Made by a program: the position numbers and the translations under genes
Shown here: positions 1 through 64,000 of the stretch, one piece after another
How positions within the stretch are numbered: position 1 is the first letter of the stretch
How the letters are laid out: every line of letters begins with the position of its first letter
Source of the DNA: Cheilinus undulatus
Taxonomy: Eukaryota > Chordata > Actinopteri > Labriformes > Labridae
DNA length: 64,000 nt
NCBI RefSeq assembly: GCF_018320785.1
Contig: NC_054872.1
Span: forward strand, 39,792,551-39,856,550
Reading direction: 5' to 3'
The notes under the pieces: generated by a model
What the model was told of the DNA's origin: nothing
Database searches by the model: none
The model's input: only the letters and a program-made list of their open reading frames with translations

Positions 1-3000
1 TCATGCTTGGACAATGTGTATTAGAGTACATGTTTGAAAACAGCAGCCATGATGATATTTTCTTCTGATTTCTAAGGCTAATTCATTCAACTTTACTTGA
101 TAATTTTAATAATACTCGTTATTAACCAGAAAAACAAACTTATTTCCCATTAAAGTTTTTAAAATGCACAAATACTTCATTGAATTTTTTTTTTTTTCTA
201 CAGAAAGCTTTGGAAGCTTATGTGGTAAATGTATTCTGTTTCTACAAGCTGACAGCTCGATGTAAACGCCCCAGGTGAAGATGACACAGGTAAGCTAGCA
301 GAGCCTGATGTCCAACACATAACACAATATAAACTGTGCAAACCACCGTCCAAGTTTCTGAATCAAATCGATGCAGTGTAACGTATATTATATAAGCATA
401 CAACACAAATAAGCTCTTTGCTGAAGCTGTTAAACTGTTGGAACTAAGTGTGAAACATCCCCTCTGCTGCAGCTGCGGCCCCTCCACCAGATTGATGCTG
501 ATTGAGGAAGAATCACCGCTAAAAAGCTCAATCCATTAGGGTGGACAGGTAGGATTCAGTCAGTGTTAGTGTTAAAAAGAGGACAGTTTAGACTTGCTCT
601 AAATAAAAGGTGCTCAGAAGTCAAATGATTCAGGGATATGTAAATAAAACTAACTTGATTTACAAATGATTGGGGAAAAATAGGTTTTTATGAAGAGAAG
701 ACTTTCTGCCAGATCTCCATTGAAAGAGATCTTAATCTCAAGAGACTACCTGATTAAATTAAGGTTAAATTTAAAAAACTGCAAAAGACTTGTACATCTG
801 TAAAACCTGTACTTAAAGGTGCAGTGCATGTAATATTTAGCCTAGTAGCATTTAGCAAAGCAAACTTGGTAAAATGAATGAGTGGCAATGGTAGGTCATA
901 ATAATGAAATAAGAATAATAAAGTGTAGGTATTTATTCATTTATTAGTGGAAACTTGCTTTAATTGACTTAAGAATATAATACCTAAAATTCTTAAAGTT
1001 CATCTTTGAGCTCAGTGTAATTGTGAGGTGGGTCTCAGTCAGGGCCAGCAATGACCAAATTCCCCGACCCCCAAAAAAGGTCTTGTATGCCAATACAGCA
1101 GCTGGACACATTTATCCCACAATACACACAAATTCAGAATCCACTCTTACACACTATCATGCAAAAGTACTTTCAGCACCAACATGACAGCTGATCAACA
1201 ACCACAACATCATTGTGCAGCAACACCATCAGATCATCTCCCCTTAGGTCACTCAGCCCTTTGCAATGCACATACCATATAACACACAACATCAACAACA
1301 GCACTGCTAAACTGCTCTGCACCCATAGAGGAAACTTCTGAATCACCTCAAAAATTAAATTAATTACTTTAAAGACTCAAAAATTATCCAACACTGCTTG
1401 AAATTTACTTTACGAAAAACATCAACATAAGCTATTTTAAACATCTCTTAATGTGCGCGCTCCTGCATGCATACAAAAGAGTTAAACTTTTGACCTCGAA
1501 GAAACACCAAAAGCATCTAAAAGCTACCCCAATCTTATCCAGGGGGAAAACACTAGCACTCACCCATAACTTGTAGATAAAATCCGTCCTGCGATCCTTC
1601 CTGATGAATCGCCCTGGTGACAATGATTGATTTTTAATGAACGACAATCATAATGTGATGGCCGGAGTCCTGATGCTTAATAACTGTCCTGGTGAAGCTG
1701 GTGATATCCACTGCTATTCCATGTGCCCGGGCTTGTATCGGAGAGTAGACAAGGCCAGTAAAACAGCTTGCTCTGCTTCGGGCTTGCTGTCAACCACTCA
1801 TAATTCGTCGATGTTAAATGGCGCACAAAGCATTTAATGGCTATGTCTTCCTTTAGTTTAACTAAGAAAAGGTTAAGTTTAGCTTATCTCCTTTTTTTGG
1901 CTAACGAGTGACTTGTAAAGGTACCCGAAGCAAGTCCATGACTGAATCAACGGTTGCTGTCAAATCCACCACCATTCCCACTACACCTGCCCATGGGCCA
2001 GTCCCCTCCGCTCATTTGAATGGCGACACCCACACCAACACAAAAAAACTCCGCGTGCCCTCGGCTCTAAGGCGTTCTGTCAATTACACATCAACATTTG
2101 ATTGGCTAATGACACTGTCACTCAACGTTGTAACACCAATAGTAACACCTAGCTTCAATTCAAGGCTTACAACTACCGCCCGACAGAGGAAAGGAGCTAC
2201 AAAATACATTCATTTTCTTGGTAGAGTTGCATACTGAACAAGTAACTGATTCTACAAACATTTCAGAATAACTTTAATTATTAAAATACAGAGCATTTTT
2301 ATTTTTAACGGGGCTAGCAGTGCTAGTCTTGCTGCACCATGAGCCTCATAGCATAATTGCCTAAATCATATTTTAAGGTTTTCTGAAAAACGAGGCACAA
2401 TGAATCAACAGCGGTAGGATAGTTAGGCAGATACCACAATTTGGCGTAAAAAAAAGACTTAGCCAATCATGCCATGAGGCTAACAATTTCTAATGGATTT
2501 CCGAAATTCCTTACATTCTGTTTGTGGGCGATGGGTTCACTGAGCAAGTCAGTGTGGCTGGTAAGCATGCAGACAACAAAGTCAGTCTTTCAGTCCTTGG
2601 TCCTCCAGGTCTTACTTTATATTCTTGTGAGGCTGGACGTTGACTAATGGCCAGAGGTGCCGGCTGGACTCCTATGTGACAACTTCTCTTTGGGTATCGT
2701 TGGTAAGACCATGTGTCTAATGCTGATGTGTTCAGGAGAGTGGGGATGGGAAGGGTCAGGTGCCTGATACAGGAACAGCAGTTGTGATTTTATGTGGAAC
2801 CTGGCGTGTTTTCCTGGGCCTGATCCAGCTCACTGCATACTGGGTGCCCAGGACCTGGTGGGCTGGTCTGGGTGTAACTGCTTTTGTTGTGGGGGGGGTC
2901 AGCTGGGAGGATACCTGGTGCAGGCCTGCAGAATGGTCATCAGGAGGCCAGAGTGGAAAGGGATCAAGGTTTATCTGTGGAAACCGGAATATGCTCCCAT

Positions 3001-5466
3001 ACCTGACCTGACATGAATAAATGGAGCTAGTCTCAGTGAGAAAAGATGGCTGTTCAGTTTAGTTCTGCCCAAGGTTTCTGCCTGGTAACATGGTGGATTA
3101 ATGTCTCTATTAATAATAAAACAAAGACTCATCCCAAGATGCTCTTTCTGTAAAGTGTCTTTAAGGTGGCATTGTTATGAATTGGTACTATGCAGATTAA
3201 AAAATGATTCACTGGTGAATGATTGCAAAGTACCTCTTTCCTGCTGATGACTGGCAAAAAAATCCCCTTTTGAAAAAGAGCCAAAAAAATGTAATTATTT
3301 TAACACCACAGTTAAGAAAAACCATAAATTACAGTCAGGGACAGGAGCCAAATTTCACACAAACATATCATCATTTAGAAGACATCCTGCTAACTAACAG
3401 ATGGCCAAACATGAGGACCTGAAAACCATTTTGACATAAATAATGGATATTTTTGTATGTATAAAATCTAAATAACCACACTGAGCCACAGCCAGAGTCA
3501 ATAAAGGTTATCAGCCAGTGAAAGTTTTATTTTCCACCTTTTTTACTTAGAAAAGATGTCTTACAATCTATCCTGAGAACAGTGCGGCTGCTACAGAGAG
3601 AAAAGGAGTCTTTTTTTTCTTCCTTTTGCCATTTCAAAAAAGAAATGCAAGAAAAAAAATTAGCCACAAGTGACCTTTCATTTGTGAACATCCATCTTCA
3701 GGAGCATTATTCATGCCTTCACATTCACATTTCTCTGCTCCCCTCTTGCTGAGGTGTAAAAAAATTTCTGCTGCAAAACATCTATCATTCAACTTTGGCT
3801 AGGAGCCTCGTTTGATGGATAAGACACTTGCACTTTTCCTATCAGGTTTGAATGGAGCAGTAGTAGTAGAGCAGCACTTCCAAAGCACAAGCTGTTAACT
3901 TGCACTGTCTGAGATATTAAAATGAGATCGTCTGCCTGATTTAGCCAGGGGTGTGACTGCTGCTTTTACTTTGCTGCATCCTGAGCTGTTGACACAGAAA
4001 GAATCAATCGTGCTCCACTAAGTGGCTCCAAATCTTGATATCTCTCTCCCACTTTCACTCACATCGCCCAGAGCGCAACAAAAACACATCATGTATATTC
4101 ATTCACAAAACCATCAACAAAATTAATATTGGCTTTTGCTGTTTGTACAACCAATTACAGTTTACTTATTGTTCGCCTGAGTGGGTGGAGAAATATGCAA
4201 GTTGCCTGCTTTCAAACTATTTCCTCTCTTTCCCGGAGAGCAAGTCGTGCTCGACTAAGAAGTGCGACACAGAATTTGTGTGTACTCCTTTTTCATAGCG
4301 AGCAGAGAGTCTTTGAGCACCACTCTCCAGGGTGCCTCCTCCCCCCATGTGCGTTGAGCTCCATTTGAAGTGTTGCAATACCAAAATAGAGCAAACAGCT
4401 TGAAATGGAACATGTGGGGATTGTTCGTACACGTACTGAGACACTGGTAAATCACACGTGAACAAAAGGAGGAGAAAAACCACAACACCTGGATGAAGTT
4501 TGGAAGAAGTTTGAATCTCTTCTCCTCTTTAGCATGCAGGGTTTGCACATTTTAATCTATCATTAAACTGCATTAAACAGTCGGCTCTTTCTTAATAAAT
4601 TATTTGACCTTTGAGCAATTTTCTGTTCAAGCAAATGCCCGACAATTCAAGTATACCACTCTATTTTTTATAACAAGCTCCCAGATTGCACACATCATTA
4701 TTATAACAAAGGGCCAGCATGAAGTTAATGAGATATTGATTGTTTGCTCCCAGAGATAATCTGCTCTAATACTCTGTAACATCTGTATTAAAACAAGAGA
4801 TTCATATTTACATTAATCAGCCCACAGGCTCCCCGTTTGTCTTTGGGTCCAGGTACACTGTGTGTGGCATTATTCATGTCTGCAGAGTCATCATCTTTTG
4901 CATACTTTTGATGATTTTCCACTTAATATTCAATCTTCTCTGGCGTGCATGAGCTTCTCTGTAACTGGTCTCCATCAAGGCTTCTGTCAGCAAGCGGACT
5001 AATAAATTAAAGCATCTAAAAACAACATATTAATACAGAAAAACAAACAGAATAAAAGCATCAACTAAGTTAAAATTAATAACTCTGAGGGAAAAATACA
5101 GACAGGGAAAAAATTAAAAGACAAACCGTCCATGAGTGAGGCTACATAAATACAAAACAAAGTTCAGCAGAGGGTCTTTTCATAGCTCGTGCTCGTGAAG
5201 CAGCACTCTGATGGAGGTGAGTCGGCATTTTTTCTCCGAGCACGTTTCTGCTGAAGGTGGTAATCTCAATAGGATTGGAACAGTCAAGTACAGCCACATC
5301 AGGCTGGTTAAGGAGTCGTGACCTGGGAACTCAGGGGAGGATGCATTCACTAAAAAGAAAGTCTGAGTCCTTTCTCCATCATCTCTCTTGCCTCCTTTTG
5401 CACCACATCATTCGTATGTCTGAGTGGCGATGCCCCTCCCTGTCCTGTTTTCTTTTTGTCTCTGCT
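1..5466. other. Region without a convincing gene downstream of usf2
   Basis: No ORF here looks like a known protein and none joins neighbouring ORFs through good splice sites. The longest open frames, such as plus 1908-2237 (109 codons), have biased simple composition and no recognisable motif. Part of the right-hand side is probably the 3' UTR of usf2 on the minus strand, but I could not fix its polyadenylation site. A small fold-back element lies at 2341-2483. The stretch 1430-2240 is somewhat richer in CpG than its surroundings and could belong to an unseen promoter or 5' UTR of a gene to the left. Confidence 0.5.
2341..2483. mobile_element. Small fold-back (MITE-like) element
   Basis: The left end reads GAGCCTCATAGCATAATTGC and the right end is its imperfect reverse complement (GCCAATCATGCCATGAGGCT), so about 28 bases at each side can pair. 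The interior of about 90 bases has no coding potential. This is the structure of a non-autonomous DNA transposon. The superfamily and target duplication are not clear. Confidence 0.55.
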
Positions 5467-5556
5467 TCACTGCGGCGGCGTCTCTCCAACCATCTCGATG
5501 CCGTGCTGCTGGAGTTGCGCTCGCAGCAAAGCATTCTCATTCTTCAGCTCTTCAAT
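5467..5556 (-). CDS. usf2: usf2 terminal coding exon
   Basis: It encodes IEELKNENALLRAQLQQHG and IEMVGETPPQ, then TGA at 5469-5467. The QLQQH...EMVGE ending is the clearest USF2 signature in the gene. Confidence 0.95.
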   Translation of the reverse strand: MEELKNENALLRAQLQQHGIEMVGETPPQ

Positions 5557-8500
5557 CTAAAAGAACAAAGAGCAAAAGAGAAAAAAAAATCTCATTATCA
5601 ACATCTTCATCCCCGTGACAGCTTAATATAGCTCCAAGTTTACAGACCAAACTTTTTTCGTTTGAAGACTCACAGTGCTGGCTGTGTGTGTAATGTACAC
5701 ACAGAGCTATTCAATCCCTGGGATTAAAGAGTGGTATGTGTAGCCTTTTTCAAAGACAGCCCTGTCCACAACCAACTGGATTATCAAATCTTGAGGTGTG
5801 TCATCTCTACTACATTTCCCCTTGGGTGCACTCCCAATTCCCTTCCTTCCCGCTGAGGGACTGGGGACGACAGGATATTGAGCTTTGAGCATCAGAATAG
5901 GAATATATTGGTGTATGCCTTCCAGGCCTGGAATTCAATGGGGAGAGGTGGCAGCCTCAGAGCTGCAACATTTCACAATACTTTGAGTGCATTAGCATGC
6001 AGTTAGCTCTCACATAGCCCCTGTGTATATTATTCCCACAGTTTCTCAAAGCGCTGCGTTCAGGTAACACTTCCCTTTATATGAGAGCAAACTCTTTGAT
6101 CCTCTTTGTCAGCCTGTGATGATCGGCTATAGAGGCTGATGTGTCGAGGGGTTTGTTTTGGAGAAAAGAGGATGCATGTGGGGCTGAGAGAACTTCATGC
6201 TTCTGAGACTTCTGTGAAAGGATGTTGCACAGAACTCCAAAGAAAACTATTCAATGCAGCGACAATCTTCAGAGACACACATGCCACAAACCGTGGCTAT
6301 GCAAACTATGTGACTTTACACCTCAAAGGACGCTTTTGACATTATCATTCACAGGGTCTCTTTACCCATTATGCAGTCCTTGAAACTTCACACTTGAGGC
6401 AGATTTCTAAGCACAGATTGACATTCATACCTGTTGCCTGCACAGCTCGTTATCCACCTGTATCCTCTCCACTTCTTTCAGACTCTCCTGCAGCCGCTGG
6501 TTGCTTTGCCTCAGCTCACGGATGTAGTCACAGGCTTTAGACAGGATGCCTCCTTTGCTCTAAAAGTGACACAGATGACAATTTCACAGTGAACATTTCT
6601 TCAAACAGACACTTAAAAAAGCAGCAGAGCAGGAGTCAAGTGAGGCGTCTTACAGCTCCGGTCTTGGTGCTGTCCATATTGCAGTCTGGGATGATCTTTG
6701 AAAGTGTGACAATCCAGTTGTTGATCTTGTCTCTTCGTCGCCTCTCAACTGATGGAAAAACAGAAACATAATCAACAGTCAAAAAGGTGACTTAATGAAA
6801 AGTATTAAAAGATGTGCCGTGATTTGGCTCTAAGAATCAGGTGGCCATTCTTTAGATTTTGTCATTTCAGTGGCTGGACTACAGGTACTGAATCCCGCCC
6901 AGCTTTGACAGCTCAACAGCAGCCTCTAGTGGCAAATCTATACACGTGTTGTTATATGTTTTTAATAAATTATTTGGAAGGGGCTTTGTGTTTTTTTTAT
7001 TCAAACTAAATTGCTCTATTTTGGCACCACACTGCATTGTGTTTCACTGTCTCATGAAATCAAAAGCCACAATCACAGCTAATTACCCACCTTCATTATG
7101 CTGCGCTCTTCTCCTTTCATCTCTTGGCGTTCGTGGTCCATCCATTTTCCTGCAGACAGACAGGAAATAAAAAACGCTTTTCATACGCAACGATATCTCT
7201 CATCTCTGACTGCCCTACAATCAGGCATGAATCCAAACCAGCAAATTCACCTAATCCTGCTCCTATTAAAAACTATTCATCACTTTTATCTTTTCACTCA
7301 GGCCTTTTTTAAGTGCAGCACCTGCCATTTCCAATGAGAGCTATTTTAAAAAAGAGCCACAAAAGTTTTGTGGTAGAAATACTGAGGCCACTTATGCAGC
7401 AGTGCAGACACCCCTCACTGGCCTGAAGCTGGGCAGCCTCGACTGGAATACTGAGACCCGTCCAATCTTTTTTATTATTGTTGGCTGTCCTCTTCCCAGG
7501 TGTGGCCTGGAGGGAGCTCTCTGCTTTATTATGCTGTAAAATTACAACACTGTGGAATCCCAGATGCTGTCTATTGGAGTTCGGACACACGGCTAATGAC
7601 ACAACTGTCTTGTCTGTGTCCTCCCTCGGGTATTCTGTTAATTAAGTCTGTGAGACGTGACAGGGAGACTTTTCCAGCTGGACACTTTGGCATGAATGGG
7701 CCAATAATACACCTGTATATAATCATCATAAAGGTGGCCTACTCAATATCTCAACCATGTTTCTATGCCACTAATGGAAAAGATAATTAATACTTCACTC
7801 AAACTACTTAGGAAAAAGGCAGGAGAGCAGGAAAAAATACAACCTTCCATGAAGAAAATGCATTTCTGTGCAATATAAGCACATAAACATCCTGTAAGGT
7901 CATTCTTTCTGCTTGTCTGTCCATTTTCAACACATCTTTATTATACGACCGTAAATTTGTGACCCATCAACACAACTCAGCCTCTGATATCTCTGTTTGA
8001 GATAGTCAGTCAAGCCAAACGGCAGTCTCACTTGTATCTCGACGCATCTTAATGGGATTTTAGCTTCATAATGGATTCAGCCTAACAGTACTCCTAGGCA
8101 GAGTGTGGAAAAAAGTGGGGATGACTGTATGAATAACTAAATATACAGGCCTAAAGGAATGTCTATTTTTCACAACTTATAAAGGCACAGCACACCTCAT
8201 GTAAGAGCTCCTGAGGATTACTGTTGGCAGAGAAAAACAGAAAATTAGCAACAGCCTCTCCTGAAGTGTTTAAGCCTCATAGTTTGAAGCAATCTTTTGT
8301 TTATCCTCCTCCCTCTTGCCTCCCATATCATTAGACTTTTATTCTACAACAATACCAGTCTGTAAAGACTGGGTGTTAGAAAAGTATGAGGTATGGCTAT
8401 TAAATAATGAGACTGCACTTATGAGGATAAATCCCCATGGATCGCAGTCACACCAAGTGTTATATATTATATATTATTTTTGAAAAAGTGATTACATGCG

Positions 8501-11500
8501 ATAAAACTTGGATCTTGCAATACAGTTCTGACAAAACGATATCATCATCATAGATGAAGAAAGCACCAGAAAGAAAATCCAATTGCAAGGTAATGTGGAT
8601 TGTTTTCTTTGACATTAAAGGTCTCATTTTGGAAAAGTGGGTTCCAATGGTAAATCAACACTATTACAAACAGGTCGAAGAAAAACTTCAAGAAGAAGTC
8701 TGAAGAAAAAGATCACAGATTACTTTTTAATACCATCAAACCCACCTTAAATTTTACCAGGGTATATGGTACTACCGTCAGGTGTTTTAAAAACGACAGT
8801 GTACGAGCAACTGTTGCATACATGTGCAAGCACAGGAAGCTTCATTTAATCCTGTATCAAAATGCTTCAAGTCTAAAAAAACAAAAAAACACATTTACAG
8901 GGAGACGTTTACAGAAGTGATTTATAGTTGAAGCATTGCTCTTATACTTAACAAGTAAAATAGTTACAAGACAGAGGATCAAACAAAGTTCCTCTCTTTC
9001 TCCTCTCTGTCTATGACACAGATGCTATCTCTTTTCCTCCACTCCTCCCTGATTTAATATGAGAAATAATAATCAACTATTCTCATATTCTATCTGGGAA
9101 TGTGAGGCGATGATCAACATGCTTTTAAACGGATCATGTTTGGAATTAAATATTAAGCTATTTATTTTGTTTTTTATTTTATGTCTGCGTCATGGGGAGC
9201 TTATAAAAAGTCATAGAATACTTCAGTGACATAACCAACAAGCACTGGTTATCGCTTTAAAAACATCTTCAGACATGGGCAGTGGTGCTGCTGGTGGAAA
9301 CAGACACATATTCTTAAGGTACTTATTATAAACATGTGAGCATTACAGAGTAGCATCATCATGACGGTAACTAAAGCAATACTGTGGCTATTTTCTAATA
9401 GCCCTGGATCTGGTGTTACCACATTACTGCCCATTCCTACCACAGATGTGGAAAAATGGTTTCATTCTTAATCAAGACAACTTGCCAGCTCACACTGCGC
9501 TCTCAGTAAAGCGGTTTCTGGCCTAAAATCAAGTCACAGTGTTTGTTCACCTTCACCTGATTTAGCACTGTGTGGTTCTTTCCTTTTTCCTCAGATCAAA
9601 TCTGTGCTCAAAGGCACAATCTGAGTCTGTGTCAGCAGTGAAGAAAAGATGACAGAGGTTCTGAGACAACTGTCTGAAGAAGACCTACTGCACTGCCTCG
9701 ATTAGTGAAAGACCTGAATGCAGAAGTGTGTTGATGCAGACGGGGAGTATATTAAAGTAGAAAGACACAGAAAAATGTTTTTGTTCAATAAAATTGTATT
9801 ACAGCATTGGTCTCATTTCTAATAGCCATACCTCATCGTCAGGATAACAGCTAAGGCTTAAACATCTCTCAATAGGAGTAATGCTGCTCGATGGATTAAT
9901 TCAATAAAGATGATCATTAGTAGCCATCATCCACTTCTGTCAAATAATTCAAATGAAGTGATGTGTTGAAATTCAAGCCAAATGCCTCCACATTGACTTC
10001 ATTTTTCCCAATGTTATTATCAAGATCAAAACAGCTCAAACTGTTTTGAAACTAACTCACAAATGACTGAGCTAAATGAGAACAAGATTCAAACAAATAC
10101 GACCGAGGGCTGTCTGAAAATTATACTAAAGTGAAAGTATGGAGCAAGCCATTCGTTTCCAGATGGAGAACAATGACCTAATTTCTAAGTCCTAATGGAG
10201 AAAATGCGGCTGCCACGAGCACGACTACCAACAATGGATCAGGGTCAGCACTGAAGAGACGCTACATCTGTGTCTCACACATCAAGAGCGGGGAGAATCA
10301 CCAGGGACTTATGGGAGGGGAGGGGCGGAGAAGAAGGGAGGGCGGAGAGAGGGTTTGTGTGCTTCTTCTCTCTTCTTGTGATCTCATTTGATTAGTTCAT
10401 TTGCTGTGAAAATGTGAGTGTGTGAGTGTTTGATAAATGTGGAAACTTTCCTCACCAGTTTAAACCTTCCTGCTGCAGCAGCTCGTTTTCATCTCTGCGA
10501 ACGGCAGATAGGGTGGCAAGTTTTCATTCATTTCACTCACATGTCAACCACAATATCACTGTTCATTAGTTAACACTTAAATATAACTCTCAGACTTGAG
10601 TCAAACATCATAAATTATTCATGTCAGAGGGAATAAATAGAAACAAACAAATTGCAGACATTCTGGGGATGAAAAAAAATCACTTTGTATTTCAACACAT
10701 AGCAATGCAGATGTACTCTACAACAAAGCGTGTTCTTTATTCTTGAGTGGATAGCCGTCTGTTTATATGCTGTGAATATAAAGCGACATCAAAAACGCCA
10801 GAGCTGCTGCTAAATTTGAGGCGGATCTAGAACTTTCCCATAATGTTGCTGCCCACAACAAAGGCGTTTTTTTTTTTTTTTTTAAATCACAAATGCAGTG
10901 GACAACCTTGCTGTTGTTACGCATACTGTTTGGACTGAAAGCGACACTGGATAAATCAAAGGAAGAGATAATTAAGAGTATGGTGTCTGTCTCCTGTTTG
11001 TGTTCTCTTTATGTAAATATCTTGTTTTAACGAGGCGGAAAACAGGCTGCCTAGAACAACCTGTGTTAATATGTTCTCCTGTAAAACAGCTGCTGATGTC
11101 TCCAATAACTAAATACTTCTAGCTGAAAACACAAAATGCATTCAGTTAGACGAGTTAAAGGTTAAGAATAAGTCTACTGGGAAATGGAGTATTCACTTAA
11201 GCCAGTGCTAACTCAATTGAGCTAATAGGTCATATGTGTTCATTTAAGGTGCAAACAGATGAATGGATGTGCTTTTCTTTCACCAAACAAGGACAAACGT
11301 GACCCTAAATAAAATGCATCCATGAGCTGATAGACCTGTGCTTTCCTGCCTCTAATGGAGCTCTGAATCCGACACAACGCTGGAATTCCTTTCCTGACCA
11401 AGTATCTGTAATAAGACAGAGCAAGGCTGCTATCTTGTTCGGTTTGTGTTTGCTCAGGCGAACCTGCTGATTATCTTAATAACTGCAATCACCAGCATGT

Positions 11501-12459
11501 GGCTAACAGTTGGACAGATTTTGGGATGGATCCCTTTTGAAGCATGATTATGATGTTGCATGTTGTGACATTAAGAGATAAACAACTTCAGGAGATGCTG
11601 TGGGAGAAAGAGAAAACCTTGAAATAAAAAATAAGCCTTCACGGCAAACAAAGGATTAGGAGGAAGGAGAGTCTCTAGGCAGACTCAGTGTAAAGAAAAA
11701 GCCAGGGTTTGAAAAAACAACTGCAGTAGCATTTTACGCGAGGTAAACTTGACCTCATAGTAGATTTAATGGGGATGACATTTGTTTTATACTCACAAGT
11801 CAACATGACATTTAATAAAGTATGTAACGGTACACTAACCTCATATATATGAAACATATCAAGATTCTGGGTTAACAGTCTAATTTCAGCTGATCTTTTA
11901 TTCTCATATAGTTCTTTATTTCCTTTAATGTATTACATCCTTGCCTTATTTTTTATAACAAATGTAAGTGGTACTTCTTCCATTTTGAAGTTGTCTGGTT
12001 ACTTTTTTTAAACAATAAGGGATGCATGATATTTTCTTTTTGCCAATATCAGATATACTGATATTTAGCTGATATACCGATACTTGAATGTAATTTAGAC
12101 CTAAAATTTCAGTCCTTAAAACACACTTTAAAGTTTGAGGATGAAAAATTAACAAATTTTAGTTCTTAAAACACATTTTAAAGTGTAAGGAATGATGGTG
12201 AACAAAGAAAAAGACTTCAGCTGATCTAGTCTGTTGGTCCAGCCTAAAACTCCACTAACTCATTTATTGGTATGAACAATATTTAAGGCTGGCAGATTCA
12301 TGTAGCTAAGATATCATACATTTTCATATCTGCCATTACCGATCATTTACTTTTTAAGCCACTATCTGCAGATACGGATATCATTAGGGCTGAACGATTT
12401 GGGAAAATAATCTAATTGCGACCCCCCCGCCCCCCCAACACACACACACACACACACAC

Positions 12460-12494
<35 letters not shown>

Positions 12495-15400
12495 AATTGC
12501 AATTGTGATTTGATATGCAATTATTCCTTATTATTACTATTATTTAAAAGTGTCTAATTGTGATGATATTGACTCATATTGCAAATTGGATATGAATTAT
12601 TGCATTGAAGGGTTTTTGTCATCCATATATTTAATAAGAAAAAAGTACAAAAATGTCGGTAGGATTTTTTTGTAGACTATTCTAAAGAAATGTCACCTAA
12701 ATGATTGTTGATTGAAAAGTTTAAAAATTGTATTTTGACAAAAATTACAGGTCAAAGAAATATTGCACTTTTTGCTGTTTGAAAATTGCAGCAGGCCATA
12801 TTGCGATTTAATCTAATTTTCAATTAACTGCTCAGCCCTAGACATTTTGCCGATAATATTATGCATCCCTAAAAAATGCATTCTTTTTAAAAAGTAAAAT
12901 GTTTGTTTAAAATCAAAGAATAAAATTCTAAAATCAAGTGAATACATTTAGCAAAAATATGGATAACTGCTTCAAATAAAAGGTGTACTTTTTGTTTTTG
13001 CCATTGAGCCTCATGGATTTTTTAAAGAAACACTGTTGTTGTCAAGTTGTATGTTTTCTTGTAAGTTTTTAAAAAATTGGCTCAATACAATGGTCTACTT
13101 GTTCATGTCATGCAGTTTTACATGCTGCATCATGTTTATTTATCTTATTTGCACACACATAGGATTGCATCACATCAAATCCTTAACATATAAAATATGT
13201 CAGGAGAGGTCATGAAGCCAACAGGCTTATACAAAGGACCTCACTTTCTATGTGAGTTCCGACATTTGTGTAGATTATCAGCCTTCTGCAAAATCTGCTA
13301 ACTTACTTGTATTGTTTTCACAGTTTTGTCTTTTATGTTTCCTGCCCCCACAGACACAATACATTCAAACAAGATGCATTTTGAACTTCCAAATTTTCAC
13401 TTGCTTCAAGTAAGGCTATATTTAGGACCAACTAATTTATTAGCAGTACGTACAGATTTGACCAAAATGTAGTATGCAGTAAGCATTGTGCAAACAAATG
13501 TAGCAGACTCCATCATATAGCCTTTACTTTGGTAAGCTTCCCAAGTGTATCTGCCTTTCTATATGTATCTATATCTTTTTTCTTTCTTTCTTTCTTTTAA
13601 ATAAGTTTATTATCATGATATGATTAGGAAATATTGAGTGCAACATTTCAAAAGGTGAGTGATGGTACCATTACAACTTACTGTTGATCAATACTGTCAA
13701 ATGAGCAGAAGCACAATAATTATACAGAGGATGAAGGAGGATCACCCCAGACAAGTCTAGCTCACGTACCGTTTCCTGGTCTGATCAGAGGTTGAAATGC
13801 CAGACAGCAACAGCTTGTATCCACGTCAACAGGATTATCTTTATAAGCATTAGCTTTAACTCCATTACGTTTACAGCTTAGTGATTCAAGTCAAATTTCA
13901 GAGAATTTGCATTCTTTGAGTCATTGCTAAACAAGCTAAACCTGTTAACAGAATGCATACTGCAAAAAACACAACCTGTTGGCAGTCATAATGCAGATTA
14001 CTGTCTTGTGCAGTAGCTTACTCACCACAACTTAGGATTTGGCTGATTATCTGTATCAGCCTATTATTTTACAGATAGCTGTTAAAATAAATGTGTTTAA
14101 GTGTGCTTCTTAAGCTCCTCCCTGTCTCTGTTTTCACTCTCCACAGCCTCACCTAAAGTTCCAACCACAGCATCGCAGTATCTGACTGGCTAGACATCAC
14201 ACAAGGAGAAGCCAATCAACACCAAAGCATAGGTGCCATGGACACCGTGAGTTTGTGGCACCACTTACTGTGTTGCTTTGTGTCTTTTTCTGGTGTCAAT
14301 AGAGCTAGCACTAGATTATTGAGTTCCCCACGATTTTGTGATAATGCAATTTTATTTTTTCCAAGGTCGATACATTTTTTTTTTACCATAAATGCATACT
14401 GATTCCAAAGATTGGTTATCAGGGTTATGAGTATCATGATTGGTATCAGCCCTTAAAAAAACAATATCAGACAAAAATAGTGCTTTCTGCTTTTGATAAC
14501 TGTATGTAGTTGGTGTTTTTTTAATTCAGCCGAAGTCTGTACTCCTCTCCTCAGCCCCTGACTTTAAAGAAGAGAAGCCAAAAGAAAAAAAACATCCTCT
14601 ACTAGTTAAAAAGACCAATTGGGGTAGTTTTTAATTGGTCTGAGTTTCCCATATTTGTATTGATCTTAATTGTATTGCAAAGCATCGTCACTTCCATAAA
14701 TTCTATTAATCCACCTGATCAGTCTGATGATAACAATTTTATATAAACAGGTTTTGGTCTTTTATCTCTCACTATAACAGTCTGCCAAGCATCACATCCC
14801 TGTCTGTTTTCTAGCAAATCTACCGTCTCCTCTTCCCCAGCCTCCTTCTGCATTAGCATTTAGATTCAGGCGAATTCCAACGCTTTGTTCACTGCATATT
14901 TGTTGATGTTCATGTAAATGTCGATGTGTATCTCTGTGTTTGCCAGGTGGGGTTTCTTACACGGAGTGAAGTCTGTGTCAAGCTGGCGCAGATTTGTTTT
15001 AGAGAGTCGCAGGAGCAGATCCACACTGCCAGACTCAATTTAGTGTTATTGTGGTAATAAAGGGCAAAAGCCTTGATGAAAAAGGGCCTGATTGAAATTA
15101 TTCAGATTTAATTAATTGCGGTGAATTGCTCTGGACACTACACATTAAAAGGCCCTCTTTAAACTCTTAGCAAAATTAACCTTCAAACTTTGGGGGATTT
15201 TCAACTTGTCTGCTTGAATAATAAAAAGGCATTTTAAGAGGCTTATGCATGAAGATCAACTGAAGTGTGTAACAAACAATGACCAGCATTTAGTTGTTTT
15301 CAGAAAGAGAGGTGCCTCACCACATGATCTCTAACATTAACTGATAGATCTGATACTCACGCGGGGTAGGGCTGTGTGCGTGGAGCGATGGTTCTTTGTG

Positions 15401-18400
15401 TGCCCGTCTGAATGACATCCGGAGGCGTCATCATCACATAAAACTGACCTGTTTGGAGACATAGGAGTCACCAGTTAGGCTTGAAAGATCAGAGAAAGGC
15501 AGCAAGTTCTGGAAGACTGAATCTGGTGCTGTAATGAAATGTCTCAGGTAAAATAAGACTATAAAAAAGAATTCTCATCAAACTTCAAACCCACATGAGC
15601 ACAGACTAAAATCGTGTTTACACTGCAGGAAGCCCGCTCATGTGCAATCAACATGGAGACAAAAAAATCTGACAAGACTCCCTCCACTGAGCTCCAGAGA
15701 CATTCAGCACAAAACCTAAGATATAAAATTTTGACAGAAAAACTCCACTAGAAGGCAAGCAGGGATGTTTTTTTTTTTCAGCACTGCACAGGCTGTGAAA
15801 TAAAAACAACTCCACTAGTACCTGTGGGCAGAGAGAAAGTCAAACCGGGCAGAGCAGACAAAAACACTCACCAACACAATTTTTAACTATTTAACTTTAA
15901 ATTTTTACTATTTAATTTAAGGAAAATGAAAATTCCATTTTGATGAAAAACTAGAATTGATGCAGTTGGGAGGGAAACATATTTTTTTGTTTTTCTGATG
16001 ATATAAAATGGATTTGATAGATGGAATTAGGGATGCACCATATACGATTATTGCAGACACCCGACCTGTCAATGTTTCCATACTCATCATGGCAGATACG
16101 AGGGACGTTCCTAGGTGTCTATTTCCCCATTCGGCTGAATACTCATTTAAAGGGGACATATTATGCAAAATCTATTTTTCAGGTTTTTCTAACAAAATAT
16201 GTGCCCCTGGCCTGTCCACAATCTTCTCAAGTACCAGAAAAATCCATTCCCTCCTACTCTCTAATTCTCCACCTTTCAGAAAATATGTGCTGAAACAAGC
16301 CGCTCTCAGATTTTACCCTCATGATGTCATGAAACCTAGGTTTGGCTGGAAGAAAGTTCCACCCTCCTCTGCTGATCTTCCTCTCAGCCACCAGCTGAGA
16401 TGCTGGATAGCTCAGTGGGTTACCCTACTGACTTCTGTCTGAGAGATTGATGGTTCAAATCCCAGTCAGGTCCTTAATTTTGGATAAAAGCATCTGTAAA
16501 ATGGTAACATCAGGAGTGCCAAATCCATTTCATGAGAGGGGTGTGGTCAGGGGTGGAGTCAGACAGCTCATTAACATTTAAAGCTACAGACACAGAAACA
16601 GCTTGTTATGAGAAGGGCTGAAACAGAGGGGTCTTTAGACATGCAAAAATCCTACATAAGTGTTTTTTCAGCAACAAACTTCACAGGCATGTTTTGGGGA
16701 CCTCTGAGACCAACATATACTTGTCTTAAAAGGGTAAAATATGTCCCCTTTAAATTGTGTTTAACAGACTCTTCTAAAGACGAGAAAATACTTAAAAAAC
16801 AGTCATGTCCTCACAGGCTCATTGTGTTAGTGGGTACGATGTGAGCCTAATACACTCTGAACAGTGAGGCTAACATTAGCAGCTAGCTCTGCCAGCCTTT
16901 TTTCCTCTTTGCAGATTAATATTGTGCTTTGATATGTGGCCTCTTTTCACTTCAGTTTAGTGGTCATATGCAAGATCAACCCCCCACAGCCTACATTCCA
17001 CTTCATATCCATTTACTAGTTTAAATCTGTCATATTGCACTACTACCCACTACACGCTAACTGCTTAGCTTCTCATATTTATCTGGTAAAATGCCAGGGG
17101 AAGGCTCAAACAGGAATGCAGCGGCCATTAACTGGCTCATTAAAGCTGGCTCTGTGGTCGGAATCAAATTGAACTCATTGGAGGATGAGGTGGAGAGACG
17201 CGCACTGAGCGAGGTGGAGGCCATTCTGATTAGAAAGTCAAATACGGTAATTGCCTTGGCTAAGTGCAGAACTGTACCATCAGGTATTGGTGGTTGCCTT
17301 GGATGCAGCAGACTCAAGAAAGCCCACTGTGAACCCTGACCATTTGGAATGAAGCCCCCAACCATATAACAACTACCAGACTGTGAACTTCCCTGCTCTT
17401 CTCTCAGCTTTGCAACAGAGGCATCTGCTGATTTCTACAATTGAAAAAGGTGTCTAGATATAAATTTAAGCTAAATGAGTTTGGAAATATCAGATATCTG
17501 CAAAAATCCAATACTGTACATTTCTAGTTAATATTTCAGTGTTTATACAAACACAAAGTGTATGGTCTGCTGTACTTGCTCATTTGTTTCTAATATCTTT
17601 TATATCAAACTTGATGAAAGAACTTTAAATGATGATTCAGTACTTTTTGAAGATTTTAAGAAAATTAAAACAATACCGTGTTAATCCTGATATGTGTAAG
17701 ATTACAGGTCACTATAATTGTGATAATGAATTTCAAGATTGTTACAGCTCTATGAGGAACAAAAATGAGGTAACCCTGGAGTTTAAAGCTGTGCTTTTAA
17801 TTTCTCCATACTGAAGCTACAAATAAATAAGGCTGATTAAATTCAGTTTCCAAAAACTAAGCTGGGAATTTAACTTTTTCGTTCTGAATACAAACAAAAT
17901 GACTAAAGGCATCATCCCAAAATCTCAGTGTTAGTATAATTATGACAATTTTCTATCCAAACAGCTTGTAGTTTATCCTTTTCCAAAACAAACTTATAAT
18001 AGGGGGCTTGTATGCCAAATCAGAAGCTTTACATTCATTCTCCTCTTCAATTTCCATCAACCCTTTGTGCAAAAACTGAGTTCATATCATTGAAAGTTTC
18101 CTTGCAACATAAAACGTCTGCAGTCATACTGGCATGAAATCCAAGTGGAAATCTGTTCAAATTGAGCGGCCCTCTTTTTCAAACAAACACTGTGAAAAAA
18201 TATCTTCACAAAATCAAGTCTACACCAAAAAATGATAAAGACAGTACACTTCTCAGTGATGCTGGCTCTAGTGCTGCCAGAGTGGTGTTCTCTGCCAGAG
18301 CCCAATGCTCCATCCTCTACTATCCTTCACCTCATAGGAAATAGCAGCTTGTAAAGCGCTCTCCACCTCCTACACCCTACAGAGCAGTCCTCAGCCAGTA

Positions 18401-21400
18401 TGTCATGCCTGCTTAAACTGCCCCAGGCTCACAGAGGAGAGACAGCAGCTCTCTTCCTTCTCTAAGGCCCTGACTTTAGCTGTTATCCACACTAAAGACA
18501 CATCACGGCCTTCTTCCCTCTCTGTGACACCAACAGGCAGCCACTCATAACACCCCAAAGAAAAAACAACAAGCTCCAAAAATAGGCCGCTTTTTTGTGG
18601 CTTCTACTTCTACAATTTAGAACTGAGGTGTGTCAAATGACACCACTCAGTGGGCTTCAGGGCATCTGACTTCCGTGTGGGTGTCATGTGATGTGAGATT
18701 AACACACAATGCTCAGTGAGAGAGAGAAAAGAGGCCAAAAAAAGAGAAGATGTGCTTCACAATCTCAGCGCCATTATGGATGCTATACATTAAAATATGC
18801 TAAAGGATAAACTGTCAAAAACTCCAAAAAGCCTTCCACACTGAAGCAACACAACGACCTCGTATGAACGTTTATTGTGCCTGTTCATCGTTCTGAAACG
18901 CAGTTTTTAGCAGGGAAAGCTGTTCTGTGTTTATGAGCCAGATTCTTCTTGCTAAAACTTATGAGCTTCTAACTAAAGGGCAGGGCAGATGGTATATTGC
19001 TATGAAATGCTGTAGTGCCATGTGTTAGCACTTGTGCAGGGTGAACATTGTGTAGTGTAACAGCGTTGAACATTTGAGAAACATTGTTTATAAGCAATTG
19101 TAAGTTACATTTGTTTTGTAGCTGAACCTGCTCACCAAGTGTGTGCCTTGGGAACAGAGACAATAAAGTATAATTCAATTAACAACTAAATTCATGTGAA
19201 AACAACTAGAAAATTGATTGTTTTGGAGTTCTGTATATAAATTAGGCTAAATACTATTTATTCGACACTTCATTAATAAGAAGACTTACTGATTTTTAAC
19301 TGAATGACAGTAAATTGATAGTCTGTGTGGTCTAAACTGTTCATTAGACAAAATTAAGGATATAACATGCTCTGACAAACTGCTTTCTACGCTTTTAGGC
19401 AGCTGAACAGTTTTTTGATACAACAATCAGCAATTAAGCAAAATTTGCAGTCCTAATAGCGTCTCAAATCAGCTGTTTTCTCGCCTGCTCATGTGCAGGT
19501 CACTCAGTTTTTACATCCTTTAAACTTCTTTGTCCCCTTTCTCTTGAATTCAAGTTCAACAGTTTTAAATAATGAAACGCTGAGTTTGTGATGTCTGACA
19601 GTACAAGTGTAAAATATATCATGTTAGCTCAAATCTGCACCTTTGTGCCAGACCAAAGACTGGTCATTTGAGGTGAAAGAGGCGGTAGCAAGTAAGTTGT
19701 GCACAAAATCACCACGTATTGATCGAAGACTCCTATTTTGAACCTTTTGAAATCGTATTGTGGCAGAATTTGTGATAGCAGAAATATCATATTGTTGAAC
19801 AAAATACTAATATCATATTGTGATGACACAGGTGATTTACACACGGTTAGCATGGATGTAGCTTTTGTATAGCGACAGTTTCATCAAAACTCAGGGTTTT
19901 TCCAGCATATTAAATAATGAGGCGACCACCTTCAGCAAATTTCATGCCACCTCCAGCTCTCTAAGCTCTGACATCATGAAAACTCATTTTCTGACAAGCA
20001 TTACAGCACATGGATGACATTTTTACTGGAATTATGGTATTTCACCGATTTGGCAGCACTGTATCAGCAACAGTGCACAAATCAGTGCCAGAGCTGCCAA
20101 AGAAGAAAAGAACCGCAGGTTTCCTGAATTTCCTAGATTTTCTTCCCTACAGCAGATGAATCGGATGATCACAGCACGGATGAACGCTGCGCTTCCACTG
20201 TTTTTGTCTGTCACGTGCGTGCAGGCTAGTTAGTGTGCATTTATATATCGGTAATATCATTTAATCTGAACGATTAAACCCCAGAGTGGCATTACTAAGA
20301 CTGAGCGTCAATCAGATGTATCTGATATCACTCTAGCTGTATCACCTGCTAGGCTAAATGGATTTGTCTCTTCCTTTCTCTTGACTCGAGTAATGTCTCA
20401 CACCTGCTTTACAGGTGATAGAGGAAGAAAGAGGAGTAACTGACAACATGGGGGCTCATCTGTTCTCAAAAGGTACAAATACATGTAACTTCTTTTTTGC
20501 TTTTGATAGAATTATTTCCCACTTTAATTGACCACTTGTAACTTTGCAATCAATCAGAGAAACCTCTAGTGTCTTACAAGATAAAACTATGTTAGGTATC
20601 AAACAGAAATAAAGGAATCTTAGCGTAAAGAAATAAAAAATCAAAACAAAAGCATAACAAATGAGAGTTTTATGAGGAGAACTGTTATCTGTAACTTGAA
20701 AAAGAAGTGGGTTAGTTAAGCCCTTACATAAAGCATGAATACATCATATTGTGAATTCAGCACCACAAATTGTATCGGATCATGAATTGAGTGTATTGTT
20801 ACAGCCTTTATCCTTAGCAGGGCTGGGTATCACCATTAATTGCCAAAATAAATTTGCTTTCCAAGGTCCTAATTTGATTATTCAATTTGACACCAGTTCA
20901 TGTAGGGATATTTCAGTTACAGTATCTATGTTGCTACAAAACAGAAGAGATTTTCAGAAAACTTGTGTTGGAATTTGTACAAAGAACACATCTTAACAAT
21001 GTTCTGGTTTGCAGTAAAATCTGCTCTCAAACCAGTACATATTTGCACAATATTTACCTTCATGTAGCACATCTTCATATGGAGGAACCACTTGTATATC
21101 GAATATATTCAAAGGTCTATCTCTCTATTAAATGAATTGATATTTTAGGATTAAAATGTGGATTGAGCTGGATCAGAAAATCATTTTTAACCAGGTTGTA
21201 ATCCTGACTATACCCAACTTGTGAACAATCAACTAAAAATAATACATCCCATCAATTATTACATACAATTAGTGAAGATATTGCAATAGCCAATATCAGC
21301 CCTACATTTTTCAGATGGCATTTGCCTATTTCAGTCCCGGAACCTTAGCGCCATACGCTGTAAATTTACATTCATTGCTTGGAGTATTTCCTAAAAAGGG

Positions 21401-24400
21401 AATAACTAAATATTAGACTCTTTGTGTTACAAATGCATCCTAGGATTCAGGTCAAGTTCTCATGCCATTCAGATGTCACTTTTGTTTAGAGTCTGAGCCT
21501 AAAGAGCTCCAGGGAGCTCCAACTGGATGATGAATAACAAGTTCTCACCACTGTTCAAGCACTACACTCTCCTTTTAAAACCATCAGAGACCACTGACAG
21601 TCAGTTTTTGAGCAACACTGTGCCAGAACAGGCAGATGCCAGTTGTGTAAAGCAGGGCCAGAAAGCCACTTCCTGTTCTGTGGGTCAACCAAACTTTGAC
21701 CACAATCACTAAAAGCTCTACATAGTTCACGAGTCTCCTCTGGATCACCACCATGAAACCACAGGGGCAGTCAGAGCAGCCAGACGAGGACATATGGCAG
21801 TAAAGAGGAAGAGAGGCCGGGTGGGAGGACATGTGATATTAAGCAAACAGTAAATATGACCTGCGTGACTGATTTCATTTTGGCAGCTGATCATTTATGA
21901 CTTGTGTCATTTACAAACTGCTAAGAGGAAGGATATTTTAAGCTGTGGAAAAAAATTAGAAATATATGCTAAAATGACATATTTGTATGACATATTTCTT
22001 TCTTAGAATGTCAGCAAAACTTGGTTGGTGTACAGAATACAAACACCCTTTAATTCACATTTTTCCAAACTGTGGAGCCACTGCTGGGAGAATTTTTCTG
22101 TCCACCTGTATCACTATTTATAATCCAATCATGGAGGTGAGCAAAAGGAGCATCATTTATAATGCACACTGCTTCATATGGACCTACTTTCAGTCTCAGA
22201 TCAGCCAAATCTGCAGGGATCGTGTTTTTTATGATGACTGAAGAAAGGGATTTTCTTCTCTCATAACAGTTCTCTGCATACACTCTTGCTTGTCACTGAA
22301 AATAACGGTTAAATTAGCCTCACAGCACTGTTGTAAACTTCAGCCCAAATTAAGTGTGAGAACTGACTCACCCCCTGCCTGTGTAAGCGTGGGGTCTGCA
22401 GCGGCCTGCACAGACACAGTCCCGTCGCTCACCGCGGTTGCGGGAAAGTAAGCAAAGCGCGTCTCCCCTCCCACCGCCTCTCCCGCTGGGCTTCCTCCAT
22501 TACTGAAAGGGTTCTGGATCACAGCCTGTGACAGATAAGAGAGAGAAAGAGAGGCGGAGGAAAGGCTTGAACAGGTAGCAATGGAGCAGTCACAGCAGGT
22601 AAATGCACACCTCAGTCTCTGTCAGACTCAATACTACTATCCCCCATGGACCTACAAGCAAGACAAAGTGTGGTTTGACAGCAGGAATAAAAGAAGGGAG
22701 AAAGAAGTACAAGTGATCTTATTAACAGAGATAATAGCCAGGTCAGTCCAGCAGCATTCTGCAAATGAAAACTAATTAGATCTGTTCGTGGTCTTGTGGA
22801 GAAAATTGCATGTGCTAGATTAAAAAAAACAACACTTTCTGTGTTTGGTTTCATTACTATTGTGCTTTAGTCTTAACAACTGGGTTTTTTACTCTGTGAG
22901 AAGCTCCATTTTTGACAGACGTCATGCACAGGCTCATAATTCATTGTTTGTACTGCCTTCACTGCAAAAACTCAGACATATTTTTCTAATTTTCTTGTCA
23001 AACAATATCTGCTGATAAATCATGTTACTTCAAGGAATAAAATAATGACTTTTTCGCTTGTAAGAGGTAAAATAATCAGCAAGAAAGGCAAAAAAATGAC
23101 TTGTTAATTGTCTACAAATTGTATGCATAAACTGGCATACAGCTAATGCTAAGCAATAGATTGCTATTTTATTGTTATCACAATAAGAGTTTCTGCAATA
23201 GATAACCAAACAATAAACAACAAACTGATTTTATCACAGTAAATGACAAAAAAATTATCTTATGCAAACAAGATATCACAGTGTCACTTTTTCCAATATC
23301 TTTTAGCCCTTGAGGTAAATCTAATGTCTTACACAAATTGTAATTAGGTATTTATACTAGAAATTAGACAAACACCTTTGTTTACTTTTAAGATTTTGCA
23401 GTGTTGCTAGACTCACATGTAAAAATAAAAATCTCTCCCTGCAGTTGTAATCACAAGTAAGAAATATTTTGCCAGGTAAAATGGTAGACTCTTTCACATG
23501 CTTATGATTGAGTTTTGGACAGCATTTGAGCTCTATGGCAGAGCTGTAGTTATCAAGTGGAGTCTACAGAGGGAACACCGGTGAGTCAAATTAAATTTTT
23601 GTTTTCAACTTCTTAAGGCAGACAGTTGGAACAGTACAAGTAAAAATACTGCAGGTTAAAACTTGAGCTCATGCAATGTGGCTGTCATCCTAAAAGATTT
23701 GAGATTTTGGTACCTGAGCCACAGCCTGAGGAGCCCCAGTAAAGGCGGCCGTAGAGACAACACTCACTGCTCCTCCTCCATCGTCTCTTGCTTCAAGCTG
23801 CTGGTCGGTTACCTGAACAACACGATACGTAACCTGCAAGGCGGAGGGAGGAGCACAGGTGAGAGATAGAATAAAATGAAAAAAAACAACCCTAAAACAG
23901 GTTGTACTACATCTTCAATAAAAGCTTACCTGACTTGTAGATTTGTTTATCATGTCTACTGCTTCAGTCCAAGCAAGCCTCTGGTTTCTGATGCCGTACT
24001 CCTAATCTCCGTGATGCATTAATCTCACTTAAGGCGCATTCTGAAGCGTAAGCATTTCGTGCTGGATGTTATATGCTCGTGTCTCAGATTGTGCTTGATT
24101 CAATTTTTAAAAACAAGTAGAGAAAATGAGCCTGTTTGTTCCAAGAATCAGTATTTGTATTTCTCCATCATGTGACTCTCCTCCTGACTGACATGTGACA
24201 GCAGCCCCATGCCAATCCGAGACCAGACTGTAATCACATGATCACTCACGCTAGTCTTGTTTACAGCCAAATGAGCCACATGGATCAGTGGTTTAATTCC
24301 CCCCAGTGTAAATCATCCAAAAACAGAGAAACTAACTTGAACAACTCCTTTCCAATTACTTCATATTGCTTCACTGTCCTATTGTTCATCGTTCACCACA

Positions 24401-27400
24401 GTTAGAGGGAATTAACTCGATTAGTGGATGGTGAGGAGACACTTTTGACAAAGGTCACCAGTCAATCATGGGACTAGAAAAAGAAAAACACACAGTCATA
24501 CCTTCAGGCAATTAAGAGCTTGCTGTTCTCCTGACTTTTCTTAGAAAAAGAGGAGGGAAACAACACGGTTGGGGGAAAAACAGATCAAATTTACACTGAA
24601 AGATTGTTTGGGGGATGCTTTTTTTAATTCACACAGTTAGGTAAAAGCTAAGACTATTCTGTAATTTCTCAAGTCTATATGGTGTAAAAATAGATGCAAG
24701 GTTGAAATATTATTAACAAACAACAATTATCTCAAATTTGCACTGTTTTCAAATCATAGAATCTGCAGAAACACCCAGGGATGTACAGGTACATCAGTTT
24801 AACATCCAGATGACTGATATCTGCCCTGTTGACAAAAACTGGTAAATAATCTGGCATGAACCTATGTCAGAAGCTGATGTTGACCTGTTTGTGCTGCATC
24901 AATTTAATGCTGGTAAGCTAACCACTAGGGGTGTGGCAAGATCTTGCGAGATCAAAACGCCACAAGATTTCTCGTTGCAGAAAAATCAATCTTGCAAGAT
25001 CAATATTGCGCAGACACTTGGAGCTGCAGCTCTCCTTACAGAAAAAAAATACCAAACTGGAAGTTATAAAAGATCACAAAGATGGCCTGGACACTTTAAA
25101 ACTGTTGGTGAGAGAGCTAATGAATTAACGGAGCTGATCCATAATCCATTAGAATGATTGCTCCAATCTCCACCCCCTCCTCCGTGTGTGCTACTTAGGG
25201 CTGCACAAGATCCACCTATGCATAGTAAGTTAATCATAACAGTGTGAAATGATTAAATGCTGCTGCTGGTAACCTGTGCAGTCTTCGTGAGGAGAATACA
25301 GCACGCAGACTCGCTTATAATGCCAGTATATATGACTTAACTTTGTTTCAGTCGCTGCTTCGTCATGTCACCTTCTTGTCTCACTGTCTGTCAGTCACAC
25401 ATCCATCAGCTGTTGGCTGTGCTATTATTAATTAGAAGCTCAACATGAGTAGCACAGCGGGCCGTTGTGTGCTGCAGCAGTAAACTTAACAAAACAAACA
25501 GTCTGAACACCATAGAGTCCACTGTTAGCTCCAAAAACCCAAGTTCTAGCCCTAGTTAAACGATCCCTGTTTGTCTGACAGCAGACAGATCAGACACACA
25601 CTCGCTCACCAACACACACACAAACACACCCGCTCATCTGTGCGTCATGTCCAACACTGTCAAAGCTCATATTAGAAAAAAGACTACAAAACAATAAAAT
25701 AAGCTAGGGTGAGGGTAAGAAATAGTTTGATTTTACTGATGCAGCTCTTTATATTTCAGTCTGTTGTAAACAGTTCTTAAAGTATTTTCAAAATAATGTA
25801 AATTGTTTTAATATATATTATAAAATATATTAGATATAATTATTGTAATTGCAGTGATAGGTGTAGTAAATTAAAGATTTTGTAGACCGATAAAATGAAA
25901 GGTTTTATTTGAAGAGCATTAAAATGTACAATTTTTTAGACCAAAAAAAACTGTTTGGAAGCATTGATAGCCTATTCAGTACAACAGGAGTCAGTTCAAA
26001 CATTTCTAAATAGACCTGAATGTGTTGCAATTAGGACTTTCAGTTGTATAAAGGACATATTATCCACCCACGTATTTTTTTTCCAAGATTAAAAAAAGTG
26101 TAAAATCTCATCTCGTCTCATGAGATAAGAGTCTCCTCATACCCCTGCTAACCACTGATTCAGAGAGGAGTTTTTATTGGGTAGAAGAATTTGATATTAA
26201 CAGCACCACTCTGTCAATAAATGTTTTATGACCCTTCTACGCATAAAAAATCTAGATCCCTGAAGCTGCAGAAATGCTGCAGGGAAATATACATTCAACA
26301 TTTTAAATTAATTGTATTTATCACATTGTGAAAATGTGCCTGGTGAACAGTAAAAAAGATTTCAAACACAAGAGCTGCAAGACAAGTAAATCAACTTAAA
26401 TTTTAAGATGGTGCAGAAAATGCAAACATTGGTTTCAGAAAGCAGAGAAACTAATGTTTGTTGCTTAAAATGATCTGGGAGAAGACCTCAAGACCCTCCT
26501 TGCAGGATGGTTTCAACTCTAAAATGACAAAAACTTAACATTTCATGATTTGCCCTACAGGTTGTTACAGAAGACAAAGGACATCTTCAGATTTTCTTAA
26601 TTTGTTGTCAACACAGTATTTGTGCATTTCAAACATTATAGAGGGCAAATAAGTTTGGGTGCTCTAGACAGTGACCCACAAATTGACCTCTCAAAAACCA
26701 ATATGAAAAGAGCTGCAAGAAATCAAAGCCTTAAAGGTAACATATTTTACCCTTTTAAGACAAGTTTATACTGGTCTCAGAGGTCCCCAAACACGCCTGA
26801 GAAGTTTGTTGCTGAAAAAACACTCCAGTATTGGATTTTTGCATGTCTAAAAACTCCTCTGTTTCAGCCCAGAAGGAGCCGTTTCTGTGTCTGTGGCTTT
26901 AAATGGTAATTTGCTGTCCGACTCTGCCCCTGACCACACCCCTCTCAGGAAATGGATGCAGCACTTATGACATTACAGACAATTTTTTCCCAAAGTTTAG
27001 ACTGGGATTAGAACTGTCAATCTCCTAGACGATAGTCAGCAGGGTAACCCACTGAGCTATCCAGTATCTCTGCTCTCAGCTGAGAGGATCAGTACAGGAG
27101 GGCAGAATTTTCCTCGAAGTGGGGGAGGGCCAACCAAACCTGGGGGCGGGTGCTTAGGCCCCTGGTGAGGTCACTAGATGTAAAATCTGAGAATGGCTTG
27201 TTTCAGGGGCACATATTTTTGTTAGAAAATCCTAAAAAAGTGATTTTTGCATTACATGTCCCTTTTAACCCCCATACAGAAGGAAAAAAAAAAAACAACA
27301 CAAATACAGTTTTTCATGACACCCGCCCTTCAACATGTAATACCTAAATTCCGCTGTTGGGGGCTCTCAATCAAAACAATACGATAATATGACAAGTGGA

Positions 27401-30400
27401 GACCAGCACTGCTCCGCTCCACTTACCTCTTACTTCTGTTTTTTGTTTTGAACTCAGAATAACACTAAATATGGTGCATTTACTAAACAGCAAAACAACA
27501 TTTTGGTTTCACTGTTAAATTTCTCCTAATGAAGGAGTAGAGCTGTTAATAGTGCCCTTGCGGTTTTGTGATGCTCCGAACAAAGCATGTTGGGATCACC
27601 TGCAGCGCAAACCTGGAGCGCCAATTTTAACAACTCTCCCCCCTCAATGCCAGGAATTTAACAATGACCCAAAACATCTGTTTATTGTTCAGTAAACAAG
27701 CCTTAGGGAGTGCAGATTTTATTGAACAGAGTCCGCAACTGAAAAGAACAAGCAAGCCACGCAAGCTGCTGTTCTGAGCAGCAGGGCTGCTCCACCTGAA
27801 ATGCATAGTAGGGTGCATTTGGATGGTTTGTTGTTACAGGGGTGTGAGCTTGTTTTAGCAATTTAACATGCAACTGATGGCAGCCCCCACAAGAAGACAC
27901 GTCCAGTCCTAAAATTTAAGAATTTGTGTGGTTTTGAAAACTGTTGGAAATATTTGAGAGAATATAAGAACTCAACTGAATAAAAAATATTGCATTGAAA
28001 TAGTTTTTTAATCTATAAGTACAGTTAAATGCAACAATTTAACATATTGAAGGTTTAGAGTGGTGCAGAAAATGCACAATTTCTAAAATGTTTCGGCGTG
28101 CGGAAAATAGAATTCTCTGGGAGAAGCCCTCAAGACCCCCCTCAAAAAACAGCAAATAATGAATTGTTTTGGTTGTTGCAGGATGTTCCAGAACACAATG
28201 GACATTTTCAGCCAGACTTAACTTGTCAGCATTTGTATTTGTGTTTTGCAGTATTTGTGCATTTCAGAAATAATAGGGGGGGTCAGTTTGATCATTCTTA
28301 ACAATAACATACAAATTATCTCCAAATCTCCAAAACAAATCCCTACATCTTAATCCTGCCTAAGGAAAAAACAAGATACGATATTTTTTTCATAACACCC
28401 ATCCTTGGCTTGTAGTCCTGTTGTACATGTAGTGATCTGTTTGTCACTGTACTCATCAACGGTTCTAGGTGCTGGGCCCCCGTGTAGCTCATTGGGTAGA
28501 GCAGGCACGCATAAGCAGAGGCTACAGTCCTTAACACACTGGTCACAGGAGCAAAATGCCCAAAATAATTTTAAAAACATTTCTGGCCACTTTAATGATT
28601 AAATGTCTCTTTGGATTTTAATCAACCAATCGTCTGTGGCTAAGTTAATGGGAACTTGGGTTCACCAGTTCAACTCCCAGTATGGACTTAAGTATTTACA
28701 ATGGCCTTGTTGCTGCACCAACCTCTGGACTGCTTGGGCACTCTTTAGTGTGCATTCCCTCATTCTGACATCGTAGTGAATGTCCACAGAATTTAACCTG
28801 ACACACCGGATGGATTTGTTTCACACATCCATCTGGGAAAGCTTCAGGACGTTTAAGAAAAGGCAGAGGATTTGAAAAAAAAACTCAGAGTGTGATTAGA
28901 TGAACGTTCTGTCTATCACATTTCCATGGGCCAATCAGAGCAACAAAACACTGGACATAGCTGCTATCGAGCTGCATGTGCGCAGCTAGAGAGGAATAAC
29001 GCGAAACATGGCGACTATAGACATGTAAGTACTCAACTTGTGTCATTTTTGAAAAGAAAACAACTCACTGCTGTTCTTTGTTCTTCTTTTAACGAAGAAA
29101 TTTTGTCAAGTTCTGATGAAACTGGTGCTTTAGCAGCATCCACGCTAATCTCTTCCTCCATAACTACACCAGCTCTTGCTGCTGCTTGTTTACATCAGGA
29201 CTCTGCTGAGCCTGAAAGTACTGCCCCTTGTCGCTGCTTGGTCCTGGCACTTTCTAACCGGGCCCAGACTGTTCAGATGGGAGCTTTGCAAGATAGATTC
29301 ACCAATGAAAAACAAGGAAACGGGCATATCCATCTGCTTTGCAAGGTTACATAGAATAGGGGTGGTGCATTTATATATTGCATATTCCTGGCCCATGAGT
29401 GTAGCATGTCTGATAAGAGGGGGAACAAAGAATTTACCCTCAGGGACTAATACAGTGTATCTTCCTCTGAAAAGTCAACTTTCTTTCTGTCAGTCCTGCC
29501 TTAAACTGCAATTCCTATCCACTTTGGATACTGATGACCCTTTCAGAATAGTCAGAATCCACTGGTTACATACCTGCCCCCCCTCCGTGCGGAACTGGTA
29601 CTGAATGTTATGGTCTCCAAACGCTGCAGCCTGCTGAACGCTGGCTATGGTAACAGCTGTCTGCTCCTCTCCTGTTCCGTCTTAAGAGAGAAGGAGAAAA
29701 GATAAGCAAGTTGTCACAACACAAAAATAGGAACAATAAATATCAGCAACCAAATGAGATTTTTACTTAAAGTAATGTTTGTCAGTTTAGCGAGTCATAG
29801 CTCACATTTGCAATTGCTTTATTTGGCCATATGGACAAGATTGAGCATTATCTATTTGCATTAAAGTTCCGTTACTTTTTGGTAAAAAAAATCACTTTTG
29901 TGAAAGTGCTAAATGATGCAAAATATCACTTTGTAAATAAATGATTACCTTCAGATGTCTGGACAACTTCTTCCTCTTGCTTTTCTTGGCTGCGAACCAA
30001 AAACGCAAGTAATAATTAAATACAAATTATGCACAAGCCTAGTCTGAATAAAATTAATAGCTGAAACGACCCTTAGTTTGTTTCAGCTGATGGCAAACTT
30101 ATACAAGCAGGAGATAACACAGTCTAATTGTAAAACAAACCATCCTATGCGTCCTGGGATTACCTACAGTAGCTGACATCACAGTTGTTTGTTTTAAAGG
30201 CTAGCTTTAGCTAACTTAGCTTATGTAGTGTCATTAGCTAATTGTTGTCATGTTTCGAGCAACTTAGCATTGTTATTTTTGGTTATAAATGCTCAGATGA
30301 CCTGTACCAAGGCACTAAACTTAGGGTGATAACTTCAACACTTTGTTAATACTGACTTTGTTAAATCAAGTTTTTTTTTAGGTCAGGCCTTGTAAAGCGT

Positions 30401-30508
30401 CGTAAACTAGCTGTCTGTAATAGCATGTTGTTGCTAGCTTGTCCCAGTTAGCCATTTTGACCGACTGTGTTACCTTGCGTTGTCCAGACTCGGTTCAAGC
30501 ATATCCAT
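5467..30508 (-). CDS. usf2: Upstream stimulatory factor 2 (bHLH-leucine zipper transcription factor), 10 exons
   Basis: The product is a nuclear transcription factor that binds CACGTG E-boxes as a dimer. Coding exons, in transcription order: 30508-30474, 29989-29949, 29680-29574, 23833-23714, 22525-22372, 15448-15361, 7149-7091, 6748-6654, 6559-6431, 5556-5467. They total 918 nt, or 305 residues plus stop, and every junction keeps phase. The start MDMLEPSLD matches the USF2 amino terminus as I know it. The USF-specific region just before the DNA-binding domain reads QFYVMMTP. The basic region at about 191-207 contains HNEVERRRR with the E-box contact residues His199, Glu203 and Arg207. Helix 1, loop and helix 2 follow to about 250, then a leucine zipper to about 300. 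The end (LKNENALLRAQLQQHGIEMV) favours USF2 over USF1. Human USF2 is somewhat longer (346 residues). The introns carry many transposons. Confidence 0.95.
6431..6559 (-). CDS. usf2: usf2 coding exon 9 (helix 2 and zipper)
   Basis: Exactly 43 codons encode SKGGILSKACDYIRELRQ and the start of the leucine zipper, ending NELCRQQ. Acceptor TTTTAG and donor GTATGA are present. Confidence 0.95.
6654..6748 (-). CDS. usf2: usf2 coding exon 8 (basic region and helix 1)
   Basis: It encodes VERRRRDKINNWIVTLSKII then PDCNMDSTKTGA. It completes the basic region and gives helix 1 and the loop. Donor GTAAGA follows. Confidence 0.95.
7091..7149 (-). CDS. usf2: usf2 coding exon 7 (basic region)
   Basis: It encodes KMDGPRTPRDERRRAQHNE. 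It carries the first half of the basic region, including the E-box-contacting His. Acceptor CTGCAG and donor GTGGGT are visible on the minus strand. Confidence 0.94.
8386..9836. mobile_element. Decayed mariner transposon with intact terminal repeats, internally interrupted
   Basis: Inverted ends match: left ATGAGGTATGGCTATTA (8386-8402) and its reverse complement at about 9820-9836. Plus-strand translation near 8590-8690 resembles a mariner core (WIVFFDIKG, VNQHYYK). Translation at 9450-9530 gives FLNQDNLPAHTALSVKRFL, the block around the second catalytic Asp. These blocks should be nearly contiguous but are about 770 bp apart. The N-terminal half of the transposase is missing and several stops are present, so it cannot encode an active enzyme. 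It lies in the usf2 intron between 7149 and 15361. Confidence 0.75.
12385..12840. mobile_element. Inner MITE with ends TAGGGCTGAACGATTT
   Basis: It starts TAGGGCTGAACGATTTGGG and ends CTGCTCAGCCCTA, with AATTGCAATTGTGATT-type repeats inside and a CA microsatellite. It sits wholly inside the element at 12018-12871, so it inserted later. Confidence 0.68.
12437..12494. repeat. (CA)n microsatellite
   Basis: About 29 CA units interrupted by CCCACCCA. It follows a C-rich run inside the inner MITE. Confidence 0.95.
13575..13597. repeat. (TTTC)n short tandem repeat
   Basis: A pyrimidine-only run of repeated TTTC units inside a usf2 intron. Confidence 0.8.
15361..15448 (-). CDS. usf2: usf2 coding exon 6 (USF-specific region)
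   Basis: It encodes QFYVMMTPPDVIQTGTQRT followed by IAPRTQPYP, the USF-specific region next to the basic domain. Introns of about 6.9 kb and 8.2 kb flank it. Confidence 0.93.
16028..16146. mobile_element. Fragment of the AGGGATGCA-ended element family
   Basis: The sequence begins AGGGATGCACCATATACGAT, like the left end of the element at 12018. It is then interrupted by the next element at about 16147. A possible far end with GATATCTGCAAAAATCCAA lies near 17490. Confidence 0.45.
16147..16754. mobile_element. TTAAAGGGGACATATT-ended element with tRNA-like core, copy 1
   Basis: The terminal inverted repeats are TTAAAGGGGACATATT at 16147-16162 and AATATGTCCCCTTTAA at 16739-16754. The interior contains a tRNA-like stretch with A-box and B-box motifs, and long segments matching the reverse complement of 26731-27268. 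No long ORF shows transposase similarity. This is a non-autonomous DNA transposon or a composite of a MITE and a SINE. Confidence 0.75.
16404..16477 (+). repeat. tRNA-like sequence inside transposon copy 1
   Basis: TGGATAGCTCAGTGGGTTA resembles a tRNA D-arm/A-box, and GATGGTTCAAATCCCAGT resembles the T-arm/B-box, at normal tRNA spacing. The acceptor arms do not pair convincingly. I treat it as a tRNA-derived repeat part and not a working tRNA gene. Confidence 0.65.
17091..17339 (+). pseudogene. Possible LINE (L2/CR1-like) ORF2 tail remnant
   Basis: The 82-codon frame includes KAGSVVGIKLNSLEDEVERR, which resembles the conserved segment near the carboxyl end of L2/CR1-type LINE proteins in fish (pattern SVLG..L.S.E....RR). 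It has no reverse transcriptase upstream. The assignment rests on motif memory only. Confidence 0.35.
20819..21225. mobile_element. Possible MITE with GGCTGGGTATC / CTATACCCAAC ends
   Basis: The left GGCTGGGTATC and right CTATACCCAAC are imperfect inverted repeats about 400 bp apart. AT-rich, non-coding sequence lies between them. No target duplication was confirmed. Confidence 0.4.
22372..22525 (-). CDS. usf2: usf2 coding exon 5
   Basis: It encodes AVIQNPFSNGGSP and RFAYFPATAV, both characteristic of USF2. It ends within a Gly codon that is completed by the exon at 15448. Confidence 0.92.
23714..23833 (-). CDS. usf2: usf2 coding exon 4
   Basis: This 40-codon exon encodes VTYRVVQVTDQQLEARDDGG and then the Ala/Val-rich AVSVVSTAAF segment of the activation region. 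Phase is 0 at both ends, so skipping it would keep the frame. Confidence 0.9.
24927..26146. mobile_element. hAT-like non-autonomous element with perfect 10-bp flanking duplication
   Basis: The ends AGGGGTGTGG and ...CATACCCCT are imperfect inverted repeats. They are flanked by the direct repeat GCTAACCACT at 24917-24926 and 26147-26156. Subterminal ATCTTGCGAGATC and CTCATGAGATAAG palindromes fit a known fish pattern. hAT elements make 8-bp duplications, so the 10-bp match may include two chance bases. There is no transposase ORF. A TAGGGCTGCACAAGATC stretch near 25196 may be a nested insertion. It lies in usf2 intron 3. Confidence 0.72.
26390..26700 (+). repeat. Dispersed repeat, copy 1
   Basis: It contains GGTGCAGAAAATGCA, CTGGGAGAAGACCTCAAGAC and GTATTTGTGCATTTCA in the same order as 28060-28330. 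Between these blocks the two copies are diverged. Confidence 0.6.
26731..27268. mobile_element. TTAAAGGGGACATATT-family element with tRNA-like core, copy 2 (inverted)
   Basis: The ends are TTAAAGGTAACATATTTT and ACATGTCCCTTTTAA. The body is the reverse complement of 16147-16754, with clear blocks: the CCTCTGAGACC end, the GTGTGGTCAGGGGCAG type segment, and the tRNA-like core. The copies differ by many substitutions and small indels, so both are old. This copy is about 70 bp shorter. Confidence 0.72.
27001..27068 (-). repeat. tRNA-like sequence inside transposon copy 2
   Basis: On the minus strand it reads CTGGATAGCTCAGTGGGTTA and ends AGTTCTAATCCCAGT, matching the core of copy 1. The B-box has one inserted T, so promoter function is doubtful. 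Confidence 0.6.
28060..28330 (+). repeat. Dispersed repeat, copy 2
   Basis: Same family and orientation as 26390-26700, about 1.7 kb away. Shared blocks are GGTGCAGAAAATGCA, CTGGGAGAAGCCCTCAAGAC and GTATTTGTGCATTTCA. Confidence 0.6.
28483..28600 (+). mobile_element. tRNA-derived SINE, 5' part
   Basis: GTGTAGCTCATTGGGTAGAG is a good A-box region, followed by CAGGCACGCATAAGCAGAGG and CTACAGTCCT, typical of a common teleost tRNA-derived SINE head. The downstream body is degenerate. Confidence 0.6.
28794..29351 (+). repeat. 558-bp dispersed repeat with CCAAT, ATG and splice-donor module, copy 1
   Basis: It is strikingly similar along its whole length to 53919-54479. It carries GGGCCAATCAGAGCAACAAA, then ATGGCGACTATAGAC followed by the donor-like ATGTAAGT at about 29023. 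A long open frame runs through the rest, with ETGALAAST and SSSITTPALAAACLHQDSA. It lies antisense in usf2 intron 3. The parent element or gene is not recognised. Confidence 0.8.
29574..29680 (-). CDS. usf2: usf2 coding exon 3
   Basis: It encodes TAVTIASVQQAAAFGDHN and IQYQFRTEGGQ, which is strongly USF-like. It ends in phase 0 at CAG before GTATGT. A 558-bp dispersed repeat lies about 220 bp away on the low-coordinate side, inside the next intron. Confidence 0.92.
29949..29989 (-). CDS. usf2: usf2 coding exon 2
   Basis: This 41-nt exon encodes QEKQEEEVVQTSE, with split codons at both ends that close on exons 1 and 3. It is a variable acidic segment, bounded by CAG and GTAATC. Confidence 0.85.
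30474..30508 (-). CDS. usf2: usf2 coding exon 1
   Basis: ATG at 30508-30506 begins MDMLEPSLDNA. The donor GTAACA follows at 30473. The short acidic start is typical of USF2 and fixes the initiation codon. Confidence 0.9.
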
Positions 30509-30559
30509 CAGTGTTGGGATAAAAAGTGATATTCGGTGTCACAGACGGAGATGGAAGTG

Positions 30560-30700
30560 CTGATCACGGGAACAAACACTCGGGTCATGTGAGAGAGACA
30601 GCCCAGGACACGTGAGGTACGGCTCGGTGTCGGAGTTAAAATGGAGGCCGGTGTGCTGCAGCCGCTGGTGATCCGAGGTGACTCCGCTCCATCAGCTGTC
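30560..30700 (-). promoter_or_regulatory. usf2 promoter-proximal region with CACGTG E-box
   Basis: A CpG-rich stretch lies just upstream of the usf2 start codon. A perfect CACGTG is at 30609-30614, about 100 bp from the ATG, and a related TCATGTGA is at 30585-30592. CACGTG is the consensus USF target, so autoregulation is possible. The transcription start site is not visible. Confidence 0.5.
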
Positions 30701-30889
30701 GCGCGCCCGGGGGAGGATTTTCAGCTCAATGGAGACCACCGAGCAGGGTCAGCGGGATCACAGCGACTGTTTTTATCCCCGGAGACAACAACAACAGACT
30801 CACATTTCCAACCGAACATATATAGGCGACGATGTTGGTCATCTGAGGAGAAAATGGGAAGGACAAAAGCTATCTCGACGGAACATTAA
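30641..30889 (+). other. Divergent ORF next to the usf2 promoter, doubtful
   Basis: An 82-codon frame starts in a good context (AAAATGG) with MEAGVLQPLVIRGDSAPSA and runs through the CpG-rich region. No family is recognised and no clear downstream exon was found. It may be chance openness in GC-rich sequence or part of a divergent non-coding transcript. Confidence 0.2.
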
Positions 30890-32633
30890 AATTTAAAACA
30901 AAAATTGAATCAACCGTTACATGTCCTCGGGGTGACATCAACGTTCACTGTCCTTGTAAAATGTGGCTTAATGGTCCTGCTCAGAATTGAACAAGTATAA
31001 TATGAAACGTTTATAGACTATGACACATAAACATTACTGTTATGTTTCTCCGGAGAATGCTTGGCGCCTTGTAAAATACAGCCCCTCTTGCATTCCTGTC
31101 TGCACCTTATTGTCTTCTAGTTGTCTTAATTTTATTTTTGGTCGTCTCTGACATATCCTTATACCACGATGCAATGCTATCTGGAACTATTATTGAATTT
31201 ATGATATATTTATTCAACAGAGGAGTCAGACAATCTTTTTGTTATATTGGTGGGAACCACTTTGAAACCCCATTGCATCACAGTAGGAGGGAGGTCATCC
31301 TATGGAACAGCTGTGGTGCCAAATTGTATACTGTGGCCTACTGTGCAATACAGTCAGGCACTTGACTGTTTAACATGAATCTGGTTCTGCTTGAGGTTTC
31401 TTACTGTTGAACAACGGGTTTCCTCTCCACTGTAGCTTTGATAAAAGTTGCTTTAAACTGGGCTCATGGTGTAAAGGGTACTGGAAATATCAAAACTGAC
31501 GGTTCTTTCAGCAAGGTAATCATTGAGGTCAGGGGCGAAGCCAGTGCTTTTGGGCCCCCAGAAAGTAAATTACCCAGGCCCCCTTAGCCAGCCAGCCAAG
31601 CAAAAAATGTTGTGTCATTTTATGAATATCCATGCATTTCAATGCATGTATGTGCTATAATTTCCTTATATTAATGTGCAATATTGTTTACTGTGGATGG
31701 ATTTAAATTATTTGTACTATTTCCCTCACATTATATTATGTGTTTATTAGCATCTTCCTAAAGTATGACATAATATCCCATTTTAGCTTTCTGACCCCCA
31801 CATTAGGAAAATGCTTATGTATTTCTTCACCACTTACTTAATATAAGTACATCCCGCCGATGTGTGATCTGTGATCTTAAGCCATTACCAGATGTTACCA
31901 ACATTGTGCCAGTAATCCCTAACTAACACATGCACTAGCACATCCCTAACTAAATAATGTTGGGTCTTTGTTAATGGTATTTTAGTATGGTCCACGCCAT
32001 AGGTGGAGTGAGGGGTTGGCTTATGGGGCTCAGGCCCCAAATGCTTTCCCAAAAGCCCCAAATCTTTCAGGTTGGTTAAAAGTGTGTAGTTTCTTACTTT
32101 TATGATAGATAGATGCAAATCAAAGTCAGTGATAAAAAATTGGGCATTGCTGATCACAACAAGGGTGTTTAATTCTTAGTAAAAGGAAAAAATACAATTC
32201 AGTACTTACATTTGCTGTTTATGTTCTTTCTTTGAAAATGCATAGTTCCAATTGTAAACTTTAACATCAAATTCCAACCAAAATGTAACCTAAAAATAAG
32301 TGTCAGACATTATTGGAGGCAAAAGTGAAAATGATTTAGTTTCAACATTGTGTGTAAAGATCTTAAAATGATAATGGCGCGTTATGAGCAATTACATCAA
32401 CAAAATAATGTAAACTCTGAAGGAAATTAAGTCCAACCACATGATTTTTTACCCAAATGATGAGTGGATGTGTTGTCATTTTAAATCTGAATTTATGTTT
32501 AAAATTACCTTAACATAGTGAATACAACTACCTGATGAGCAGAGAAATGTAAAGGAAGCAGGCCACTGAACACTCCTTTGCTTTGGGCATAGCCCCAAAT
32601 ATTAAACACCAATTTAATGATCAATTTGTGTGG

Positions 32634-32666
<33 letters not shown>

Positions 32667-33400
32667 CTTTTAGCTGTGTGCTTTGGTGTTATACAGCTTT
32701 TGGCTCAGGTTTATCTAACAATATATTTTGAATATTCCACGAGGAAAAAGGGGTAGGGCTGATTAATACAGCACCTTTTCCAAAGGACATTGTTAATGAA
32801 CTGATTTTTAACAGAAGCAATGCCATACATTTGCCTTGTTTGTTTGTTCAGTTTTGATGTGTAATATAAATAAATTTAATAGATCAAATGAGTTTATCTC
32901 TTACAGTGTACAGAAAAAAAATCTTGCAAAGCTTCTGAAAAGTACTCAAGTGTGCTTCATCCCTGGTTTTCGAAGGGGCCGTTATTTTAAACCAGTAGTT
33001 CTCAAATGGTGTGCCTTGGGAGTTCGTATAATTAGACATTTTTACTAAAACCGTTATTATTACAACCATACAACAACTATATATATTTAAATGACTGTTC
33101 AGCTAAAACATGCTTCTCCGTGGAATTCCGAGTCCTGACTAAATTTACGATACATTTCAGAATGTCTTAATGTCTTGGCTGTTATTATGTCACTACAATT
33201 TTCTATGAACTTTACCCCACTGAAAGCGGAACCTTTCTTTTTGAAGGTTTTTTCGTCACATATAAAAGAAGCACCTACTTTTTGTGTGTGAAAATTCGTA
33301 ATTCAAACGGTTTAAGGGATTTAAAATCAATCAATCATCGACCGGGAGCATTAAGTGTGTTTTACCCTTTTCCCTTAATTCTTATTAAGTTTTTATCGTC
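30890..33400. other. Intergenic region between usf2 and etfb, repeat-rich
   Basis: No gene was found. The stretch 31379-31475 has TGGTTCTGCTTGAGGTTTCT and TTTCCTCTCCACTGT, a widespread fish repeat tail. 31530-32060 contains GGGGCGAAGCC and GGCCCCCAG motifs typical of old fish elements. A 32-base T run lies at 32635-32666. The two genes are head to head about 3.2 kb apart, too far for a shared bidirectional promoter. Confidence 0.55.
32635..32666. repeat. Poly(T) run of 32 bases
   Basis: Uninterrupted T run, possibly the tail of a retroposed element on the minus strand. Confidence 0.9.
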
Positions 33401-33459
33401 TTTGACCCACTGACTCCACCACGACACCGACTGAATGTTTGATGAACTTAGCAACCGCT

Positions 33460-33662
33460 CAAGACGAGTTACAGCCAATCAGCGTTGAGAGCGTTTATGT
33501 TGTAAGAGTCCCATTGGCTGGAAAGGTAGGCGGTCCCCTCACTTTCCTTCTCTTGGTGTCACTGTAAAATAGGTCCGACCTCTCCTCCTTGGGTGAAGGT
33601 TCATTGCGGTGACTCTTTCACGTTAGCCGTCTACCACAGTGTAGTTTAACGTCTCAGCCACG
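33460..33662 (+). promoter_or_regulatory. etfb promoter and 5' UTR with opposed CCAAT boxes
   Basis: CCAAT occurs at 33475-33479 (AGCCAATCAGCG) and on the other strand at 33513-33517 (CATTGGCTGG), 38 bp apart. This is a common layout in TATA-less housekeeping promoters. It sits 145-190 bp upstream of the etfb start codon. Confidence 0.6.
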
Positions 33663-37859
<4,197 letters not shown>

Positions 37860-38319
37860 AGGCTTCAGGAGCATAAGCAGGGGAGCACAGAACTGAGCAG
37901 CAGGGTGAGTATCACTATCTATCTTTGAAGAGCCTGAGCTGTTATTGGTACTGATTAAGTTGATCCTCATAATTGATTGATTCAAGAAATGGACATGAAA
38001 AAAGGGGGAAAAATGCAAAAGGATCATAAAACTTCATTGAGACCTACACAAACAAACTAAAGAAAGTGATTAAAAGAAACAAGAATGAGATTTGCGATTT
38101 TGAGATTGCTGAATGAGATTACATATTCAAAAAGAAGTGGGAAGAAGTATAAACTTCAGAAAATTTGAGGACACGCCATCTCTCTTTCATGTTTTGAACT
38201 CTCCTCTCTAAAATCTTCAGATATAACCTATAATTGTTTATTTTTTGAAAACCTTTTGAGTCAGTTGTGTTTTCATAAACTGTTTTATTAACTGGAGGTA
38301 GGAATTGCAGGGTCACTCA

Positions 38320-38600
38320 TGAGGGATGGCAATATTGGATTTTTGCTAATATCCAATATGCCAATATTTCCAAACTTATTTTAGCTGACAGCGATGTATA
38401 GAGACAACTGCTTAACTGTAAAGAACACCAAGTCTTTCCAGTGCTAGAATTGACCTGTTGTTGAAATTATTTTCTTCTAATTAATCCAAAGGTTTCCATG
38501 ATGGTCATGAAAAATCGCTTAAATACAAAAACAATATGCATTCTTCTGAAGTGTGAAAATTAACGTATAAGTGGCTCAGATCTAAAACTTCAGTCTTTAG
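38320..38600. mobile_element. Fragment of the AGGGATGCA-ended element family
   Basis: GAGGGATGGCAATATTGGAT then CCAATATGCCAATATTTCCA follows the subterminal pattern of the 12018 element. The right end is not found. Confidence 0.45.
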
Positions 38601-38699
38601 AATCCATTTTTAATTTATAAGGATTGAGAATAATAATGGAAAAAACCTGAGCTGAGGTGGGTCCATCGATTCTGCTTTTAACTCTAAAAACTTTTTTTT

Positions 38700-38910
38700 C
38701 TATCATCATTTTATTTAAAGAGCTATTTTTGGTGATTTTTGCCTTTATTACAGCGATAGGACAGTGGATAAAGGCAGCAATGGGTATGAGAGAGTGGGGA
38801 ATGACATAGCGAAAGAGCCACAGACTGGACTTGAAACAAGGCTGCCCGCATACATGGGGCACAATATAACCACTAAGATTTCTTAGTAATGGGCGGTAAA
38901 CTGGTATTAG
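38700..38910 (-). mobile_element. tRNA-derived fish SINE, minus orientation
   Basis: Read on the minus strand, it has TTTCAAGTCCAGTCTGTGGC (B-box region), CATTCCCCACTCTCTCATAC, CACTGTCCTATCGCTGTAAT and AATAAAGGC. This is the familiar order of a common teleost SINE with an AATAAAGGCA tail. It lies in the proposed etfb 3' UTR intron. Confidence 0.65.
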
Positions 38911-39299
38911 TTCCATAACTGTTCAAATTTCTGCCACAGAATGGATTTCTGCACCACTGTCATTACCAGTTGAAATGGGTGCATTCAGTTGTAGCACACG
39001 AGGGAAGCATAACGGAACCTAGCGTAGCAAAATTATGGAAAAACAAATCAATCTGAGTCCAGTCAGCAATAAGTTTTGCTCTAGCATTATGAACAGCCAG
39101 GTAACTAACTGAATGTCACCACTCATGCAGCTGTGCTTAATTTGCAATACATTAAACAGGTAAAACCTGTGTTTTTCCTCTCCAGGTTTGATTTCTGTAA
39201 TAACAGAAACATAGCGACCGTGTTGGCTGCTTGTGTATGGAAGGTCAGAATACACAGAAAACCTCAGTCTTCAGAATTACCTATCTACAAGTGTACTAG

Positions 39300-39465
39300 G
39301 CCTCAGTAACCAGAGCAGGCACCTGCATGCAGAGGCTGCAGTCCTCAGTGCACAGTGCAGGATTAGTTTCCAGTCATGGAGCTTTTCAGAGCATGTCTCC
39401 TCTCACTCTGTGAGCTCTGTATTACCCGTGTCTCTTCAGTTGCCAATAAAGGGGGGTAAATTCTG
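39300..39465 (+). mobile_element. tRNA-derived fish SINE, plus orientation
   Basis: CAGAGCAGGCACCTGCATGC, AGAGGCTGCAGTCCTCAGTG, then CTCCTCTCACTCTGTGAGCT and GCCAATAAAGG. Same family as 38700-38910 but on the opposite strand, about 400 bp away. Confidence 0.62.
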
Positions 39466-40435
39466 TGTCTACATCTGCCAGTAATGATAACTGACTTTTT
39501 GAGCGCATCTGCTTTCTGCAGATACCTGTAGTATGCAGATAATATCATGCCTCCTTGTAACTCACAGTTAGAAAAAATATGACACAGTATGTGACCCATA
39601 AAAACAATCATTTCATAACACAGGGATTCTGCAATAGACACATCAAATTAAGTAAAAAATATGTAAACACCCTTTAAAGCTTAATTGTTGAATTGATGTA
39701 TTCATTCTTTCCAATTTAGTTTTCAATTTTCATCCCTATCGCACATAATCTCCATCTTTTTAAAAATCCAGTTAGCTACTGATTTGTTCTGTAAGTATAC
39801 ATTCATGCTACCCTCATCATGCTGTAGGCGCTACCATAAGGAGTCATTTAGTAGTGTAGAAGTGGGTCAACTTGCCTGGGAAAACTTTTTTAAAATGCTT
39901 TTTTTAGCTGTCTACAGTGCCAGTATTCATCACTGGTGATTTAATGATTGTACCACAGGATGATGATATATTGCCGTATTGATATTTTGTCCCACCTACA
40001 GTGTTAACTGTCTATATTTCTTTACCTTTGGGTGGGTAATGAGTCAAGTTTTAAGGAGAGGTTTTCTGAGAAATGGGTCATAAAGTACTTCTAAAAGTGT
40101 GTGGGATAAAGCAGCCTTCCAGGATAGCAATCACTCAGATAAACCAACATTTATTTGCCTCTTCATGTCTTGATACTTTTCAGCCTTGTATTTTTATGCA
40201 GGGAAGTAACCTCTTATCATGAGAGATAGGATTGCTATAGATAGCTTTGCCTGGAATATTAATATAATGATATCCTTTTTAATCCCCATCTCTTTATTGT
40301 TAAAAAAAAACTAATTAATTGCTTTGACAAAGAGTATTTTGTGTCTTGTGTGGATGAAAGCAAAACTAATTAAAGATTTTAATTGCGGCTCTTGTCTTGA
40401 ATTACATATCATACGTTCCTTTTCTCTCCTTCTAG

Positions 40436-41090
40436 GACTCACTAATGAATAACTGGACTGTTTTACATAAGCACGCCTGAAGGAGTAGCTTATGCACTGG
40501 TCTAATCCCTCTGTTTGAGACTGTGGCTCCTGAGGATGTGCAGGAGGAACGCACAGGAGAGGAGGAGTACTGAGACACACTGTCCTTCAGCAGACCCAAA
40601 GAAACATAACGGATCATCTCGTCTTTTGTCTGCATTTTAATTTACAAAGGTGCTTCACCTGTATGATAGGCCACACATTTAACTTAAGCAGTCTTTATGC
40701 AACGACCGAAACCCAGAAACTTCCTTTCATAATGCTTCTGTTTGTACTGCAGTGTACTTTAAGGCCACCAGTATGATGCAGTTCACCAACAGTCGCAGCT
40801 TTTTAATCTTGTATATCTGTAGTCACACATGTTTAAGGTGCAGTTTTTGTAAATGATATATGTAAATATGGACCCAGACATGTTGAAATGATTATGTTCT
40901 TCAAGATTAGTGTTAAATCTGCTGAAAATCTGTATAGTTTTGTAACTGGGTTTCAGTGCTGCCTTGGCAGTGTCCCTCAGTATGAACAAGAGATGATCAT
41001 TAATCAGAATTTAACCATAAATGCCTCAGTTCTCTGTTGATTGTACAGAACATTACCATGACAATAAAGCAGACAGTTTTTCATATCTAA
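40436..41090 (+). other. etfb: Likely separate etfb 3' UTR exon with polyadenylation signal
   Basis: After the etfb stop, CAGG|GTGAGT at 37904/37905 is a strong donor. TTTTCTCTCCTTCTAG before 40436 is a strong acceptor. AATAAA at 41063-41068 is followed by a GT-rich stretch. The stop lies 45 nt before the last junction, just inside the 50-55-nt limit that usually avoids nonsense-mediated decay. No ORF in this exon looks coding. Reading through without splicing is the alternative. Confidence 0.55.
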
Positions 41091-41440
41091 ACACATCTGT
41101 GCCTGGGATTTTTGTCATGTTCTGTTGCAACTCTACATTTATCTATAAGCTTGAAGTTTGTGCTGCAGTGAGGTGGTTTAATACGTAGCTAGGAAGTGCT
41201 TTTAATACTTTGGCTATCATAAATGTAGGTGACTAATTTAAGTAAACAAAAGACTTGCAAATATCAGCTTCAAAGATTACCTTTAGATATCATCAAAACT
41301 TCTCTAAAACAAATTTTTATTGATACTTATAGATTAAGACTTGATGAAAACTACAACAACTGCAAGCTGTTGTCCAGCAAAAAGGAGACAAAACTGACTA
41401 TTAGCGTCAGGGAGGCTTTTAATTTTGACCCTGGTGTTAT

Positions 41441-41467
41441 TGTTTTGTTTTGTTTTGTTTTGTTTTG
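41441..41467. repeat. (GTTTT)n short tandem repeat
   Basis: About five GTTTT units followed by a T/G-rich run. Confidence 0.85.
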
Positions 41468-42299
41468 GGTTTTTTTGGGGGGCGGGGTTTGTTTTCTGTG
41501 TGCGAAGTAGAACAATTTAAGCATCCAAATAAAACTAGGATGTTTTCAAAAGCTGTGTTAAAATTCCTTGCTGTGTTTCACACATCTAAACATCTAAATT
41601 GTTCATAGGGAGGCTGTTTTGTCCGGATCTGTACACAAAAGCATAATGGCACACTAGAAAACTTTGAATAATTAAATAGGTATATATTTGTGAAAATTGG
41701 ACAAAAATTATAGAAACCACATAGATCAGCCTGAGCATCTACAGACGTGTCTGCCTCTGAGTCATCCAGCATCCTTTTAAAGGCATCAAATGAGGCCAAG
41801 TCATGAATTTTAGGTCATTTTGTAATACATTTCAGGCAAAGGGAGCAGCAAATTTAAACAAAATGATGATAAACCAATTAACGATAACTGAAATTAATCC
41901 CAGAAAGGTCAATGTCAAGCAGAACTGTGACTGTTAAAATGCAATAAGTAAAAAAAACAATCTGGCTTCATGAAAAAAGCTTGATGTTGTCTTTGCAGGT
42001 TGTTGTTGTTCATGAACAGCGATATTTGTTTAAAAGTAAAGTGCAGCACCCATTTTTCTTTTTATGAAAGCATTTAATGAGAAAAATAGGTCTGAATCAA
42101 AGCAACTGTAGAATTTGAGGAAATTTTAAAAATCAAAATTTCCAGCAAGGGCAACATAAACTTTTATTGTGAAAGGATGAATTAACAGCATTATAGCTCA
42201 GCCTTCAACCTTTGTTCAATTAATACATTTATTTATATCTAATGATTAACATTTTCATATTCTTTATTGGTCTCAAACTGCTCTTTTTAAAATAAACAG

Positions 42300-42752
42300 T
42301 GGCCTACTTCAGGTCTCCATCCATGAAGGACAAAATGACGCATCAGTGAATATCAGGAAACAAGCAGGCAGACTGACAGGATTACTGTCAACATCCCATG
42401 ATGCTTTGTTTTATCAAAATAAGACAACAAAACCTTCGAAAAATGTTAGAAATAAACTAAAATCTCTCTTCAATTTACAGTTGATAAAGTTGAGTGGCTG
42501 CTTTACAGGGATTTTTAGACTTTTAGGACATAAATGAAACAGGCATTGTTTTGGGAAATAAGATGAGGGGCATGGCCTCGCATGCACAATCAAGGCTTTG
42601 AGTCGGCAGGTGACGCGCCCTCCTGCTGAAGAGAGAAGAGGACACACAGGGGAGGGGGACACTCACTCATGTTAAAGACAAAGAAGACAGTACGTCGACA
42701 GAGAAAATAATTTAGAATTGAAAAATAATCATTTAAAATCAGCTCCTGTCAC
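42300..42752 (+). promoter_or_regulatory. 5' flank of receptor copy A, duplicated upstream of copy B
   Basis: Shared blocks with 51270-51675 include GACTGACAGGA, CATGATGCTTTGTTTTAT (TGGTGC in the other copy), GGAAATAAGATGAGGGGC and AAAATCAGCTCCTGT, in order. It has no clear TATA box. Conservation between the copies suggests the promoter was carried in the duplication. Confidence 0.5.
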
Positions 42753-42831
42753 ATGAAAATGGCATTGCTGGATGAAAGAATGCAACTAAGTGCTTTTTTT
42801 CTGCTAACTTTATTTAGCTCTACTTTTCAAG
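42753..42831 (+). CDS. Copy A exon 1, signal peptide
   Basis: MKMALLDERMQLSAFFLLTL then FSSTFQ, hydrophobic after Met10, with donor GTAAGA. Closely matches the copy B signal exon. Confidence 0.82.
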
Positions 42832-45800
42832 GTAAGACAAAACCTTAATTTCTGGAATTGAGTGGGCTCAATGTCTCCTACTTTTCTCTGTTTCTTGACC
42901 ATTTACGTAGAAGTCTTCTTGTTATAGACCAGCAGAAATCTCGAAGTAAAGCTAGGGTTGTGCTTTTTGCTTCTGCTAACTTTTGCCATGACTTATCAAA
43001 CTTTAACAACTCTTCTTTGCTTGCTTTAACAAAAATGTACATTCGGAAGAATTTCGTGTTGAGGGTGAGTGTGGGAATATTGGGACACATTTTGAATTGG
43101 TCTTCTTTTAACTGACTATGAACTTGAAGAAAAGGTCCAACACATAATACATGACTTTAACACTGAAGTTGTGGGCTGTGTACTAGAGAATAGTACCAAA
43201 TTTAGTGTCAAATTTAACACTTTTAAAGAGCATATGTTGGTCAACACATACAGCATTCTTAAACTACACTTGTAAAATGTCCTAAATAATTTAAAATATA
43301 AATAAGCTGCAGTTACTCTGGCAAATCCCATGATTTTAAATTTTAGTGGGCAGAGCTTAGATCAACTGACACTTTACAGAGTGGATGAAATGTTTAACCC
43401 TAAGATATCAACACTCCAATGTTCAACAGCTTCATTCTGGGGCCTTAAAGCTGTAAACAAACAATAGGTTATTTTTTACATTTCAACAGCAAATGTTCAT
43501 GGTTAGTGATGCAATAGCAATAAAGAAGGATGACATTTTTGAGTTAGTAACACTACATACACATCTGAAGATCAAATCAGTGAAAAGTAAGAGGCCCTGC
43601 TTTGTCTTTGGTTCAACAAAAACCAAAGGTTTTAGCACCTTCATCTCTAACTGAGAGATATAGACTCAGCTAAATAAATACTTTCCATCACACATGCTTT
43701 TTCTGAATATTAAACATAAATATAGATCCATACTTGACAGCTGTGCTCCCTGCTTGTTTCTTAATTTCTGGCTGATCTTCTTTTTGGACAGAGAGGCCAT
43801 CAGGTAGCCCAGTGTGCTCCGTCCAGTCTGTGAATAACAACACTGGCCTGCAGTACCTCTGTCAGTGGTCGGGGGGGACTCCACAAGCAAATCTTTATTT
43901 CCCTGTACTCAGCAGCAGCAGCACAGGTTCAGAAAACTTCAGCCTGACTGTCAGTGCTTCAAAAGACCTCGATGGAAAAACTGTCACATGTTTAGCTGAG
44001 CACACAACTGAAAAGAGCAAATGTGACATCACTGCAAGTAAGATCTTTGATGAATTAGTATCAAACTTCAGGACATTTGACTTCTCATTAACCTGTCCTT
44101 TAAAACCTTATTATGTTAAACTTTTTCTTTTCCAGGAAGTCCCAGGAAGTTCCTCCCCTCTCTGAGAACCACGGTCGGCTCTGATGGCAAAATAGTGGTC
44201 AGCATCCACTGTGTCAGTGAAGCGTCTCCTAACGCTGTGGTGTCGTGGTTCAGAGGCAGCCAGGCTGTCACCAACGGGACAGTGCACCAAATCAGCAATG
44301 ACACGACACAAATTCAGATACGTGATAACAACATCAAGAACTTAGTCGCTGAAAGCTACACCTGTACCTGCAGAAACCCCCTGGGCAGCCAGAGGAGAGA
44401 AGTTCAGTTAACAGGTATAAAACCATGAAGTAGCAGTTGTGTAGATTAGTTTTGTGTGAGTCAGTCAAGTCAGTGGATTATTAGGATTTAGACCATTGTT
44501 TCTCTGCTGCCCTGAGCCTTGCCCTTTGCTTTCTGGTGACGTCAGCAAGCCAAGGTCTAGGTGAAGTAGTTTTTGGATCAGGCTTGGGCACCAGAGGGTA
44601 GTTTGTCCAGAAAGGAGGCTAGTGAGGAGCAGAGTGTGTCCAAAGCTTTGTTAACAGAGATCATTGGATCAAGTGTCTAATCTCACTGAAACGATTAAGA
44701 TCAAGTGCTTTGGTTTACATAACCTTCACTTTTCTGAAAATTCATAGACCCTGTTTTAAACAGAAATATTTGAATGTTCACTAATCAAAGATCTAGTATG
44801 CATCAGCCCTACAGTACAGCACAGTGATTATTTAGCCTTCTTGTGCTTATTCTGAGCCCTCAGACATGGAGTTCTCTGTCTACTTTTCTTTTCATTTACC
44901 CCCCTCTCCTGCCATCGCTTGATGTCTCCCTAACTCACAATCCCTCTCTTTCTAGGACCTTCCATCTTGGATGTCAGATCGTCTTCCAATAAAAATGGCA
45001 GGATTGTCAGGTTGACCTGGAAGGTCCCGGATTTCTCTCTTGTGACAGGTAAAACAGATGCTCTTTTATTATCACAAGAATATCTTCAAAGATCACACCC
45101 AGTGATCTTGTTTTGTTTGGGACATCCCAGAAAAAATTCCTCTGGGAAGAAAGTTGACATTGTTGAAAACAGAAACCCAACATAGCAGATAGCGGTGTAA
45201 ATACTGTGTAACATATAGAGCATGTAGCTTAGCATCGCTGTGTTTTAAAAAAAAAAAAAACAAACAAACAATTTCAAGAATGAAAATAGGCTGAAAGGTA
45301 AATATTTTCTGTTGTGCTTCTTCTCTAACCTGACACATCCTAAATTGTAGAAAAACATTGGCAACATTTTTGTATATTAAGGTTGTCAACATTTTCTGTA
45401 CTCCTAAATGTAATGTGTTTCAAAATGCTAAAATCATTTGATTATCATTTTGATAATCTTTTGGATCATAAAGGTAATGAAACTTGGGGATCTTCAGTCA
45501 TAATTTAACCAGAAAAGGGTCTGTCCAAATAGAGCAAATACATTGGCTACATGTTGGAAAAGTGGGTGAAACTGAAAAGGAGTAGGGGCGCACGCCCCTC
45601 AGTACCCAGGTCCACACAGAGCTGGCTGACCTGCTCACAGAGGCATGCTTGATGATGTGCTTGCCATTGTTTGTGGGTGGAACCTGTGTTAAAAATGTAA
45701 AACAAAATATTGATTACAGGTCAAAACAGAAAGAGATAAATTACCCTTACCTTATATCTCATAGAAAATCAGTGTATCTTAAAAATCAAATGCATTGCTC

Positions 45801-46973
45801 ATTGTTTTCCTCGATTGATTTTGTGAAGGATTTGACATCAAGATAAAAAGGACAGCCATCCTCAACGAAACCCGTAATGACACCCAAACTGAAGGCGGCC
45901 CAGACGGGTTTGAAACCATTCTAAAGCTACCTGGCTCTGCCCGGGAGGCTTTCATCAATCTAGACTGGTCTTCGCCTTTGTATGTCACACCCACATTTGG
46001 TATGACTGCAGGAGTGCCATCAGAATTCAACAATAGATGTTCAGGTAAGCTACCTTTTTTGGATTGTGTGAGATATTGTATTTTTTGTTGCAGAGTCAGT
46101 TAAGTTACAGTGCTACAGCAGTAAAATGAGCCCCCCAAGGCAGACATTTTCTGCACACATGGACGCGAGATGTTTCATGCTATGTACAGCCACAAACAGT
46201 TCAAGGAGTGGACGAACACTGTGCACTATGTGTGTGTATGTGTGTGTGTGTGAGTTGAAGACACAAAAACTAGAGGAGACTTGAAAGCATATCTGGATAA
46301 ACAAACAGCTTTCTCTACACTTGTTTCTCTACATTTAATGTCCAGCAGAGTGCCTCTATGGGTGTAAATGATAAAATTTCAGCATATGAGTGTGTGATTT
46401 TGGAGTTTGCACGCCAATCAGACATATCACTAAACAGAAATATAGATCAATAGTGATAATTCATGATTCCCTGCACCCTGTGACTCCCTTTTCTGGCTGT
46501 GATTAATACCTGTGCCCAGGTGCATGTGGTGACATAACAACAGCAGCAATGTTTACATGCCAAATCTTGCCTTACCACAACACACTACAAAAGACATCAA
46601 ACTGGGAAATAGCCTTTCATATTTTCTCCAGGAGTCCGAAACTGCAGCTGCAGTAAACGTTTCATACTCTACAACTTTATTTATCAAAGAGTTAAATTAA
46701 AGAGAGATAAACAGTGTTAACCTTCTGGAAGGTGAACTTAACCCAGAAATGAACCTTCATGGGTCTCTTAGTATGATTATCAGACACTTTCATATTCCTC
46801 TAAACACCATTTTATGAGTTTTCAGGCCTAAGGCATGAGCTTTGGCATTGTTTTTTATCTTTATGGCATTTTGAAAAATTTAATTTCAGCTCATACCCCA
46901 TGCCTATAAAGCACTTTGACCAAAAATCCTGATGCTTGTGTCAGTGTGGATTCTCTGCACGACTCCTTCTATT

Positions 46974-47034
<61 letters not shown>

Positions 47035-49941
47035 CCTTGAGCATCAGAACATAAAAAACACACAATAAATGTTGGGGATTTTTCTTTAGTATTTTTGTGA
47101 AAATTGTAATGTTTACTTTTTCCACCAGATGGTGGCATTTCCCCTATTGTGGTCTATGGGGAAAAACATTGAATTTAAAAAATAATGTCCTATGTGGTGT
47201 TAAAAATTAGTTTTCAAAGTCTTTATCTGGATGTCAGAGCAGGATACAATTGGAAATTAGAATTGTTTTGGAATCAGTGTATCTCTGGTTGAAGTACAAC
47301 AAGGGCACAAAATTGCTTAAACAGAACAAAATTCAAAATTTAGCTTCTTAACTTTGCTCTCAAAGTGCACCACACAGATTTTTTTTTAACCTTAAAATGT
47401 ACAAATCTTTCTCCTGGGGGAGCATGCCTCCAGACCCTCCTAGAAAATTTTGAGTCCCACCCCCCACCATAATAGTCTGCTAAAACCCTGTGGGAAACAT
47501 TGCATTGCTTTTCTCTGTGCTTCCAGGTGATGAGGCGCTTTGCCGAGTCGTCTTTGGAATCGCAGTTGGAATTCCTATAACCGTAGCCTTTCTAATGCTG
47601 GTCGGCCTTCTGTGCATCTTTTGCACCCTTCTGCCTTCTCATTGTTGCAGGAACAGAAGTAAGTGAAGTACAGTTGATTGAGCAATTCAGTCAGTTCTAA
47701 GTTATCTAACACCAAATCACAATACAGGTCATCTGTGCAGTCTGGGACTTAAAGTAACAGCCTCTGCCATTACTGTAAAATGTGATGTGAATGGATGAAT
47801 GAAACATCTATAAAGCTCTTTGAGTGGTCAGAAGTCTAGAAAAATGCATGTATCACCCTCTCTAAATCTTTTTCAACTGAGGCTTTTAGCCTCAATTTAA
47901 AAAAAGTCTTGACTTTACAAAAGAAGAGATCTGCTGATCAAATTTAAAAACATCATCAAAATAAACATCAAGACATATTAAAGCACCTCCAAGAATGTAA
48001 AACAGCTTTAAATAAGATCATTACATGTAAGACGGAAGGGGCACTCCGATTTACAAGGCAAAAATATTATGAAAAAGCAAACCAAGCCAGCCACCTACTA
48101 TCTTTTCAGTTAAAAAAGTAACAGTCAAACCCAAATTAAGACATCCCACCTCTCTAAGGGAGGATTCACACCCAATGGATGTGGCAGTAGCATTTAAAAC
48201 ATTTTACAAAAACCTATATGATACAACAGATGAGGCTCAAAATATGGCAATAATGGAGGAGATGTTTAAAGGGATTAGATTAGCAAAGTTAACTGAGACA
48301 GAGGCGGAGGTTGAAAAAAAACAAATCATTAAAAAACAACAAATCCCCTGGGACTGACAGGTTTCATTGTGATTTTAATAAGGTTTTTGTGAAGGAGCCT
48401 ACACCTGTACTCTGTGAGGTCTTTAATTATGCCTTAAATGAAAATGACCCACCCAGAAGTTGGTCTGAGGCTATTATATCAGTTTTTCATAGAGAAGGAA
48501 AAAGACCTGCTTGAATGTGGCTCTTACAGGCCAGTTAGCTTGCTTGGAAATGACGTCAAGATTCTTAGCTCCATACTATATGTACGCTGTATGTGAGACT
48601 TTGTGTCAAGGAACATGTTTTAATAAATGTTCAAAAAAATAAATAAATAAACATCAAGACTTTTAACTGAGGGATGCAAACAAGCAGGAGGGCCAAGAGT
48701 GCTCACTTCTGACAGCCCAGGCTGACCAGCCACGATGACCTCTTTGTGTCTGTCATTCAGATTCAGAAAATTCAAGGTCATCCATGTTTCAACATCTTAA
48801 GACAGAGGCTGTAGGGTACCCCTATTCTTAAATTTCAAAGGCAAGTAGATTGGACATCATCAGCAAACTTGTAACACCACTTGTAAGTGTGGCCACTTCA
48901 CAGGGGGGAAATTCCCAAGATGAACAGAGAAGGTCCAATCTGTTAAGTAGGACTGAAACTACTCAAATGCAGTCTCCTTGATCATATGTGCAAGGTCACA
49001 TGATCAACAGTGTTAAAGGCAGCAGTTAAGTTGAAAAGTAACAAAATAGCATCTCCCATGTCTACAGTTCAAATCAAATCTCACAAGAGCAGTTTCCTTT
49101 CTATGAGGAGGTTTAAAACCTGACTGAAACTTTTCACGTAAGTCATGATGAGTTAAAAAAAATCCTGCAACTGGAACAAGACATTTTCCCCAGTGCTTTA
49201 AACAGAAGAGGCAGTTTAAGGATTGGCCTGATGTCTGTGTATGTATCTTATTCTCCTTGTAATTTCAGGACAGAGTTAAGACAAATTCCCCTACACAGAC
49301 ATTAAAGTACATGTAAGCTTATCTTAGGAATGCCAAGAAATAATAGTTAAAAATTGTGATTTTCATTCATTTAGCAAACTTTACTAACTAGGTTTTGATT
49401 CTGGTTGATAATGATAAACATAGCATTGTGGTTAAGTTGTTTTACAGGGGGACAAATGTGTTTTTCACCATCATTACAAGTTTTTCACATTTTGTTTTTG
49501 CTTTTTAGGTCGACAGACTTCTGTTTCCAGACCTATTGAAGACAATAATTACAAGGTAATATAATATACTGTAAATGTTAGCTGAGAGCTGATAAAAGAA
49601 AAAACAACAAACCCTTCTTATCCTCCATCAGATATGAAAATATCTCTGCCTGAAGTCGATGGTTTTAGCTTCTTTCTCATCACTCACAGGTAATAACAAT
49701 CCAGATAGATTCAACTCCTCATATCCTAACAGGACAGCTGAAAGAGCCACCACCAAACTACAACCAGTTATATCCGGTACGCTTTCTTAAAACCACATCT
49801 GAAATAAGGACTGCTTCTTTGGTCATTTCAATGATTTGCCTTGTTTGTGTTTCATTGCAGACTCCCTCTGAAAGATCAGTGGCTCTCCCGCCTGCCCCCC
49901 TCTACCACCCATCAGAGCCGCAACACCCGTCTAAAATTTGA
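42753..49941 (+). CDS. VSIG10L-like Ig/FN3 transmembrane receptor, copy A, 9 exons
   Basis: Predicted type I cell-surface protein of 419 residues. Exons: 42753-42831, 43792-44037, 44136-44414, 44956-45048, 45829-46044, 47527-47658, 49509-49555, 49690-49776, 49861-49941. Order: signal peptide (1-26; Met10 could also start a good signal), Ig C2-like domain with four Cys (27-108), second C2 domain with Cys pair IHC/YTC (109-201), FN3 split over two exons (202-304), transmembrane helix near 310-340, and a cytoplasmic tail with PPPNYNQL. Ig, FN3 and membrane exons are phase 1-1, as usual in Ig genes. AATAAA follows at 50024. Naming rests on domain order and on ETFB as neighbour. An L1 fragment lies in the intron after the membrane exon. 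A CEACAM-like family member is the alternative. Confidence 0.8.
43792..44037 (+). CDS. Copy A exon 2, Ig C2-like domain
   Basis: 82 codons including SPVCSVQSVNNNTGLQYLCQ, SENFSLTVSAS and TVTCLAEH. Four cysteines allow two disulfides. Nearly identical to copy B 57003-57248. Confidence 0.85.
44136..44414 (+). CDS. Copy A exon 3, Ig C2 domain
   Basis: 93 codons including IVVSIHCVSEASPNAVVSWF, NGTVHQISND and YTCTCRNPLGSQ. Standard Cys-Trp-Cys pattern with N-glycosylation sequons. Confidence 0.87.
44956..45048 (+). CDS. Copy A exon 4, first half of FN3
   Basis: 31 codons, GPSILDVRSSSNKNGRIVRL then TWKVPDFSLVTG. Trp of the FN3 B strand is present. Confidence 0.8.
45829..46044 (+). CDS. Copy A exon 5, second half of FN3, diverged
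   Basis: 72 codons from FDIKIKRTAILNETRN to EFNNRCS. Where copy B has YRFRVIPKAR, this copy has SPLYVTPTFGM, so the usual Tyr-containing F-strand motif is lost. The frame is open and splice sites are good. Confidence 0.78.
46976..47031. repeat. (TA)n microsatellite
   Basis: Perfect TA array from 46979 to 47031, about 26 units, in the receptor A intron. Confidence 0.97.
47527..47658 (+). CDS. Copy A exon 6, transmembrane segment
   Basis: 44 codons with VVFGIAVGIPITVAFLMLVG followed by LLCIFCTLL, ending SHCCRNR. Cys near the membrane may be palmitoylated. Confidence 0.85.
47890..48650 (+). pseudogene. L1-type LINE reverse transcriptase fragment
   Basis: Translation gives FKTFYKNLYDT, SLKNNKSPGTDRFHCDF, EVFNYALNENDPPRSWSEAI and, after a frameshift, CGSYRPVSLLGNDVKIL. 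These are the classic L1 reverse transcriptase start blocks in order. Frameshifts and stops break it and both ends of the ORF are missing. It ends in an AAATAAATAAATAAA tract. It lies in the receptor A intron between the membrane and tail exons. Confidence 0.85.
48651..49250. repeat. Old interspersed repeat, unclassified
   Basis: Blocks such as TGATCAACAGTGTTAAAGGC, TTTAAAACCTGACTGAAACT and AAGGATTGGCCTGATG recall a repeat common in fish genomes. I cannot name its family. No ORF survives. Confidence 0.4.
49509..49555 (+). CDS. Copy A exon 7, cytoplasmic tail
   Basis: Encodes RQTSVSRPIEDNNYK, close to RQTRYPVSRAVEK in copy B. Confidence 0.8.
49690..49776 (+). CDS. Copy A exon 8, cytoplasmic tail
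   Basis: Encodes VITIQIDSTPHILTGQLKEP and PPNYNQLYP. The YNQL motif and preceding prolines are shared with copy B. Confidence 0.82.
49861..49941 (+). CDS. Copy A terminal exon
   Basis: Encodes TPSERSVALPPAPLYHPSEP to SKI and TGA. The first nine residues are identical to copy B. Confidence 0.82.
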   Translation, partial: TPSERSVALPPAPLYHPSEPQHPSKI

Positions 49942-50023
49942 TTTTGCATGCATTTCATTATTTTATACTCTAGAGTTTTGCGTTTTATTTGAATGAGACC
50001 TCTAGATTTGTACCACAGTTTTA

Positions 50024-50029
50024 AATAAA
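50024..50029 (+). terminator. Polyadenylation signal of receptor copy A
   Basis: AATAAA 83 bp after the stop codon of copy A. Confidence 0.6.
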
Positions 50030-50049
50030 ATAATTTATTCCTAAGAAGA

Positions 50050-51675
50050 AAATTGCTGCAAGGGATGGAGTTTTAAGTTGCAGATCATAAGGGAAAGTAA
50101 GTGTATTTATCCAAGATAAGCATATTTTAATAGTGTCTGTAAAAACTCCTGAGAATGCATGGATGCATCCTACATTTCCTCAGGTTGTTTTGGTTGAAGT
50201 AATGCACACCTTGCCCTCTAGAGGGCAGCGAAGCTGTAGCTAGCTAAAAGAAATAAACAGTACATGAAGACTACCTGTGTACTATCAGTTCTTCTGCCAA
50301 ACATCATGATTTATTCATTTTGTTTTATGCTGTTTTACCATTTAGTAATCCTCTATTTCACATATCTGATATTTTATATTTACCTTACTGTTTATTGCTT
50401 GAGGTAAAGTTGTGGAGCTTTTTTTGGAGCTTGAAATCAGTTGAATGTCCAAGGATCCTTGCCAGGGTATTTTTTAACACAATCTGACTATTTTGATGCT
50501 GTTATGTTAATTACTGAATTACTGAAATAATGAAATAATGAATAGCTCAGATTTGATGAACACCTTTGCCTACACTTTGAGGCTCCTTAGCATGAGGCCT
50601 ACTTTTGTCTAAGGGTGAGACTGCCTATGGATGGTAACTGAGGCCTCCTGTAACCATTAGCAGTGGCGAACTGGGGGTATTAACAGGTCAAAAACTCTCA
50701 TGATTAAAATTGTCAGTATTTTGAAAGTATATCTAAATCTAGAACCATGCATTTTGCTTTTTATACACTTAAAAAAAGAATATGGCCAATTGTAAACGTT
50801 TACTATAAATTCACACCCTATCCATAGTGTGTAAATTAAAAAATATATATCAGTTTCTGTATGTTTCTAGGCAGAAGATGCAAATTTGTTTGATCTTCAG
50901 TACAGTGTATTATGGCTGTGAGAACCATGGCATTTAAAATAAATTGTTTTGGCTGTAAAGAAAGCGTTTTTAAAAGCTGGAGCTGCATCATTTTCCCAGC
51001 ATTGTGTACAGATTTGTTGAAGTTTTAAATCTAAACTTGTATTCAGATTGCTTGAAAATAGCGCATGCTACTTCCTAATGAGCAAATAAACCAAACCCTG
51101 GACCCTCTTAAGTTTGAGCTTATAGCCCCGGATATCAAACACTTCTAGCTCTGTCCCGTTTTCAACCTTGTTTCAGTTAATTTACGATGTAGTTTTCTAC
51201 AGGTTTAAAATAAATATCCTCACACTGTCCTTTTTATTCACTAATTATTTATATATAATAAACAATACTTCAAGTCTCCAAGCATGACGGACAAAGTGAG
51301 GATTAATAATTATCAGAAAATTAGCGGTGGACTGACAGGACAACTGTCTACATCGCATGGTGCTTTGTTTTATTAAAATAAGATAACGGGACTTTAGAAA
51401 TAGTATTGTTTTTAAAACCTCTCTTCATATGCCCCTTTAAAGGTATTTTTGCCTTCTTAGGACACAAATAAAGCAGGCACTGTTCTGTGAAATAAGATGA
51501 GGGGCGCGGCCTCACGTGCACAACCAAAGCCGGCACAGGTGAGCTACTCACGCGCCCTGCTGACAGTGGGCAGACTGCTGGAGAGAGGAGAGGAGGATAC
51601 ACAGGCAAGGACAGCAATTTAAAATCAGCTCCTGTACTCTGACGAACAATTCGTCTGTCGCTCTGTCTCACTAAA
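50050..51675. other. Region between receptor copies A and B
   Basis: No gene was found. 50212-50250 (CCCTCTAGAGGGCAGCGAAG) aligns with the 3' flank of copy B near 62970, marking the duplicated unit's end. From about 51270 the promoter flank of copy B begins. Confidence 0.6.
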
Positions 51676-51748
51676 ATGACGTGGCTTCATGAAAATAAGC
51701 GATTAAACGCTATTTTTCTGCTAACTTTATTTGCCTCTGCTTTTCAAG
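51676..51748 (+). CDS. vsig10l: Copy B exon 1, signal peptide
   Basis: MTWLHENKRLNAIFLLTLFA then SAFQ, donor GTAAGA. LLTLF and the TTTTCAAG end are shared with copy A. Confidence 0.83.
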
Positions 51749-54700
51749 GTAAGATATACGCCTCATATCTGGGTTTAAGTGAGATAAACGTCTCCTATTG
51801 TGCTTTGTGTTGTTTAGGATGAATTTAGGTATATTGGGGATCTTCTGAATGTTTATCTTCCATTAGCTCTCATGCTATGAACTTGAGAAAAGGTCCAACA
51901 CGTTTCTGTAACACCGTCAAAGATAGGGTTATCTATTTCAAGAGAAAGGAAAATTCCATCTGTTATTAAGAGGAATTGCCAACACTTTTGAGGAAACTGG
52001 TGTAATATTTTTCTGGTAATATTCAGTTGGTTGGGACACAGTTAAATACTGATGAAGGCTATTTTAAGCCTCATATAAGATACTGTATGCCACTGAGGCA
52101 AAGCCAGGTTCCTGTATTATAACAAGCTGTATTGTGAAAATAGACAAGATTTTATGCAACATTTTAATGCAAGCTAGCAGCAAGCAAAAAGGCAAAATCC
52201 AGGGTTTCCATCACTGTTTCGTAGTTATTAAAGGGTCTCGCTTTAGATGTTTGGAACCACTTATTAGGAGAATAACAAGCAAACACAAATGTTTTTTAAT
52301 TCAATGTTGATAATTTTATTCATATGATAAAGATTTTAGTGCTGTCCCAAATTAGTCAAAATGATGCTGTCCCATTCACCTATGCCATATTTGGCTGGAT
52401 GGGACATTATTAAAGCAACCTTAATGCAAAAATAAACATGGACATGAACATTTTTTAATGGTTTTGCTGCAGAACTACATCCGTTTAAAGCTAGATCCTT
52501 GCTCCATCCACTAATAATTCCCATGAATAAGGTTCTGTAATTTTTATGATGTTATATCTCAGCTAGAGTTTTGGGGTTAAACAGTTTACATCCTCATTTA
52601 TTAAGGAAATTGGGAAAACCATCCCATTTTGTTTACCTGTCCCAATCAAGCTGAATTTACCCTGTCCCATTACAGCATTTGTCACAAATACCCATTAATA
52701 ACAGAGTTTTAAGACATGTTATTTCCTCTTTAATTTCCCTTCTCCACACTGATAGGTGCACACTCTCAGCTGACTGTCTCTCCTGCTGGTCCCACTCTGG
52801 TGAATGCCATTGCTGGCAGAAATGTGACTCTGGCTGTGTCCTTCACTGGGGCCTCTGACCCTGCAGTTGCTTGGTCCATGATAAACCAGCAGAACAATCT
52901 ACAGGTTGTCACATGGGTTATAAACTCAACTTTTCCTCCAGACATCCCAGAAAGCAGAAGGAATGTGCTGAAGCTTGAGCAAGATGGATCTCTTACATTT
53001 ATGAAGGTGCCACTGGAATACACCACTAACTACACCTTTGAAATCACAAAGTCTGGAGTGGGAAGAGTCTCGACTACCTTTATTCTGAGGGTATTTGGTA
53101 AGTTCCTGGGCAAGCTGTGAATATGATGGTTTATTGTTGTAGAACTCTGGATTTATGGCTTCTTAAAATTATACATTTTCATACTGCATCTTTTTGCTTT
53201 GTATTTTTGAGCACACTGGTGCAAAATTGGAAAACAATAGCTGAATTTTGTATTGTGGGATCAGGGCTAAAATATCCACATATCAACATCATGCCATTTT
53301 GATATGACACGATATGACAGAGCTGCAGTAACTCTGCAAAATCTGTGTCAAGATGGATTTCCTCTGGCAAGAACAAAGCAGAGGGTCAACCATATTGCAC
53401 AGCATTGCATACAGATGAAGAATATGTCCTATGTATCTTTTAGGAGCACCTAAAGTCACAGTTGGGTGCTCTAACTCGGTGGATAACTTTACTCATGGTG
53501 CAAATGTATCTCACATCAAAAACAACAACAATCCACTGGAAACATGAGGGGAAGAACCCCAACAAGGGTCCCTGCACAACAGGCAACATTCAACCACATC
53601 TTAACATTCTGCCCAAGGGCATGATGGGAAACTCCACCCACATATCACAGCAGATTGAAATCACAGTGGTCAAACCTTTGATCGATCGACTCTTTCAGAA
53701 GTTGATCTAACACTGGTGGAGCAATGCTGTCTATAACTCCATAACAGACAACCATTTCTCTCAGTTAAAGGTACACTTTGGGAGTTAAGATCACCTCTGA
53801 AATTTTTAACCCTGGGATATCAACACTCCAGTTTCTGCTGTTTTGGGATGTGATGCAGAGTCATTCTCTCAATGCGCTACTGTGTTGTCAAAAGAGCTGG
53901 AAAAAGTACAAGAGTGTTAACCTGACACACCAGATGGATTTGTTTCACACATCCATCTGGGAAAGCTTCAATCGGAAACGTTTGAAAAAAGGCAGAGGCT
54001 TTGAAAAAAACTCGGAGTATGATTGGGTGAACGTTCTGTCTGTCACATCTCTATGGGCCAATCAGAGCAACAAAACACGTGACGTAGCAGTTATCAAGCT
54101 GCGTGTGCGCAGCTACTGACAAATAACGCGACACATGGCGACTACAGACATGTAAGTACTTGACTTTTGTCGTTTTTGAAAGGAAAACATCTCACTGCTG
54201 ATCTTTGTTCTTCTTTTAACGAAGAAATGTCGTCAAGTTCTGATAGAACTGGCGCTTTAGCAGCATCCACGCCAATCTCTTCCTCCATAACTGCACCAGC
54301 TCTTGCTGCTGCTTGTTTACGTCAGGACTCTGCTGTGCCTAAAAGTACTGCCCCTTGTCGCTGATTGGTCCTGTCACTTTCTTACCGGGCCCAAACGGTT
54401 CAGATGGGAGCTTTGCGAGATAAATTCGCCAGTGAAAAACAAGGAAACGGGCGTATCCACCTGCTTTGCAAGGTTACAAGAGTATTGTACTCAGGTGAAA
54501 GTACAGTGACTCTGGTTGGAGCTTACTTAAGAAGAAGTGAAAGTACTAATTTCAAAATGTACAAAAAAATGTGCAAGTACCCAAAAAGCTACTCATATTC
54601 AGTAATTTGAGTAAATGTAATTAGTTACTTTCCACCCTCTGGTTACCCTGTAATTTCCTCTAGATACTGTAAATATTACATCGTGTCTACAAAATAGAGA

Positions 54701-57700
54701 TGGAGTTTGAAAAGAGTTTGTCTAAACTGTGAAGACAATTCACATGTAATGGACTTATGAAATATTTTTGGGAAACATTAAGAAGATGTTTAAGGAGGAC
54801 ATCCTCTTCAGAGTACATAGATTCAAACAATGATTTGGCATTATTCATCAGAAATCCTTTAACTGTTATTAGGAATTCAGGCATTGCAGTTTCTTTATAT
54901 TGAGTGAGAGCATAAAGAAAAATAGGAAACGTGATAATCTCAAGATGATGCCTTACTGTTTTCTGATGTCTACAGGAACCATCCATAAACCAGTTACACA
55001 GTTGTCGCTTCAGTCCTGAGTAACATGGGTTAAAAAAGGCAAAATAAATTACTTTGGCATCTTTCATGTAGAGTTGTTCTGATCCATGTTCCTCTATTGG
55101 TGCCAGATATCAACAAGAAGTTAATTCACCAATCTGACACATTAACCAGCTAGCCATTAAATATAAGACAAAGTCAATATGTGACAGTAACCAAACTAGA
55201 ATTTTGATTCTATCAGTAAGAGCACTGTTGGAAAGAAAGCAAAAACCTTAGCAGCTACAAATATTATGCATCTTTTTAATTTCAGCATTGTCTGAAGGTT
55301 TACTGTTATTTTTCAAAACCAATGTTGAATTATTCAGAGGGAGAAAACTTCATTTGTACATCTCAGCTTTTCTGTATAAGAAAATGAGTGCATTTAGTAG
55401 GTAAACTGGGCAATTGGGTTTTCCCCCACACTCTAATTTTTAGACATTTCTGGTCTCTCTTCTGCTGTCCTATGAAAAAAAAACCCTCAAAATTAATTTT
55501 TATGGTAAATTAGGTAAATAACATCATGGCTTATGTTGTTAATTCTGCTGTCCTCTCACACCATGTCCTCTTCCCTCACAGAAATCATCCAGAATGTGAC
55601 TCTCAGTGCAGATAGAGATCCGGTCATTGAGGGGACCGATCGCTTCACACTGGAGTACAACATGCTGCAGGGAGTGGTTGAGCAGCAGACATGGCTCTTC
55701 AATGGCAGAGAGATAAAAACTAATTCACACTACTCTGCAGTGAACAACAGTCTTGTTATTTGGGGTCCGACCAGAGGAGACACAGGGCAGTACTCGGTGC
55801 TACTGACCAATCCCTTCAGTAATGTGACAACTCACATCAACATCAGAGTTCTGTGTAAGTCTAAAATAATTTTTGCAGGCTTTATCTTTTGCATTTTTTC
55901 CTTGTTTGATTTTTGTTGTTGTCTGTAATAGATGGACCAGATGAACCCAAGGTCGTGGCCCATCCTGCTCAGCCATTCTACGTCTCAGGAGACTCTCTGA
56001 ACCTCTCCTGTCAGGGCGAGGGGTTCCCAAAGCCAGTTGCTCAGTGGCTCTTTGGTGGTCAGAACATTTCAGGCTCAGAAGTCCTAAATCTGACAAATGT
56101 ACGGACTACTCAAGGAGGTGTTTATACATGCAGGCTGCTTAATGAGCAGACCAAGAAAGAGCAGCAGAAGAACATCACTTTAAATATTTATAGTAAGTAG
56201 AAAGCCGGGGTGTTCTTCATGGGGATATGCCAAAGGATTTTTTAATCAATTTGTTGATTGATTTTTTTTCTTTTTATTTATACCAAAATTTTAATGAATC
56301 AACCAAATTATTGAAGCAAAACAAGTGGAAACAAAATCAAAGAAGCAAAATAGATTTATAGAAACATCTTACAAAATTACACAGGAGGTCACTGGAAGTT
56401 GTCCATTAAGCAGAAATGTCACAGGTTGCAATTTGAAGGTCAGTGGGTTTTTAAGTCTCTGCTTTGACCAACCTTTTTATCTCCTTTTTAAAAGATCTTT
56501 TTGTAAAAAAATCCAAAAATGTCTCTGTATACTCCCCAACCTTCTTCCATACATGTTTGTAAAACATGTAGAGGCATTACAGTCAGTGCAGCCCTGTGCA
56601 GCTGTAAAAGCTAAAAATAGCCGCATGAATGCTTTTCCTCCCACACATTTTTCTGAATATTAAATATGAACTCGAAAAGCACTCAGAGAGCACAGACCTC
56701 CGCCATTAGCCCTATCTCCCAATAGTAAAGAATCCTTTAAAAAATTCCTGGATCCAGACGGTGATCCAGATCACTCCCAAAATCTAATCAGTTCTTCCTT
56801 ATGCCATTTCTGACATTTCCTGAAAATTTCAGGAAAATCCGTCCATAACGATTTGCATTATGTTGCAAACAAACAAACCAACAAACTAGCAAAACCTGCC
56901 GAGCACATAACCTCCTTGGCGGAGGTAATAATATAGGTCCATTATTAATAACTGAGCAGTCTGCTTGTTTCTTAATTTCTGACTGATCTTCTTTTTGAAC
57001 AGAGAGGCCATCAGGTAGCCCGGTGTGCTCTGTCCAGTCTGTGAATAACAACAATGGCCTGCAGTACCTCTGCCAGTGGTCAGGGGGGACTCCACAAGCA
57101 AATCTTTATTTCCCTGTGCTCAGCAATAGCAGCAGTGGATCAGAAAACTTCAGCCTGACTGTCAGTGCTTCAGAAAACCTTGATGGAAAAACTGTCACAT
57201 GTTTAGCTGAGCACCCAATTGAAAAGAATAAATGCAACATCACTGCAAGTAAGGTTAAGAACTTTCACGAATTATTTTATAACAAAGGGACTTGTGAATT
57301 CTCATTAACCTGTCCTTTAAAACCTCATAATGCTGAAGTTTTCTTTCCCAGGCAGTCCCAGGAAGTTCCTCCCCTCTGTGAGAACCATGGTTGGCTCTGA
57401 GGGCAAAATAGTGGTAAGCATCCACTGCGTCAGTGAGGCGTCTCCTAAAGCTGTGGTGTCGTGGTTCAGAGGCAGCCAGGGTGTCACCAACGGGACGACA
57501 CACCAGATCAGCAATGACACATCACAAATCCAGACACGTGATTTCAACGTCAGCAACTTAATCTCTGAAAACTACACCTGTACCAGCAGAAACCCCCTGG
57601 GCAGCCAGAGGAGAGAAGTTCAGTTAACAGGTATAAAACCATGAAGCAGAGGTGGAATTTGCTAGCCGTCAAATGTATTTTGCCCATCAGCAATAAGATA

Positions 57701-60700
57701 GATTATTTCCATAATGTTTTAGTAAATTTAACTATTTAATTTTTCTCCACAATAAGGATTTATTCTAAGGTGAACATGAAAAATTTTAAACCAATACAGA
57801 GCAATTATTTTGCTGAAGAGCACAACTTTCATTAGAATCAGGAAGAGAAGAGGGACAGGAGAAACAACAAAAAAACAACTTGAGACAAATTTATAGCAGA
57901 CCCGTAAAGTAAACGGAAAGAATCCATGAAGTTTTATGAAAAAGTTACAATACTTTATAATGTATTAAAATTATGAGAACTCCATCTCAGATTTTTGTTT
58001 GTTTTTTAGAGTAGCCCAAATATAATTTCATACAATTCAATTAGAGAGCGTTCTGATTTTAAAGGATCATTCATATGCTCTAGCTTTATGATTAAAATAC
58101 TGCTGATAGATAATAACCTGTTACCCTGAATGGGATAACTATTAATTAATTTAGTATTTGTATAATCAATTAAACAGTTACCTCCTGATTTGTCCTATCA
58201 ACAGTGAGGATTTCTCTCCTCATATCCTTTATTATCCAGTGCATTTATCTGTTTTTACTTTGTGTTTGGGTCCTTTTTAAGTCACAACATGAAACTTTGA
58301 GAAGTGCTGGGATACGCTTTTGAATTTAAGGTTAGCATCTTTGACGTCTGCTTATATATGAAAAATCAGGAGCTCCTTTTTTTACTGATATCATCCATTT
58401 TCTCACTTAACCAATTTAGAGGGAGTTCTTTGATTTAAGTAACTTTTAAGTAACCACTTTTCTTTGTTTATTTCCATATTAAATATGAATTAACAAAGAC
58501 ACTTTTTCATTAGAAATATTTTAACAGGCTCTTAATACTTACTCATCAGAATATGTGGTATCCATCAGCCCTACAGTACAGTACTGTGATTATTTTTGCC
58601 TTCTTGTAACCCCTCTGGGCTCTGCTAGCATTACCTAAAATAACTGGCCCTTTAGACACAGAGTTAAGTATGCCTATGCCTACTTTCCCTTTAAACAAAG
58701 CTCTCCAGTCTTGGTGTACTCTCGCCCCCCTGGCCTTCTCTTGATCTCTCCCTCACTCCCAATCCCTCTCTTTCCAGGACCATCCATCTCAGATTCCAGT
58801 TTGTTCCCTAATCAAGATGGAACCATCGTCACGTTGACCTGGGAGGTCCCGCCTTACTCTCTCGTTACAGGTAAAAAAAGACATTAACAAACGCTCTGCA
58901 GAACTCCTGGTTGGGTTATTCTATTATCACAAGAATGTTTTTAAAGATCACACCCAACCGTCTTGTTTTGAATTTGACGTCTCAGCAGAAAGCGGACCGT
59001 GTTGAAAACAGAAACTCAGCTCAGCAGATAGGGGCGTAAATATTGTGTAATATGTAGACTCTGTAGGTCAGCACCACTGTGTTTTGCAAAATAGATGGTA
59101 GAGTTTATTGAAATGTAAATGTTTTGCTGTTATGTTTCTTTTGTCATTTTCTGAATTCATAATCCAGCTTGACCATAATATGATCAGTCTTAATAAGACA
59201 TCTAGAGCTGCACTGAGAGCTGTATCATACCACAACAACAAAAATAGGAGTCCTAGACACCCAATGCTGGGATTTTTTTGTCTCCAGTTGTCACAAATTT
59301 GCAGACAGACTCACACAGTGTCTGAATTGTACAAAAACACTGACAACATTTCTGTATATTACTGTTGTCAAATTTGTCTTTACTCTTAAATGCATTGCAC
59401 TTCAAAATGATAACATCTCCACTATTTAGATGATCTGTTGTTTGAAAAAAGTTAATGAAACTTGAGTACAATTTGCACGGGAGTACACCGCGTTCCAAAT
59501 TATTATGCAAATGATATTTTTCTCCGATTTTCCTAAAGAGTCGATGCAAATGACGGTCAGTATAATTTTCAAGTCATCAACCATTAGAGCATAATTAAGA
59601 TGTTATTGAACAAACCTCCAAATGATAAATATTTTCTTTAAAAAGAACAAAACAAAATAAAACAAACTCAAAATGCACTGTTCCAAATTATTATGCACAA
59701 CAGAGTTTCAAAACATTTTATAGGTTGTAAAGAACTGAAAATGGTCATTTGTTGAATTTGCAGTATTAGGAGGTCATATTTACCGAAATCAAAAGCTATT
59801 TCAATCAAAAACATCTTAACAGGCCAAGTTACATGTTAACAAAGTACCTCTTCTTTGATATCACCTTCACTATTTTTGCATCTATTGATCTTGTGAGTTT
59901 TTGAAGAGTTTCTGCTGGAATTTCTTCGCTCTAAACGTTCTTAACGGGGTTAAGGTCAGGGGAAGATGGGGGCCACACCATGAGTTTCTCTCCTTTTGTG
60001 TGTTGTCATGCATGAAGATAATTTTGCTGCGGAAGGCACAGTTCTTCTTTTTGTACCATGGAAGAAAGTGGTCAGTCAGAAATTCTGTATACTTTGGGGA
60101 GGTCTTTTTCATACCTTCAGGGACCCTAAAAGGGCCTACCAGCTCCATCTCCTTATGATGAGTAGGTTTATGCACAACTGCAAACATCTGGAGGATCCTA
60201 CACCTTGAGGTTCGTGGGACTCCAGAGGCACCAGCAGCTTCAAATACCTGTTTGCTGCTTCGTAATGGCATTTTAGTAGCTTATCTCTTAATCTGATGAA
60301 TTTGTCTGGCAGAAACCTTCCTCATTGTGCCTTTATGTGCATGAGACAGTCTTGCTCTGAATCAGCCACAGATTTCTTCACAGTACAATGATCACACTTA
60401 ATTTCTTATGTTTTCATACCTTGTCCAAGGCATTGCACTATTTGATGCTTTGATGCAGCAGAGAGATCCTTTTTCTTTCCCATATTGCTTGAAACCTGTG
60501 GCCTGCTTCATAATGTGGAACAGGATCACCTGGCAAGCTAATTATCACAGGTGTCAGAGTTTGATTTCAGCGATCCAAAGAGCCGGTGCAGTGCATTCGC
60601 ACAGGATAAGAGAAGTCTATATGTACAGGAAAACATCAGCAGCAATGAAAAGGCACAATACTTTTTTATTTCTAAATTCTATACAAAAATGCAGTGTTGT

Positions 60701-62671
60701 TTACATTATGTTTTATAGGGGACGTTTCCCTCATTTAGCTTATACAAATGCTGTTTTTGAAAATATTTTTTATTAGCTGTACATATGCACTAAACAATCT
60801 CTCCTTGCTCTCCCATTTTGCATTGATGTCACGTCATTTACCTGTGTGTATCTGCAGGAAGAGGACTCAAAAAGAGCGAATTAACATCCCTAATGTTACT
60901 GCATAAGAGAGTGAGACGTCTCATGTTAAATATGAACTGCTCTTGTAAAACGTTTTCTGCAGTTGACGCTGTTGATGTTATTCTGCACCCTATTAATTTG
61001 AGATCATTACACACCAAAAACAAAACCAAAAACATAAATTGTTTTATGCATGAAATGCTCAGCTAAATAATACTGATACAAGATCAGGCACAGTAGACAA
61101 GAAGCTGCAGGAGGCAGAGGAGAAGTGCTGTACGAGAGGCAATGCTTGATGCTGTGCTTGTAAATGTTAGTGGGTGGAACAGGTGGAACACTTAAAACTA
61201 AGTGTTGTGCTTAAGAAAACACAACTTGCCTTACTAAACAATGAAATCAGAATAAGAGACTATCTTCACCCTTTATCTCACTGAAAATAAAACAGTATAG
61301 CTTAAAAATCTTGTGTATTTTGCCATTGTTTGACTCAGTAAATTTTGTGAAGGGTTTGATATCCAGATGAAAGGACCAGACCTCCTGAGTGAAAACCAAA
61401 ATGGCACAAGAACTAAAGGAAACTCAGACAGATTTAAAACCATTCAGCAGAAACCTGGCCCTGCCCGGAGTGCCGACATCTTCGTCCTCGATCCCAAGTT
61501 GACCTACAGGTTTCGGGTAATCCCTAAAGCTCGTTTGACTGAAGGAGAGCCATCAGAAGTCCACAGGATCGGTCCAGGTAAGGTCAATTCCTGGATTACG
61601 TGAGAAGGAGTGTTATTTTATTTTAGGGTCAGTTATGGTGCCACAGCCTTAAAACAAGACCATACTGCTTGTCTTTGTCATACCAGGTGAAGGGCTGAGT
61701 GGTCCGGCTATTGCTGGAATTGCAGCAGGAATTCCCTGCAGCATCCTCTTCCTGATCCTGCTGGCTGTCTTGATCTACCTCTGTGTCGACTGGCACAGAA
61801 AGAGAAGTAAGTGAAGCATACTTGTTGGATCAGTTCAGTCAATTCTAGTTTAACTGGCACCACATCACAGTTGAAGAAATCTGATACTGTCTGGGACTTA
61901 ATACTAAGGCTTCTGCCATCAGTGTGTGAATGTGGTGCGAATGGATGTGAGTAGTCAGCAGTCTATGCAAGTTTAAGTCTGTTTACTATTCATGGCACCT
62001 AATTTAAGCCTTTTTCACATGTGGTTACCTGGGAACTTCTGGTAGTAGGCAATAATCATGCAGGACAAACATGAACTTGATGTTTTCACTCTAGTTGATC
62101 ATTATAAATGTAGCGTTATGGTTAAGTGGTTGTAAAGGATGGCAAGTGTATTTTTCACTACCAGTAGCAGTTTTAACATTTTAATTTTGTTTTGTAGGTC
62201 GACAGACCAGATATCCTGTTTCCAGAGCTGTTGAAAAGGTAATAAAATAAATGTTAGTGAATTTTCAGAGTGGTTGTGCTGTTTATAGTTGATAAATAGC
62301 TTACTGAGAAAATTAAACAACATAATTGTCATACCATCCTTCAGATAAAGTGTATCTTATTCCTTATATTTCACAGATATATACATGAGGTTGATGGTTT
62401 TAGCTTTTTCTTGTCACAGGCAATAACAACCCAGATAGATTCAACTCCCCAGAACCTGCTGACAGGAAGGCTGAAGTCCCCACCAGACTACAACAAATTA
62501 AATCTGGTATTCTTTCTTTAAAACCATACCTTTAATAAGGACTACTTCTTTGATAACCTACATCAAATTATTTCCCTTGTTCGTGTTTTATTTCAGACTC
62601 CCTCTGAAAGATCAGTGGCTCTCCCATCCTTCGTCCCTCCACCACCAACCAGAGTCGCTACAACTGTCTAA
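51676..62671 (+). CDS. vsig10l: VSIG10L-like Ig/FN3 transmembrane receptor, copy B, 12 exons
   Basis: Predicted type I membrane protein of 704 residues. Exons: 51676-51748, 52756-53097, 55582-55854, 55932-56192, 57003-57248, 57352-57630, 58778-58870, 61353-61577, 61687-61806, 62198-62238, 62420-62506, 62597-62671; all junctions keep phase. Order: signal peptide (1-24), V-set-like domain without the Cys pair (25-138), second Ig-like domain also without it (139-229), C2 domain with LSC/YTC (230-316), four-Cys C2-like domain (317-398), C2 domain (399-491), FN3 with YRFRVIPKAR (492-597), transmembrane helix (about 605-632), tail with PPDYNKL. Many N-glycosylation sequons fit an extracellular adhesion role. 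ETFB neighbourhood supports VSIG10L; the Cys-less N-domain also recalls CEACAMs. A stop-containing extra exon may lie at 53444. Confidence 0.82.
52756..53097 (+). CDS. vsig10l: Copy B exon 2, Cys-less V-set-like domain
   Basis: 114 codons: QLTVSPAGPTLVNAIAGRNV, VAWSMINQ, NVLKLEQDGSLTFMKVPLEY, TFEITKSG. Both canonical Cys positions hold other residues (TLAVSF and YTFEI). Trp is kept. Confidence 0.83.
53444..53712 (+). pseudogene. Possible degenerate or alternative exon after the V-set exon
   Basis: CTTTTAG at 53437-53443 is a good acceptor and the phase-1 frame reads APKVTVGCSNSVDNFTHGAN, then TGA at 53545. Another frame stays open to 53710. It may be a decayed Ig exon, or an alternative last exon giving a short secreted form. 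The main transcript model skips it. Confidence 0.35.
53919..54479 (+). repeat. 561-bp dispersed repeat with CCAAT, ATG and splice-donor module, copy 2
   Basis: Matches 28794-29351 over its full length with scattered substitutions. It keeps GGGCCAATCAGAGCAACAAA, ATGGCGACTACAGAC and the ATGTAAGT donor at about 54151. The ETGALAAST-like frame reads RTGALAASTPISSSITAPAL but meets TGA at 54362. It lies in sense orientation in receptor B's third-exon intron. Confidence 0.8.
55582..55854 (+). CDS. vsig10l: Copy B exon 3, Cys-less Ig-like domain
   Basis: 91 codons: IIQNVTLSADRDPVIEGTDR, TWLFNGREIK, GPTRGDTGQYSVLLTNPFSN. Ig fold motif DTGQYSV is clear but the Cys pair is absent (LEY and YSV). Confidence 0.82.
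55932..56192 (+). CDS. vsig10l: Copy B exon 4, Ig C2 domain
   Basis: 87 codons: YGPDEPKVVAHPAQPFYVSG, LNLSCQGEGFPKPVAQWLF, GGVYTCRLLNEQ. Canonical Cys-Trp-Cys. No counterpart in copy A. Confidence 0.86.
57003..57248 (+). CDS. vsig10l: Copy B exon 5, four-Cys Ig C2-like domain
   Basis: 82 codons: SPVCSVQSVNNNNGLQYLCQ, GSENFSLTVSASENLDGK, TVTCLAEHP. Counterpart of copy A exon 2, with matching intron 3' end. Confidence 0.86.
57352..57630 (+). CDS. vsig10l: Copy B exon 6, Ig C2 domain
   Basis: 93 codons: KIVVSIHCVSEASPKAVVSW, FRGSQGVTNGT, ENYTCTSRNPLGSQRREVQL. Counterpart of copy A exon 3. Confidence 0.88.
58778..58870 (+). CDS. vsig10l: Copy B exon 7, first half of FN3
   Basis: 31 codons, GPSISDSSLFPNQDGTIVTL then TWEVPPYSLVTG. 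Confidence 0.84.
59484..60570 (-). mobile_element. Degenerate Tc1/mariner-like transposon
   Basis: The left end has CGTTCCAAATTATTATGCAA, repeated in direct form near 59683. Minus-strand translation contains DHFLPWYKKKN and SKIIFMHDN, the block around the second catalytic Asp, but the PDLNPIE block has decayed to LTLTPLRT and the first catalytic block is gone. The right terminal repeat was not found, so that end is approximate. It lies in the receptor B FN3 intron. Confidence 0.7.
61353..61577 (+). CDS. vsig10l: Copy B exon 8, second half of FN3
   Basis: 75 codons, FDIQMKGPDLLSENQNGTRT to LTYRFRVIPKARLTEGEPSE. A regular FN3 end. Confidence 0.85.
61687..61806 (+). CDS. vsig10l: Copy B exon 9, transmembrane segment
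   Basis: 40 codons with AIAGIAAGIPCSILFLILLA then VLIYLCVDWHRKR: a helix followed by a basic stop-transfer cluster. Confidence 0.87.
62198..62238 (+). CDS. vsig10l: Copy B exon 10, cytoplasmic tail
   Basis: Encodes RQTRYPVSRAVEK with a split first Ser codon; donor GTAATA as in copy A. Confidence 0.8.
62420..62506 (+). CDS. vsig10l: Copy B exon 11, cytoplasmic tail
   Basis: Encodes AITTQIDSTPQNLLTGRLKS and PPDYNKLNL. Shares QIDSTP, LTG and YN-x-L with copy A. Confidence 0.83.
62597..62671 (+). CDS. vsig10l: Copy B terminal exon
   Basis: Encodes TPSERSVALPSFVPPPPTRV then ATTV and TAA. Proline-rich end, slightly shorter than copy A. Confidence 0.82.
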   Translation, partial: TPSERSVALPSFVPPPPTRVATTV

Positions 62672-62847
62672 ATCTGATTTGATGTTTGATAAATTATATT
62701 CTCTGTTTTGGTGTTTTATTTTAATGAGATTTCTATATTTTTACCAGTTTCAACTACTAGTTTGGTGTCATATTTATTTAAACTTTATCACTTTCCCTGA
62801 TGATCTATATCTTATTACTCCATCATTTTACAAGACTATTTATTCAT

Positions 62848-62853
62848 AATAAA
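62848..62853 (+). terminator. Polyadenylation signal of receptor copy B
   Basis: AATAAA about 180 bp after the stop of copy B, the first such hexamer downstream that I noticed. Confidence 0.5.
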
Positions 62854-62871
62854 TCCAAGACAAACAATTTC

Positions 62872-64000
62872 TAATAGTGTCTGTGAGAGCTCTATAAAGT
62901 TGTTTAAACACACATGAAGCCCTGTTTTCCCTGGGTTGTTGTGGTGCATTGTTTGAAAGTAGTGTACAGTTGTCCCTCTAGGTGGCAGTGAAGATGTGCA
63001 CGACTGCCACCCAGGGTGTCTTCAAAGATGAAAGGGCCCTAAGAGGTGGTTTTCCAGTGAAGTTCACACATTACTACGGTATACCTGATGTCCTTTAGTT
63101 TTTTTTCCTCATTCTTCAAACAATGTGAATCTGCTGCTGATCGGAGCTCACCATTATCCTGCAAAGTGCTTGATGCTGTATAGGAGCAGCACAGTAAATG
63201 ACAGCAGCATCCGCATATGAATAAAATTTTGCATTTGGAAAATTTTGACATATACTGTTGATATAAATAACAGCAGTCCCATGACTGAGCCTTGAGGCAG
63301 TCCATTTTTAACTTAAATATGTAGAAGTGAAGCCTTCAGTTTGTAAACTACAAGTGTGCTTTTTTCTAAAACCTGACTGATAATCAGATAAAATATAGTT
63401 GGTCATCAAAAATTCTTAAATTTGGTCACTCATGAGTGATCAAAGTATCTTGGCAAAGGCGGACAGTTCTGGTTCAAAGCTGTTTGAAAGAATGGGGTCT
63501 CCTGTAAACAGAGGCAGCATGAAGAAAGATTTCCAAACTTGTAGAATTAAATTTGAGATCAAAGACAGATCAAGTAGACATGTTAAAGGTTCAGCAATAA
63601 AATCAGCAGCAAGATTTAAAAAGACAAGGCTCTGAGTTATACTTGTTTATTTACAGAATTAGCATAAGAGGTACAATACAATAAAGCACAAGCTTCATGC
63701 ACTAATGTGGGCCATATTTCATTTTGTTTTCAGAATTTGCTGCAGTCCAATCAACCCTGTATAATCTGGCCCCCAGGCCATAGTTTGGACACCCCTGACA
63801 TAGAGGAGTGTAAAGTGTAGATAAGCAAGCAAGTAAATCCAGTGGAATAGAGTCAAAGAGAAAATTAAATAAAATGTTTAAGACTAACATGGACCTGTTT
63901 AGTGTATACTGGTGCAGCAGATGGTGCTACTGTGCAGCAGGTGGCATGAAGATTTTGACCAGTGGTTGATACAATGTAAGCAAGGAGTATCTTAGAGTCA
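62872..64000. other. Repeat-derived 3' region
   Basis: No gene was found. 62960-63010 matches the 3' flank of copy A. 63100-63640 resembles an old retroelement-derived repeat of fish, including GACTGAGCCTTGAGGCAGTC and AACCTGACTGATAATCAG, with no surviving ORF of note. Confidence 0.5.
63706..63800. mobile_element. Possible end of a hAT (Charlie-like) element
   Basis: GGCCATAGTTTGGACACCCC is a terminal motif common to many vertebrate hAT-derived repeats. The other end was not identified. Confidence 0.4.

Follow-up and report, generated by a model that had tools for sequence, protein, structure and literature searches.

In a 64,000-nucleotide stretch of the Cheilinus undulatus genome (the window), two similar receptor-like genes lie one after the other, raising the questions of whether the shorter (copy A) has lost the outer immunoglobulin (Ig) domains of the longer (copy B) or the longer has gained them, to which family the pair belongs, and whether the shorter is still a working gene. 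A sequence-only reading had proposed a tandem duplication in which A is without three N-terminal Ig exons present in B, giving a two-Ig short form beside a five-Ig long form. We examined 124 kb around the pair for exon matches and neighbours, and derived a gene model for each copy from its splice sites.

Pairwise alignment showed the copies to be collinear from 42305/51266 to 50148/62892 (A/B positions), with all matches on the + strand bar one short inverted match. The alignment and the gene models together identify A and B as head-to-tail paralogs:

42753-49941, + strand, copy A, the shorter VSIG10L-like gene: open frame of 419 aa in 9 coding exons, SP-Ig4-Ig5-FN3-TM-tail
51676-62671, + strand, copy B, the longer VSIG10L-like gene: open frame of 704 aa in 12 coding exons, SP-V-Ig2-Ig3-Ig4-Ig5-FN3-TM-tail

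In both models every intron is GT-AG, and a single frame runs to one terminal stop. In A, the splice-site model places the exons as follows, the first line being the matching segment that contains the signal exon:

42305-42891, + strand, 5' flank, signal exon and start of intron 1, matching B 51266-51808
42753-42831, + strand, SP exon
43792-44037, + strand, Ig4 exon
44136-44414, + strand, Ig5 exon
44956-45048, + strand, FN3a exon
45829-46044, + strand, FN3b exon, 9 bp shorter than that of B
47527-47658, + strand, TM exon
49509-49555, + strand, tail exon C1
49690-49776, + strand, tail exon C2
49861-49941, + strand, tail exon C3

The corresponding model of B is:

51676-51748, + strand, SP exon
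52756-53097, + strand, V exon, B-only and V-set-like, 342 bp, phase 1-1, no cysteines
55582-55854, + strand, Ig2 exon, B-only, 273 bp, phase 1-1, no cysteines
55932-56192, + strand, Ig3 exon, B-only, 261 bp, phase 1-1
57003-57248, + strand, Ig4 exon
57352-57630, + strand, Ig5 exon
58778-58870, + strand, FN3a exon
61353-61577, + strand, FN3b exon
61687-61806, + strand, TM exon
62198-62238, + strand, tail exon C1
62420-62506, + strand, tail exon C2
62597-62671, + strand, tail exon C3

Common to both copies are the signal exon, Ig4, Ig5, a two-exon FN3, the membrane exon and three tail exons. The shared parts that the sequence-only reading had listed, from promoter flank to 3' flank, are thus collinear throughout, with the amendment that FN3 comprises two exons and the tail three. 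Alignment and gene models likewise bear out the duplication and the lack of three N-terminal Ig exons in A, and, given open frames of 419 and 704 aa, the contrast of two-Ig and five-Ig forms holds at the exon level. We conclude that the tandem duplication is genuine and well formed, and that it was accompanied by domain loss, most likely in A. When the Ig5 exon was searched genome-wide (1.17 Gb), 2 matches were found among 52 scored candidates; a literature search gave no report of this tandem pair among the matches listed.

Pfam recognised four of the five Ig exons of B; the exception, Ig4, is labelled an Ig domain by its position, size and cysteines. The V exon of B scored 21.6 bits against V-set (cut-off 26) and 24.5 against I-set (cut-off 23.7), its FN3 matched fn3 at E 4e-5 and 24.2 bits, just under the cut-off of 25, and the first cysteine of the protein is residue 256, past V and Ig2. 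In A, only one of the two Ig exons was recognised (Ig5), and Pfam gave no fn3 match, though both FN3 exons are present. Both tails carry a PPxY motif whose tyrosine opens a YxxL, namely PPNY and YNQL in C1-C3 of A (combined PPNYNQL) and PPDY and YNKL in B (combined PPDYNKL).

It was then necessary to establish that V, Ig2 and Ig3 are truly missing from A. A tblastn search at E 0.05 found no matches to them outside B in the 124 kb, but this threshold also missed the diverged FN3b exon of A, and we therefore searched 40000-51250 more loosely. The best matches, one by tblastn (E 0.055) and one by blastn (E 0.028), lay outside intron 1 of A, within which the best was at E 1.6, so that this search yielded no credible remnant there. 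What intron 1 of A does contain is three blocks that match separate introns of B, in B order:

43057-43143, + strand, matches B intron 1 at 51811-51901, upstream of V; 45.5 bits
43386-43418, + strand, matches B intron 2 at 53798-53830, between V and Ig2; 47.3 bits
43674-43717, + strand, matches B intron 4 at 56625-56667, between Ig3 and Ig4; 36.5 bits

Each scored above the best of 100 shuffles (31.9 bits) and the best of 29 control comparisons (29.2 bits), of which 28 used segments of the window and one the B region in reverse complement. Homology in the first introns, on which the earlier proposal depended, is therefore upheld. Of the four intronic matches that it had cited, those near 43116, 43395 and 44805 were recovered by alignment, the first two exceeding shuffles and controls and the third appearing as a real match of 44780-44844 with 58541-58607 (85% of 67); the fourth, 43305-43330 with 53318-53350, is weak, its 29.2 bits being within chance when taken alone, yet it is collinear. 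Intron 1 of A thus carries sequence that in B flanks V on either side, as well as sequence that follows Ig3, and this implies that intron length changed on at least two separate occasions.

The sequence-only reading had taken such blocks as a sign of loss in A, not gain in B. That argument has no direction by itself, since deletion from A and insertion into B leave the same pattern, but loss is the better reading on other grounds. The layout of B is the one predicted (UniProt, AlphaFold) for rodent VSIG10L2, with five Ig domains, one FN3 and one membrane segment (PMC12409954, in extract), and V, Ig2 and Ig3 of B can be aligned, in the same order, with domains one to three of human CEA (1e07); both observations speak for loss in A over gain in B. 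The E of 2e-42 for B against 1e07 is a whole-sequence value summed over three stretches, of which the best in-order stretch scored 62.9 bits, and the alignment begins at query residue 45, leaving part of V outside it. If the ancestor had instead been a two-Ig gene to which B added V, Ig2 and Ig3 by exon insertion, the intron blocks would fit insertions into the first intron of B equally well; such a history would, however, require at least two insertions that recreated both the domain order of human CEA and the five-Ig plus FN3 layout predicted for VSIG10L2, and we regard it as improbable. Most likely, then, A lost V, Ig2 and Ig3.

The identity of the family was approached through the neighbouring genes and the domain layout. 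Upstream of A and on the same strand lie pieces of etfb (~35.5-37.9 kb), one of which, of 54 aa, matched PDB 2a1t at E 6e-26, the other exons being recognised by eye. Downstream of the pair is lim2, identified from one 61-aa piece (PDB 9cbv, E 2e-30), and beyond it a rhodopsin-type GPCR (Pfam), which from its position would be ffar, and then a siglec-like Ig exon with MAG as best match. The extract of PMC12071107 places cattle VSIG10L next to ETFB and cattle LIM2 on the other side of ETFB, whereas in the present locus the pair sits between etfb and lim2. A block of etfb-lim2-ffar2a is known from fish, with ethe1 also listed in it for salmonids, and a trout gene annotated ceacam6 is listed in another etfb-containing block (PMC10029227, in extract); a salmon paper (PMC12339338) mentions VSIG10L once.

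Since the pair lies beside etfb, as cattle VSIG10L lies beside ETFB, and B has the layout predicted for VSIG10L2, B and the pair are probably of VSIG10L type. The comparison is one of position and layout, not of sequence; the five-Ig, one-FN3, one-membrane-segment layout is present in B with its Ig4 unmatched and its FN3 just below the Pfam cut-off, while A, with two Ig domains only, differs from VSIG10L and VSIG10L2 and is assigned by common descent with B. A mild mismatch is that human VSIG10L is listed with IgC2 and without IgV domains in the extract of PMC9520664, against the weak V-set match of B.

The pair might instead belong to the CEACAM family, in which case the duplication and exon loss would stand and the name would be wrong. 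Human CEA is the best solved-structure match of B, V-Ig2-Ig3 follow the CEA order, and the N-terminal V of B, a domain that A does not have, is free of cysteines. CEACAM IgV domains have a salt bridge in place of the disulphide, and CEA proteins are described as having IgV and IgC-like domains (PMC4079198, in extract). Of the residues that would form this bridge, an Arg is kept in the alignment of V with CEA, but by our reading the CEA Asp stands opposite a Tyr. Some etfb-containing blocks of other fish include ethe1 or a gene annotated ceacam6 (PMC10029227, in extract), so that a CEACAM-type gene would not be wholly out of place here. Set against this are the FN3 in B, near the Pfam cut-off, where the extracellular part of CEA proteins would have IgV and IgC-like domains only (PMC4079198, in extract), and the adjacency to etfb shared with cattle VSIG10L (PMC12071107, in extract). 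A pattern scan found no ITIM or ITAM in the tail of A or B, the sole ITIM-like match falling inside the membrane segment of B. Of the neighbours known from CEACAM loci, grik5, atp1a3 and ethe1, the first two were not recognised in the identified part of the 124 kb, while ethe1 is listed in the etfb-lim2 blocks of salmonids (PMC10029227, in extract). We did not adopt a CEACAM identity, on account of the FN3 domain and the tail, and retain it as a decidedly unlikely rival.

Our best explanation, to which we assign a probability of roughly 0.68, is that a VSIG10L-type gene by etfb was duplicated in tandem, and that B is full while A lost V, Ig2 and Ig3 and can still encode a shorter membrane protein. 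The ancestral gene would have specified a signal peptide, five Ig domains, one FN3, one membrane segment and a short PPxY tail, and its duplication would have taken place in an ancestor of C. undulatus. Copy B would have retained the full layout, and copy A would later have lost the three exons, probably through at least two deletions inside the present intron 1, after which its signal exon would be spliced to Ig4 with the frame kept. Phase 1 is the end phase of the signal exon and of the Ig, FN3 and membrane exons alike, and the lengths of V, Ig2 and Ig3 (342, 273 and 261 bp) are multiples of three; owing to the phase 1 borders, the join of signal exon to Ig4 stays in frame. The predicted product of A is a shorter type I membrane protein with two Ig domains, a degraded FN3, the membrane segment and the tail. 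Our confidence is tempered by the position of cattle LIM2 across ETFB and by the ethe1 and ceacam6-annotated genes in fish etfb blocks.

The similarity of the two copies is unusually high over Ig4 and Ig5:

43719-44433, + strand, Ig4-Ig5 block of A, putative gene-conversion tract with 87.8% identity to B 56930-57649

Synonymous differences there number 19/117, compared with 48/140 elsewhere (p 0.001), the TM exon having been left out because it aligns poorly; with TM included the rest becomes 69/171 and the gap to Ig4-Ig5 is wider. Non-coding sites give the same picture (33/189 in the block, 508/1862 elsewhere; p 0.003), as do both classes combined (52/306 and 556/2002; p 5e-5). The 3' end of the block is at 44433/57649, and on the 5' side a stretch present in B alone, 56671-56929, obscures the boundary; no second copy of this stretch was found in the 124 kb. 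Given that Ig4-Ig5 is less diverged than the rest, an old gene conversion between A and B over this region is suggested.

If A had lost its function along with its exons, it might be a pseudogene drifting toward decay, its frame surviving by chance or because B had converted Ig4-Ig5. Several observations are in keeping with this. Pfam fails to recognise the FN3 of A, and the coding divergence of FN3b and TM is at least that of the neighbouring introns (the TM alignment being poor). The FN3b exons differ as the adjoining introns do (75/216 and 74/264; p 0.14), so that the FN3 of A appears to be evolving at about the neutral rate. Purifying selection is evident in Ig4-Ig5 (synonymous 19/117, nonsynonymous 30/408; p 0.006), which may have been refreshed by conversion, and outside it, with TM left out, is not significant (48/140 and 119/433; p 0.13); in these pairwise tests a change is not assignable to A or to B. 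On the other hand, all 9 exons of A have GT-AG splice sites and form one frame with a single stop, the PPxY and YxxL motifs are kept in its tail, and its exon lengths differ from those of B only by multiples of three (SP 6, a value that depends on the ATG chosen, FN3b 9, TM 12, C1 6 and C3 6). Moreover, neutral simulations at K 0.10-0.15 rarely leave the full frame open without a frameshift. At a branch K of 0.15 this occurred in 0/5000 runs, and in 4/5000 (0.0008) for the part without Ig4/Ig5; at K 0.05 the open fractions were 0.012 and 0.079, respectively. The simulations used a frameshift rate of 0.006 per base, this rate and K 0.15 having been set by us from non-coding divergence and indels, and left out splice sites. 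At the divergence of A from B, neutral decay would usually be expected to have disrupted the frame of A, which is nevertheless intact; slow decay is the main rival to our explanation and, in our view, less likely than not.

What the two proteins might do can be considered from their parts. Little is understood of VSIG10L and VSIG10L2, which are proteins of the adhesion type. PPxY and YxxL motifs in a tail could bind WW-domain proteins or sorting adaptors. VSIG10L has been associated with oesophageal and squamous epithelium and VSIG10L2 with vestibular hair cells (PMC9520664 and PMC12409954, both in extract). The most likely role of B would be to mediate epithelial or sensory-cell adhesion through its outer domains. 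Copy A keeps the stem and tail and, if expressed, could compete for tail partners or side-by-side partners, and not for ligands of the V domain. A stronger form of this proposal is that A is a functional, expressed short receptor whose stem and PPxY tail are under selection, which antagonises B through tail partners or pairing in cis, and in which conversion keeps Ig4-Ig5 alike for pairing; we consider it unlikely as a whole.

The sequence-only reading had also entertained a decoy role for A, which fares poorly. While A is a shortened sibling of B with membrane anchor and tail, as a decoy for the ligand of B might be, it is without V-Ig2-Ig3, the outer part where CEACAM-type ligand binding sits, whereas the CEACAM decoys described in PMC13278318 (in extract) retain the ligand-binding N domain. 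We therefore did not adopt a ligand decoy, which is very improbable with the outer V domain missing; A is better accounted for as a modulator that bears a tail, or as a gene in slow decay.

Duplication followed by domain loss is otherwise routine, and this is a tidy but fairly ordinary case. If, as is likely, nature has removed three outer domains from one of two linked genes, the locus shows that this part can be lost with the frame unbroken, and setting A beside B may help to define the role of stem and tail by themselves.

The pair resembles the CEACAM receptors and decoys in consisting of paralogs with signs of gene conversion, one of them altered, and differs in that those decoys keep the N domain, on which conversion acts (PMC13278318, in extract), whereas A has lost V and the similar block is Ig4-Ig5. 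The high similarity of that block and the degraded FN3 of A are both additions to what had earlier been noted of this locus.

Divergence between the short VSIG10L-like gene (copy A) and its long neighbour (copy B) was clearly lower, at synonymous and at intronic sites, within the block carrying Ig4 and Ig5 (43719-44433 in A, 56930-57649 in B) than in the remainder of the copies, a pattern that suggests that the block underwent gene conversion in the past.

The two copies and their surroundings, 124 kb including the window flanks, contained the following further features, with L004, L005 and L006 denoting sequence pieces that carry their own numbering:

Window ~35500-37860, plus strand: exons of etfb (electron transfer flavoprotein beta), immediately 5' of copy A; identity tested for a single exon and called by eye for the others
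Window 48073-48357, plus strand: frame in a copy A intron, putative transposon remnant by eye
Window 59882-60280, minus strand: frame in a copy B intron, putative transposon remnant by eye
L004 1493-1708, 6689-6925 and 7008-7217: exons of lim2 (lens fibre membrane intrinsic protein), 3' of copy B; the first tested, the other two called by eye
L004 9073-9999, minus strand: Rhodopsin-family GPCR open frame
L005 5727-6062, minus strand: siglec-like exon, from its Ig-like appearance by eye
L006 1942-2379, minus strand: siglec-like exon, top match myelin-associated glycoprotein
L006 3299-8056, minus strand: long frames, putative retrotransposon polyprotein pieces, by eye

Judged from its position and appearance, the GPCR is perhaps a free fatty acid receptor. 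A Pfam search of the two intron frames returned zero matches.

A dispersed repeat with 89% identity was present at 28793-29355 and 53917-54481, the latter within the copy B intron that separates the V and Ig2 exons; self-comparison of the window listed no copy of it inside A. An inverted repeat pair was also observed at 16147-16753 and 26731-27268, with 81-86% identity and ~10 kb between the arms.
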